Positions 1 through 64,000 of a stretch of 64,000 nt of DNA are shown one piece after another. The stretch is from Terebella lapidaria. Its lineage: Eukaryota > Annelida > Polychaeta > Terebellida > Terebellidae. The stretch covers positions 16,865,106-16,929,105 of the forward strand of contig OX424560.1 of NCBI GenBank assembly GCA_949152475.1, read 5' to 3'. The notes below the pieces were generated by a model. It was not told where the DNA came from. It saw nothing but the letters and a program-made list of their open reading frames with translations, and made no database searches. Numbering within the stretch: position 1 is the first letter of the stretch; each line of letters opens with the position of its first letter. Position numbers and translations under genes: made by a program.

Positions 1-370
1 CAGACCTATGACTGCGCCTTATATTAAGGTCTTTATCAATCTGTGGCATCAGGTACCTAACCTCCTGCAAATCATCTAGTATTTCTAGTGCTACTTCATG
101 CTTCATGTTGTGAAACTCCGATACAAAACTCTGAATAGTCCGACAACTGGATGTGTTGCGGTAAGTTTCAGGACAATCAGGGAGTGAATTTGACTGAGAA
201 ACACTGATTTCAGGCAGGTCAATCTGGAATGTGTGCTTCCATACTTGCTCTGAGATGTCTACCTGACCCACTTTACTAAATATTATACCATAGTTTAACC
301 GTTGAACGGTCTCGTGCTTGGCACTTGTGACTTGTAATCCTGCGAGGCCTATGAGCAGTACTAGTGTCAT
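1..370 (-). CDS. env-like third ORF of the gypsy element, N-terminal part
   Basis: An open frame of 123 codons begins with ATG at 370-368 and runs off the left edge of the window. The first ~17 residues are a hydrophobic Leu/Ile/Val/Gly-rich stretch ending in small residues, as in a signal peptide. Paired cysteines and an N-glycosylation-type site follow in a predicted ectodomain. The frame is also open a few codons upstream of the ATG, to a splice-acceptor-like TTTCAG at 393-388; this would fit a spliced subgenomic env mRNA (inference). Position after pol and the signal peptide suggest a viral-type envelope glycoprotein. The fusion and transmembrane segments are outside the window, so the call rests on order and signal peptide. 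Confidence 0.6.
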   Translation of the reverse strand, partial: MTLVLLIGLAGLQVTSAKHETVQRLNYGIIFSKVGQVDISEQVWKHTFQIDLPEISVSQSNSLPDCPETYRNTSSCRTIQSFVSEFHNMKHEVALEILDDLQEVRYLMPQIDKDLNIRRSHRS

Positions 371-622
371 CCACCCTTTCCCTGCATCTGAAATGTGACA
401 ATTACAACCATAATTAGAAGACGCAACAGTGCTGTGTTTGAGCATAAATTTTAGTTTCGGAAAAGTATTTAGCGCGCTTTTTTTTTTTTAAATTTTATAT
501 CCAAATGTTGGCTGCAGCTTCTACTAAACTAGACTGTTGAGTCTTCCAACCTTAGTGAAGGGTCACATTCCCTCATTACTTGAATTTTTTCTGATATCAC
601 ATGTTTTTCAAATTCTGATTAG
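371..622 (-). other. gypsy pol-env spacer
   Basis: A short AT-rich spacer with a run of T on the plus strand near 480-490. No coding frame continues through it. It contains the candidate acceptor for the env-like ORF. Confidence 0.4.
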
Positions 623-3600
623 CTATGACTGTCGTTTACGTTTACGACGGTCCCGTCTTTTACCTTTGTTTGTGTGATGAATTTTAAATTGATGGGAAGA
701 TGGGATTTCATCTTCTAGGATCCATGATGTTTTCGCATGGGGACAATTCCATTTAACTTTGTACCATATCTTTTTGTTGGATGGTTTGCTTTGCAAAATT
801 TTCTCAATTTCCACTAAGGTGCCCTCTGCAGGCAAAGCTGTAGCTGCATGGTTTTGTGTTTGTTCCTTTTCTTGATTGTTTGTGGGCTGTGTGGCTGCGG
901 TATTTTTTGTGTGAGGTATGGTGGTTTCCTCAGTGTTTGTCCGGTTGGCAGCATTTGTTGGTCTGTCTTGTGAATCATAGAAAGGTCTAAGCCGATTAGC
1001 ATGTATGGGAGATTTCAGCTATTTGTGAGTATCTGATGCTCGCAAGATGTACACATCGTTCTTGCGACATTCTGTGACGTAGTATGGACCATTCCATTTA
1101 TTCGTCAGTTTAGGGCTTAAACCCTTCGATTTTCTTGCGTTCCTTACCCAGACTCGTTGGCCGATATGATACTGTTTTATTGCTGCCTTTTTGTCATGCT
1201 GTCTTTTGTTTTTATCCTGAGTGCGTGTTAAGCGTTGTCGAGCCAGCTTTCTGGTCCTGCCCAGATTGTCAAATACTTTTTGTAAGTGCTCCTGAGCCGA
1301 CTTACCTTTGACCTCGTCTTGATGGAAGTTGGTATCCATGGGCAGCTTTGGTTGTCTGCCAAACAATATATAATAAGGTGCCTCACCTGTGGATTCGGTG
1401 CACGGAGTCATTCTGTACGCCATTATAATACTGGGTATTATGTCTGGCCAGTTTGTTTGCTTCTCATTGATGTACGTACGCATGGTTTGAGTGATAAAGC
1501 CATTCAATCTTTCTACTGCCGCGTTGGTTTGAGGATGATAACAACTGGTCTGAACCTTGGTGATCTCAAACAGGTTACACAATTCTGTCACTAAGCTAGA
1601 CAGGAAGTTTGTTCCCCTATCGGACACAAGAATGTTTGGTGGACCATATCTGCAAATAATATCCTGATATAGATAGTTGGCTATTTCTACTGCTTCTAAG
1701 GTTTGAGTGGAAAAGCTTCACACCACTTACTAAATGAATCGGTGACAACGAGAATATATCTATATCCCGTGCCTTGAAATCCATTTGCTTTTGGGAAAGG
1801 ACCCATGATATCTATATGCCATCGATGGAATACATCTACCATTGGCAATGGATGCAGAGGGGTTGATTTAGTATTGAAAGTCTTGTTCTTCTGACAATTT
1901 TCACATGTTTTGACATAGGAGCGAATATCTCCCGGCATAGAAGTCCAAAAGTACTTACGGCGAATAGCCTCCAGAGTCCTGTCTATGCCTTGATGACCTC
2001 CACCTGCTAGAGAGTCGTGGTATGACCTCAGAATATCATCTCTCAACACCTTAGGGACTGCTAGCTGTTTGAAGCATTGATTTCTTCTACTCCTGCCTTT
2101 AGGAAAATAAAGATGATATAGGATATCGTTTTCAATCTGACAATTGACTGCGAAACGCCTTATTTTTCGGGCATCATGTGCCTTGACAGGTAAGATGTTG
2201 TGTTTGAGAAAATCTATAACTGGACCAAACTCCTTGTCATCTTTTTGTAACTCAGTGATGTCCTTGTCAGTGACACCTGTCTTGATGTTTTTGAGAAACT
2301 CAACTGGACTGATTAGAGGCATTTCCTCCTCTGGTGCATTGATCACACCTTGTACCGTTTGTATCACATTAATGACTGGTGCTTCCTCATCATAAGTAAG
2401 GACACTGAGCCCATTGCTTACCGTACGTTGTGATTGGTGAGACTGTACTCACCTGTACCTGTTCTTCTGAAGGTGCCTCGTCAGATCGTAACCGAGATAA
2501 GGCATCAGCATGAGAATGGGACTTACCTGGTTTGTGGATGATCTCAAATTTCAAATTCTGCAGCAATAATGCCCATCGAAACAATCGTCCTGATTTACCA
2601 TTACTCATCTTATGCAAATACTTGAGTGCGTCATGATCAGTATGAACGATGAATGGTTTGTCATCATTGAGGTACACCGCGTAATACTTGATTCCTTCCA
2701 CCACTGCTAGACATTCTTTTTCTGTTATGATCCACTTCTGCTCTGCCGGAGTGAGTGTCCTGCCACCATAGGCTATAACCTGCTGTCGACCCTTTGAGTC
2801 TTCCTGCGCTAAGATATAGCCTAATGCATAGTCTGAGGCATCTGTAGCCAAGATGAATGGCTTGTCAAATTTGGGATAGGCTAAGACGATAGGCTCGGAC
2901 GTGATTGCTACTTTTAGCTTTTGAAAGGCTTGTTCACACTTATTAGTCCATATAAATGGAACACCAGATTTAGTTAGTTTGTTGAGTGGAAGGGCAATAT
3001 GTGCAAAGTTGTTAATGAATCGGCGATAGAAATTACACAAGCCAGTGAAACCTTTCAAACTAGAGACATTGTGAGGGCGTGCAAAACTTTTAACTTTCTC
3101 AATCTTTGCTTCCTGCATTTCAATTCCAGCTTTTGATATTTGATGGCCCAAATATTGCACTTTCTGAGTTGCAATCGAACATTTGCTTGGCTTCAGCCGT
3201 AACCCTGTCTGGTCTAACCTGTCAAAAACTTCTCTCAAGTGACGTTTATGCTGTTCAAGAGTTCTGCTGTAAATTAAAATGTCGTCGACATAAATAACAA
3301 CATTTTTGAATGTTAGTCCTCTCAGAACCTCTGCCATGACTTTGGAAAATGCGGATGGACTATTCATCATGCCAAAACTGAGGCGCTTGAACTCATATAC
3401 ACCACTATGTGTGCAGAAAGCTGACTTATGAGCAGTTTCAGGATCAAGAGGAATCTGCTAAAATCCAGAGCAGAGATCAAGGGTGGTGAAATATTTGGCT
3501 TCAGATTTTCCTATGGAATCAAAAATGTCCTCTGCCCTTGGAATCGGGAAACTCATAGGCTTGATGACGTTATTGAGTTTCCTGTAGTCCACTGCAAAAC

Positions 3601-4663
3601 GATAAGTGCCATCTTTTTTTTTGACTAGAACCACCGGGGATTGCCATTCAGATGTTGAAGGTTTGATAATATCCGACTGAAGCATTGTTTCTACTTGTTT
3701 ATCAATTTCATCTTTCTTTTCGGGGTTCACCCGATATGGTCGTGATTTGACTGGCATTGCACCTCCTGTTTCTATTCTATGTGGGCAGAGATTGGTGAGA
3801 CCTAACTCTTGAGTATTGAGAGCGAAGATATTCCTATATTTACCCAGAAACACCTGCATTTCCCACTTTTCTGCATTTGTCAAATCTGATTCCTGTAGTG
3901 AAAACCCCATATCTTGAGCAAGTTGTATGTAATCTTCATCTGACATAGTACAAATTTCATTTACTTGGAGTTTGGATTGCACCTTGGGTACATTCTCCAT
4001 GATACTGCATTGGATTTCATTGTCATTGATAGGAACAAGTTTACCCACCTGTTCATTTTTTCTGACCACAACTTCATACAGATGAGGGTTGACCACTGAA
4101 TAATTAGCTTGACATTTGTCATTTGTGTTTATCACACAGGCAAGCCCTAGTACTTTCCGTTTTTGGTTACAGGGTTTGTCTACTGCCAGGAGGTTTGGGG
4201 TGTTAATCATATTCGTGTACACTGGTATTCGCATCTCTGTAAGGGGATTGATTTTAACTTCATGCAAGGACCTCAAAGCATTGGGAATCGTGTTTATCAT
4301 ATTGACTGAATGATCATGGTTTAAGTGTAATTTTCTGGTATGAAAATCAATACAAGCATTATTGTTTTGCAAGAAATCAATGTCCAAAATTATTTGTTGA
4401 GCGATACCAGGCGATATTACAAATTGTTGCCTGCATTGGAAATTTCCTAATGTAATAGGTACAGTTACTTGGCCAAAAAAAATGACGGCCACGTCTTTTC
4501 CACTGACACCTCGTATCCTATCAAGATGGGTGTCTTGGACTAAATCCTGCAATTTCAGTGCTAAAACTGTCTGATTAGAAATACACGATATTGCTGCGCC
4601 TGAGTCTACAAGAGCTGGCAGAGTGTTATGCCCAATTAGAACTTTGACCATGTTTTGCTGCAA
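623..4663 (-). pseudogene. gypsy pol (protease-RT-RNase H-integrase-chromodomain-like), disrupted
   Basis: In reading order: an aspartic protease with a DSGAAIS active site (near 4600); RT with the YVDDIL catalytic box (near 3290); RNase H with ATDASDYALG (near 2850); integrase with an HHCC zinc finger (about 1890-2010) and the D, D, E residues (WHIDIMGPFP; VSDRGTNF; HPQTNAAVERLN); and a last ~60 residues resembling a chromodomain (VEIEKIL, WYKVKW, SWILEDE; 640-815). Breaks seen: TAG at 3458-3460 in the conserved RT block where the family has Trp; a frame change near 2390-2430 between RNase H and integrase; an apparent 1-nt loss near 1698-1712 inside the integrase core; TAG at 1019-1021 before the chromodomain-like part. 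The frame upstream of protease also meets TAA at 4699-4697, so the gag-pol link is broken too. Pol is in the -1 frame relative to gag, as usual for the group. Confidence 0.88.
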
Positions 4664-4806
4664 ATCACAAGTTCTTTTTGTGAAATACTATCAATATTAT
4701 TTCTGACTTTGTCTTTTTGATATTTCCTTAGCCCTGATAAGGAATTCTGTCTGCATGGCTGATCTCCCATAATTTTGTGGGGCTTGGAGATAGCCACTGG
4801 AAATCC

Positions 4807-5778
4807 CTATTGATTATTTTGGCGCTGAGAAAAACGTCCCTTTCGGCAATCACTAGCAACGTGCCCGACTTTACCACAATTACCACATGCTGATTGATAT
4901 GCTGCTTTGATATGACCAAATTTTGAGCATTTGAAGCACTGCGTGTTGTTATGCAAGTGTGGGCATTCAAAGGTTTGGTGAGCATACGATGTACATCGCG
5001 AACATCGCGATTTACTTTTATACTGATTATTGTACTGAGCTGATTGACCACTTCTAGACATGTTACTTTGAGCACGTTGAGGTTGTCTTTTCCTGGCTGG
5101 TGGGTGTGCAGAGGTCTGGACAGCTCCCACAAATTTCTCCGTCAATTTCTTCAGCTCCTGGAGACACTTGGTGGTTTGGAAGTCCTCCATTCGGCGTTCG
5201 AGGCTCTCCACAGGCTTGACATCCGGGGGTGGCGAATGGTCGATGGCTTCGAGGAGCGATGCAAAGGTGACCAACTCTTGTATCGACTTCGGCTGTTTCA
5301 TCTTGACGTCCCGCTGTATGTCAGGTCGTAGTCCTCCAATTATGGCTGCTAGTAATGTGTCAGCGTCCATGTCGACTTGTGTTGCGGCCAGTTGCATGTC
5401 TGCCACATATTCATGGATTCCTTGTCGAGGCAGCTGGCGTCGTTGGAAAATCTGTCCCATCATGTCTCGTTTTTGCACGTCTGACAGTTTGTATCTGACG
5501 ACAAAGGCTTCATTGAGATGTGCCCAAGTGTCCTTGCTCCTGTCAGGCAGACATTGGAACCATGTCAGGGCTGGTCCATGAAGATACAGGCTGATTGCTG
5601 TGAGCTTTTTTTCATCAGACCAGTCTTTCAATTTTGCAAAGTTTGAGAATGCCTGTAGCCAGGCTTTGGCGTCTTGTGATGGCCTCCCATCGAACTTCTG
5701 AAATCCGACATTGAGCGGTTGCTCAAGTGGTACTTGCACATTCGGAGCTTGATTGGTCATGCTTCTGGTTTGAGGCAT
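4807..5778 (-). CDS. gypsy gag (capsid and nucleocapsid)
   Basis: A 323-residue intact frame. The N-terminal two thirds match the gypsy capsid type (WLQAFSNFAKL; ALTWFQCLPD; MQIFQRRQ-like region then LLAAIIGGLRPDIQ). The C-terminus is basic and carries zinc knuckles: a good CX2CX4HX4C near residue 260, a middle one in which the last Cys is Tyr, and a good final one (CGNCGKVGHVASDC). It forms the particle and binds element RNA. It is the only intact frame of this copy. The start ATG (5778) is followed directly by the QTRSMT-type N-terminus common in these elements. Confidence 0.88.
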   Translation of the reverse strand: MPQTRSMTNQAPNVQVPLEQPLNVGFQKFDGRPSQDAKAWLQAFSNFAKLKDWSDEKKLTAISLYLHGPALTWFQCLPDRSKDTWAHLNEAFVVRYKLSDVQKRDMMGQIFQRRQLPRQGIHEYVADMQLAATQVDMDADTLLAAIIGGLRPDIQRDVKMKQPKSIQELVTFASLLEAIDHSPPPDVKPVESLERRMEDFQTTKCLQELKKLTEKFVGAVQTSAHPPARKRQPQRAQSNMSRSGQSAQYNNQYKSKSRCSRCTSYAHQTFECPHLHNNTQCFKCSKFGHIKAAYQSACGNCGKVGHVASDCRKGRFSQRQNNQ

Positions 5779-6650
5779 ACACGTAGGCTTACTTGTACTT
5801 GAGTTGATGATCGTTTGGATTCTCCACCAATTTTCACCGTTGCTGTGGTGAACTATGATGCTGTTGTGTTGTACTCTTGTTATGACAGACTCCTTCTTGG
5901 TTCCTATACTTGTTTATTCTAAAACGTCCAAGATAGGTGGTGGCTCTGGCGGCAGGCTGTTGTTGTGTGGTCTCCTATCCGATGTAGTCTGTCTCTGCTA
6001 GCTGTAACGCTGCTGTATTCATACTATCATGTCTAATGGTTCATTATTCAGCTAATTATTGTGACATCTACTTGATATGCGTGACATCTACTTCTACCCT
6101 AGCTGCTGTTGTGGTATCTTCCTACAATGTGATGTTGCTATCTGTATTCTGGTCTGTCTGTATTATGTAACACTATTGGCAGTCTATCTGTAATCCAAAT
6201 GACACACTACCTAATCTACATACTGGATGGACTTCTAGTAATTACTTCTTAATCTGAAATGGAACTCTGTCATGATGTCTAATTCATACTAACGTAACTG
6301 TATCTGTAACCCTAATTACTAATTCTGCGAGTAACACTTATCTACCACCAGAGCCATACAAGATAATACACATACATCAAACATCCAACATTCATAGTAT
6401 GACAATATATGGAAACTGGCAGGGTGATAATATACACGTTTTTCCACCAACACTCGTAAGTGGTAGGTTCCATACCGAGAACCTGCAGGGTATTATCTGA
6501 AATATTAACCTCTTGGGAGGTTAATATTTTATTTATTAACCTCCAGGCGGAGTTCCTAACAAGGATAATAACCGATGAGAACAATGGGACACTCCCCAAA
6601 TCATGCACTATTGTGGAATAGTCCTCATATCGCCTCTAGAGCGGGATATG
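5779..6650 (-). other. probable gypsy leader and 5' LTR, not delimited
   Basis: Non-coding sequence directly upstream of gag. It contains short repeated TCTGT and GTGACATCTACTT phrases and a small inverted pair around 6508-6545 (AACCTC and GAGGTT). LTR ends cannot be placed without the partner LTR outside the window. Confidence 0.35.
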
Positions 6651-7943
6651 AACAATGGATTCGCCCGTCGCGCTTCAATTCAGCAAGGCCTGTACATGTG
6701 AGACAAACATTTGCTTCACACGTAAGAGCAATACATAGCCTAATTTAGGTGACGTCAGTGTTCCCCAGTATGGACACAATTTTTATGTTCTTAATCCTGG
6801 CTATGATAAGGGAATGAATTTTGTATGATGGCACAACTGTTGGTGATACCATACATGGCCATTAACTTTAAATTTGTAGTGCGCTTTCTACATGCAAATG
6901 ATAGATTGAACATCCCCAAACCTCCTGTTTGGTCGTTGCTTTTACACCTATCGGCAAGTGGACACGGGTTCAGTATGAACACCACAAACATATTGCAACA
7001 TGGTATCTATATCATTCTGCCTCAACCCACAGTGTGTGCCGTCAACCGAATTAACTTTCGGCAATGATGACAGTGACTCAAGCAAACAAACACGTGTTGT
7101 TTTTGGCATACACAGTTTGTACACTTGGGTTTGTTATTGGCCACGCATGACGGCGCAATATCGCCTCATGGGCTTTTTCATATAACACACTCTCTCTAGG
7201 TATGTATTGGGGCATTTGTTACATAATAATGATGAAAATATTCGCAGAATTATGTCATGTTGTGGTACAGCTTTCTGCGCAGAACAGAAAGCTTTCTTCG
7301 CTGATATTTTTTGCGATGCTGAATGATACCAATTATAATTTGGCATACATAACCGGCGATAATCTGTTGAATTTCAGACTTCTATGGCAAAAAATTGAAA
7401 AATCTCGGGAATCTGAGCATATTCGGGTATTTGGTCGTGTTTGAATCCATCATGATTTAAAGTATTATTGTGATTTTGGGAAACATATTGAGGTCGTATT
7501 CTATCCAAACGTGTAGATTTCGAAAGATTGCACAAAGTGAACAAATTATGTGCGGACCCAAAAGTTCAATGATTGGGCTAATTCTAACAGTAGATTGCAA
7601 CTTTTGCAATTCTCGCGATAGAAGTCTGCAATTTGGTAGAAAATTGCTGCTTGATTTTTTATTTTACGATATCATTTATCATCGCAAAATATCTGCAAAA
7701 AACGGTATAAGGCCTAAAAAAATTAATATCCTGTTTCTCGTCCTCCTATTTTTTCAAAACTGGGTAGGGAAGGACTTTTTTTTTTTTTCCTTTTTTTATT
7801 TTGCAAAAAATACCCTCCTCAGCTCAAGAGAAAATTGGGTAGGGAGGTACTTCTTATTTTTTATTTCTGGTTGGACCGACATTTCACACATATCAAAATA
7901 AATTTGATTCATTGATTGATTGAAAAAAAAACACTTGCGCACA
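6651..7943. other. AT-rich non-coding DNA
   Basis: No reading frame with recognisable domains. There are long A/T runs near 7770-7930, and a related phrase appears twice (ACTGGGTAGGGA near 7760 and TTGGGTAGGGA near 7835). Confidence 0.4.
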
Positions 7944-7948
7944 GACGC

Positions 7949-8046
7949 ATTCAAGCCCAAATAAATAAAGTCATTAGAATTGAAATCATGTGTAACACAT
8001 GACTTTAATGAATTCATTTCTAGAGGCTTGATTTATTTGGGCTTGA
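7949..8046. repeat. 98-bp hairpin repeat
   Basis: The ends are inverted copies: TTCAAGCCCAAATAAAT at the left and ATTTATTTGGGCTTGAA at the right. Inside are further complementary pieces (AAAGTCAT and ATGACTTT). The whole segment can fold on itself, as a small foldback or MITE remnant does. No target-site duplication was recognised. Confidence 0.6.
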
Positions 8047-8049
8047 AAC

Positions 8050-8730
8050 CTCTTGGCCGGGCACCTTGGCACTACTGATGTGCCATCATCCTAGCAGTCA
8101 GCACAGACAAGATGATTCTGTGTACTAGTAGTATTATCAAAAACCGTCAGTTAATAATATATTTCAATGATGAGTAATTGTGGAGAACCATTCTATCAGT
8201 TAACATGTCCATTGAAGTATTCATGAGGAATATAGTAAATCAATTCTTGATCACAATTTTATATGTAGTATTACATACACGTAACCACATAGAATAACTG
8301 TTTTTGAAAACTGGTAGCGTCTTTGTCTCATTTGGCGGAGAGTGAAAACAAGGAGGTAAGCTTATATGCCTAAGTTGCATGCTGTGATTCGGTGTCTCCA
8401 TCATTTACTATCCTCAAAATTGGGGCGGGAACACTTTGTATTTCATATTTGAGAATCGCAAATAAAAAAATCCGGGAGGCTGCTTTTGAACACAGGCAGG
8501 CGGGGACGAGAAACAGAAAATTAATTTCTTGGGCCTAAACGAGAAAAAATCAGAATATAGAGTACTTTTCATCTCTTGTTCTGAATACAGATGCATCCAG
8601 CATTGGTTAACGTAGTCCGCTACAAACATGGAGGTAACGGAGAGTCAAAATTTAAAAGTCATTTCTTGAATATTATCTCTTCAAAATGACATCATTTTAT
8701 AGAGTAAATGATCCTAATACATCCTAATAG
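8050..8730. other. non-coding DNA
   Basis: Nothing recognisable as gene or RNA; one short direct repeat (ATCCTAATA) begins at about 8710 and leads into the next hairpin element. Confidence 0.3.
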
Positions 8731-8940
8731 GCATCCTAATACTGAAAAGAAAATAGGGGGTCACCGTGCTCGTTTCTTCTACATATTCGATCAAAATCAC
8801 ACATATTTACCTAAAATGACATAAATTCTGGCATTTTTGCACATTTTTTCGTCCATATTCACATCTTGCATCGTGTTTTCCATGAGAACAGATACGGTGA
8901 ACCCCTATTCTCTTTTCAGTTTTAGGATGCTGAAAAGTTA
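8731..8940. mobile_element. ~210-bp MITE-like element with ~38-bp TIRs
   Basis: The left arm begins GCATCCTAATACTGAAAAG and runs into AATAGGGGGTCACCGT. The right arm ends with the inverted version (ACGGTGAACCCCTATTC, then CTTTTCAGTTTTAGGATGC). The two arms match at nearly every position over about 38 bp. There is no coding capacity. The target-site duplication is unclear because ATCCTAATA repeats flank the left end. Confidence 0.65.
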
Positions 8941-9183
8941 CGCTATAACATATCATTTTGAAGCTCTAGATTATGTTGTCACAGTTATTTATTTTAAAAA
9001 ACTCTGACTTCCTCCCCTCACTGTTTGGAGCGAACTACCTTAATACGAGATGAGAAGGATGCTGAATTCGTGGATATCTCACCTGTTCACTGTTCACTAT
9101 ATCCAAAAAAACATGATCAAAAGCACGCGTTTATATCCACAGGCAGTGTTATCCATATGCTGCATTTAGTCATATCTCTTGTA

Positions 9184-10929
9184 GTCCGTCAGCTAGGTGG
9201 GGTCACCGTGCACCCCCCCCCCCCCATGATCCTCCATGAGTGGTATCATTTTCTTCAGAAACATCACTAGATTCATATTAGCGATGTTAACTCGAAAAAC
9301 ACTGGGACTCACTACCCCTAACGGCCATATTTCAAGATGGCCGCCATGAAAAATTTATATTCTGTTATGGCGTTCAATAATTTCTCTTTTTATGTGATCT
9401 GGACAAATTGGGTCTAAATATTATAGTAAGCATACAAGGCAACATAATATACCATATAGAAGGTTTTTGGTTGGAAAAAAATAAATTAAAAACAAAATGT
9501 CTGCCTTACGAACATAATTTTTTCATAAAATTTACCATATCTTTGGTTCTGTTCCACTTACAATGATAATTTTGGTGTCTACTAATGGGGTTTCATATGT
9601 GCCGGATCCAGTGAGGCAATAATAAATACCCTTGGAGCAAGTGTTTGACAGATAAATGCGAATATAACGAAATTTGCAAAATGGATTGACAATTCCAAGC
9701 ACGCCACTGTATATTGCTGATTATATTCCCATAACTGCACTATATAGGCAGATACAAACTGGAAAATGCACTGATGGATACACTTTGTTTGTTTATATAC
9801 AAATGGGCATAAAAAGTGTATTAAAACGGATTGAAAGACAAATCGGACGTAATGTAATTGTCAAAATCAATGTGCACATGTTTTGTATTTTAAATTGAAT
9901 TAGTTAGACTAGAATTTAGTTTGGAAAGAATATAACATACATTCGAAGGCAGTTATTTTATGCAATATTGGTTGAAATAGAAGAGCAGCGCTCCAATGTA
10001 TGACTGTCAAAATTAGTGAGCACAAATATAGGTAAACTTCACGAGAATTTTTTGGGGAAATAAATTGTATAATACCATACCGTGTTTATTACAATGTTCA
10101 ATTTATAAAATATCCTAAATGTGATGTTTGAAACGACAAAGAGCATGTTATAAGATATAAGGACAGTTATAAAGTGGAGAACATTACATTGTTTTCTGCA
10201 ATGAAAGAGGATGTTCTTTGATTGGGACGCGTGCTTCTATCAGGACCAATATGGTATATGAGAAAGAACATTGATGAAAAATACATGGAAAGCATACTAA
10301 TAATGCGTTAACCAGATCACCTAATGATATGATAACAGAATATGGATATTCACACAGCTTATTAGGTATTGTATCATCAATATAGGAATTATTGCGAAAT
10401 TTCACGTATTTCGTATCTTTGCAAATTCCGTTATATTCACGATTATCTGTCGACCACTTGCTCCAAGGGTATTTATTATTGCCCCACTGGATCCGGCACA
10501 TATGAAAACCCATTAGTAGACACCAAAATTATCATTGTAAGTGGAACAGAACCAAAGATATGGTAAATTTTACGAAAAAATCATGTTCGTAAGGCAGACA
10601 TTTTGTTTTTAATTTATTTTTTTCTAACCAAAAACCTTTATATGGTATATTGTGTTGCCTTGTATGCTTAATATAATATTTAGACCCCATTTGTCTAGAC
10701 TTAACACACAGATCACATAAAAAAAAAGAAATTATTGAGCGCGATAACAGAATATCGATTTTTCATGGCGGCCATCTTGAAATTTGGCCGTTAGGGGTAA
10801 TGAGTCCCAATTTATTTCGTGTTAACATCGCTAATATCAATCTAGTGATGTTTCTGAAAAAAATGATACCACTCATGGAGGATCATGGGGGGGGGGGGGG
10901 TGCACGGTAACCCCCCCTAGCTGACGGAC
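9184..10929. mobile_element. 1.75-kb non-autonomous DNA transposon with ~500-bp terminal inverted repeats, TA target site
   Basis: The left end (GTCCGTCAGCTAGG, 9184) and right end (CCTAGCTGACGGAC, to 10929) are inverted copies flanked on both sides by TA (9182-9183; 10930-10931). Inverted similarity continues inward through a poly-C/poly-G tract, a GATGGCCGCCAT block and a long AT-rich stretch to about 9680 on the left and 10410 on the right. This gives arms near 500 bp and a loop near 730 bp. No transposase is encoded. Long arms plus a TA target fit a foldback-like derivative of a TA-targeting (Tc1/mariner-type) transposon; the superfamily is inferred only from the TA. Confidence 0.8.
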
Positions 10930-10931
10930 TA

Positions 10932-11260
10932 TTGCAAAGTATGCGCGCCTCATGCCGCGTCTGCTTTTATACAGTTTCATTTGAGCAATACTCACAAACA
11001 AGTTACTATGGGGAAAAAGCAGATCAAAAGCGCAGTGCGAGTCCACCAGAAACATCTACTCAGATCTACTCAGTTGGGTGTTTGAGTTTAGTTCTCAAAC
11101 AAAGCCGGTAAGCCGGTACAGAGTTTATGAAGAGTGAATGGGAAAGAGAAAGGGGATAGAAGAAATAGTTGAATTGTGAGCAAAATAAGTATTTAATGCC
11201 GTGTATTTCACGAATGTTGGTGACTGGCGTTGAATGGGGTTGATGAGGGAGGGGGGTGGG
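10932..11260. other. non-coding DNA
   Basis: No gene seen; ends in a G-rich stretch (11248-11270) that begins a nest of short related repeats. Confidence 0.3.
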
Positions 11261-11291
11261 GGTGGTGGACCGTAACTAAGTCAGATATACA

Positions 11292-11667
11292 TGTTACGGG
11301 GTTCGGAAAAATCCACTTGCCCGAGAGGGGATTCGAACCCAGGACTCAACGAACGGTAGTCCAACACTCTACCAGGTGAGCTAAAGGGATATCCCACTAG
11401 CCGAGCTAGTAGGAATGCTGACTACCAAATTGGGCGAACCCCGAACGGGCCCTGGCACATACTCCCCCCTCTTCGGAAATCTCGTCCCTGCGATTTGGGC
11501 AAGTCCCCACATTGGGCGCCAATGTTACGGGGTTCGGAAAAATCCACTTGCCCGAGAGGGGATTTAGTCCAACACTCTACCAGGTGAGCTAAAGGGATAT
11601 TCCACTATCATAGCTAATAGTAAAGCTGACTACCAAATTGGGCGAACCCCGAATGGGCCCTGGCACA
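11292..11667 (-). mobile_element. TRIM: miniature LTR retrotransposon with tRNA-like LTRs
   Basis: Two direct repeats, 11292-11459 (168 bp) and 11523-11667 (145 bp, internally deleted), each read TGTGCCAGGG...CCCCGTAACA on the minus strand, so they have TG...CA LTR ends. The 63-bp internal part starts on the minus strand with TTGGCGCCCAATGTGGGGA, which matches the lysine-tRNA primer-binding site at 16 of 18 positions. It ends with a purine-rich tract (GAAGAGGGGGGAG) just before the next LTR. The element is flanked by TACA on both sides (11288-11291 and 11668-11671). Related repeats nearby keep the uninterrupted site with a single TACA, confirming insertion. No coding capacity. Confidence 0.85.
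11329..11383 (-). promoter_or_regulatory. tRNA-like Pol III A and B boxes inside the TRIM LTR
   Basis: On the minus strand the LTR contains an A-box-like TAGCTCACCTGG (11383-11372) and an exact B box GGTTCGAATCC (11339-11329) at about tRNA spacing, with a D-arm-like and T-arm-like context. The would-be acceptor strands do not pair and the T-stem has a mismatch, so it is a tRNA-derived promoter rather than a working tRNA gene. The second LTR has lost the B box by a ~25-bp deletion near 11564. Confidence 0.65.
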
Positions 11668-12212
11668 TACACTCCGCGCTTCGGTGAATTGTGAGGGGGG
11701 CGGGGATGGACCGTAATTAAGTCAGATATACACTTTGCGCTTCGGTGAACTAGAACATCATGAACCTACTTATCAAGTGGTTTTATTAGCTCATAACAAG
11801 TTAAGTGAAATGAACCTGCATTAGCTACTGGTCCCATTGTTCTCCAGAGGTCGATAACTAACTTATACACCCGCTAGCAGGTATATAACTAACAACAATA
11901 GAGCCAGTAGCTAAGTCAGATATACACTTCGCGCTTCGGTGAATTAGAATATTATGAAACCTCGCGGCTGCGCCGCTCGGTCCATAATATTCTAATTCAC
12001 CTCGCGCTCAGTGTATATCTATTACTTATATGGAATGTAACCAAACATGTTTGAACTCATTTCGTATCTCAGATACGCATTCCATTCGTGTATACATGCT
12101 TGGTTTCTACTGTGGAATCATTCAGGAAAATGTATTTACCAGAAGAAATAATAACACAGCTTTCTGATGTGCAGGGTTAAATATTCGGACTCGAAGAATA
12201 TTCACTGTACTG

Positions 12213-13424
12213 ATGATGATTTACACAGACAAGAGAAAAACAACGAGGACGTTGTTTCTCGTTGTAGTGATTGTTTTCATCTTATTACAAAGCGTCCTCT
12301 ATTCACATGTGTGGAACTCCTGGATACTTTCTTTGAATACTACGAGGGAACCGGTCATAACATTTCATCGTCATTCCAGTGTCATAACTCATGACCTACA
12401 GAATGCTGCTACCTTGTCACCCAATGGAACAGCTAGGAAAAGTGACTGTTCAACTTTTAAAGGTGAGGTGTTGTTTATGAAATCACTTCGTTGGGCGCCT
12501 TTAGTGCAACCCACTTTGCCAGATGGTTGTGGGCGAAATACGTTGTTGTTCTTCGTCCAGAGTGCTCCGAAGAATGCAGCACTGCGACATACCATCCGTG
12601 AATCATGGGGTAACAAGTCGTTTTACAAAAATGATCCATCCCTAACGTTGCACGTCATATTCACGATGGGTGCCGCTGGTCAGACATTGACGGACGAAAT
12701 TGAACGTTCTGGTGACTTGTTGGTGTTGGATTTTGTCGATTCCTACGAAAACCTGACGCTGAAGGGACTATATTCCATGCAGTGGATAGCGGAGAAAGTA
12801 CCAACAGTGAAGTACGTCTTCAAAACAGATGATGACGTACTTGTTAATACCCACGCTTGGTTGAGCCTCACAAGGTATCTTCAAACTCACAAGAATCCTA
12901 TCACAGCCTTTATAGCTGGCCAGGTTCAAGTCTCGCCTGGAGTTGTGAGGGCAGGTAGATATGCTGTCAGCAAAGAGGAATACAGTCTTTCTCAGTACCC
13001 AAACTTCTGCAGTGGATCTGGATATTTGATGAGTAGGGAAGCGCTCGTTCGTATCGTATTTGCAGCAAGATTTACTCGTCTACTCAAAAGAGATGATCCA
13101 TATTTCACGGGGATCATTCGGCAACAGCTTGGCATCTCACTGGTGACAATTCCCAACAGGACATACCTAGTTAGAGGCAAAACCAATGCTACACGGAGAC
13201 CATTCATGATTGCTCATAGACTGACACAAGCTCAATGGACAGAAATGTGGAGGAGAGTGAACGAGGACCAGCTGAGACGTGCCAGACCAAATATACATAT
13301 ATCATCCAATACAGAAAAAAATGTTGAAGTGGATCCAAGCTACCAGATATCTAACAAAACATTAGCATGTGTAAAATCTTCGAATATTACGCAGATTGAA
13401 AGTATCTTAAGGAATAGACATTGA
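12213..13424 (+). CDS. GT31-family beta-1,3-galactosyltransferase-like enzyme, single exon
   Basis: A 403-residue type II membrane protein. It has a short basic N-terminus, a signal anchor at about 13-30, a stem with N-glycosylation sites (42, 71), then the GT31 catalytic domain. Hallmarks are RHTIRESWG (125-133), the metal-binding FKTDDDVLVN (203-212), YPNFCSGSGYLMS (262-274) and RDDPYFTGI near 293-301, where the family usually has an acidic ED-V-G motif. It should transfer galactose or GlcNAc in beta-1,3 linkage to glycan acceptors in the Golgi lumen; donor and acceptor cannot be read from sequence. The frame is uninterrupted. Start is the first of two adjacent ATGs, which precedes the basic-anchor arrangement. 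A broken tandem copy follows at 15.7-21.7 kb with shared 5' and 3' flanks, so the pair arose by DNA duplication rather than retrocopying. Confidence 0.88.
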   Translation: MMIYTDKRKTTRTLFLVVVIVFILLQSVLYSHVWNSWILSLNTTREPVITFHRHSSVITHDLQNAATLSPNGTARKSDCSTFKGEVLFMKSLRWAPLVQPTLPDGCGRNTLLFFVQSAPKNAALRHTIRESWGNKSFYKNDPSLTLHVIFTMGAAGQTLTDEIERSGDLLVLDFVDSYENLTLKGLYSMQWIAEKVPTVKYVFKTDDDVLVNTHAWLSLTRYLQTHKNPITAFIAGQVQVSPGVVRAGRYAVSKEEYSLSQYPNFCSGSGYLMSREALVRIVFAARFTRLLKRDDPYFTGIIRQQLGISLVTIPNRTYLVRGKTNATRRPFMIAHRLTQAQWTEMWRRVNEDQLRRARPNIHISSNTEKNVEVDPSYQISNKTLACVKSSNITQIESILRNRH

Positions 13425-13479
13425 AGCTTTGATACCTCAAAGGATCTTATAAGATCCCACAATTCGTGCCTTAATGCTG

Positions 13480-15740
13480 GTTCAGGTATCAAAATCTCAA
13501 ACTGGAATGCGCCAGCACTCCATTCAATTATATCGGGAACGTAAAGATAGCAAAATCATAAATTATCACTTATCCTCTTGAGACCAGAATTGACTTGTTT
13601 GTTGCTGACTAATTTTGGTTAAATGTCAGATAACTGTGTCTGTATATAGCAACGAGTTTCGGGCGGGCCCTATCGGTCTAAATATTCTGAACATCTTAGG
13701 AAAAGATTGGGAACTCATGCGTGTTTCTGCCACTTCTCGGCTCGGCACAAGCGGAGATGGAATGGCTGATGACATCGATGATATCAGTGGGAATCCCCTT
13801 CTCCACCAATGAATGAACGATGCACCACGAGCTATTTATATTTTATGTTGCCGTGCTTCCGCTGTATATCTTGTAAATTACCAACACATTCATCACTTGA
13901 TAAACAGACTGCAAAGAATTTCGACGAGCATAGACAATTGCTACTGTCAAAAAATGTATGATTTGATAAAGCACGTTTCTTGGTCGAAATGCAAATGTAA
14001 ACAACATGTATAATGAGGTTTGTCTACAATCATCTGTCTACAATTCCTCGGAGAACATACAATAACCAAGCAAAATACCAAATTTGGTGATGATAGAAAA
14101 AAAAATTGTCGGGTAATTCTCTGAAAGATTGGAGTCAAGAAAAACATGGGACATTCACGGACAACAGGGAGAAACACTGTCAATTCATCCCAATAGCTTA
14201 ATGGTTTTCAACCAACAAATTAAAACGTTCTCTGTGTTGCGCATTTTTAACCAGTACTAGTACATGCTTAATGGCACCCTAAAATCCTGGAAACATGGGA
14301 TTTTAACATGGGGTTCATATTGTGAAAAAAAGTTGCAAAAATTGTAAAAGAAGTGAATATAGTATCACCAATGTATTACTTATCGAGACACCCTGAATAA
14401 AGCTATTGAATTATTAATATTGAATCATTTCATGAAAGTCAGTGTATTTGTTCTTATAGATGCGACAAGAGACATTGGAGAAACATGATAACTCATAGAC
14501 ATTCAATGGAACCGTTTTGATTCCATTTCGTATTTACGTTTCGTAAATAGCGAATTAATATGGAACCAAATATGAAAAAATTATGGCAACTTTTACATAA
14601 GGCAGCAAAAAATTGACAAACATTAATTGTCCAAAATTATATCATTTGTCATTGGGATATACATGTAATATCCTCGATAATGAATTTGTTTATCCAGTAG
14701 CTGATTCGAGGACCTATATCAGGGAAATAATACTAACCACAAGCATGCGTACCCATATATTTGCAATTGGGTGTTCACCCAGTGGTCTTTTTATAGTGCA
14801 TGTATTTCATTCCCTAGGTAATTTCAGTTTAACTTACCTTTTATTCTGCACGTGAGAGTAGTCTGCATTTATATTAGCTCTTATTCATTTCAGCTTCGTC
14901 TGTATATTATATATTTATGCATCTATTGCCATTGGATTTCCTTATGTGTTCCATATGATGATTCTGGAGATGGTGCGAGATATCACCGCCACCAGATTAG
15001 TGAAATGTATTCTAATATTGTAGGCATTTTTTAACAGCTTGGAGCTAAGTCCATTGCCTCTTTTCCCTGTTTAGACATCACCAATATAGCATAGCAGCCA
15101 GGTTCATGGTAGTTTGGATACAGATACATTAGTTGAGTACTCTGTTATCATGTTATTCTCCATTAATAATATCATTCGGACATTAAGTATTATCAAATTT
15201 ACCACGTTTCACAGTGTGTATTTATTTGAAACTCATATTTTATGATGGCTACGTCGCCAAATTATGTCATGTACTTGTACAGCTCTGGTTTCATTGACAC
15301 AGGTCAATGAAACCATACGTTCTTCACCCTCTCAAAAGAGTTCGAAAATGCAGTAATATTTTATGATAGATTCTTGGAAGTATGGAGTTTTTATCAAGTG
15401 GGTTTACGAGTTTTCCTTCTGTGTTGCTTACAAAGTAATCGTATAGGCAGCTTTTTGCAGAGAAAAATAATGAATACAGTATACAAAAATGAACGAAACT
15501 GTCGATTTCGCTAGGCCTTCTCCGTATATTTTGTAGGCCTACATGGGAACCGCTCATGCCGATTTCTACCCGCGTCCGTGCCCGCAGGTTTAATTAGAGT
15601 GAAAGATATGAGCTGAGTGATTTAGCTCACCGAATGGTATAGGCCTAGCCTAATAGACTATATTTCGATGGATAGAATGAGTCTGAAATGGGAAAACAGA
15701 GCGTCATAAACATAAACATTATAACGCTTTCTGTCTACAG
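13480..15740. other. intergenic DNA between the GT31 gene and its pseudogene
   Basis: No gene recognised. The first ~60 bp after 13424 share sequence with the flank after the pseudogene. A perfect 12-bp hairpin (GGTTTCATTGAC / GTCAATGAAACC) lies at 15287-15314. Confidence 0.4.
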
Positions 15741-15831
15741 GGTGTCGCAAACTACCTTAATGTGCAAGGATAAATATTCGAATTCGAGAATATTCACAGT
15801 ACTTATGATGATTAACACAGACAAGAAAAAA

Positions 15832-17910
15832 AATTAGCCCAAAGGCTAAGATAGGTTACCGGACAATTTTGGTTTGGCCATGGCAGCATTGGCAGGTAAC
15901 AGACCTTGAGATTTACCAATCAAGGTTCGCAGGTGTGAACATATGACCTTGAGATTTACCAATCAAGGTCACCCGTGTGAACTTCGGTGTCACCATTACA
16001 TGTATGTATGCGGCATTTGATATTCTATGTGTTCATAATACAAAGATATATCTGGGTGGAATCGCTTAGGGCGCTCAGGTCAACTTACACATTCCGAGTC
16101 AGACATTTGGCTCTCATGGTCATCTGACGTCAAGTTCAAGGTCATCATTAGTTGTGCCATATATGTCTTCCTATATGTTCATAATGCAAACATGAACTCT
16201 ATCTGCAAGCACTTCATCTATAGAGGCAAATCTGGGCATTTTTTTTGGACCCGAAAATGGCTGTTTTGACCTTTCAAGGTCATCGAAGATCAAATTCAAG
16301 GTCACCACACAAGTCGCCATATATGACTTCCCATTTGAAAGTGCCAATTTCAAATGGGACCCGAAAATGGCTGTTTTGACCTTTCAAGGTCATCGAAGAT
16401 CAAATTCAAGGTCACCACACAAGTCGCCATATATGACTTCCCATTTGAAAGTGCCAATTTATAAGCTGTATCTTCAGTTGTTTTTATGAGTACAGTCCTG
16501 ACAGCTCCCATTATGAAGGAAAAAAGTGCTGAAAATTTTCTAAGTCCAAAATTTTTCTCAAAGGGTGAAAAAAAATTTTTTGCCTAGAAATGGCCCAAAA
16601 TGGATAGTAATGCGAATTGGGGCGAAAAAAATTGTTTTTCGCCGACCCGTCAAAAATTCAAAATGGCCGCCACAGGGAGATCGGCGATTCAAGGGCAACA
16701 AAACTTATACACGCCACAGAGGTATATGAGAGGAATCTTTTAAAACAAAAATCTCAAAACTGATCAGACAGCTTTTGAAAAAGTACAGACCAGGTGCAAA
16801 TTTCAGCATTTTTCGACCCAAAAATGGCTGTTTTGACCTTTCAAGGTCATCCAAGGTCAAATTCAAGGTCACCACACAAGTCGCCATATATGAATTCCCA
16901 TTTGAAAGTGCCAATTTCTAAGCTGAGTACAGTCCTGACAGCTCCCATTATGAAGGAAAAAAGTACCGAAAATTCTCTAAGTCCAAAATTTATCTCAAAG
17001 GGTGAAAATTTCTTTTTGCCTAGAAATGGCCCAAAATGGATAGTAGTGCGATTTGGGGCGAAAATTTTTTTTTTTCGCCGACTCGTCAATAATTCAAAAT
17101 GGCCGCCACACGGAGATCGGCGATTCAAGGGCAACAAAACTTATACACGTCACAGAGGTATGTCAGAAGAATCTTTTAAAACAAAAATCTCAAAACTGAT
17201 CAGACAGCTTTTGAGAAAGTACAGACCAGGCGCAAATTTCAGCATTTTTCGACCCAAAATGGCTGTTTTCACCTTTCAAGGTCATCCAAGGTCAAATTCA
17301 AGGTCATCACACAAGTCACCATATATGACTTCCCATTTGAAGGTGCCAATTTCTAAGCTCTATCTTCAAGCGTTCTATGAGTACAGTCCTGACAGCTCCC
17401 ATTATGAAAGTCCAAAATTTTTCTCGAAAGGGTGAAAAAATTTTTTTGCCCAGAAATGGCCCAAAATGGATAGTAATGCGATTTGGGGCGAAAATTTTTT
17501 TTTCGCCGACTCGTTAAAAATTCAAAATGGCCGTCACAAGGAGACTGGCGAATCTAGGGCAACCAAACTTATACATATCACAGAGGTATATGAGGGGAAT
17601 CTCTGAAACCCAGAACTCAAAACTGATCAGACAGTTTTTGAGAAAATAGCCGTCAAAGTCCAAAATTGAGCTTTTTCCAACAAGAACGGCCGCCATTTTG
17701 AAAAAATGCGAAAATCAAAAAACGAAAAAATACCTCCTTCTCAAAATATTTTTGGGCACTTTTGTGCAAAATTTCAGAAAGATTCGATCGTAAACTTCAA
17801 CGATAAAAATGTTAACGCCGGACGGACGCACGGACGGACGGATGGACGGACGGACGATGGACGCAACGCCATGCCGAACGGTCATCGGACCAAAGGTCCG
17901 GTAACCTAAA
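15832..17910. mobile_element. ~2.1-kb TIR element with tandem-repeat core and GGAC repeats
   Basis: Ends carry inverted copies of TAGGTTACCGGAC (left 15852-15864, right about 17896-17908). Left of the first lies a short TTAGCC/GGCTAA hairpin. The interior holds repeated blocks with CAAGGTCATC, CACACAAGTCGCCATATATG and CAAAATGGCCGCC; larger units recur at about 16250, 16370, 16810 and 17255. A GGAC/GGACG microsatellite (17818-17860) precedes the right end. There is no transposase; apparent frames inside are by-products of the repeats. It interrupts the pseudogene between two blocks that are adjacent in the intact paralog. Confidence 0.7.
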
Positions 17911-18599
17911 AACTAGGACGTTGTTTCTCGTTGTAGTCATGTTCTCAATGCAAAGCTTCCTCTACTTACGTGTGTGTGTAACTCGTTCATACGCGCTTTG
18001 GATACTACGAGGGAGCATGGCGTAACATCTTATCGCCATTATAGTGGGATAATACAAGTCCTTCAGAATGCTGCTACCTTGTCACAAACGGAACAGCAAG
18101 AATCTGTGACTGTTCAACTTCAAGATGTGTTGCTTGTCAAATCAGTACGTTGGGTGCATTTAGTGGAAACCTCTCTGCCAAATGGTTTTGGGTGACACAC
18201 GTTGTTGTTTTTCGTCCAGAGTGCGCCAAAGATTGCAGCACTGTGACACACCATCCGCGAATCATGGAGTAACAAGTCGTTTTACTAAATTGATTTATCT
18301 CTGATGTTGCACGTCATTTTCACATGGGTGCCACTGGACATACGTTGACGGGAGAATTTGCATGTTTTGGTGACTTGTTGGTGTTGGAATTTGTCGATTC
18401 CTACAACAAGTTGGCGCTGGAAGGACTTATATGATGACCGAATCTTGGAAATTTTTTCATTCCATGCAGTGAATTTGCCGAGAAGGTACCAACAGTGGAG
18501 TACATCTTCAAAACAGATGATGACGTGGTTAATATTCATGTTTGGTTAAGCATCACAAAAAATATTTAAACTCACAAAAATCATATCACAGAATGTATA

Positions 18600-20289
18600 C
18601 ACTCGTGCTCAATATGGTTGTTACATGTGTTTTAAATTTGCCTGACAGGTAAATTTCGATATTTTTTTCGGAATACCGTGTTATGTGTTTGTTGATTGTA
18701 TATATGGAAATTTTGATATTTCGTTTATGTAAATCTGCAATATAATGTTTCAACAAAGAATGGAAGATAGTTTACTTTGTGCTCATGTGCGTGTACTCTT
18801 GAAATATGTGATTTTGTCACATAACTTTTAATGAAGCAAAAATCATCCATAATTCAATGAGACATTTTGATAGCAAATCCAAACTTTCAGAGCAGGTAGA
18901 GTATACGACTACACGCCAATGCCAACTGTTCAATATCGGGTATGAACAACACGTGCTGCTATAATGTCCGATTGGCGGCTTGGCTTGCTCTCCATGTAGA
19001 ATATTTATGCCGTTATCGACCCAAATCCTCCCTCACACTTTATCTCACTCCACATACACGTCACAGATTCAGCACATAATCGATACTCACCATTACGTCA
19101 TTCACCCGCTCACCGTCAAAGCCACCACGGAACATGTAAACATTAAGACACCGTACTGACACTTCACTCATTCACCAATCATAGCAATTCCAGACATCAA
19201 GCCAACCCACCCAGACATGACATCACATTCAACCTATCACACACAACTTCCTTTACACGAGGCGGTTAAAATACCAGACACCACGCACATGTCCCGCGCT
19301 TTCCAGGGGACTTGAATTTGAGAAAGCAAGACATGAATTAGCTAACTAAGAAGATTTTGTACAAGAAGAATATTGTGAAGTTACAAGAAATTGAGTATAC
19401 AGTGATCTCTAATATTATCGGACTTAACTGGGGAAAATTGGTGGGTGTTGCCGTGATCATCGAACTTATCATCCTAATAAATCGGATTACTTTGATCGCC
19501 GGACTCTCTCTCTCTGTTTACACAATACACAATGCTATTTCGTACTATACGTCTGCTGAAGGCATGATAAAGCCTGACGAACGTTATTCTTAACATCTAC
19601 TAGAGTAGTAAGTTTCTGGACAGGAATTCGTGCCCATTCCCCTGTCAAAGCCTGGCCCAAATCTCGCAAGTTTGCAGCTTGGACATTCATGCGCCTCACA
19701 GCACGACCCAACTCACCTCACAGCACGACCCAACCTCATCAGTCGTGGCTTTCTGACCATCCTCCTCTCGGGATACCCACTTTTTAGCAACCGGGTCTGG
19801 CGAGAAATCCGGTTCAGACATCTTGGATGGATTTTGGCTGCGATGGACCTGGATGACATTGTGCAGTTCTGGCAGGCAACGGCAAATATTCTGGGCTTAT
19901 CTCTGTCTGAGGTGATACAAGGCTGACCCGTCGACAGGACTCACACTTCCGGTTGCTGCACGGAGCACTCTGTTGACAGTTTGTCTGGATATCTCTCCTT
20001 GGTGCATTCCAGCATCACGATATGCAAGCATTTGATTTTTCAAGGCAATACTAGTAGATTCCGGCATAACGCATACGAGCAGGATCAAAGAAATGAGCAT
20101 GAACGTATGCCTTTTGTATGTGGTTTTTGACGCTCATTTTGACAGACCTCCTAAAACTCCTTTATTAAACGGTTCAAATGTTTTGATATTTTTGTCAAAT
20201 TTGCTCAGGAATAGGACAATATCAAAAGAGTTAATGCGAATTATGAGAAAATGCACTCGATCAAGCATGCGCCATTTTGAGCATGAGTG
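18600..20289 (-). mobile_element. Tc1/mariner-like transposon in the GT31 pseudogene
   Basis: The left end CACTCGTGCTCAATATGG (from 18600) and the right end CCATTTTGAGCATGAGTG (to 20289) are inverted copies with two mismatches. A TA lies at the left junction; the right junction has CA where the intact paralog has TA. The host gene resumes directly after it, so the insertion is unambiguous. The 1.69-kb length is that of a full Tc1 element. The transposase on the minus strand is decayed. Confidence 0.82.
19600..20085 (-). pseudogene. Tc1-like transposase relic
   Basis: On the minus strand an N-terminal helix-turn-helix piece reads like the paired-type DNA-binding domain of Tc1 transposases (QMLAYRDAG...EISRQTVNRVLR, 20050-19960). 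Further on, a C-terminal piece matches the Tc1 tail (RRMNVQAANLRDLGQALTGEW then ARIPVQKL, about 19700-19622). Most of the DDE catalytic region between them is missing or scrambled. An 18-bp phrase is duplicated near 19700-19735. Non-functional. Confidence 0.65.
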
Positions 20290-20667
20290 CAGCTGGCCAG
20301 GTTCAAGTCTCGCCTAACGTTTTAAGGGCAGGTCGATATGCTGTCAACAAAGAGGAATACAGTCTTTCTCAGTACCCTAACTACTGCAGTGGATCGGGAT
20401 ACTTGATGAGTAGGGAATCACTCGTTTGTATCGTATTTGCAGCAAAATTTACTCCTCTACTGAAGAGAGACGATCCATTTTTCACGGGGATCATTCGGCA
20501 ACAGCTTGGCATCTCACTGGTGGCAATTCCCAACAGGACATACCTAGTTAGAGGCAAAACTAATGCTTCACCGAGTCCATTCATGATTGTTCATAGAATG
20601 ACACGTGCTCATTAGACAGATATGTGGAGGAGAGTGAACGAGGACCAGCTGTGTCGAGCCAGACCAG

Positions 20668-21566
20668 AGTGTAAGAATTTTAGGCTGAAAAATTTTGTTC
20701 GGCTAGGTAATTTAAAAGTACCTGTTTATTAAACGTTATATGTGATTAACCGATCTTGTTCGTTGTTTACAATGGATTACAATTGAGTTTATAAATGTAT
20801 ATATGTTAGGTGAAAGTTTGGGTATTTTTTGGTGGCTTTGGTTGCTCTTCGGGTGAACTCGACCTTAGTGGTCAAAATATGTAATTACGTAAAAGTGTTC
20901 CGAAACAGATTTGGAACAATGCAAATTTTTACGTGGCGGTTCCTGACTGGTTATCAACTATCAATTTTTTTTCGGTAAGAACATCATTTTTGATTGGTTG
21001 GAGCAGATCACTTGACACCTACCCCAAAAAGTATGATTCGTCAATAAACCTTGAACTGTAGCCAAGAGTTGATCTTTGAGTCGGCCCAGCCGACTCCGTG
21101 TTCGGGTATACAGATGAAATGTAACCGAATTTGGATTTTTTGAATTTCAAGAAGTAAAATTAGCCAAAGTAATAAGAAATGACTGGAAGACCAGTTGGTT
21201 TGAAACAAAGCTGATAACTTCTGGGATAGCTCCGAACCAAAGCTATCAACCGAACATCCAGCCGAAGAAGAAGATGTCGATTGAAGAAGACGAAACCTCA
21301 CCTGAATGATCGGCAACCCTACTTCGGGCACTCGAGAAGCTGTAGACCTGAACATGCTACCACTGGAACGGCCTGCAGCCAGGGCACTGAAGTTGCCCGA
21401 AGCACCACAACAGCTGAAGAACAAGAGTCGCCTGAGATGACCTGCAGCCATAGTCTCCCAAAGTACCCCTGCGACCGAAGAACCAGTCGCCGAGGACGGC
21501 CTGCAGCCGGAGTACCGGGATCTCCCGAAATACCCCTGCAGGCAAAGAACCAGAGTCGCCGAGGTG
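20668..21566. other. unidentified ~900-bp insert in the pseudogene
   Basis: Bounded by pseudogene blocks. The first part is AT-rich. The last ~250 bp (21310-21566) is GC-richer, with about three imperfect ~75-bp repeats built around CCTGCAG and GAACCAGAGTCGCC. No domain recognised. It could be part of an LTR element or a MITE, but ends were not found. Confidence 0.4.
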
Positions 21567-21729
21567 ACCTGCAAATTGAAAGTATCTTAAGAAATGGATA
21601 TTGAAGTTATGGTGCCTCTAGGGATCTTAGGTTGTTTGATTGATCTAAAATCCAGAATCTGCATTTTGAAGCTGGATTGCATATAAAAAATCTCAAAACT
21701 GGAAAGCGCCAGCAACCCATTCACCTATA

Positions 21730-22520
21730 GAAAGGTAATAATGAATCTGCACACATCCATTCCACACAAATCCCTTTGGCTATAGATCACCATAGTAAAA
21801 TTTATTGTGCAAAATCATTATTTTGCTACTTTTATGTTGAAATCACCGGGTGTATAAGTGAACTGACAATTGACGCTATCACGATTGATTTTTATATACT
21901 TTGACAAATTAACAGAGACTCACAATCAAACTGCAGTAGCCTTCTAGCCCATCGGTTAGCGAATATCATATGGATTTCCACAGAGTCATCGAGTTCTTCA
22001 GCTGTTATTTGTGTGGACCACATGTGAATTCCCGATGTACAGGAGATTCATCAAGAACACAGAATCGAAACTCCTTGCATATTACATGAACGTGTTGCTT
22101 GGAATATGTATTGGAGCCTAATGGCAATTAAATTATATATGATGCAGTTACTCCGTGTTCTCAAATGTATCATTCAATACTGGATGAGCGCTACCGTGTG
22201 GAAGTTTAACACAATAACAGAAAAATGTGAAATTATTTATTTGCTGTTTCACAATACCATCATGTATGTAGTTCCTCGACGTAGGGTACAGGTGTTTTAG
22301 ACGTGAAATAAAATATATTATTCTCCTGAACCATCTTCACCTAGTATCAATCATTAGTCTCTTTTTTATGCAGACAAGTGTCTGTTCCATATAACACACC
22401 AAAGCTAACATCGACAATTTTCTACCTGCAGCCTACTACCAATCAGGCCAAATTCTCACAGCACCATCTCAGTTAATTTGCAATTGACTTTTTGCCCTCT
22501 CACCAAATAATCACTCAAGC
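21730..22520. other. intergenic DNA, 3' of the calmodulin-like gene
   Basis: No gene seen. On the minus strand AAATAAAT near 22230-22240 could serve as a polyadenylation signal for the calmodulin-like gene, which ends at 22525. Confidence 0.35.
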
Positions 22521-22524
22521 ATAT

Positions 22525-24180
22525 CTAGTCAGAATCGGACGAGTCATAATCACTATCGAGTCCATTGTGCTTCCTGAAGTAGGCAGTGAATTCCTTGTAG
22601 GTGACTTTGCCGCTCCGATCTTTATCCATCTCCTTCATGATCTTCGATACCTCGCCTGAGCTGAACTTGTGTCCTTCCAGCTGCTGGAGAATCGTTGACA
22701 GCTCACCTGTCGAGAGGCAGCCGTCTCTGTTCTTGTCCGCTCTCTTGAAGGCCGCTCTCACGGCTGCTTCGCTGCAATATTGCAGATGGAAAGTTGATTC
22801 AAATCACTAGTCTACTGTATTTCTGGTGGAATTAGTATAAATCTGCCCAAAAATGTATCAAAACAATTTGAAAATCCGAAACAAACCACTCGAAGTATGG
22901 GAAACGATCCTATAGCTAGAGGATTGTTGGTATGGGTATGACAAGAACATGAGTAACCATTCACAACCCAAACGCTATTGAGCTAGTGGCATACTAGTGC
23001 CCACTGATATGCGACATTTGCAGGCACTTCAGGGACTGTACATATCGAACAGGTGACCGCTCCAATTTTGGAATCTAACCAGTAGTAATCGAATGACTGT
23101 GGAAAAGCACAATAAAGCTTTCAAAAAGTTCTGCGCCTTCTTCGGTGCAGTCAACAGAGCGGAATATTGGATGAAAACCAGGTTATCAATAATTGGCTGT
23201 TTCTCGATAATTTCAATATTTCCTGGTATCCAATTTTAATTCTAGAAAGAAAATCGTTGCTCATTTTCCGCACGATATCAGGTGGTGTAGCGTAGTTTGC
23301 TTATAATAATGAAATTGTAGAACAAATGTGAAATGGATCGCCATATATTCCATATTGCATATTTTGCAAGTAGCATATTTTTGTACACACTATTGTAGCT
23401 CATCAATGTGGGAGTACAGGTAACTCACGGATACAACTTTCTGTGTGAACCTATACAGTATGTGTTATTCTTCGTGCACCCTTTGGGTGATATCGAGTGA
23501 CTTTGATAATCTGGATCAATCAATAACATGAGGCGGGATGCATATGGGATCACCCTCTTATACTCGGGTTGGGGTTTGTTTCAGATTTCTTTATTGTTTT
23601 GGTAGGCTTGCTGGACAGTTGTATGCTGATATCATATAGTGTATGATAGAAACATGTGTATGTTGCACACTGTCGGCCCCTAACGCCAGCTTGTCTATGG
23701 CTGTAATTATTTCGGCCGGCCTTGTTTTTATACCCGAAATGTTGTGTTTCAGGTTTGGCATTGTCATCATCAAAATCTGATTGCTTTGGTAGTATGCACA
23801 CATTGTACAACTGTTATCAGAACAATATATGGCCGCCCCGAGGACTTACTTATGACAAGCTTGGCGGACTTGACCCATTGCTATAAGATACTCATTCAGT
23901 GTTATCTTTTTATCGTGATCACGATCCATCTTGGCGAACATCGACTGAAAAACAAACCGTGAATGAAACCGGATGGCACACTTGAGTTATCATAAATCGA
24001 TATGAATCAAAACATGTACGTTGTACAGGCGGCCTCGTCACTACTTACTTTGAATTCTTTCCTCTTGGTTTTGTAGCCTTGTTTCTTGAGTGCCCTCTTG
24101 AGTTCCTTGGGTGTTAGGTAGCCGTTTTTATCCTTGTCCGCCGCGTTGAACCAGAGTGTGTATTGCGAAGGTGCAGCCAT
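22525..24180 (-). CDS. calmodulin-like four-EF-hand calcium-binding protein, three exons
   Basis: I assemble three exons: 24180-24049 (ATG in AAAATGGC context; donor GTAAGT at 24048), 23944-23850 (acceptor TTTCAG; donor GTAAGT at 23849) and 22771-22525 (acceptor TTGCAG; stop TAG). Phases fit, giving about 157 residues, calmodulin size. Four EF-hand loops appear: DKDKNGYLTPKE (exon 1), DRDHDKKITLNE (exon 2), DKNRDGCLSTGE and DKDRSGKVTYKE (exon 3). Loop 2 has Lys where Gly is usual at position 6, so it may bind calcium weakly. The C-terminus ends in an acidic Asp/Ser tail unlike calmodulin. It is probably a calcium sensor or buffer; partners are unknown. The introns are about 100 bp and 1.08 kb. 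Confidence 0.88.
22772..23849 (-). other. intron 2 of the calmodulin-like gene
   Basis: Bounded by GTAAGT at 23849 and CAG at 22772. No additional EF-hand exon or transposon was recognised inside. Confidence 0.7.
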
Positions 24181-24384
24181 TTTTGTAGTTCTCAGTGTTG
24201 TGCAAAATCGGAGGTTTCTAAAACAAAAACTCATATGGACATGTGGCGACCACTCATGATTTACGGTGCCTTCATCTGCCATAATGTGGTCATACTATGG
24301 TGGCTTAAGACGCACAGATGATTGAGATAAGTTACACTGAATATGCATAGTGCGAAAAAAACAAGATCATGAAGGCCTATCAAA

Positions 24385-24690
24385 AATAGCATAACTACAC
24401 ACGCAGCCTACAATAAATAGCATCACTAGACACGCAGCCTACAATAAATAGCATAACTACACACAGAGCCTACAATAAATAGCATAACTACACACGCAGC
24501 CTACAATAAATAGCATAACTACACACGTAGCATACAATAAATAACATAACTACACACGCAGCCTACAATAAATAGCATAACTACACGCGCAGCCTACAAT
24601 AAATAGCATAACTACACACGCAGCCTACAATAAATAGCATAACTAGACACGCAGCCTACAATAAATACCATAACTACACACGGAGCAACT
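24385..24690. repeat. 31-bp minisatellite, about 10 copies
   Basis: Unit like GCATAACTACACACGCAGCC followed by TACAATAAATA, repeated without spacers at an exact 31-bp period (for example 24390, 24421, 24452), with scattered substitutions. It lies 200-500 bp upstream of the calmodulin-like start codon, so it falls in that gene's likely promoter region. Confidence 0.9.
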
Positions 24691-25225
24691 GGTTTGCTCG
24701 CGTGAAAAATATCCACTAGACAAAGCACACGGCTGCTACCTGGAGCAAACGTTTCCTACACGGGGCAAAATTGTGTGTGCAATCATCATATCTAGTGTTA
24801 AGCAACTTGAAAATACTATCAAGTGGGGAAAAATGAGTCACCGTAATGGATCCAGAATTGTTCATCTGACTCAGGGCAGAAAAGGAAACTACTCACAAAT
24901 CGAAAAAGTGTCATTTCTTGCACCTTGCATCTTCATTCGATATAGCAGAACGAGCATCATAACCTACCTGGGCCAAGGAATCAAGCACTCTAAACCAAGC
25001 ACTCACCGTGGAGAAAGCTCTGAATCCAGACAAAGGTGTGCTCTTGCCGGGCGTATACACCTGCTTGTAAGTGACCATTGACCTGTATGTGATACCTGCA
25101 GTGCGTTATCAGCCTTATCAGACACCCACTCACCAGAAACTATACAAATAATGCACGCACGCTATATAAATATTGGTATAATACAAATGTATGTACCGTA
25201 CAGGCGCGCATATAAGTGTTCGCAT
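24690..25225. other. intergenic DNA
   Basis: No gene or transposon recognised. Confidence 0.3.
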
Positions 25226-25256
25226 ATATTGAATGAATGAATGAATGAATGAATAT
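25225..25256. repeat. (GAAT)n microsatellite, possible LINE 3' tail
   Basis: Six GAAT units. On the minus strand this reads (ATTC)n directly after AT-rich sequence, the style of 3' tail seen on CR1/L2-type LINEs. A minus-strand LINE lies upstream (26454-29735), so this may be its tail, although 1.2 kb separate it from the ORF end. Confidence 0.5.
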
Positions 25257-26453
25257 TAATTTTTTCTGTATTATATACAATACAAGTACGCCTAAAATGG
25301 TAACACATGCACTAAAAGTATACAGGTATTACATAATTAAACAGAAGAACATGCTCAACTTAATGCAAAGAAAAATCTCAGGAAACTTTACGCGTGCAAA
25401 AACATAACCATAAAATACACAACACAAAGACACACAGTGAAGTCTATAGACTGTAGGGCTTCATGAAATATATTAACCAGGTCTTACAAAAAAATACTTG
25501 AAGTGAAGATACTTTGTGACTTTACATGTAGGGAAATTAAATTAAGGAAAGAAATTTGAAAAGAACAGAACGCTCAAGGGCTATGGAAAGTTACCAGAAC
25601 AAAGTGCAGTATTAGGCTCTGATGGAGCGAAACGTTCATTTGTTTTGACAATATAACTATTATAAGGTCTCCACTAAAATCATTATATTGGACTTCCTAG
25701 TATAATATGTTTACTCGGAATGACTCAAAAGAGACATTGGCTTATTTTCGGACAGTGACATTTTTAATTTATCGAAGTTTTCAAACAGATGTTGGGAAAT
25801 GGGCTGCCAAAGTCCAAAATTGAGCATCGTTGGAAGAAAAAAAATGACCCCCATTTGGAAAAAGTGAAAAAGAAAATAAGGCTGTGGTTTTTTTTTTATT
25901 TGTTTCCCGTCAGCGGGCGGGTGAAAATAGAAATTAATTTGAGAAAAAAACACAAACTTTTTGGTCGTTTTTCTCCCGAAAATCAGTGTTTTTTAATTGA
26001 TTGTGACTGGTGTCCATTTTGCTATTTTCCCCTCTGTTATGTATCAATAAGGTACTTAATGGCTTAGCAAATGATCAAATAAAACTTATTTTATATTTTT
26101 GGCATGAGTTACTTTGTGAATTGAGATGTTATTGTGATGATAAACTTCTGGGTTTTTTTCCGTGTTTGTTTTTTTTCCTGGCTGGCTGGTACCACGCAAA
26201 AAAAAAAAGTTGACGGGAAACAAAGAAAAAAAAACAACATGGCCTAACAATTCATTTTTGATTTTCAGTATTTCAGTATATAGATGATGAACGGAAACAC
26301 CACGGCAATATGCGATTGGTTCGAAGTTCCGGTAACACAAAACATGCGAGTAGACTACCAGTGTAGTCGCGTTCGAACGTCCATGCACCCAGGCCCCAAG
26401 ACAGACGAATCGACCCGCAACACACGGACCCGAAGCCGCCCCCACCACGGGAG
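25257..26453 (-). other. probable LINE 3' UTR or unrelated AT-rich DNA
   Basis: No coding frame with a recognisable domain. It lies between the LINE stop codon and the (ATTC)n tail; whether all of it belongs to the element cannot be told from one copy. Confidence 0.35.
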
Positions 26454-27788
26454 TCACTCGTAACCAGCAACGATCTGGGATTTGTACCTTTTAGAAAATG
26501 ATGCAATGGATACCAATCGTTCACTATGTTGATACAGTGTTGCCGGGATGTCATTCCACATTTTTGGACCCATATTCATGATACCCTGTGTAGCCGTCAA
26601 TGTTCTGGGTTTGGATACTTAAGTTTATAATTTGTGCTTTGTCTGGTGGTGTGCGTGTGGTAGTCCTGTGTCAACTGAAAAATATGCGAGATCGACTGAG
26701 GTAATAATCCTCGTATAAATTTATAGATATATTTGCATACTTGAAGCCGATATATGTCTCCCAGTTTTAGCAAATTCATTGTTTTTAATAGCGGTGCGGT
26801 ATGCGCATTGTAATTTGCGCCATGGACAATTCTAACTATCTTTTTGTGCATTACATCAATTTGGGAAAAATGAGTTTTCGACGCTGCCCCCAGAGAGTAA
26901 TTCCGTAGGTAAGGTATGGATAAACAAGGGAATAATATAATTTTGTGAGATGCTTTCGGTTATCGCAATGTTTGGCTTTGTTAATTGCGAAATATGCTTT
27001 GGACATATTTTTCTTTACCGTCTGTATATGTTCATCCCATTTCAATTTGTCATCAATATATATACCCAAAAAATTTGCACACGTCGTTTTTGACAAAGAT
27101 GTATTGGATAATGTCAATGCGTATGAATCAGTGTCCCAGTTTTGATTCGAAAAGAGCATATAATTGGCTTTCAGTGCATTTAGTGAGAGCTTATTAGCGC
27201 GAAACCAGTCTGTTAAAGAAGAAAGATCTTCATTCATTAAATTGTAGAGGTTTCTTTGGTTATCGGAGTAGAAGACAAATATAAGGTAGTGTCATCAGCG
27301 AATAGTATAGATTTGACGTGTTTGAGACATGATGGAAGGTCATTTGTGTAGATAATAAATAATAACGGTCCGAGTATGGAACCTTGTGGCACACCACATG
27401 AAACTGAGCGTACATTTGAATTATGACTATTATATGAAACATATTGTTTTCGGTCTTGTAAATAACTAGTAAACCAGTTCAATGCCAAACTCCTTATGCC
27501 ATAAAATTCTAGTTTTTGGAGTAGTATTGAATGAGCTATCGTAACGAACGCCTTTGATAAATCACAATAAACAGCTAGCGTAGATAACTTAGCGTCAATT
27601 GATTTTAGTAGATCGGTACTAAAGGTCGTGATCGCATCAACTATGCTGTGGTGTTCCCTGAAGCCAAATTGGTTATTATAAAACAAGTTTTTTCGATTGG
27701 AAAAATGATCGGCGTCTTCTAAGAATAACTTTTTCGAGTATTTTTCGATAATGAAGATAAAAGAGATATGGGAAGATAATTTGAGATA

Positions 27789-28100
27789 TTACATTTATCT
27801 TTATTTTTATAGATTGGGATGACTTGAAATTCTCCATCCCAGTCGTTTAGTGATCGGATTTTCATTGTATATATCATATTTGTCATTTGTTTATATCAAT
27901 TTTGTCATATCATTTTCATTGTATATATCATATTTCTCAACTATAATACATTACATTGTATACACCTTCAACGGAAATGTTTTATATCTAGCTTTAATAA
28001 ACAAGGCCTAATTCCCAGTCCAGTTTTTGTTGTTATTCAGGAGAGCACACAAATTACATTTATCTTTATTTTTATAGATTGGGATGACTTGAAATTCTCC
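27789..28100. repeat. 47-bp direct repeats flanking an intrusion in the LINE
   Basis: A sequence beginning ATTACATTTATCTTTATTTT and ending in GACTTGAAATTCTCC occurs at 27789-27836 and again at 28052-28100. Between them lies ~215 bp of AT-rich sequence containing a CATTGTATATATCATATTT phrase twice. The conserved RT segment usually found here is missing. Confidence 0.75.
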
Positions 28101-28627
28101 AGATACTATCGACATGTTCCCTAACTTAGTGATTGGTGGAAAAACATACTGGTTCAGCGCTTTGAGCAGGTTAATTTTAGGTTTAAGACTACGCAAGATA
28201 TCTGCGATTTCAAGTTCATCTGCTGGGGCAAGAAAAATTGTTGAAGATTTGTTAAGATTAAGGTAAGAATTGGAGTTGTGTTTAGATGGTGGTATATCTG
28301 CTGCAAATCTTGAGCCAACGTTAGAAATAAATCACAGAAACCTTCAGATATATCTTGAGGCTCCGTTATTGTTTTGTCGTTAATGGTGAAAACGTTAGTG
28401 GTGCTAGGGTTGTCACGTGGCTTGCCGATGATAGTATTTAGTGTTTTCCGAGTGTTTTCTAAATCGTATTTGTACTTGTCGAATAAGTTAGCATAATATG
28501 ACTGCTTAGCAATACGTTTAAGTTGATTAAATTTATTGCGGTATTTTACAAAACGTTTATATGCCGGATGACTTCTTTGTTTATTCATACATTTTTTTAT
28601 ACAGTTTTGTACATGTTTTGGACGATT

Positions 28628-29521
28628 TTAAAGTCTAACTAGAGTGTATAATTTTTATGTTCTTATACTGTGAAGATGGTTTCCCTGATCATTTTGGTTT
28701 TTACAGAACTTGAAAATCTCAATCACAAGCTGAGATATTTCTATTTTCGTGAATTACTTTTTTCCAATCTATCAGCAATTTGCAGGACCTCATTAATTAT
28801 TATAATTAGATATTCATGACGTCATATGAGTCAGGTACTATAATTAGCTATCTAAACCTCATTTATGCAAGGGTTATAATGTATATAAAGGTTCCTATAG
28901 AGACTGATATGTTTTGTGGTAATGCATAGTCAGTCTTTTGTTATGCCAGCATGTTGTCAAGGCTACACAATCAGAGCTAGCGCCCCTTAGCAACCAGTTG
29001 TTGGGTGGGTTGCTATGGACAATTGACCTGTTAGGACATGTGAAAGTGCTACTTACTTTTAAAATTTTCACAAAGGATCATAATGTAACAAAAGTTGAGG
29101 TCCTAATAATGTGGAATAATCAGTGGTTAGCAACAAAATCTCCATAGCAACGTGGTTGCTATGGGCCATATTCCGGCTCTGGTTGCCATGACACCAACAA
29201 AATTTATTCAAAATTTGAATATTTTCTGTATGGAGTCATTATGTGGAACAAAAACTATTTTCATGCTCTTTAATATTGTGCAGTACTGGTTTCAATGAGC
29301 TCATTATCTTTCAGTGACTCATATGACGTCATCATTGCTCATTTGCATATTTGCATATGACATCGAAAGGTCAATAGGACATGTCATAAACAAACCTCCG
29401 TAAAATAGTGACTATTCAAGATATTTCATTTCTGTAAAAACAGAAATGATCCCCAGACTTCCGTCTTTGATATTGACACTAAACTAAAATAAGTTATTTT
29501 TTCACTCTAGTTAGGCTTTAA
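28628..29521. mobile_element. 886-bp TTAA-flanked MITE, copy 1 (inside LINE)
   Basis: The element (28632-29517) is bounded by TTAA on both sides and ends in inverted repeats AGTCTAACTAGAGTG / CACTCTAGTTAGGCT (one mismatch). Excising it with one TTAA joins the two LINE pieces in frame across a conserved LINE segment, proving single-TTAA duplication. TTAA targeting is a piggyBac hallmark, but the ends lack the usual CCC start. No transposase is present. Confidence 0.9.
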
Positions 29522-29735
29522 TGAACCTTTGGTAAACCACAGTTCCCTAATTAGGTATTTCGATGAAATTTGAATTTTTGACTCAGGTGCGAATCTGTCC
29601 AAATAAGATTTATTTGTTTGTGTGAAAAATTCATAGGCTCCATTAACTGTCATATTTTCTAACATCGCCCAATCAGTCTGCTTCACGGCTGTAGCAATTT
29701 GAGATTGCTCTGATAATGATAATGTTATCAATAGC

Positions 29736-30925
29736 AGGTTGGTTCAATTTTTATGAGTAAAAGTACACACTTTGTTTGGCTTACACACTTTCTGACACGA
29801 CACCAGTCAAAGCACACGTAGGTGATCAGATATGTCTTGATAAGAGTATACCGGAATTTATACTCATGTTTGGTAAAGTTGTTTCAAATATATATTGTCT
29901 ATTAACGTAGCACTACCGTGCGTAATGCTTGTTGGTTGGGTGATAACAGGCAAGAAAGAATGCATCATGAAACTTGACAAAAGGTCACTTGTCGGTTGAT
30001 ATGAATCCGATTTGAGTACATCCATATTTTGATCTGTTCCAGTTACAACGTTATGTTTGTCTCCACTTTTAGATATAATGTCATTGTAATATTCCAGAGA
30101 TACTGCAGTTGCAGTGTTAGAGACTCGGTAAATTTCACCAACTATATCATTGTTAGTCGTATTCGTTGTTTCGATAAATATAGACTCGAAAATTCCTCCT
30201 TCGAAAATGATCAGATCAGATCGTACCTTCTCAAAAACATCAGAAATATAGCTACAACAGAAGTGAATTCATTGCGCGAGGGGCATCTTGTGGACAAACT
30301 AGTGCATATATATCTATACCTGACTAGGTTGTATATACCTGACTGTTCTTTCCTTTGTTCTTTCAGAAATGCATGGCCAAATCTGTGACATTTCCCAAAT
30401 GTCATTTCAACTATATATTCGACTACATGTATGTACACGTTTAAGACGTCCCTGTCCGCGAAAGAGGACAAACATAGGGATTCAAACTCGTTTGTTGAAG
30501 TATATGTCTGATGGTCAACTAAGATGAATTATTTGGACGAATCAAACACTTGACAGTATAAACAACTGGTTTTCTCTTGATCTGTACACCACCTCTCACC
30601 TGGCCTAGCTGACATTCCAACATGTATGTGAATAAGCTTGCATTAAGGGATACACAGCAACGAGAATGGCAATAATATCAACATATAAAATTCAAATGGT
30701 GTACTTCACCATAGCTCCAACAGGAGTGAAATCATTGCGCGAGGGGCATCTTGTGGACAAAACTAGTGCATATATATATATACCTGACTAAGTTGTATAT
30801 GCGGGACTGTTCTTTCCTTTGTTCTTTCAGAAATGCATCGCCAAATCTGTGACGTTTCCCAAATGTCATTTCAAATTGTCGAGTCAAAGTTTTCCAACGT
30901 TGGAGCTTTCGATTACATAGTATTT
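29736..30925. repeat. intergenic DNA with a ~155-bp direct repeat
   Basis: A block beginning around CATTGCGCGAGGGGCATCTT and ending at CCCAAATGTCATTTCAA occurs at about 30247-30411 and again at 30730-30887, about 90% alike by eye. No gene recognised. Confidence 0.6.
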
Positions 30926-31818
30926 TAAAGTCTAACTAGAGTGTATAATTTTTATGTTCTTATACCGTGAAGATGGTTTCCCTGATCATTTTGGTTTTTA
31001 CAGAACTTGAAAATCTCAATCACAAGCTGAGATATTTCTATTTTCGTGAATTACTTTTTTCCAATCTATCAGCAATTTGCAGGACCTCATTAATTATTAT
31101 AATTAGATATTCATGACGTCATATGAGTCAGGTACTATAATTAGCTATCTAAACCTCATTTATGCAAGGGTTATAATGTATATAAAGGTTCCTATAGAGA
31201 CTGATATGTTTTGTGGTAATGCATAGTCAGTCTTTTGTTATGCCAGCATGTTGTCAAGGCTACACAATCAGAGCTAGCGCCCCTTAGCAACCAGTTGTTG
31301 GGTGGGTTGCTATGGACAATTGACCTGTTAGGACATGTGAAAGTGCTACTTTCTTTTAAAATTTTCACAAAGGATCATAATGTAACAAAAGTTGAGGTCC
31401 TAATAATGTGGAATAATCAGTGGTTAGCAACAAAATCTCCATAGCAACGTGGTTGCTATGGGCCATATTCCGGCTCTGGTTGCCATGACACCAACAAAAT
31501 TTATTCAAAATTTGAATATTTTCTGTATGGAGTCATTATGTGGAACAAAAACTATTTTCATGCTCTTTAATATTGTGCAGTACTGGTTTCAATGAGCTCA
31601 TTATCTTTCAGTGACTCATATGACGTCATCATTGCTCATTTGCATATTTGCATATGACATCGAAAGGTCAATAGGACATGTCATAAACAAACCTCCGTAA
31701 AATAGTGACTATTCAAGATATTTCATTTCTGTAAAAACAGAAATGATCCCCAGACTTCCGTCTTTGATATTGACACTAAACTAAAATAAGTTATTTTTTC
31801 ACTCTAGTTAGGCTTTAA
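30925..31818. mobile_element. 886-bp TTAA-flanked MITE, copy 2
   Basis: Same length, ends and TTAA flanks as the copy at 28628-29521 (element 30929-31814). I see only two or three substitutions between them (for example TACTGTGAAG vs TACCGTGAAG), so the two inserted recently or were copied from one source. Internal inverted pieces (GGTTGCTATGG and CCATAGCAAC) could fold. Confidence 0.9.
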
Positions 31819-33141
31819 GACCACCAAAAGATGTGCCATATATGACTTCCGATATGCTTCTCAATGCATAACCAAGCTGCGCCAACAGGCGTTTTGTCCC
31901 TTGAGGCCAATTTGTGCAATTCTGGGCCACTCGGGACTAAATTCGGGCCTTTCAAGTGATTCAAGGCATTGTAAACGTCTTTATACAAGAGACGATCTGT
32001 CCATAATATCATGCAAATGTGAGACTAATGAGAAAGTTACTGGATACATTTTGAGCAAAGTGCCAAAAAATAGAAATTCGGTCTTTTTGGGAACATTTCG
32101 GCAGCGAGTCAAGGCAGCACTTCATCACACGCATTACAGATGGCCTGAAGTGTCATGCAATTTTTAAAAAGGTTACTGAATAGAACTTGAGAAAAAAACA
32201 GCCAGAGTGGATAATTGGAAGGTACGGAACCTACATTATCCGTATTTATATACAGTTTGATGACCTATCGAGTCCTGTGATTATTCGAGATTTATTCAAT
32301 ATAGATTTATTCAATTCCCAATATTTGCCTTACATCTAGTCATTCGAAATATTTGCCTTACATCTAGTATTTCAAAATATTACATCTGTTATCTCGAAGT
32401 ATTTACTTTGCATCTAGTATTTCCAAATATTTAATATTTCCCTTACATCTAGTATTTAGAAAATACCTTAACGGATTACATCATCTGAACATTGGTTTCA
32501 ATGAATTATCGATGACAATATCGATAACTGAGATACTACACAATATTTTCTGAGTATTGTTACAGGCCATAGCAGAAATTTGGGCAATCATCTCACATAG
32601 AGTATCCGACCAATTCCATCAGTGCAATGGGCATTGAGGACATTAAGCACTTGTACCAAACGTACAGGTACAATGGTGTATTTTCCAGTATCGCTCGTTA
32701 TCGACCCATTAGAGCATTCACTGCACGCATAAGTCGAAACAAAACAGAGTTACCGGTCGAATTTGATAAAAAATAAAACCACATTGATTTATGCGAAAAG
32801 ACAATTGTCTGACACATAGATGCGTTAAACAGTTTCATATTAGTCCCACCTGGCGGCGAACAATGACCATTGCGTGGTCGTTTATTACCACCGATTTTAT
32901 GTCCAAAGATGTGCACAGCTTTCGTTGTTGCCGCGTTTCAGGTGATTATAGCATACACATACATCGCATGATCTTTCATAAATGGATGAGAACCTGAGCA
33001 ATATAAGAAAGTTTATTCTGTCTTGTATTCTCATCGTGTTAATGAGCAGTGCCTGGATGACTCCACGTACAAGATTACCGATTCACAACCACACTGACAT
33101 CACACACACCTAGTTGATTCCTTCCGCAATCTACGACAATC
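31819..33141. other. intergenic DNA and 5' flank of the first FkbM-like gene
   Basis: Contains about four imperfect ~30-bp repeats around TTGCCTTACATCTAGTATTT (32320-32460). From about 32580 the sequence resembles the 5' flank of the second FkbM gene (38200-39130), for example GAGCAGTGCCTGGATGACTCCA at 33045 and 39073, so the flank was duplicated with the gene. Confidence 0.5.
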
Positions 33142-34140
33142 ATGTCAACGCCAATGCCACTGAAATACAACAAGGTTTGGTACTGTGTGGTACTTGGTTG
33201 CCTTATATTTCTAGGGGTTTGGGTGTTCTCCGAGCAGTTCTTCAAACGAAATACAGCGTCGGCCAATCCGGATGAAGCGCTACCCAAGAGAGAGAAGGTG
33301 ATACCCGCAGATCTACTTCGAATGTATGAAGATGGATACAACAACGTTCTCGATGTGGACTTTCTGAACTATGTCCGAGATCGTTGGTTGGTTGGCCCTC
33401 CTACCAAGCCTGTCGCTATCAATATATCCGACAATGTGCAACAAAAACGCCATCATTCCCAAGTTGGACAGTCGTCTTTCATAGACCGGCTGATGAAGGA
33501 GAGGCGTAATGGGTTCTTTGTTGAATGTGGGGCTGCTAACGGTGAAAGGTTTTCCAACACGTTGTTTTTCGAGCAGTATCGCTCCTGGTCGGGTTTGCTT
33601 GTTGAACCGAACCCTGTGCTCTTTGACAAACTCCTTGGCAAGAACAGAAATTCGTCTCTCGTGAACAGCTGCCTCAGTACTTCGAAAGGCGTGGAGAAAA
33701 TGAAGTTTACACCGATGGGCCTCACTGGAGGAATCCCAGATAAAATGGAGGAAACTCACCTGCGCTACATCCGGAAACACAAATCAAACTCCTTTGACAT
33801 CACGGTCACGTGTTTTCCATTGCATGTATTACTACGCGCAATTGATGTCAACCACGTGGACTACTTTTCCTTGGATGTGGAAGGTGCAGAGCTTGACATA
33901 TTGAAAACTATCCCGTTCAATGAGGTGACTATAGATTACCTCTCAATTGAATATCGAGTGTCGGATATGAAAACCATTGACACTTCTGCGTCACTACAAA
34001 AACTGAGAATGATCAGGAATTTCTTTTCTGATTTGGGAAACTTTCAGGAAATGGGAATCTTGCCCTGGGACACGAAAATCAGCAATATCACACTGAATGA
34101 AGCCAAAGGTTTGGACGTTATTTTCAAGAGAGTAGATTGA
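33142..34140 (+). CDS. FkbM-family methyltransferase-like membrane protein, copy 1
   Basis: 332 residues in one exon. It has a short N-terminus with a signal anchor at about 12-31 and a lumenal or extracellular domain of the FkbM (Methyltransf_21) type. FVECGAANGE (126-135) is the SAM-binding loop, VEPNP (154-158) the acidic strand end, and SLDVEGAELDIL (243-254) the late family motif. The family methylates small-molecule or glycan hydroxyls. In animals membrane-anchored members resemble Drosophila Star, which acts in EGF-ligand trafficking, so an enzymatic role is not certain. The start ATG is in CAATC ATG TC context, matched by the tandem paralog. Single exon; tandem duplicate at 39171. Confidence 0.85.
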   Translation: MSTPMPLKYNKVWYCVVLGCLIFLGVWVFSEQFFKRNTASANPDEALPKREKVIPADLLRMYEDGYNNVLDVDFLNYVRDRWLVGPPTKPVAINISDNVQQKRHHSQVGQSSFIDRLMKERRNGFFVECGAANGERFSNTLFFEQYRSWSGLLVEPNPVLFDKLLGKNRNSSLVNSCLSTSKGVEKMKFTPMGLTGGIPDKMEETHLRYIRKHKSNSFDITVTCFPLHVLLRAIDVNHVDYFSLDVEGAELDILKTIPFNEVTIDYLSIEYRVSDMKTIDTSASLQKLRMIRNFFSDLGNFQEMGILPWDTKISNITLNEAKGLDVIFKRVD

Positions 34141-34780
34141 ACGCTACCATTTATGTATGTCACTGTTGCTGTTATATATTTATGAAAATGGGTTTCCTCA
34201 GAATAGAAGGGTTTTCGTCACGGTAAAAGGGTTTTCGTCGTGGTTAAAATAAAAGGAATTCGTCGTTTTCAAAACGATTTTGTTACAGTTACAATGTTTT
34301 GTTTTTCGTGGTGGAAAGGTTTTTGTCACGCTGATGTGCCATCGTGCAACATATTTCTTTAATGTGTACTGTGTTAAGTGATTCTGTCAGTTTTATTTCT
34401 GTATATAAATTCTATTGATTCAGCTTTGAGTTATTCATACTTGAGCGAGCTGGTGCGCTACATACTACACGCTCGCTGGATTGATACATCAACAATTCCG
34501 AAACTGTTGTGGCGATCACGGAAATATATATGATGGTGACGACTTTAGGTTATCGTACATATGGTCCTATAACTTATTTGCTTGGCGTTGTGTCCATCGT
34601 CGTTGCCAGAACAAAATGCCTAAAATAATCACAAAACGACAATGGGGTTTCAGTGCTGTCGCAATCAGTGCTACATGGTCTGTTATATCTAGATATACTC
34701 TATGATACTTTTTGTAGCGTGGAGTTAACTTTCAGAAATACTAAATATATAACATTCTTATCCCTTGTTACATGTGAGGT
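34141..34780. other. 3' flank of FkbM-like gene
   Basis: The first ~150 bp (ACGCTACCATTTATGTATGT onward, with GGGTTTTCGTCACGG-type repeats) match the 3' flank of the second copy at 40170-40330. No other gene. Confidence 0.5.
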
Positions 34781-35990
34781 CGGATGTGACTGTATGTTCA
34801 TCTGAGGTTGAATTCAAGACCATCTAAAGATCACCATCAAAATATATGACATCCTATATGCTCAGAATACAAACCTAAACTTGGATTCCGTTCCGTTCGT
34901 AGAGATCAATTTACATGTTACAGTTTGAACGTGACCTTGAGATTTACCCATCAATGTCATTTGTGGTGGAGTTCAAAGTCATCAAAAGATGTCCATATAG
35001 GAATTTCTATATGCACATGATGTATACCCAAGCTCCACCTACACGCATTTTGTCTTTAGGGGCCAATTTCTGCAATACAGGCCGTTATGTGTCGAACTTA
35101 TTTTTTAAATCCGTAAAACCAAAGGTATATTTCGGGCTCGACATCATGTTCTACCAAAAGGTCAATTTACATATTACAGTTTGGACGTGACCTTGAGATT
35201 TACCCCTCAATGTCATGTGAAATCGAGTTCAAGATCATCAGGAGATGTGCCATATATGACTCTCCATATACTCATAATGCATACCCGAGCTAAACCTATA
35301 CTTAGTAAGCGTTTTGTCTCCAGGAGCCAATGGGGTAAGTGCGATTCGCATTTACTTGTTAAACCCTAGTTTACTAAGGAAAAGCCAGAATTCCAATTCC
35401 ATTTTAAGGGCCAATTTCCGCAATACAGGCCGTTATGTGTCGAACTTATTTTTTAAATCCGTAAAACCAAAGGTGTATTTCGGGCTCGACATCATGTTCT
35501 ACCAAAAGGTCAATTTACATATTACAGTTTGGACGTGACCTTGAGATTTACCCCTCAATGTCATGTGAAATCGAGTTCAAGATCATCAGGAGATGTGCCA
35601 TATATGACTCTCCATATACTCATAATGCATACCCGAGCTACACCTATACTTAGTAAGCGTTTTGTCTCCAGGAGCCAATGGGGTAAGTGCGATTCGCATT
35701 TACTTGTTAAACCTTAGTTTATTAAGGAAAAGCCAGAATTCCAATTCCATTTTAGGGGCCAATTTCTGCAATACAGGCATCCGTAAAACCCAAGGTATAT
35801 TTCGGGCTCGACATCATGTTCTACCAAGAGGTCAATTTACATATTACAGTTTGAACGTGACCTTGAGATTTACCCCTCAATGTCATGTGAAATTGAGTTC
35901 AAGATCATCAGGAGATGTGCCATATATGACTTTCCATATACTCATAATGCATACCCGAGCTACACCTATACTTAGTAAGCGTTTTGACTC
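34780..35990. repeat. tandem ~348-bp repeats, three diverging copies
   Basis: Units contain GTGACCTTGAGATTTACCCC, GTGCCATATATGACT and GGTATATTTCGGGCTCGAC at a 348-bp period (35166 vs 35514, then a shorter third copy near 35850). Similar GACCTTGAGATTTACC phrases occur in the element at 15.9 kb, so the same repeat family is present in two places. Apparent frames here are repeat by-products. Confidence 0.8.
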
Positions 35991-36160
35991 CAGTTTATTA
36001 AGGAAAAGCCAGAATTCCATTTTAGCTTCAACCACGTGGACTAAGCGTTTTGACTCCAGTTTATTAAGGAAAAGCCAGAATTCCATTTTAGCTTCAACCA
36101 CGTGGACTAAGCGTTTTGACTCCAGTTTATTAAGGAAAAGCCAGAATTCCATTTTAGCTT
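35975..36160. repeat. 66-bp tandem repeat, ~3 copies
   Basis: Unit TAAGCGTTTTGACTCCAG to CTTCAACCACGTGGAC, starting near 35975, 36041 and 36107 and almost identical. Because 66 is a multiple of three, both strands stay open and create artificial frames. Confidence 0.85.
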
Positions 36161-36295
36161 CACGCCGTCCCAAACCCCGACCACCAGCCCTACTAGGACA
36201 CCCAGGCCCATAGGAATGAATCCAGATACATTTGTGGTGTTACTAAGATGGTATGACATACCCCATTTCTGGCGTTTGTCTCCCCATCGATATTG

Positions 36296-36318
36296 TAATA
36301 ATAATAATAATAATAATC
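36296..36318. repeat. (TAA)n microsatellite
   Basis: Seven AAT/TAA units after TATTG. Confidence 0.8.
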
Positions 36319-36444
36319 CAATATTAAGCAAGGTCTCCAAAAATACTATGACACCATCTATTCTAGAAGTGGTAGAAGCCACATGTGGATACAAAAAAAT
36401 TCAAATATTTGTTGAAATATCTACATGCTTAAACACTTTTTAAA

Positions 36445-36985
36445 GTGACGTCATCAAATCATTCGACTTTCCTCTGTTTACACCACACAACCCCATTCAG
36501 AACTACAGTCTCAGCTGCAAAAAATCATACATTATTGTCTTCTCTCCAAAAAGGGAGATTTGTAGTCAAATATAATACAGCTTATTTTGTGAGAGATGAC
36601 CCAGACGCTCCATATAAGAATACAGAAACAGATTTTGTTCATATGATTATTTTCTTAATTGTCTTTGTTGAATTTGGTGGTCGAATATTTCAGCAAAAAA
36701 TTGGTATCGTATTCTCAGGTTATATCACAAGCGTGATGATTTCAATTTTCCCATCGTCAACTTCCCTTTTCTTAGTAGCAATATTCCTGTGTCGCCACCG
36801 TATGGAGTGTTTGTCTCACAACTCACACGCTATTCCAAAGGTAGTTGCAGATATAAGGACTGCGTTCTCCGAAATTCATATCTAGTCTTTAAACTACTGC
36901 AACAAGGATATGTTTTACCAAGACTAATAGCTGCTTGTAAGAAATTAAATGGACGTCATAAAGTCGGGTTGATAAAAGTATAACA
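36445..36985 (+). pseudogene. reverse-transcriptase relic of an unplaced retroelement family
   Basis: The first part (to about 36713) contains an RT-like stretch ending VEFGGRIFQQKIGI, the lead-in to a GIPMGTN-type RT motif. After a gap, 36730-36985 in another frame reads HKRDDFNFPIVNFPF, ..YGVFVSQLTRYSKG.. and ..LLQQGYVLPRL.., the C-terminal part of the same kind of protein as found in many marine-invertebrate retroelement ORFs. The catalytic YxDD segment between is deleted. Recognised by pattern memory, so family placement is tentative. Confidence 0.6.
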
Positions 36986-38395
36986 AATCTGTCACTTTTA
37001 TGCAACAAGACCCGTTTGCATGTTAGTTGTTTCGGAATTCATGATGGGTACCACATATGGGACAGGGAAGGCTCACTATTTCCTGAACACTTCACATCCT
37101 TAAGTTCCATACTGTTTTCCAGATTTTGTCTTATACTGGACTTGGAAATTGGATAACAGACTCGGTGGTTTTGTTCAACCGGAATATTTTGTAAATGGGT
37201 ATCAGTTCTGCATTTTTGACTCTCGAGGCATCCAATTTTCATGCACCTTACAGATGACCTGAAGGGAAATGCTTGTGCGAAATCGAAATCACTAAACAAA
37301 ATTTGGCCACCAAAGTCAATAACTGGACGGTAGAAATCATTCCTTATTGTCTTGCGTATTTAGCCATACTATATCTGTTAGTGTAATTTTGGCCCCATTG
37401 TACCACTGTCGAGAAGCTTGACCATGCGTGGACTGATTGATAATGAGTTAGGCCAGTGATGATAATACCCATATTTTATGTTACAAACGCACATTTCAAC
37501 AAAAATGTTGAGCAAGGAAAACATACACCATGATCCTTTGTGGAAAGTGCAACTAAACACACATTTTGGCAAGAGTAGTGGGCAACTAGACAAAAATTCC
37601 GGTGAGAATCAGTATACGCATGGAAAAGCTCCACCCAAGTGATGGTGGTATTATGGTGGTGAGGAAGATTTAGGAGAATTGATCTCCGTGAGGGGGAGTT
37701 CTGCTTCCGGCAAGCAATTTGTAACGATACGAGAATACGGATTCGAGTTTATTTTTTTAGCAAACTGATCAATAGGCTTCAATCGGAAGATCATTTATTT
37801 TTTATGATCCTTTAATCAAGGAACGATTCTGTGTTCACTCATCCTTAAATGTGTTTGTGTTCACTCAGTCTCACGTATTGGTTCCAATCTCATTTTTCCC
37901 CGTGGCCGCACATGTAACCTTGAGTTCTTCTGTTGTGATGCTTGTCTATCATTCGTTTATGCTGACTTTGTTGTATCTATATACAGTTTGAATTTTGTGA
38001 TTGTTCAATGCTTATTCACTCCAATACAGAGTTAGTTGTACTGTAAAATCCCTAATGTTTCCCTTACATCCTCATACGATATGGTGTATCGAAAAAATAA
38101 AAACTGTTCAAAACAAGTACATCACTTGAACACATGTTTCAAGGTTTTGTCAGTGACAAAATCAATAACTATGATAGTATATAACGTTTCTGAGTATTGT
38201 AACCTGCCATGAAAACACAATAGTTACACCAAAACAGTGACTGCGGACAATCGTCTCAAACAGGGTATCCAAGCAATTCTATCAGTGAAATGGGCGTTGT
38301 GGACATTGAACAATCATCCCAATCATACAATATTGTATTTCACAGTATCGCTTATTGCCGATGAGGACAATCACTGTACGCATAAGTTGGAACAG
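36986..38395. other. intergenic DNA
   Basis: No recognisable gene, RNA or transposon; short frames on both strands lack domain signatures. Confidence 0.35.
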
Positions 38396-38397
38396 AA

Positions 38398-38735
38398 CAG
38401 AGTACACTACGGTGGCTGATATGTGACATCTAAATTTTTTTTTGCATGACACCAAAAATAAAAAGTAACAAAAGATTCCATTCGCGATTAAAATATTCTA
38501 TTCGCGAATAAAACTATTATATTCGTGAATAAAACTATTCTATTTGCGAATAAAACATTCTATTCGTGAATAAAACATTCTATTTGCGAATAAATCTATT
38601 CTATTTGCGAATAAAACATTCTATTCGCGAATAAAACATTCGAATAGAATACCATACCATACCATACTTTTTATTTTTGGTGTCATGCAAAAAAAAAATT
38701 AAGATGTCACATATCAGCCACCGTAGTAAACCCAA
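38398..38735. mobile_element. MITE with ~65-bp TIRs around a variable ~20-bp tandem repeat
   Basis: The left arm (ACTACGGTGGCTGATATGTG ... TGCATGACACCAAAAATAAA) is repeated inverted at the right (TTTATTTTTGGTGTCATGCA ... CACATATCAGCCACCGTAGT). The core, 38475-38645, is about ten copies of a ~20-bp unit like ATTCTATTCGCGAATAAAAC, itself partly palindromic (TTCGCGAA). No coding capacity; no clear target duplication. Confidence 0.75.
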
Positions 38736-39170
38736 TCGAATCTAATAAAAACTAAACAACAGTGAATGATTCGAAAAGACAACTGCCTATGCATGAACAC
38801 ATGGAAGTGGTAAACAATTTCATACACATGACCACGAATAATGATCGTTGATTGTATATTTGCGTTTTGTATGTCATAGAACGCAATTCGTTACTGTCAG
38901 TTTATTGCTATCGATTTTATGACGACTCGGCCGTTTGATGTCCACAGATGTGCACAGCTTCCCTGATTGTCACGTCCCAGGACAAATGAATAGGCCTATA
39001 CATTGTGCGATCTTCTCTCAATGGGCGAGCAGCTGAGCAGTACGTATGTACTTATTTTGTCGCGTTTTCCCTGAGCAGTGCCTGGATGACTCCAAGTACT
39101 AGACTGCAGATTTATAGTTATGCTGTCAGGCATAGGTGATTGATTCCTTTTGCAATCTCAGACTAAGATC
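38736..39170. other. 5' flank of the second FkbM-like gene
   Basis: Shares blocks with the flank of the first copy (ATGTGCACAGCTT, GAGCAGTGCCTGGATGACTCCA, TGATTCCTT..GCAATCT). No other gene. Confidence 0.5.
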
Positions 39171-40169
39171 ATGTCATCGCGGATGTCCCTGAAATATAAC
39201 AATACTTGTTGCTGTGTGGTACTTAGTTGCCTTCTATTTTGGGGGGTTTGGTATTTCTTCGACCAGTTCTCCAGACGAAATACCGCATCGGCCAAACCGG
39301 ACCAACTGCTACCCAAGAAAAAGAAGGTGATACCGGCAGATCTGCTTAATATGTATGAAAATGGATACACCAGCGTTGACAATGAGGATTTTCTGGACTA
39401 CGTCCGAGATCGCTGGTTGGTTGGCACTCCTTCCAAGTATGCCGCTCTCAAGTTATCTGACAGGGCGAAACAAAAACGTGATCATTCCCAAGTTGAACAG
39501 TCGTCTTTCCTAGACCGGATTATGCGGGAGAGGCGTAATGGATTCTTTGTTGAATGCGGGGCTGCTGACGGTGAAACCTTCTCCAACACGCTGTTTTTCG
39601 AGCAGTATCGCTCCTGGTCGGGTTTGCTTGTTGAACCGAACCCTGTGCTCTTTGACAAACTCCTTGGCAAGAACAGAAATTCCTCTATCGTGAATAGCTG
39701 CCTCAGTACTTCGAAAGGTGTGGAGAAAATGAAGTTTACGACGTTGGGCCTCATGGGAGGAATCCCAGATAAAATGGAGGAAACTCACTTGCGCTACGTC
39801 CGGAAACACAAAGCTAACTCCTGTGACATCACGGTCACGTGTTTTCCATTGCATGTATTACTACGCGCACTTGATGTCAACCACGTGGACTATTTTTCTT
39901 TGGATGTGGAAGGTCCAGAACTTGACATACTGAAAACTATCCCGTTCAATGAGGTGACTATAGATTACCTCTCAATTGAATATCGAGTGTCGGATATGAG
40001 AACCATCGACTCTTCTGCATCACTACGGAAACTGAGATTGGTCAGGAATTTCTTTTCTGATTTGGGAAACTTTCAGGAAATGGGAATCTTGCCCTGGAAC
40101 ACGAGTGTCAAGAATATAACACTGAATGAAGCTAACGGTTTGGACGTTATTTTCAAGAGAGTAGGTTGA
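39171..40169 (+). CDS. FkbM-family methyltransferase-like membrane protein, copy 2
   Basis: 332 residues, one exon, with the same architecture as the gene at 33142: signal anchor near 12-31, FVECGAADGE SAM-binding loop, VEPNP, and SLDVEGPELDIL (Ala to Pro in the last motif). I choose ATG 39171 because it aligns with the start of copy 1; a longer frame upstream starts at a non-ATG codon. Residues 110-330 are nearly identical to copy 1, while the N-terminal stem differs more, which suggests purifying selection or gene conversion in the catalytic part. 5' and 3' flanks are shared, so the two arose by a ~6-kb tandem duplication. Confidence 0.85.
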   Translation: MSSRMSLKYNNTCCCVVLSCLLFWGVWYFFDQFSRRNTASAKPDQLLPKKKKVIPADLLNMYENGYTSVDNEDFLDYVRDRWLVGTPSKYAALKLSDRAKQKRDHSQVEQSSFLDRIMRERRNGFFVECGAADGETFSNTLFFEQYRSWSGLLVEPNPVLFDKLLGKNRNSSIVNSCLSTSKGVEKMKFTTLGLMGGIPDKMEETHLRYVRKHKANSCDITVTCFPLHVLLRALDVNHVDYFSLDVEGPELDILKTIPFNEVTIDYLSIEYRVSDMRTIDSSASLRKLRLVRNFFSDLGNFQEMGILPWNTSVKNITLNEANGLDVIFKRVG

Positions 40170-42860
40170 ACGCTACCATTTATGTATGTCATTGTTGCTG
40201 TTATATATTCATGAAAAAGGTTTTCCTCAGAATAAAAGGGTTTCCGTCACGTACTTCGTCATTTTGAAAACGATTTCATCACAGTTAAAAGGTTTTCTTC
40301 TTAGTGAAAAGGTGTCTGTCACGCATATAATTTGCGTCACCATTTTTTGAGGGATCTAAAAAAAATTATGACCGAAAGAAGCCACCGTACTGATGTGCCT
40401 TCGTGCACCACTATTCTGTGAACACTCATCTGCACGTGAAACGGGTGAGCCACTATTGTGAGTTGTATTTTTGTACATAAAATTTTATCGCTTCCCCGAA
40501 AAGTTCACATATGACTTGTATGTAGAACATCTGAAGAATGCAATGATTTTGAATATGAATTGTATGTGTTATTATGTGGACAACGTATTTTGTTGCGTTT
40601 CACGAAGGTTCACGTTTGAAGTTTTCGGCGCTATTTTGCTAATAAAAACATATTTATATTTCTATTATATGACATTATTTCTCTAATTGCTCAAGTTGAG
40701 AAATACAACTAAAAACAAGTAAGCGCCAGGAACTGGAGGAAATCGTATGGTGTTGGCAGTGCATGGCTTCACTCCAGTGTGGGTGCAACGGAAATGTAAT
40801 TGAGTATTATTGGAGTGTGGATAATTTTATGATCTACTGCAGAGATTTTGTCGAGTCAAAATTTTTTTGTCGAGTCAAGTTGATACTAAACAATTTTACA
40901 GAATGCCGGGATCAAAGCACTATATCAAGGCACATGCTGGACTTTCACAGCCGGTATCTTCTTTCGTATTTTCGAGGAATATTTATGTATTTATGCATAA
41001 AACCTGTATGGCAAATAATACTTTTTTGACACATAATAATCCCCCAGCATGCAATTAGCAAAAGATAGACAGATCGAAACAAGTAGGGCATAGTCCTAGC
41101 GCTACACAGAGGTGAACACAAAATTTCCGGAGGGGACAGTTGGGGTAGACTAACGAATGCAACAGGCGTGGGGTCTGGGGTCCGCATATGGCCTCAGAAA
41201 CCAACGACTTCTAGATATTTTGTGGTGAAATATGAAGTTCTCAAAGCTCGAAAATGCGTACTCGAATCAACAATATTTTCATATTAATTAAAGTAGAAAA
41301 TATCTATCAAAATAACATTCACTGCTAGATACTAAATACATTAACACATGTGATGATTTTCTATTGCAATACACATTACTAGTATGTACATAGCCAACCC
41401 GTTTCTGTGCATATATATTTCTGTGCAAGATGTCCCAGCTTCTTTTAATTTCCAACTTGATTCCATGCTTTGTAATTCATTTGACAGAAGGATTAAGTTT
41501 TGTTAGATTAATACAACAAGCAGGCGTGGGATCTGGGTCCGTCTAGGGCCCCAGAAGCCTACTACCTCTCAATGCTCGGTATCGAATTTTGAGGCTGTCA
41601 GAGCTGGAAAGTGAAGCAATTCCATGAGGGTGCTGAATAAGATCCGGCAAAATACAGCTTGTGCAACGTAAATGAGTTGCATAAATATATGTCTTACAAA
41701 TTGATGATTTTGTCACATGCACTAGTACATGAGAAAATAATTATACATAGTCTATATATATATTCCGTATGCAAATTTGCATGTGACAAAAGAATATATT
41801 TCAGGGGTAAACAGGATCAAAAGACACATATACAAAAATCGACCTAGATGCTATCATCAGGGTGTTTCCTGAAATTGAAGGGGGGCTCACCTCTTGCTCC
41901 CCTCCCTTTCAAAATCCACACTGCTACACTTAGGTTTTACCCAGAGGAAATAAGTAATGCTACTTCAATACTGTCAATATCGATTACTAGTTTATTTCTC
42001 ATGACTTAATGAAATATGTAATAAAACCCCCCAAATTATTGGTCCTGCCATGGCCGGAGTGGTGTCTACGCCACTGGTTTTAAATATAAAAATATAATAA
42101 ATATTTAACACACATTTAACAGACATTTACGGACATATGTTCTTATTTATCTGCAGAAAAAATGTGTGAATTACAAATGAAATGTGTGCAAATTATAATA
42201 TGTGTCAAAGGATTTGTGAATTATTATTCACTCATAAATATTGAAGGAGCAATCATTTTGTGAATTCCTAATCTGGAAGTGCATGTAACTGGTCATATAA
42301 TGGAATGTTATAACTCTGCTAACATGTAAAGTGTTGAGCATCATGATGTTTTACTATCATAATGCCACCAATGCAATACAAAATAATCATAATGTTACAA
42401 TGTTGTGCCCGATGTACTGGTAACACGGAATTGTTTGTCATGTTTATTGTGTCATAGTGTATTCATTCACCAGTGGTGGTTGATAATTTTGTCTTCATCT
42501 TCAAAAGTGAGCTGTAATATCCTATATAGCTAAGAACCAAATAAACAGTTCCAGTTCAGTTCGAACTAAGAGAACACACATGCCAGGATGATAAACTATT
42601 GTTCACATGTTGTGAAAATCTGTGCGGGTTCGAATCTTGACTTTAGCACTTCACTGGGCTTCGCTGCACGCATCTATACATGTTAGCTGCATTATTGTAA
42701 CGATAAGAAGTTTTAGTTTGGATTTGCATCTTATCACTCGAACATGGAACAACTGTTGGAGAAACATATACTGATATATTCTTAAACTCGTTCACATCAA
42801 TATTGTCATAATTTTGCGATGTCGAATGGAATCGTTTCACCTTGAGGTCAAATGTCAACT
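40170..42860. repeat. intergenic DNA with a diverged ~100-bp direct repeat
   Basis: After the gene's 3' flank, a block around CAGGCGTGGGGTCTGGGGTC (41162-41265) recurs diverged at 41521-41620 (CAGGCGTGGGATCTGGGTCC). No gene recognised on either strand. Confidence 0.45.
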
Positions 42861-43136
42861 TTTTGCAAACTTCTGCTCATTTGACAGGGAATCAATTGCA
42901 ATGATAAATATTCGAGGATTTCTTTCCTTTCCCACGTAGATATTATTCATGCTGGGCGCATGACAGAAGATTCTATTCTGTGATTTACGTAGGGAATTTT
43001 TTGCAAACTTCTGCTCATTTGACAGGCAATCAATTGCAATGATAAATATTCGAGGATTTCTTTTCTTTCCCACGTAGATATTATTCATGCTGGGCGCCTG
43101 ACATAAGATTCTATTCGGTGATTTACGTAGGGAATG
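42861..43136. repeat. tandem duplication, 138-bp unit x2
   Basis: The unit starting TTTTGCAAACTTCTGCTCAT and ending GTGATTTACGTAGGGAAT occurs twice back to back with about five differences. The minus-strand frame stays open across both copies because 138 is divisible by three; it is not taken as a gene. Confidence 0.85.
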
Positions 43137-44735
43137 CGGGTTAGGAATTGGGACCGCCACCGCATATAACCATAGTGCCTAATTGAAACAAGACAAATTT
43201 GAAGAAATGTAGTTTTCTGAGAGGAGCAAATAGTTTTTGGACGCTAGGTTAGTGTCAGTTACTTGTCGTTTGCTTCATAGACAGGTTGAGTGGTGCAGGC
43301 AAGAACCGATGTGAACGAACAAAAATTGAGTATACGACACACGCCTTTTTTTTGCAATACTAGGAAAACATTGTTCCGAGACAGATAGCAGTATCACTTT
43401 CTATTATTAATATTGGATGGATTTTCCATACAGTTTGGAGTAAGTGATGTTGTCCAGAATTATTGAATGGTCTGGGTCTTTGTAGTTACTTGTGATATAT
43501 GCATGGTGTTCGTAGTTGCCGTAATTGCTTGAATACCAGAACGTGAGAGTCGATATTGATTCAGAATCACTAAATCTGTGTTACTTGTCGAATTATTGGT
43601 AGTTATGTCGGAACTCTTATGGAATATACGACACATATATCATCTAAAGTATTCAAGATAAATAGATGTATCACAATTTGCAGTGTGCAACGTTCATAGC
43701 ACGTAATCTTACGTTGGTTGCAATTTTATGGTGGAAATTAAAAGATATTTAATTAAATCTTAGCCTGGGTTGATAGACACTCGGATTTCGCTGGCTGTAG
43801 TGCGTGTATTTAGGAACCTATTCCAATTGCCTAATTGCCGTCTGAGTGCCAGCATACCAATTCTCACAGTATCTTGTCAAATGAGCGTTACATATATTAT
43901 ATCCTATTCCACATAGATACAACAAAAAGTGACTCCATACGAACTCACCATATGGACAAAACTAATGTCTTCTGGTGAATAATGATTATTGCTGTGAAAG
44001 GAGCAAAGAACGAGCTCGCATCAAGCGGTTTAAATATGGAATATAATCCAGAGACGGTGAAACATGGCATGGACCTTTCTCGGAAACGTGCGTGGAATTT
44101 CTCTGCAAACAAGAGGAAAGTGGAGAAACTCTTCTCTTCTTCCTCGTTGGTAGGGTTGCAAAAAGTTTTACCCGTAATACACCCCCCATGATCCATCTGT
44201 TTTGCGAGAACCATTTTAAAACTGGCTCATATAAAGTAGTCAAAGTAGTCGCGGGATTGTTAACACGTGCACGTGCATATGCATTACACTTTGATATATC
44301 ACGTTTTATGATCGCTCAGTAATGAACAAAGCTCCGCAAACAAGTGTCGCAGATTCGCCGATGCATGATCATGTTCGTTATACTGACGTGGTCAATGCAC
44401 CAGACAAGTGTCTAGCACATGTCAAAGCATATTGCATACGTTATCGTCTTCAACATTATCGTGAATTTTGTAGATATTTGCAATGCAAAAAAATATAAAA
44501 ACACGTATTTAACCATGTTTAACCATTATCCAATTTTTTCTTCAGGTTTCCTGTAAAATTTAACTACCAGTGGATACATCATGGTGTATATTGTAAAACG
44601 CGAGAGGGAATACCCTCTTGAAAAAAAAACATCATGCCGTTGCAATGTGGACATTTTCGAGAAACGTAAGTCATCGATATAGTAAGTTCGACAAAATAAT
44701 TCTTTACTTGATTAACACTTTTCACCTGTACCATC
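43137..44735. other. intergenic DNA
   Basis: A 69-codon plus-strand frame at 43982-44191 has somewhat protein-like composition but I recognise no family; opposite-strand frames overlap it. Otherwise nothing. Confidence 0.3.
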
Positions 44736-45690
44736 CTGATATCTCAAGCCTCTGACAAGTCACAGTGATCATCTTAACCTCCTGGTATTTCGAACTTCTG
44801 ACAAGTCACAAAGATCATCTTACCTTCCTGGTAGTTTGGGGTTTCTGACAAGACACAGAGATCATCTTAACCTCCTGGTATTTCGAGTCTCTGATAAATC
44901 ACAGAGATCATCTTACCTTCCTGGTATTTCGAGTCTCTAACAAGTCACAGAGATCATCTTAACCTCCTGGTATTTCGAGTCTCTGACAAATCACAGAGAT
45001 CATCTTACCTTCCTGGTATTTCGAGTCTATGACAAGTCACAGAGATCATCTTACCTTCCTGTTTTTCGAGTCTCTGACAAGTCACAGAGATCATCTTACC
45101 TTCCTGGTATTTCGAGTCTCTGACAAGTCACAGAGATCATCTCACCTTCCTGGTATTTCGAGTCTCTGACAAATCAGAGAGATCATCTTAACTTCCTGGT
45201 ATTTCGAGTCTCTGACAAGTCACAAAGATCATCTTACCTTCCTGGTATTTCGAGTCTCTGACAAGTCACAGGTATCATCTAAACCTTCCTGGTATTTCTA
45301 GTCTCTGACAAGTCACAGAGATCATCTTACCTTCCTGGTATTTCAAATCTCTAACTAGTCACAGATATCATCTTACCTTCCTTGTATTTCGATCCTTTGA
45401 CAAGTCACAAAGATCATCTTACTTTCCTGGTATTTCGAACCTTTGACAGGTCACAAAGATCATCTTACTTTCCTGGTATTTCGAACCTTTGACAGGTCAC
45501 AAAGATCATCTTACTTTCCTGGTATTTCGAACCTTTGACAGGTCACAAAGATCATCTTACCCTCCTGGTATTTTGATCCCTTGACAAGTCACAAAGATCA
45601 TTTTACTTTCCTGGTATTTCGAACCTTTGACAAGTCACAAAGATCATCTGTACCTTCCTGGTATTTCGAATATCTTACAAGTCACAAGTG
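44735..45690. repeat. ~47-bp minisatellite, about 20 copies
   Basis: Unit with GACAAGTCACAGAGATCATC, then TTACCTTCCTGGTATTTCGA and GTCTCT, at 45-48-bp spacing. Two subtypes are visible: the left part has GTCTCTGACAAGTCACAGAG, the right part has ACCTTTGACAGGTCACAAAG, as if arrays were homogenised in local blocks. Confidence 0.9.
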
Positions 45691-46600
45691 CATTGTACAT
45701 TTTATTTCGACACATATTGGAAAACGATGCATGCCATGTCAAATTTCCAACTCCGAATCACACAGTGTTGTACACACATCCTTTTTATTCACCCAAGAGT
45801 CACTCACGTCCCCCTTCTCGTTTCAGTGCCGCTAACTTTCTCCAACCAACCTGACCCTTGTAACAACCAAAGGAAGCAGAAATACTAGTATTATCTCAGA
45901 TCTCATAGTTCAATCACCACAAGGGAGTGCTCTTGACATTTCCCCTACGTCATAGTTGAACCACATGGGCATGCTTCAGAAAATGGCGGTAAGACAACAG
46001 GTGACAAAGGCGAAAGTTACAACATTGACCATATATACGATCAACACATCATTATTTGAAGTATATTATACAAAACGTGAACTACTTTTATAATGTTATG
46101 TAGTACATGTTCTGCGAGAAATTCCCAATGAACGATACAAAGTAGTTCTTAGAAATGCATGTTCAAATGTGAGGTGTACAAATAGATGGTCTATCCTAAA
46201 TTCAACATTCAAAGCCCTCCACGGGATTCGGCCTCAATCAGCTTCAGGCGCTTGATATTCTACCCACTTAACACAGACCGATTCCGTGGGAGGCATATAC
46301 AGGTAAATGTATTTATCCTCTCGATATCATCAAGGAAAATGTCACTGGGGGAAATCAAAAGGCATTCAACCTGCCAACCAAAAATTGGCGTGGGCTCAGT
46401 AAATACTGGTGGTGTTCGACAGTAGACTTTTCGGTATGGGGCATTGCCAGTTGAATTGCATGATATTGTGACGTTTGTAGGTAAGACTTGTTGTTGTGTT
46501 TTTGTCTGCCCAAAAACCCTGCCTCCTGATCGTATAGACTTTGGTAACTCGCGCTCGTTGTGATTCGAGAGCCGTCACTAAAAGGTGCTCACTATTTTCG
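45691..46600. other. intergenic DNA
   Basis: No recognised gene; short frames without domains. Confidence 0.3.
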
Positions 46601-47290
46601 GTGCATCACTCAGTAGCTTACCGGCTTACTCAGGCAAGAATCAACTCAGTCGTGAATAAATGAAGATTTATCAACATCAAATCAGCAATTTACAATGGAA
46701 TTGTCGGTCACCCACGTGACGTACAGATATGAAGTTCAGACATGGAGCACTGTATGACCACGTTAAAAATAATAGTGCACGAGGGCACAACTTAAAAGAG
46801 TTCTTCGCCGAAGGCTTCTCTCCATCCCGTCCCGTTGAAATTTCCCCATCCCGTTTAGTCGATTGGTTTCTCACGGTAGTTAGTCGAAATCCCACTGACT
46901 CAAAGGCCCTGACGAAGGAGTCGTCCGCACGGAGGTCGTCGAGTCCCTTGGTCGTGGCGGTGACGATCTCAACACGGTCGATGTCGCTGTTGCAGTGCTC
47001 ACTGAGCGGTCGTCCACTCGCCCTTATATAGCCAGGGTGGCTGCGCGCGCATCCTCTTCCGCGAACGACTCTTCCGCGATCGTTACCAAGTGGAGAAGGC
47101 TGCATCCGCGAACGGTTCTTCCGCGAGTACTCTTCCGCGAACGGTACCTTCGCGAACAGTGCTTCCGCAAGTGGTGCTTCCACGAACGGTACTTCCGCGA
47201 ACGGTGCCTCCGCCAGTAGTCTTCTGTGATCACGTGACCGTTCCTGACGAACGTTTTTGGCGCTCTCCGTTGTGTTGGTTTTGTTACAAT
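46600..47290 (-). repeat. CpG-rich region with ~15-bp repeats, possible solo LTR
   Basis: Between about 47050 and 47220 a degenerate unit CTTCCGCGAACGGTR repeats around ten times, very CpG-rich in an AT-rich, CpG-poor neighbourhood. The right edge reads TGTTACAAAACCAACACAAC on the minus strand, an LTR-like TG start, and AATAAA-like signals occur near 46660. No partner LTR or target duplication was found, so the LTR reading is tentative. Confidence 0.4.
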
Positions 47291-47429
47291 ATGATTCTGC
47301 CTAAAAAAAACACCCAACGAACAAACAGCTAAATCTGGAACTATACTTGGTGTTTGGTGGCCTTGGGGTACTAGTAATATACCTTCCTTTTTCGGGCGCG
47401 AGTAATAGGCCTACTTTGCTTTTCTTAGT

Positions 47430-47867
47430 AGTAGTAGTAATTTATTTCAACAGATCATAAAATACATAAATAAATAAACACAAACATACAAAAACTGATC
47501 CGTCAGGGAGTCACATGACCAGTTGGTCGTCTTCCTGTGACCCCCCTCATAAAGGAAACAAAATGGACATTAGCAGGAAACAAACTTAATAAAGAATTTG
47601 TTGGTAGAATATTAAAATGAAACTGGGAAGAAAACATGAATACAACTTATAAACACCCTTATCTAATCTATTTACAAACATACACGAGTTGAGCACGAGG
47701 AGGCAGAGGATGCGGAGGAGGAGGACAACACCGACGACAAGGCAAAAGTAGCCGACTGGCTCCGGCGGTGTACAGGACGATCACACTCAGATGTAATCGT
47801 ACCACTAGACCACACCGGAGCCAGGCGGCGAGACAGACCAGACCAGAAATCTAAAATAAGGGGTGGT
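47430..47867 (-). mobile_element. retroposon-like segment with (ACT)n tail
   Basis: On the minus strand the segment ends TGTTGAAATAAATTACTACT plus further ACT units, a typical LINE/SINE 3' tail. Its upstream part has a GC-rich hairpin (CTGGCTCCGG ... CCGGAGCCAG, about 47754-47824) and TGGTCTAGTGGTA, which resembles a Pol III A box. It could be a SINE or a truncated LINE 3' end. Confidence 0.45.
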
Positions 47868-47881
47868 ATATATATATATAC

Positions 47882-47924
<43 letters not shown>

Positions 47925-48102
47925 CATACACACACATATATATACATACACATACACATACATATACATATATATATATATACATATATACATATACATA
48001 CATATATACACATATACATATACACATACATACATACACATACACACATATATACACATACATACATACACACACATGCATATATACATACACGTACATA
48101 TA
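47868..48102. repeat. (CA/TA)n microsatellite, copy 1
   Basis: Alternating CA, TA and CATA runs. It directly follows the 3' end of the minus-strand LINE and marks the left border of the 13.7-kb duplicated segment. The same sequence recurs at 61600-61800. Long frames through it on both strands are artefacts. Confidence 0.95.
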
Positions 48103-50355
48103 TAGATCACTTAAACTTAATGATACGTATGGCATTTAAGAAATAACGTCAAATTAGTAGTTACATTGTTTGCAAAAAGTATTTTCACAAGTTACATTAT
48201 TAGAGTACAAGTCTATAAAATGATGCCTAAGCAGGGTGCTAAATCTCTTCCTGTTAATTTCGTCTTTAAATTTGACTGGGAAATTATTCCAAACATTGGG
48301 GATACTATAATACACATTCGATTTGGACCAGTTAGTTCTTGGTTTTGGTAAGGATATTTGATAATTTGCAGTACTTCTAGTGACTATTGAACTAATTCGA
48401 TTTAAAGGGTAAAAATTATTGAAGGCTTCTGGTAGGCGATTATTTGTGTAATCATGTGCAAATTTCATAATGTTGTATAAATACAGGTCCCGTAGTTTAA
48501 GAATATTTAATTGTTTAAAAATCGGTTCAGTATGTGCTCTGAATGTACTATTTGTGATTATTCGCACAGATTTTTTCTGAATAGCGAATAATTTGGGAAG
48601 TGAATTTGAATTTCCCCATGCTATGATTCCATATGAAATTCGGCTATGTATTAAACTGTAGTAAAGTGTTTTAAGAGCCGAAAGTGGTAAAATTCTTTTA
48701 ACTTTATTGAGACAATATAATGTATATGATATTTGTTTACGAAGGTTGTCAATATGTAGTTTCCATGTCAAATTTTCATCAATATGTAAGCCTAGAAATT
48801 TTATGCTTTCAGAATTATTATTATATCCACATTGCTCAATGGCTTCACCGTTGATAAAAATATTGATAGAATTGGTTTTGCTGGGCGAAAATACCATGAA
48901 TTTAGTTTTATTGGTGTTCATGAGAAGCTTATTCTCACAAAGCCATGTATATACTGATTTAAACTCATCATTAATTGTGTTCGATAATTCGACAGGGTCA
49001 CTGCTAGAATAATAGACTGTGGTGTCGTCGGCAAAAGAGAGGACTTTTAGTTTCGTAGAATAATGCAAATCATTAATATATATCAGAAAAAGAAGTGGAC
49101 CCAATATTGATCCCTGTGGGACGCCACATGTAATATCAGAACTTGGGGAGAATGAAGATTTAAATTCGGTAAATTGTTTTCTTCCGGACAAGTAATTCGA
49201 AAACCATAATATTGATGAACCTCTCACACCATAATGCTCCAACTTCGTTAGTAAAATATCATGGGATATAGTATCAAATGCTTTGCTCAAATCCAAGAAA
49301 ACAGCTGCAGTAATATCTTTAGTAGGTTTGTCATTCGCATTAGTTATATCTCTTATTAGTTTAATAATTGGGTGTATCGTTGAGTGTTTTTTCCGGAAGC
49401 CAAATTGGTTCTCAGTAAGGATTTTGTTCGTATTCAGATAGGAAGTGAGTCTTTTATACATAATTTTTTCCAATACTTTAGAAAATGAAGGTAGTAAACT
49501 GATAGGTCTGTAGTTATCAAAAATACGCTCATCACCAGATTTGAACACAGGTATAATTTTCGCTATTTTCATCTTTTCAGGTATAACACCAGTTGAAAAA
49601 GATAAGTTGAAAATATGGGCTAAGGGTTGTGTTATATACTCAATTGTTTGTTTCACTAATTTGGTACTGATATCATCATGTCCTGAGCTTTGTTTAGGTT
49701 TCAAGGAATTAACAACATCATGTATTTCGCTTGCACAAGTGGGGTTTATAAAAAACGAATTGGGAAATTGTCCTGTCAAGTGTCGAGAGAATTTGGAGTT
49801 GACAGGAGTAATTTTGCTAACTATGTTCATACCGATTTTAGAAAAATAATTATTGAAATTGTCTGCGATATCTTTGCAATTTGTAATGAGAGTATTGTTT
49901 ACATAAAAGTTGTCAGATAAGCTCTGTTTATCTTTTGTGTTGATAAGTTCTCTGAGGATTTTCCAAGAACGTTTTGAATCATCTTTGCTCTCATTCAGTA
50001 GATTTGTATAATATGTCTTCATAGCTAATCGTGATACTCTATTGAAAATTGAACAATACAATTTATAGCGAGATATGTTATTCGGTGTTGGCTTTTTGAA
50101 TTTTGTTTTCAGCAACTTACGTTTGTGTAAAGAGGAGACTAATAATCCACTGGTGAACCATGGATCACGCTTTACATATTTAGATGTACACTTTATCAAC
50201 TTCAAAGGAAAACACACGTCATATGCTGACTTGTATAATTCCATGAATTGATTATAGGAGTCGTTTGCACAGGAAGAATCGAATACAATTGAATAATCCA
50301 TGTCACGTAGAATCGAATTGAATCGCATAATGTTATTCTGACTGAAAGATCGTAG
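48103..50355 (-). mobile_element. LINE (CR1/Jockey-type), 5'-truncated copy 1
   Basis: A non-LTR retrotransposon body on the minus strand. Its 3' end merges into the microsatellite at 48102. Its 5' end is cut at 50355, where sequence switches abruptly to PLE ORF2. The same LINE sequence recurs at 61801-64000, offset by 13,698 bp, almost without differences. Confidence 0.9.
48154..50355 (-). CDS. LINE reverse transcriptase ORF, missing endonuclease
   Basis: About 730 codons of LINE origin. In order: the endonuclease-RT linker with YVKRDPWFTSGLL, fingers with SSGHDDISTKLVK, YRPISLLPSFSKVLEK, NQFGFRKKHST, palm AVFLDLSKAFDTI, GVPQGSILGPLLF, catalytic FADDTT, thumb KFLGLHIDENLTW, and a C-terminal region with RISYGIIAWGNS and a CX4CX2C ending. 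It performs target-primed reverse transcription in the family. The apurinic-type endonuclease normally N-terminal is absent. The open frame continues 26 codons past 50355 into antisense PLE sequence, so its apparent N-terminus is chimeric. One residue (Lys vs Arg near 48935) differs from the copy at 61852. Confidence 0.88.
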   Translation of the reverse strand, partial: LRSFSQNNIMRFNSILRDMDYSIVFDSSCANDSYNQFMELYKSAYDVCFPLKLIKCTSKYVKRDPWFTSGLLVSSLHKRKLLKTKFKKPTPNNISRYKLYCSIFNRVSRLAMKTYYTNLLNESKDDSKRSWKILRELINTKDKQSLSDNFYVNNTLITNCKDIADNFNNYFSKIGMNIVSKITPVNSKFSRHLTGQFPNSFFINPTCASEIHDVVNSLKPKQSSGHDDISTKLVKQTIEYITQPLAHIFNLSFSTGVIPEKMKIAKIIPVFKSGDERIFDNYRPISLLPSFSKVLEKIMYKRLTSYLNTNKILTENQFGFRKKHSTIHPIIKLIRDITNANDKPTKDITAAVFLDLSKAFDTISHDILLTKLEHYGVRGSSILWFSNYLSGRKQFTEFKSSFSPSSDITCGVPQGSILGPLLFLIYINDLHYSTKLKVLSFADDTTVYYSSSDPVELSNTINDEFKSVYTWLCENKLLMNTNKTKFMVFSPSKTNSINIFINGEAIEQCGYNNNSESIKFLGLHIDENLTWKLHIDNLRKQISYTLYCLNKVKRILPLSALKTLYYSLIHSRISYGIIAWGNSNSLPKLFAIQKKSVRIITNSTFRAHTEPIFKQLNILKLRDLYLYNIMKFAHDYTNNRLPEAFNNFYPLNRISSIVTRSTANYQISLPKPRTNWSKSNVYYSIPNVWNNFPVKFKDEINRKRFSTLLRHHFIDLYSNNVTCENTFCKQCNY

Positions 50356-51643
50356 ATTATTGGAAATCTCACTTAAATGTAATGACTTTGAATTTGACGG
50401 TAAGACATTCCTACAAGTTTCAGGCACAGCCATGGGTCAGAAATATGCACCTCATGCAGATATTTATATGGCTGAATTTGAAAAGCAAGCATTACAAATG
50501 TGTCCATTCAAACCAGATTGCTATTATAGGTATTTAGATGACATTTTCCTCATTTGGCCACACGGCACTTCCAAATTTAATCAGTTTCTCGAAATATTCA
50601 ATTCACATAGGGCATCAATCAAGTTCAAAGCTGAAATTAGCACTGATTCAGTTAATTTTCTGGATACTACTTTGTTCAGGAGCAAAGAAAACACATTAGA
50701 AGCAAAGGTTTTCTTCAAACCAACGGATACTCATCAGTTGCTGCATAAGCTCTCTTTTCATCCAAAGCACACTTATAAAGGACTAATCAAGTCCCAAGTT
50801 TTTCGATTTTTCCAAATTTGCTCCTATCCAGATGATGTTGAATTAGCTTGCCAAACATTATTCAAGGCACTTTCGAAACGTAACTATTCAAAACGTTGGC
50901 TTCGCAAAATAAAGAATGAAACATTGAGAATTCTAAACAGTGAGGAAAGGCTAGGTGCTGATTTTCAATTGCCCACTTCCAGCTCATCTGGCTCAAAACC
51001 TTGTAATTCTAGACTATGTCAAACATGTCATTTAGTTCCAAATTGTCAAAATTTCTCAGGATCAGTTTTTGAACAAACCTACTCAATCAACTCAGCTTTG
51101 GATTGCAACTCAGAAAATATAATTTATCTATACACTTGTAAGCTTTGCGAAAAACAATATGTAGGTGAAACCGGTAAATCACTCAAATTCAGAAACAATC
51201 GTCACCGTGCTGCAATAACTAGCTGCAATGAGGAAAATGCATTATACAGTCATCTATCTAAATTTCACAGCAAAACTGAATTTTCCATCGATTGTTTTTC
51301 TCTTTTACCAATTGAACAGGTTTCCGATCTTGGTGCTGAACTTTTAAACAAACAATGGCGACTTGAAAGGGAATATTGTTGGATTGATACTTTAGGCACT
51401 TTCGAACCTCATGGCCTCAACGTTCAAAAATTTACAAAGTATGACCCTTTGAACAAAAGTAAAAATAAATTCGACCTGGTGTATATAGTACCCTTCTCAA
51501 AAACAGGTGCTCTTTCGGCCCAAATTGTTAAAAAGCATATGAAACAACTCAACAAAAATACTGATGGTGATATTAAAATAGCAACAGCTTACAAGAAGCA
51601 TCAAAACCTTAAAGAACTTTTAGTCAGAAGCAAACTTAAATAA
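50356..51643 (+). pseudogene. PLE ORF2 (RT + GIY-YIG), 5'-truncated copy A
   Basis: Matches ORF2 of the full copies from residue ~297 onward: RT motif AMGQKYAPH, the YLDD box, thumb, and the GIY-YIG endonuclease. It lacks fingers and the first palm motif. A 3-bp in-frame deletion removes Tyr after YAPH in the RT core, and Asp to Ala appears near the end (SDLGAELL). The first ATG in this fragment is internal. 5' truncation is common for PLEs, so it cannot be active by itself. Confidence 0.9.
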
Positions 51644-52263
51644 TCCAACAAAATTTGTTCAATGTCGCTCATTGAATTTTTATTGCTGTTTTATGTTATG
51701 TGTTACTCTTACAATTATCTTGTGCCAGTGCATTTTTTATACTCTCCAAAACATACTTAGCCCGTGCCTAGCATATTGTAAGAGTCAAAACACATTTTAT
51801 AAACATTTTATGAATATTTTGTTTTTCAGTTCATTTTAGTACATTTTGTTTTTATTTCATCTCATTTTATTTGAAGTCTCCGGAAGCAATGCGAGTCAAT
51901 TTGACACATCTTCAGTTTCAAAAAACAATTTCATGCCTAATAAAATCTCTGCCTAAGAATCTATTGCTGGAAAGCACCGCAGTAATACCATTTTGAAAAT
52001 TATTTCTTTTAGCATACTTCAGAAAATATAACTTCAAACGTTATTTATGTTTGTCAATCAACTAACTGCTAATTGTTTTACTCAGTGTCAGATACGCATA
52101 TCAAAAACAATTGAATTCACTAACTGTTAATTATCTATACTCAACATATGTCACTTTTTTTGGCAAACTGTTCTGAAAACTGCTAATTGATTTGCTCAAC
52201 CATTGGAAAACTGTTAATTGATTTACTCAAACAAAATTGACATTGGCACAAGCCAAAATTTCC

Positions 52264-52271
52264 TATAAATA
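52264..52271 (+). promoter_or_regulatory. TATA box of the PLE
   Basis: TATAAATA in a CC-TATAAATA-C context, about 30 bp upstream of the hammerhead-like motif and 300 bp upstream of the ORF1 ATG. Conserved at 57194-57201. Transcription from here would start close to the ribozyme 5' strand. Confidence 0.5.
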
Positions 52272-52301
52272 CTGCAACCACAGTAGGTTCTTTAGACTTC
52301 A

Positions 52302-52339
52302 GCACTTGACAAAGGATTCAACTCCGAAACCGGTCGTGC
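52302..52339 (+). ncRNA. hammerhead-ribozyme-like motif, copy 1
   Basis: Folds in type I hammerhead order. Stem I is GCAC (52302-52305) with GTGC (52336-52339). The core strand is TTGACAA (52306-52312). Stem II is GGA/TCC with loop TTCAAC, then GAAA (52326-52329), a minimal stem III (AC/GT with CG loop) and a GTC cleavage triplet ending at 52335. The core differs from CUGANGA at C3 (U) and G8 (A). These two bases pair with each other in the hammerhead structure, so the change keeps the pair. Very short stem III is typical of PLE hammerheads, which often work as dimers. Catalysis is inferred only. Confidence 0.6.
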
Positions 52340-52356
52340 AACAGGCAGAGTACATT

Positions 52357-52406
52357 GTGAGTAACCTTTTTTTGATATTGTTTTGTATTATTTTGTTTTG
52401 TTTTAG
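52357..52406 (+). other. possible 50-nt intron in the PLE leader
   Basis: Starts GTGAGTAACC, ends in a T-rich tract and TTTTAG. PLEs are known to keep introns. It is conserved in the second copy (57287-57336). There is no transcript evidence. Confidence 0.3.
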
Positions 52407-52572
52407 ATCTGGTCAGATTATTGACCATATCTTTGCATTCAGGCTTCTTCGTTCATTTTGTTTCCATTTTATAAAATTGTTTTTATTTTTATGATTTTAT
52501 CCTTCGGTTTTATCATCCAAATCAATCGCGTTCTGGTTTTAATGCTTTCAAATTTAATTGCTGAAACGTATC

Positions 52573-54294
52573 ATGGCTCTTTCTAAACCTCCTCACTTCC
52601 GTTCTTTTTACACTCTCCTTCAATGCTTTCACCACCTGTCACTAATGCTCCAGCAGTCTCAAGGCCAAGTCACCAGGGCTTTCAGTAAAAAACAACAACA
52701 CCTGGATGACTTCATCAAACCTGCTTGTTCTGGTCCTCTAATCAAACAAAAAATCTCCAAAATCAATCAAAATTGGGTACAAAACGTGACCGAACAATTG
52801 GTGGAACACTACGAGAGCTCAATTCAAAACCTTTTGGCCCACATTTCCTCTTTAGGTTTATCTGATTCGGACATTGCAAATTCGGTAGCTCTCGTCATTC
52901 AGCAGGCTAAATCTCATTTCGGCAAAAAACTTCAGGGTTCCACCATCCAGAAATTCAAAAGCTCCACTCTTCCAAATTCCCCTATTCCAAATTCTACCTC
53001 TCAATCAAAACCTCAGACTTGTGAGGTTAAAGGTCACAAACACCCACTTAGTAATTTCTTCCCATGTAATATATCCTATCGTGGTATGAGATTCCCTAGC
53101 CTTGAGCACATCTATCAGTATCACAAAGCCCGGTACCATGACTGTCAACACCTAGCCAATCGGATCCTTAGGGCTCCCCATGCAGGAGTGGCTAAACGTT
53201 TGGCTAGTGAAATTCCTAGCCTGTCCCCGTTCTGGCATAAAAGTAAAAATGGAATCATGCGTCAACTTCTTCAAGTTAAGTTTAATTCTTGCAAATTGTT
53301 CCGTGACACTCTGATGGGTCTACCGGAAGGGTGTCACATTGTCCATCCAGTTCCTGACAGCCACTGGGGTGTTAATCGTCATGGTCAAGGCTCTAACTTC
53401 TTTGGCCGCCTCCTAATGGACCTAAAACGTGCCAACTCTCCTACTAACAATACTAAACCCTCTCGCTCTGTACCTCCATCCTCAAATAACACCCTCCCTA
53501 AAACCCTTCCCTCTGTGTCCACTTCTAACCGCTTCCAACTCCTTGACACTCTCTCTAATCCTCCTTGCCTCTCATCATCTGATGATTGGCCACCTCTCTC
53601 TCGCTCTTCTCCTGATAACCGCCTTAGTGCCACGCCCAAACGGCGTCTGCGCTCTCCTTCTTCTCCTGAACTCTCACCCTCCTCTCAACCTAAAGGCAAA
53701 CGCTCTCGCTTTGCCTCTCCTAAAAACTCTCCTAACACCACTTTCCATGTCTCTCCTTCTACTATCAGAGGGCCCAAAACTCTTTGGGCACTTCCTAAAC
53801 TAACCTCCTCCACTGTCGTCCTCGGCTCTTCTAACCTCTCTCGCATCACCAAATCCCCCGTCAGTGATATCCAAGTTGTGTCTTATCCTGGAGCTTTGTT
53901 CAACCATCTCAGAATGATGTTCACGGCCTGTAAAAAATCATTTGATGCCCCCAAAAACTTAATCTTAAGTGTTGGCCTGAACAATCGAAGCTCCAAACCA
54001 AGTGTTACTTCAATTCCAGAGCTGAGGAATATGCTCAGCAGTGCTTTCCGAATCTTCCCCCACTCCAAAATTCTTATTCCAAAAATTAACTACTCAGACA
54101 ATCTTCCGTCTGTAGAGAAACGCAACTTGGATATGATTAACAGGGCTTTGGATGACATGAGTTCACGTTTCAGCAATCTCACAGTTGTTAAACAGTTGGA
54201 TCCAATCAAGTTCTATACACAGCCAGATAACATTCATTGGACTGAACAAACGGCCAATGAAATGGTGAAATTCTGGCTCAGTCATTTAAACTAA
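52573..54294 (+). CDS. PLE ORF1: NADAR (YbiA-like) + SGNH hydrolase-like protein, copy B
   Basis: I place the start at ATG 52573 (ATCATGGC context), giving 573 residues. Residues ~1-150: helical, polar. ~158-285: a NADAR domain, with LSNFFPC, FPSLEHIYQYHKA (Glu of the E-H-x-x-Q motif), SPFWHK, MRQLLQVKF, DSHWGVN and GSNFFGRLLMDLK. The known catalytic Glu and the D-x-x-W-G and G-x-N-x-x-G-x-x-L-M motifs are all kept. ~290-405: Ser/Pro-rich with a basic bipartite NLS-like stretch (PKRRLRS...KGKRSRF). ~412-573: SGNH/GDSL-like, with LGSSNLSR (Ser block), YPGA (Gly), SVGLNN (Asn) and DNIHW (Asp-x-x-His). NADAR enzymes cleave N-glycosidic bonds of ADP-ribose-type or riboflavin-intermediate substrates; its job in a retroelement is unknown. 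It ends in a slippery site leading into ORF2. Confidence 0.85.
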   Translation: MALSKPPHFRSFYTLLQCFHHLSLMLQQSQGQVTRAFSKKQQHLDDFIKPACSGPLIKQKISKINQNWVQNVTEQLVEHYESSIQNLLAHISSLGLSDSDIANSVALVIQQAKSHFGKKLQGSTIQKFKSSTLPNSPIPNSTSQSKPQTCEVKGHKHPLSNFFPCNISYRGMRFPSLEHIYQYHKARYHDCQHLANRILRAPHAGVAKRLASEIPSLSPFWHKSKNGIMRQLLQVKFNSCKLFRDTLMGLPEGCHIVHPVPDSHWGVNRHGQGSNFFGRLLMDLKRANSPTNNTKPSRSVPPSSNNTLPKTLPSVSTSNRFQLLDTLSNPPCLSSSDDWPPLSRSSPDNRLSATPKRRLRSPSSPELSPSSQPKGKRSRFASPKNSPNTTFHVSPSTIRGPKTLWALPKLTSSTVVLGSSNLSRITKSPVSDIQVVSYPGALFNHLRMMFTACKKSFDAPKNLILSVGLNNRSSKPSVTSIPELRNMLSSAFRIFPHSKILIPKINYSDNLPSVEKRNLDMINRALDDMSSRFSNLTVVKQLDPIKFYTQPDNIHWTEQTANEMVKFWLSHLN

Positions 54295-56573
54295 ATCATT
54301 CTGAGAGTCCACCGAACTCCAGTACGACTAATAATGTTGTAAACCTTTCCAAATTTACACTTTCGGACACACAAATCGCTCTTCTAAATCGTGGTTTGAC
54401 ATTTGTTCCCACACCCAAAATAACATTGGATCCAATTGAACAAGCTGTGCAAGATTTTGGTAGAAAACTCAAACTTCAAAATTATTTTTCTCACCGTCCA
54501 AATTCATTTACAAATAGATCAAAATTCACTCCAAAATCTACCTGGACTCCACCCAGTTCCATGATTGACAAGCCTGTTTTGGATTGCATTTCGGCAATAT
54601 CTAAAGAAATTAAAAATTTGAAAATTCAACCAGAAACCAAGAACCTAACAAAAATTGAATATAAAACTATAAAGGATTTACAAAATAACGTAGACTTGGT
54701 AATCAAAAAAGCAGATAAAGGTAGTGCAGTCGTAATTTTGGATAAGCAAAATTATATTAATGAAGGTTTTCGTCAATTATACAATCCAGCTCATTACAGA
54801 GAAATTGACACTCCTCTTTACCTAGAAAATTCAGAAAAAATTACAAAAATTTTAAAAGGATTACGCAATTCTGGATGCCTTTCTGAAAAAGTATTCCAAT
54901 TTCTTTTACCACCAGAACACCCTCGTCAAAGAAGATTTTATATGCTACCTAAAATTCATAAACCCAAAGACTCCTGGCCAATTCCAAATGTAATGCCACC
55001 AGGGCGCCCAATTGTTTCTGACTGCAGCAGTGAATCTGAAAAAGTAGCTATGTATATTGATTCATATATAAAAGATCAAGCAAATAAGCATCCATCATAT
55101 ATAAAAAACACGTATGACTTTTTAGATAAAGTGAGAGGGTTTGAACTAGATCCAAATTCTTTACTAATCACTTTAGATGTTGAAAGTATGTATACTAATA
55201 TAAATCATGAAGAAGGTATCCAAGCAATTAAAAATGCATTCCCGACTCTGAAAAACAATGAACTATTCAAAGGTATAATAGAATTATTGGAAATCTCACT
55301 TAAATGTAATGACTTTGAATTTGACGGTAAGACATTCCTACAAGTTTCAGGCACAGCCATGGGTCAGAAATATGCACCTCATTATGCAGATATTTATATG
55401 GCTGAATTTGAAAAGCAAGCATTACAAATGTGTCCATTCAAACCAGATTGCTATTATAGGTATTTAGATGACATTTTCCTCATTTGGCCACACGGCACTT
55501 CCAAATTTAATCAGTTTCTCGAAATATTCAATTCACATAGGGCATCAATCAAGTTCAAAGCTGAAATTAGCACTGATTCAGTTAATTTTCTGGATACTAC
55601 TTTGTTCAGGAGCAAAGAAAACACATTAGAAGCAAAGGTTTTCTTCAAACCAACGGATACTCATCAGTTGCTGCATAAGCTCTCTTTTCATCCAAAGCAC
55701 ACTTATAAAGGACTAATCAAGTCCCAAGTTTTTCGATTTTTCCAAATTTGCTCCTATCCAGATGATGTTGAATTAGCTTGCCAAACATTATTCAAGGCAC
55801 TTTCGAAACGTAACTATTCAAAACGTTGGCTTCGCAAAATAAAGAATGAAACATTGAGAATTCTAAACAGTGAGGAAAGGCTAGGTGCTGATTTTCAATT
55901 GCCCACTTCCAGCTCATCTGGCTCAAAACCTTGTAATTCTAGACTATGTCAAACATGTCATTTAGTTCCAAATTGTCAAAATTTCTCAGGATCAGTTTTT
56001 GAACAAACCTACTCAATCAACTCAGCTTTGGATTGCAACTCAGAAAATATAATTTATCTATACACTTGTAAGCTTTGCGAAAAACAATATGTAGGTGAAA
56101 CCGGTAAATCACTCAAATTCAGAAACAATCGTCACCGTGCTGCAATAACTAGCTGCAATGAGGAAAATGCATTATACAGTCATCTATCTAAATTTCACAG
56201 CAAAACTGAATTTTCCATCGATTGTTTTTCTCTTTTACCAATTGAACAGGTTTCCGATCTTGGTGATGAACTTTTAAACAAACAATGGCGACTTGAAAGG
56301 GAATATTGTTGGATTGATACTTTAGGCACTTTCGAACCTCATGGCCTCAACGTTCAAAAATTTACAAAGTATGACCCTTTGAACAAAAGTAAAAATAAAT
56401 TCGACCTGGTGTATATAGTACCCTTCTCAAAAACAGGTGCTCTTTCGGCCCAAATTGTTAAAAAGCATATGAAACAACTCAACAAAAATACTGATGGTGA
56501 TATTAAAATAGCAACAGCTTACAAGAAGCATCAAAACCTTAAAGAACTTTTAGTCAGAAGCAAACTTAAATAA
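54261..56573 (+). CDS. PLE ORF2: reverse transcriptase + GIY-YIG endonuclease, copy B
   Basis: The frame is open from 54261 and has no ATG before the conserved RT begins, so translation by -1 frameshift from ORF1 is likely. From 54396, about 725 residues: KKADKGSAVVILD, FYMLPKIHKP (PLE-type RT lead motif), GRPIVSDCSS, ITLDVESMYTNI (motif A), GTAMGQKYAPHYAD (B), YYRYLDDIFLIW (catalytic DD, C), then thumb, a Cys/His cluster (CNSRLCQTCHLVPNC) and a GIY-YIG nuclease: NIIYLYTCKLCEKQYVGETG, R and H in the following helix, and LEREYCW carrying the late Glu. This is the standard PLE pair of activities: the nuclease nicks target DNA and the RT primes from it. All catalytic residues visible are intact. 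Confidence 0.92.
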   Translation, partial: NGEILAQSFKLNHSESPPNSSTTNNVVNLSKFTLSDTQIALLNRGLTFVPTPKITLDPIEQAVQDFGRKLKLQNYFSHRPNSFTNRSKFTPKSTWTPPSSMIDKPVLDCISAISKEIKNLKIQPETKNLTKIEYKTIKDLQNNVDLVIKKADKGSAVVILDKQNYINEGFRQLYNPAHYREIDTPLYLENSEKITKILKGLRNSGCLSEKVFQFLLPPEHPRQRRFYMLPKIHKPKDSWPIPNVMPPGRPIVSDCSSESEKVAMYIDSYIKDQANKHPSYIKNTYDFLDKVRGFELDPNSLLITLDVESMYTNINHEEGIQAIKNAFPTLKNNELFKGIIELLEISLKCNDFEFDGKTFLQVSGTAMGQKYAPHYADIYMAEFEKQALQMCPFKPDCYYRYLDDIFLIWPHGTSKFNQFLEIFNSHRASIKFKAEISTDSVNFLDTTLFRSKENTLEAKVFFKPTDTHQLLHKLSFHPKHTYKGLIKSQVFRFFQICSYPDDVELACQTLFKALSKRNYSKRWLRKIKNETLRILNSEERLGADFQLPTSSSSGSKPCNSRLCQTCHLVPNCQNFSGSVFEQTYSINSALDCNSENIIYLYTCKLCEKQYVGETGKSLKFRNNRHRAAITSCNEENALYSHLSKFHSKTEFSIDCFSLLPIEQVSDLGDELLNKQWRLEREYCWIDTLGTFEPHGLNVQKFTKYDPLNKSKNKFDLVYIVPFSKTGALSAQIVKKHMKQLNKNTDGDIKIATAYKKHQNLKELLVRSKLK
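54285..54291 (+). promoter_or_regulatory. -1 ribosomal frameshift slippery site, copy B
   Basis: T TTA AAC in the correct phase of ORF1 (CAT TTA AAC TAA), followed at once by the ORF1 stop TAA (54292-54294). A -1 slip gives TTT AAA CTA AAT, exactly the ORF2 frame, which is open from 54261. UUUAAAC is among the most efficient known -1 slippery heptamers. A weak stem (GAGT/ACTC) starts about 13 nt downstream; no strong pseudoknot was recognised. Confidence 0.7.
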
Positions 56574-57563
56574 TCCAACAAAATTTGTTCAATGTCGCTC
56601 ATTGAATTTTTATTGCTGTTTTATGTTATGTGTTACTCTTACAATTATCTTGTGCCAGTGCATTTTTTATACTCTCCAAAACATACTTAGCCCGTGCCTA
56701 GCATATTGTAAGAGTCAAAACAAATTTTATAAACATTTTATGAATATTTTGTTTTTCAGTTCATTTTAGTACATTTTGTTTTTATTTCATCTCATTTTAT
56801 TTGAAGTCTCCGGAAGCAATGCAAGTCAATTTGACACATCTTCAGTTTCAAAAAACAATTTCATGCCTAATAAAATCTCTGCCTAAGAATCTATTGCTGG
56901 AAAGCACCGCAGTAATACCATTTTGAAAATTATTTCTTTTAGCATACTTCAGAAAATATAACTTCAAACGTTATTTATGTTTGTCAATCAACTAACTGCT
57001 AATTGTTTTACTCAGTGTCAGATACGCATATCAAAAACAATTGAATTCACTAACTGTTAATTATCTATACTCAACATATGTCACTTTTTTTGGCAAACTG
57101 TTCTGAAAACTGCTAATTGATTTGCTCAACCATTGGAAAACTGTTAATTGATTTACTCAAACAAAATTGACATTGGCACAAGCCAAAATTTCCTATAAAT
57201 ACTGCAACCACAGTAGGTTCTTTAGACTTCAGCACTTGACAAAGGATTCAACTCCGAAACCGGTCGTGCAACAGGCAGAGTACATTGTGAGTAACCTTTT
57301 TTTGATATTGTTTTGTATTATTTTGTTTTGTTTTAGATCTGGTCAGATTATTGACCATATCTTTGCATTCAGGCTTCTTCGTTCATTTTGTTTCCATTTT
57401 ATAAAATTGTTTTTATTTTTATGATTTTATCCTTCGGTTTTATCATCCAAATCAATCGCGTTCTGGTTTTAATGCTTTCAAATTTAATTGCTGAAACGTA
57501 TCATAACCTCCTCACTTCCGTTCTTTTTACACTCTCCTTCAATGCTTTCACCACCTGTCACTA
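56574..57563 (+). repeat. PLE inter-element leader / pseudo-LTR, copy B-C
   Basis: Nearly identical to 51644-52572, with a few substitutions (for example CAAATT for CACATT near 56720) and an 11-bp deletion at about 57504/57505 that removes the ORF1 ATG. TATA box 57194-57201; possible intron 57287-57336. Confidence 0.8.
57232..57269 (+). ncRNA. hammerhead-ribozyme-like motif, copy 2
   Basis: Identical to 52302-52339, exactly 4930 bp downstream. Predicted cleavage after 57265. Cleavage at both sites would release a unit-length RNA. The third unit is truncated before its motif. Confidence 0.6.
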
Positions 57564-59213
57564 ATGCTCCAGCAGTCTCAAGGCCAAGTCACCAGGGCTT
57601 TCAGTAAAAAACAACAACACCTGGATGACTTCATCAAACCTGCTTGTTCTGGTCCTCTAATCAAACAAAAAATCTCCAAAATCAATCAAAATTGGGTACA
57701 AAACGTGACCGAACAATTGGTGGAACACTACGAGAGCTCAATTCAAAACCTTTTGGCCCACATTTCCTCTTTAGGTTTATCTGATTCGGACATTGCAAAT
57801 TCGGTAGCTCTCGTCATTCAGCAGGCTAAATCTCATTTCGGCAAAAAACTTCAGGGTTCCACCATCCAGAAATTCAAAAGCTCCACTCTTCCAAATTCCC
57901 CTATTCCAAATTCTACCTCTCAATCAAAACCTCAGACTTGTGAGGTTAAAGGTCACAAACACCCACTTAGTAATTTCTTCCCATGTAATATATCCTATCG
58001 TGGTATGAGATTCCCTAGCCTTGAGCACATCTATCAGTATCACAAAGCCCGGTACCATGACTGTCAACACCTAGCCAATCGGATCCTTAGGGCTCCCCAT
58101 GCAGGAGTGGCTAAACGTTTGGCTAGTGAAATTCCTAGCCTGTCCCCGTTCTGGCATAAAAGTAAAAATGGAATCATGCGTCAACTTCTTCAAGTTAAGT
58201 TTAATTCTTGCAAATTGTTCCGTGACACTCTGATGGGTCTACCGGAAGGGTGTCACATTGTCCATCCAGTTCCTGACAGCCACTGGGGTGTTAATCGTCA
58301 TGGTCAAGGCTCTAACTTCTTTGGCCGCCTCCTAATGGACCTAAAACGTGCCAACTCTCCTACTAACAATACTAAACCCTCTCGCTCTGTACCTCCATCC
58401 TCAAATAACACCCTCCCTAAAACCCTTCCCTCTGTGTCCACTTCTAACCGCTTCCAACTCCTTGACACTCTCTCTAATCCTCCTTGCCTCTCATCATCTG
58501 ATGATTGGCCACCTCTCTCTCGCTCTTCTCCTGATAACCGCCTTAGTGCCACGCCCAAACGGCGTCTGCGCTCTCCTTCTTCTCCTGAACTCTCACCCTC
58601 CTCTCAACCTAAAGGCAAACGCTCTCGCTTTGCCTCTCCTAAAAACTCTCCTAACACCACTTTCCATGTCTCTCCTTCTACTATCAGAGGGCCCAAAACT
58701 CTTTGGGCACTTCCTAAACTAACCTCCTCCACTGTCGTCCTCGGCTCTTCTAACCTCTCTCGCATCACCAAATCCCCCGTCAGTGATATCCAAGTTGTGT
58801 CTTATCCTGGAGCTTTGTTCAACCATCTCAGAATGATGTTCACGGCCTGTAAAAAATCATTTGATGCCCCCAAAAACTTAATCTTAAGTGTTGGCCTGAA
58901 CAATCGAAGCTCCAAACCAAGTGTTACTTCAATTCCAGAGCTGAGGAATATGCTCAGCAGTGCTTTCCGAATCTTCCCCCACTCCAAAATTCTTATTCCA
59001 AAAATTAACTACTCAGACAATCTTCCGTCTGTAGAGAAACGCAACTTGGATATGATTAACAGGGCTTTGGATGACATGAGTTCACGTTTCAGCAATCTCA
59101 CAGTTGTTAAACAGTTGGATCCAATCAAGTTCTATACACAGCCAGATAACATTCATTGGACTGAACAAACGGCCAATGAAATGGTGAAATTCTGGCTCAG
59201 TCATTTAAACTAA
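57564..59213 (+). CDS. PLE ORF1: NADAR + SGNH hydrolase-like, copy C with lost start
   Basis: Same protein as copy B from residue 30 onward, apparently identical through the NADAR and SGNH parts. The 11-bp deletion upstream removes the original ATG and shifts the first codons, so the first usable ATG is 57564 and the product lacks ~24 N-terminal residues (549 long). NADAR and esterase-like domains are complete, so it may still function. It ends in the same slippery site at 59204-59210. Confidence 0.85.
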   Translation: MLQQSQGQVTRAFSKKQQHLDDFIKPACSGPLIKQKISKINQNWVQNVTEQLVEHYESSIQNLLAHISSLGLSDSDIANSVALVIQQAKSHFGKKLQGSTIQKFKSSTLPNSPIPNSTSQSKPQTCEVKGHKHPLSNFFPCNISYRGMRFPSLEHIYQYHKARYHDCQHLANRILRAPHAGVAKRLASEIPSLSPFWHKSKNGIMRQLLQVKFNSCKLFRDTLMGLPEGCHIVHPVPDSHWGVNRHGQGSNFFGRLLMDLKRANSPTNNTKPSRSVPPSSNNTLPKTLPSVSTSNRFQLLDTLSNPPCLSSSDDWPPLSRSSPDNRLSATPKRRLRSPSSPELSPSSQPKGKRSRFASPKNSPNTTFHVSPSTIRGPKTLWALPKLTSSTVVLGSSNLSRITKSPVSDIQVVSYPGALFNHLRMMFTACKKSFDAPKNLILSVGLNNRSSKPSVTSIPELRNMLSSAFRIFPHSKILIPKINYSDNLPSVEKRNLDMINRALDDMSSRFSNLTVVKQLDPIKFYTQPDNIHWTEQTANEMVKFWLSHLN

Positions 59214-61492
59214 ATCATTCTGAGAGTCCACCGAACTCCAGTACGACTAATAATGTTGTAAACCTTTCCAAATTTACACTTTCGGACACACAAATCGCTC
59301 TTCTAAATCGTGGTTTGACATTTGTTCCCACACCCAAAATAACATTGGATCCAATTGAACAAGCTGTGCAAGATTTTGGTAGAAAACTCAAACTTCAAAA
59401 TTATTTTTCTCACCGTCCAAATTCATTTACAAATAGATCAAAATTCACTCCAAAATCTACCTGGACTCCACCCAGTTCCATGATTGACAAGCCTGTTTTG
59501 GATTGCATTTCGGCAATATCTAAAGAAATTAAAAATTTGAAAATTCAACCAGAAACCAAGAACCTAACAAAAATTGAATATAAAACTATAAAGGATTTAC
59601 AAAATAACGTAGACTTGGTAATCAAAAAAGCAGATAAAGGTAGTGCAGTCGTAATTTTGGATAAGCAAAATTATATTAATGAAGGTTTTCGTCAATTATA
59701 CAATCCAGCTCATTACAGAGAAATTGACACTCCTCTTTACCTAGAAAATTCAGAAAAAATTACAAAAATTTTAAAAGGATTACGCAATTCTGGATGCCTT
59801 TCTGAAAAAGTATTCCAATTTCTTTTACCACCAGAACACCCTCGTCAAAGAAGATTTTATATGCTACCTAAAATTCATAAACCCAAAGACTCCTGGCCAA
59901 TTCCAAATGTAATGCCACCAGGGCGCCCAATTGTTTCTGACTGCAGCAGTGAATCTGAAAAAGTAGCTATGTATATTGATTCATATATAAAAGATCAAGC
60001 AAATAAGCATCCATCATATATAAAAAACACGTATGACTTTTTAGATAAAGTGAGAGGGTTTGAACTAGATCCAAATTCTTTACTAATCACTTTAGATGTT
60101 GAAAGTATGTATACTAATATAAATCATGAAGAAGGTATCCAAGCAATTAAAAATGCATTCCCGACTCTGAAAAACAATGAACTATTCAAAGGTATAATAG
60201 AATTATTGGAAATCTCACTTAAATGTAATGACTTTGAATTTGACGGTAAGACATTCCTACAAGTTTCAGGCACAGCCATGGGTCAGAAATATGCACCTCA
60301 TTATGCAGATATTTATATGGCTGAATTTGAAAAGCAAGCATTACAAATGTGTCCATTCAAACCAGATTGCTATTATAGGTATTTAGATGACATTTTCCTC
60401 ATTTGGCCACACGGCACTTCCAAATTTAATCAGTTTCTCGAAATATTCAATTCACATAGGGCATCAATCAAGTTCAAAGCTGAAATTAGCACTGATTCAG
60501 TTAATTTTCTGGATACTACTTTGTTCAGGAGCAAAGAAAACACATTAGAAGCAAAGGTTTTCTTCAAACCAACGGATACTCATCAGTTGCTGCATAAGCT
60601 CTCTTTTCATCCAAAGCACACTTATAAAGGACTAATCAAGTCCCAAGTTTTTCGATTTTTCCAAATTTGCTCCTATCCAGATGATGTTGAATTAGCTTGC
60701 CAAACATTATTCAAGGCACTTTCGAAACGTAGCTATTCAAAACGTTGGCTTCGCAAAATAAAGAATGAAACATTGAGAATTCTAAACAGTGAGGAAAGGC
60801 TAGGTGCTGATTTTCAATTGCCCACTTCCAGCTCATCTGGCTCAAAACCTTGTAATTCTAGACTATGTCAAACATGTCATTTAGTTCCAAATTGTCAAAA
60901 TTTCTCAGGATCAGTTTTTGAACAAACCTACTCAATCAACTCAGCTTTGGATTGCAACTCAGAAAATATAATTTATCTATACACTTGTAAGCTTTGCGAA
61001 AAACAATATGTAGGTGAAACCGGTAAATCACTCAAATTCAGAAACAATCGTCACCGTGCTGCAATAACTAGCTGCAATGAGGAAAATGCATTATACAGTC
61101 ATCTATCTAAATTTCACAGCAAAACTGAATTTTCCATCGATTGTTTTTCTCTTTTACCAATTGAACAGGTTTCCGATCTTGGTGATGAACTTTTAAACAA
61201 ACAATGGCGACTTGAAAGGGAATATTGTTGGATTGATACTTTAGGCACTTTCGAACCTCATGGCCTCAACGTTCAAAAATTTACAAAGTATGACCCTTTG
61301 AACAAAAGTAAAAATAAATTCGACCTGGTGTATATAGTACCCTTCTCAAAAACAGGTGCTCTTTCGGCCCAAATTGTTAAAAAGCATATGAAACAACTCA
61401 ACAAAAATACTGATGGTGATATTAAAATAGCAACAGCTTACAAGAAGCATCAAAACCTTAAAGAACTTTTAGTCAGAAGCAAACTTAAATAA
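59180..61492 (+). CDS. PLE ORF2: reverse transcriptase + GIY-YIG endonuclease, copy C
   Basis: Open in the -1 frame across the ORF1 stop and intact to 61492. I see one amino-acid difference from copy B (Asn to Ser near residue 473, 60733). All RT motifs (ITLDVESMYT, GTAMGQKYAP, YLDD) and GIY-YIG residues are present. With ORF1 of the same unit, it is a potentially competent element except for the missing 3' leader. Confidence 0.92.
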   Translation, partial: NGEILAQSFKLNHSESPPNSSTTNNVVNLSKFTLSDTQIALLNRGLTFVPTPKITLDPIEQAVQDFGRKLKLQNYFSHRPNSFTNRSKFTPKSTWTPPSSMIDKPVLDCISAISKEIKNLKIQPETKNLTKIEYKTIKDLQNNVDLVIKKADKGSAVVILDKQNYINEGFRQLYNPAHYREIDTPLYLENSEKITKILKGLRNSGCLSEKVFQFLLPPEHPRQRRFYMLPKIHKPKDSWPIPNVMPPGRPIVSDCSSESEKVAMYIDSYIKDQANKHPSYIKNTYDFLDKVRGFELDPNSLLITLDVESMYTNINHEEGIQAIKNAFPTLKNNELFKGIIELLEISLKCNDFEFDGKTFLQVSGTAMGQKYAPHYADIYMAEFEKQALQMCPFKPDCYYRYLDDIFLIWPHGTSKFNQFLEIFNSHRASIKFKAEISTDSVNFLDTTLFRSKENTLEAKVFFKPTDTHQLLHKLSFHPKHTYKGLIKSQVFRFFQICSYPDDVELACQTLFKALSKRSYSKRWLRKIKNETLRILNSEERLGADFQLPTSSSSGSKPCNSRLCQTCHLVPNCQNFSGSVFEQTYSINSALDCNSENIIYLYTCKLCEKQYVGETGKSLKFRNNRHRAAITSCNEENALYSHLSKFHSKTEFSIDCFSLLPIEQVSDLGDELLNKQWRLEREYCWIDTLGTFEPHGLNVQKFTKYDPLNKSKNKFDLVYIVPFSKTGALSAQIVKKHMKQLNKNTDGDIKIATAYKKHQNLKELLVRSKLK
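59204..59210 (+). promoter_or_regulatory. -1 ribosomal frameshift slippery site, copy C
   Basis: T TTA AAC followed by TAA at 59211-59213; ORF2 lies in the -1 frame, as in copy B. Confidence 0.7.
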
Positions 61493-61599
61493 TCCAACAA
61501 AATTTGTTCAATGTCGCTCATTGAATTTTTATTGCTGTTTTATGTTATGTGTTACTCTTACAATTATCTTGTGCCAGTGCATTTTTTATACTCTCCAAA

Positions 61600-61802
61600 A
61601 CACACACACACACATATATATACATACACACACATATATATACATACACATACACATACATATACATATATATATATATACATATATACATATACATACA
61701 TATATACACATATACATATACACATACATACATACACATACACACATATATACACATACATACATACACACACATGCATATATACATACACGTACATATA
61801 TA
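61600..61802. repeat. (CA/TA)n microsatellite, copy 2
   Basis: Begins at the PLE sequence ...CTCCAAAACA, where the array stops, and continues as the same CATA series as at 47900-48102, followed by the same LINE 3' end. Confidence 0.95.
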
Positions 61803-64000
61803 GATCACTTAAACTTAATGATACGTATGGCATTTAAGAAATAACGTCAAATTAGTAGTTACATTGTTTGCAAAAAGTATTTTCACAAGTTACATTATTA
61901 GAGTACAAGTCTATAAAATGATGCCTAAGCAGGGTGCTAAATCTCTTCCTGTTAATTTCGTCTTTAAATTTGACTGGGAAATTATTCCAAACATTGGGGA
62001 TACTATAATACACATTCGATTTGGACCAGTTAGTTCTTGGTTTTGGTAAGGATATTTGATAATTTGCAGTACTTCTAGTGACTATTGAACTAATTCGATT
62101 TAAAGGGTAAAAATTATTGAAGGCTTCTGGTAGGCGATTATTTGTGTAATCATGTGCAAATTTCATAATGTTGTATAAATACAGGTCCCGTAGTTTAAGA
62201 ATATTTAATTGTTTAAAAATCGGTTCAGTATGTGCTCTGAATGTACTATTTGTGATTATTCGCACAGATTTTTTCTGAATAGCGAATAATTTGGGAAGTG
62301 AATTTGAATTTCCCCATGCTATGATTCCATATGAAATTCGGCTATGTATTAAACTGTAGTAAAGTGTTTTAAGAGCCGAAAGTGGTAAAATTCTTTTAAC
62401 TTTATTGAGACAATATAATGTATATGATATTTGTTTACGAAGGTTGTCAATATGTAGTTTCCATGTCAAATTTTCATCAATATGTAAGCCTAGAAATTTT
62501 ATGCTTTCAGAATTATTATTATATCCACATTGCTCAATGGCTTCACCGTTGATAAAAATATTGATAGAATTGGTTTTGCTGGGCGAAAATACCATGAATT
62601 TAGTTTTATTGGTGTTCATGAGAAGCCTATTCTCACAAAGCCATGTATATACTGATTTAAACTCATCATTAATTGTGTTCGATAATTCGACAGGGTCACT
62701 GCTAGAATAATAGACTGTGGTGTCGTCGGCAAAAGAGAGGACTTTTAGTTTCGTAGAATAATGCAAATCATTAATATATATCAGAAAAAGAAGTGGACCC
62801 AATATTGATCCCTGTGGGACGCCACATGTAATATCAGAACTTGGGGAGAATGAAGATTTAAATTCGGTAAATTGTTTTCTTCCGGACAAGTAATTCGAAA
62901 ACCATAATATTGATGAACCTCTCACACCATAATGCTCCAACTTCGTTAGTAAAATATCATGGGATATAGTATCAAATGCTTTGCTCAAATCCAAGAAAAC
63001 AGCTGCAGTAATATCTTTAGTAGGTTTGTCATTCGCATTAGTTATATCTCTTATTAGTTTAATAATTGGGTGTATCGTTGAGTGTTTTTTCCGGAAGCCA
63101 AATTGGTTCTCAGTAAGGATTTTGTTCGTATTCAGATAGGAAGTGAGTCTTTTATACATAATTTTTTCCAATACTTTAGAAAATGAAGGTAGTAAACTGA
63201 TAGGTCTGTAGTTATCAAAAATACGCTCATCACCAGATTTGAACACAGGTATAATTTTCGCTATTTTCATCTTTTCAGGTATAACACCAGTTGAAAAAGA
63301 TAAGTTGAAAATATGGGCTAAGGGTTGTGTTATATACTCAATTGTTTGTTTCACTAATTTGGTACTGATATCATCATGTCCTGAGCTTTGTTTAGGTTTC
63401 AAGGAATTAACAACATCATGTATTTCGCTTGCACAAGTGGGGTTTATAAAAAACGAATTGGGAAATTGTCCTGTCAAGTGTCGAGAGAATTTGGAGTTGA
63501 CAGGAGTAATTTTGCTAACTATGTTCATACCGATTTTAGAAAAATAATTATTGAAATTGTCTGCGATATCTTTGCAATTTGTAATGAGAGTATTGTTTAC
63601 ATAAAAGTTGTCAGATAAGCTCTGTTTATCTTTTGTGTTGATAAGTTCTCTGAGGATTTTCCAAGAACGTTTTGAATCATCTTTGCTCTCATTCAGTAGA
63701 TTTGTATAATATGTCTTCATAGCTAATCGTGATACTCTATTGAAAATTGAACAATACAATTTATAGCGAGATATGTTATTCGGTGTTGGCTTTTTGAATT
63801 TTGTTTTCAGCAACTTACGTTTGTGTAAAGAGGAGACTAATAATCCACTGGTGAACCATGGATCACGCTTTACATATTTAGATGTACACTTTATCAACTT
63901 CAAAGGAAAACACACGTCATATGCTGACTTGTATAATTCCATGAATTGATTATAGGAGTCGTTTGCACAGGAAGAATCGAATACAATTGAATAATCCATG
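61803..64000 (-). mobile_element. LINE (CR1/Jockey-type), copy 2, cut by window edge
   Basis: Repeat of 48103-50302 with offset 13,698 bp and essentially no differences. It runs off the right edge. Confidence 0.9.
61852..64000 (-). CDS. LINE reverse transcriptase ORF, copy 2, partial
   Basis: The same frame as 48154-50355: linker, RT with GVPQGSILGPLLF and FADDTT, thumb and C-terminal Cys cluster, stop TAA at 61852. One Lys to Arg change (CENRLL). The frame reaches the window edge, so whether this copy keeps its endonuclease, or also switches to PLE sequence about 53 bp beyond 64000, is the key unknown. Confidence 0.88.
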   Translation of the reverse strand, partial: MDYSIVFDSSCANDSYNQFMELYKSAYDVCFPLKLIKCTSKYVKRDPWFTSGLLVSSLHKRKLLKTKFKKPTPNNISRYKLYCSIFNRVSRLAMKTYYTNLLNESKDDSKRSWKILRELINTKDKQSLSDNFYVNNTLITNCKDIADNFNNYFSKIGMNIVSKITPVNSKFSRHLTGQFPNSFFINPTCASEIHDVVNSLKPKQSSGHDDISTKLVKQTIEYITQPLAHIFNLSFSTGVIPEKMKIAKIIPVFKSGDERIFDNYRPISLLPSFSKVLEKIMYKRLTSYLNTNKILTENQFGFRKKHSTIHPIIKLIRDITNANDKPTKDITAAVFLDLSKAFDTISHDILLTKLEHYGVRGSSILWFSNYLSGRKQFTEFKSSFSPSSDITCGVPQGSILGPLLFLIYINDLHYSTKLKVLSFADDTTVYYSSSDPVELSNTINDEFKSVYTWLCENRLLMNTNKTKFMVFSPSKTNSINIFINGEAIEQCGYNNNSESIKFLGLHIDENLTWKLHIDNLRKQISYTLYCLNKVKRILPLSALKTLYYSLIHSRISYGIIAWGNSNSLPKLFAIQKKSVRIITNSTFRAHTEPIFKQLNILKLRDLYLYNIMKFAHDYTNNRLPEAFNNFYPLNRISSIVTRSTANYQISLPKPRTNWSKSNVYYSIPNVWNNFPVKFKDEINRKRFSTLLRHHFIDLYSNNVTCENTFCKQCNY

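Follow-up and report, generated by a model that had tools for sequence, protein, structure and literature searches.

The Terebella lapidaria genome carries what its sequence identifies as a high-copy, endonuclease-bearing Penelope-like retroelement. Its first open reading frame (ORF1) joins a helical domain, a NADAR domain and an SGNH hydrolase-like domain, and its second (ORF2) encodes a reverse transcriptase (RT) followed by a GIY-YIG endonuclease. A sequence-only reading of the window, the whole 64,000-nucleotide stretch analysed here, had proposed a Penelope-like element (PLE) with a NADAR-SGNH ORF1. This is confirmed, as the element is repeated through the genome and has relatives elsewhere. 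The placement of ORF1 upstream of RT and GIY-YIG was also borne out, but the reading missed the −1 frameshift junction that would tie the two frames together. The features of the window are as follows.

50353..51753, plus strand: 5′-truncated first PLE unit (tail of the RT/GIY-YIG ORF2 and 3′ region), matching 55279-56683 and 60198-61602 at 99.6-99.7%
52294..52572, plus strand: probable 5′ leader, from the left breakpoints of copies L006, L012, L018, L019 and L028
52573..54294, plus strand: ORF1, 573 amino acids, with helical domain, NADAR, disordered linker and SGNH
52573..52977, plus strand: N-terminal all-helical domain of ORF1, from the alignment and a model of pLDDT 90.3
53005..53448, plus strand: NADAR domain of ORF1
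53764..54291, plus strand: SGNH hydrolase-like domain of ORF1
54285..54291, plus strand: UUUAAAC, a candidate slippery heptamer read U_UUA_AAC in the ORF1 frame, immediately 5′ of the ORF1 stop
54261..56573, plus strand: ORF2 (RT and GIY-YIG), shifted by −1 relative to ORF1, its frame opening at 54261
55125..55556, plus strand: reverse transcriptase core (YLDD), PF00078 E 2.5e-11
56049..56324, plus strand: GIY-YIG endonuclease domain, PF01541 E 0.0019, under the cut-off, conserved in the alignment of relatives
57564..59213, plus strand: third-unit ORF1, 549 amino acids from an internal ATG, with a TAA near the upstream start
59204..59210, plus strand: third-unit candidate slippery heptamer, placed from the ORF1 end (this copy is L003)
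59315..61492, plus strand: third-unit ORF2, listed with a TTG start; upstream of it the −1 frame is already open

The array in the window consists of one 5′-truncated unit and two longer units, spaced by 4.92-4.93 kb and aligning at 99.7%. Two marks of an endonuclease-positive (EN+) PLE are found, namely RT then GIY-YIG in one ORF and head-to-tail partial tandems with 5′ truncation. In the relatives P0017, L072 and L073 the GIY-YIG domain scores above the Pfam cut-off, and the RVT_1 matches of L072 and L073 fall slightly under theirs. A hammerhead ribozyme motif has been reported for PLEs and is not universal; the Rfam hammerhead search gave no match at E<=5 in window 50000-62000. Among 30 sampled copies, five begin at the equivalent of 52294-52295 and four (L007, L021, L022, L030) within the next 50 bases. 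The remaining 5′ ends lie upstream (L004, L005, L013), lie later, or are continuous with a tandem neighbour. If 52294 is the usual 5′ end, the leader before ORF1 is 279 bases long.

The 3′ end of the last unit abuts an AC/AT microsatellite, which makes up the 3′ tail of a LINE on the minus strand. Near-identical minus-strand copies of this LINE (99.96%) flank the array at window 47902-50352 and 61600-64000. At L071, just outside the window, the other edge of the LINE is followed by 700 unmatched bases and then by more element at 97%. In a rotifer, a Penelope element has been described that sits in a LINE as a partial tandem (PMC3846280). Elsewhere in the window, 9213-10899 contains 737 bases enclosed by inverted repeats of 221 and 184 bases, one nested in the other and 92-95% complementary, possibly a foldback element, and a minisatellite with a 46-base unit in about 21 copies lies at 44729-45686.

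When the window’s own assembly (761.6 Mb) was searched with ORF1, 75 of 1130 first-look candidates were scored, at 97-100% identity. An internal stop is present in two of the 75, one being the window’s third unit. As the copies are near-identical, the element appears to have been recently active. The copies fetched for closer study were those that best matched the window’s ORF1, and in 30 of 30, spread over many contigs, ORF2 follows ORF1; 28 lie outside the window and two (L001 and L003) are its own. In 29 of these the ORF1 match ends 105 bases before the first codon of ORF2, and in L016 the match starts at residue 35. Frame breaks occur within ORF2 in some copies. The pairing is thus not local, which goes against the refuting condition that the sequence-only reading had set for the joining of the two frames. 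With the relative P0032 (52% identity) as the ORF2 query, 58 places were scored, some of which adjoin listed ORF1 places (e.g., C11 near 27987132). The match contains two TGA in 57 places and one in the other. Since the window has two −1-frame TGA just 5′ of the opening at 54261, these are read as lying outside ORF2.

The N-terminal domain of ORF1 (window 52573-52977) gives a confident five-helix model (pLDDT 90) and is conserved in relatives both with and without NADAR; Foldseek returned no match at E<=0.001 in PDB or BFVD. The linker is proline/serine-rich and disordered, with a basic patch. In the SGNH domain the S, G, N and H blocks occur together with the fold, as expected of an SGNH hydrolase. 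The HMM search proposed with the sequence-only reading matched NADAR but gave no Pfam GDSL match for SGNH in the window protein, so that the latter assignment stands by fold and family profile. The profile matches 4c1b (ZfL2-1 ORF1p) at E 1.7e-7, and sub-threshold Pfam GDSL matches were obtained in P0009, P0011 and L072. By this comparison the SGNH domain, as distinct from the whole element, is homologous to the LINE (CR1/L2) ORF1 esterase. Its catalytic Ser396 is missing in one of the 30 copies.

Outside the assembly, a protein search covering 5.8 billion sequences found 11 relatives of ORF1, to which a profile search adds one weak match, P0132. Pfam NADAR is found in nine of the 11; P0009 and P0011 are without it, yet retain the helical region and the SGNH end. 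Three of the 11 agree with RT relatives in exact contig size and source: P0003 with P0019 (5375, ena), P0004 with P0014 (4805, jgi) and P0006 with P0024 (14721, ena). These pairs indirectly indicate ORF1-RT linkage beyond this assembly. The other eight have no such partner among the best 120 of 1822 RT matches. Four eukaryote-like stretches, L072, L073, L074 and L075, came up when contigs of bacterial genomes were scanned with an RT profile; they lie in MAG or single-cell assemblies of bacteria (Enterovibrio, Epulopiscium, a Bathymodiolus symbiont and Saccharibacteria). These Penelope-like stretches presumably represent contamination from the host or another eukaryote.

In L073, from the Epulopiscium single-cell assembly, the element is tandem, and an ORF1 with the helical region and SGNH, without NADAR, lies upstream of ORF2 on the same contig. 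Its SGNH domain aligns to the family at E 1.1e-36. In L072, from the Enterovibrio MAG, the helical and SGNH parts lie at opposite contig ends, the SGNH part directly before RT, and neither ORF1 piece has NADAR. From these ORF1s, SGNH plus the helical domain looks like a wider ground plan, with NADAR as a facultative insert between them. As NADAR is absent from L073, P0009, P0011 and both L072 pieces, it appears dispensable for the element type.

The NADAR domain of the window, at about 60 bits, scores above the Pfam gathering score and has the YbiA fold. Catalysis in the E. coli C7 NADAR has been assigned to E88, K95 and D171, and in a Phytophthora NADAR E43 and E125 touch the ribose; in the last strand, the YbiA family has Glu, BC4488 has Asp and phage NADARs have His (PMC11543638, PMC11125620). 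The counterparts of E88 and K95 are E154 and K161, with the Lys seven residues after the Glu, and both are present in 30/30 copies and 23/23 aligned NADARs. H234 is likewise present in 30/30 copies. The NADAR motifs had been described as intact, which holds for the catalytic Glu and Lys but not for the last-strand Glu of YbiA, whose loss alters the site. All nine family NADARs lack it, with V, S, T or H in eight and a gap in P0010; RT linkage is demonstrated or indicated for four of these nine rows (window, P0003, P0004, P0006). Directly next to the lost position stands an invariant His, and the profile alignment to 8BAU sets this His opposite E125 itself. The Glu is kept in all 14 other aligned rows, among them the four sampled phage rows, which are therefore not His-type NADARs. 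With the YbiA-family catalytic Glu lost, activity and specificity may differ, and the invariant His may work like the His of phage NADARs.

Selection was assessed on 31 loci, one of them a duplicate, leaving 30 distinct copies. The all-pairs pN/pS comes to 0.090 (NADAR), 0.186 (helical domain), 0.219 (SGNH) and 0.542 (linker), and to 0.190 for the first 460 residues of ORF2 (RT). A codon bootstrap gives 0.038-0.170 for NADAR, 0.127-0.278 for RT, 0.103-0.429 for SGNH and 0.056-0.642 for the helical domain, intervals that are too narrow because the pairs share ancestry and are not independent. NADAR is lower in 97% of resamples against RT, 96% against SGNH and 86% against the helical domain. The loci were picked by best match to ORF1 queries, which biases the values towards low change across ORF1 overall. 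NADAR is the most constrained part of ORF1 and is under purifying constraint.

Other NADARs are abundant in this genome. A Pfam search gave 150 scored places out of 973 candidates, at 119-171 bits (e.g., C16:29036979-29037428) vs. about 60 for the PLE NADAR. Ten of these loci were read (L061-L070), giving eight LINE-ORF1-like ORFs of 408-457 residues and two shorter ones. The eight consist of a coiled coil, a middle part that resembles L1 ORF1 by eye and a C-terminal NADAR. Pfam was run on L061 and L069, and of these two L069 alone is followed by an ORF that matches an endonuclease below threshold. In that ORF (L069:2115-2789), a 2A-like DVEPNPGP string precedes the match. At C6:12340190-12377586, NADAR ORFs of the high-scoring type lie on the minus strand, partly in 4.06-4.16 kb steps, among plus-strand copies of the element.

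All five aligned LINE-like NADARs differ from those of the PLE in keeping the YbiA Glu. In a 23-row tree they form a group (99/98) separate from the nine family NADARs (92/92, not starred), and the two together with P0132 are set apart from the phage and bacterial rows (98/94). The PLE NADARs thus appear to group with the LINE-like NADARs of the same genome and not with the sampled phage or bacterial ones, although the rows are few. The sequence-only reading had proposed capture of an enzyme by the element; capture from a host enzyme is not supported by this grouping in a small tree, and no host NADAR gene was identified.

The two ORFs of the element meet at a distinctive junction. ORF1 ends with CAT TTA AAC TAA and ORF2 occupies the −1 frame, in which there is no ATG from 54261 until codon 93 after the heptamer, beyond the conserved PTP motif. 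U_UUA_AAC is a canonical −1 slippery heptamer and is used by coronaviruses. The junction therefore has the form expected for −1 frameshifting, an X_XXY_YYZ heptamer at the 0-frame end with an ORF in the −1 frame. UUUAAAC is present at 60/60 sampled junctions, of which 22 are distinct and all belong to near-identical copies. The more distant L073, with an RT 35% identical and no NADAR, reads TCA TAT TTA AAC, then four further codons and the stop, with ORF2 again in the −1 frame. Its T_TTA_AAC sits at the same Ser-[His/Tyr]-Leu-Asn position as in the window family. As the stop is displaced and the heptamer kept, it is the heptamer and not the stop that is the conserved feature.

Among RT relatives (120 listed of 1822), 74 have the start motif and 23 of the 74 reach at least 38 residues upstream. 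FKL occurs in 15 of these 23 long N-termini among the matches listed, 34-40 residues before the start motif in 14 and 57 in one. It is absent from the other eight, two of which have FKR. His/Tyr-Leu-Asn can be encoded in the ORF1 frame by 14 of the 15 FKL relatives, and 12 permit a stop directly after. Against a background of 0.44 per residue for [HY]LN coding, P is 8.9e-5 if the relatives are independent, which they are not. The 13 ORF1 rows have Leu-Asn at the end or shortly before it. Downstream structure gave z-scores of -1.74 for the window, -0.24 for L073 and +0.62 for L072, none significant. The L072 junction lacks UUUAAAC; it has G_GAU_UUA, known as the slippery site of MMTV pro-pol, and an AUG that overlaps the ORF1 stop, so that coupling in L072 could be by reinitiation. 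Together, the heptamer, which recurs in distant L073, and the AUG-less −1 ORF2 make it likely that a Gag-Pol-like −1 programmed frameshift joins ORF1 to RT in vivo.

Parts of this arrangement have precedents. NADAR of the YbiA family has been reported in the Gypsy Pol of Ectocarpus and in ORF1s of Crassostrea gigas Tx1 LINEs, where it was suggested to help process RNA intermediates (PMC12477816). These proteins resemble the present one in holding NADAR inside a retrotransposon protein, but belong to other retroelement classes, and the accessible text mentions no SGNH fusion. An SGNH esterase ORF1 was noted in Repbase entries of Penelope-like elements by Schneider et al. 2013 (PMC3905857). These share the SGNH domain with the present family, whose profile matches 4c1b; the accessible part of that source mentions neither NADAR nor an ORF1-ORF2 junction, both of which are found here. 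The esterase of ZfL2-1 is hydrolytically active and attaches to negatively charged phospholipids (PMC3905857). The Athena terminons of rotifers also combine a Penelope-class RT with accessory GDSL esterase ORFs, but they are endonuclease-deficient, reach 40 kb and have many ORFs, with no NADAR mentioned in the accessible text (PMC5408684, PMC6431247). The DarT1-NADAR and YarT-YbiA antitoxins have the same fold and E/K catalytic pair; there the last strand has Asp or Glu and no retroelement is involved, whereas here the Glu is absent and an invariant His is adjacent (PMC11543638, PMC11125620). The sequence-only reading knew of no described family with this combination. Among the literature matches listed there is no report of the NADAR-SGNH combination or of NADAR in a Penelope-like element, nor of −1 frameshifting or a Gag-Pol-like fusion in one. 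Published NADAR retroelements (PMC12477816) and SGNH PLEs (PMC3905857) narrow the claim: what is apparently new is the combination together with the −1 junction.

In the reading judged moderately probable, ORF1 would be a Gag-like particle protein, with the helical N-terminal domain probably serving assembly. The majority of ribosomes would terminate at the ORF1 UAA, and a few would shift back one base on UUUAAAC to make an ORF1-RT-endonuclease fusion. This fusion would carry the enzymes into the ORF1 particle as a minor component, as in Gag-Pol. The particle-held NADAR would most likely be an ADP-ribosyl hydrolase that cleans the element RNA or cDNA of ADP-ribosylation, whether by the host or linked to damage, that would otherwise stop reverse transcription. 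SGNH would probably aid membrane or lipid association, as in ZfL2-1. Domains, linkage, copy number, constraint, heptamer and frame were computed; from these we infer frameshifting in vivo, hydrolase activity and the protective role. The nucleic-acid substrate known for NADARs is guanine-ADP-ribose. They remove ADP-ribose from guanine in DNA (PMC11543638), and reversal of guanine ADP-ribosylation is reported for DNA and RNA alike (PMC11543638, PMC11125620, PMC11833690); among the hydrolase families tested they alone reverse guanosine-base ADP-ribosylation of RNA (PMC11833690). The closest published idea seen, in partly accessible literature, concerns NADARs of RNA viruses, including annelid and bivalve picornaviruses, for which ADP-ribosylation of host macromolecules was put forward as the target (PMC9503650).

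It is possible, though somewhat unlikely, that this NADAR is no longer a hydrolase and serves as a nucleic-acid or ADP-ribose binding module in RNP assembly. The loss of the last-strand Glu from 9/9 family NADARs would fit such a role, as would the ORF1 setting; SGNH ORF1s have been discussed as RNP and membrane players (PMC3905857, PMC5408684). However, E154 and K161 persist in 30/30 copies and the catalytic pair in 9/9 family rows, the NADAR pN/pS is the lowest in ORF1, and phage NADARs, described with His at that position, are reported to be active (PMC11125620), though on RNA the T4 NADAR was less active than that of E. coli C7 (PMC11833690). That NADAR has small-molecule substrates, either ADP-ribose derivatives or riboflavin intermediates, and does not act on element nucleic acid is unlikely. 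YbiA acts on riboflavin intermediates (PMC11543638), soluble ADP-ribose derivatives have been put forward as the main targets of phage NADARs (PMC9503650), and NCBIfam TIGR02464 is the top model, though under its cut-off (62.4 vs. 73.7 bits). For such a task a free enzyme should suffice, whereas this NADAR is fused to ORF1 and, through the putative frameshift, to RT.

The expression and the very pairing of the two ORFs could also be explained differently. Termination-reinitiation or near-cognate initiation of ORF2 in place of a −1 frameshift is favoured by the overlapping AUG of L072 and by the lack of significant downstream structure at the junctions. It is nevertheless quite improbable, as no AUG occurs in the −1 frame between 54261 and codon 93 downstream of the heptamer, a point beyond the PTP motif, and L073 keeps the heptamer although its stop is displaced. 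Tandem repeats are prone to misassembly, but chance or an assembly artefact of a single locus has a negligible probability in view of the pairing at 30/30 loci distributed over many contigs (28 lie beyond the window), the L073 relative on another contig, and the 58 scored ORF2 places, some adjoining ORF1 places.

Beyond the frameshifted, Gag-like arrangement preferred above, it could be postulated that the NADARs of these unrelated Penelope-like and LINE-like retroelements are an answer to host or stress ADP-ribosylation of retroelement RNA or cDNA. The Penelope-like one would be a nucleic-acid de-ADP-ribosylase of counter-defence with a His-based site, supplied as an ORF1-NADAR-SGNH-RT fusion through a −1 frameshift of the coronavirus type. 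This proposal is tentative and, on present evidence, rather unlikely. What animal NADARs do physiologically has been stated to be unclear (PMC11125620). If the counter-defence proposal were true, it would reveal an undescribed ADP-ribosylation barrier to retrotransposition. A constrained PLE NADAR and LINE-like NADAR ORF1s in one genome offer a direct test of whether nucleic-acid ADP-ribosylation restrains retroelements, and the heptamer at the ORF1-RT junction provides a testable route to a Gag-Pol-like fusion in Penelope-like elements.
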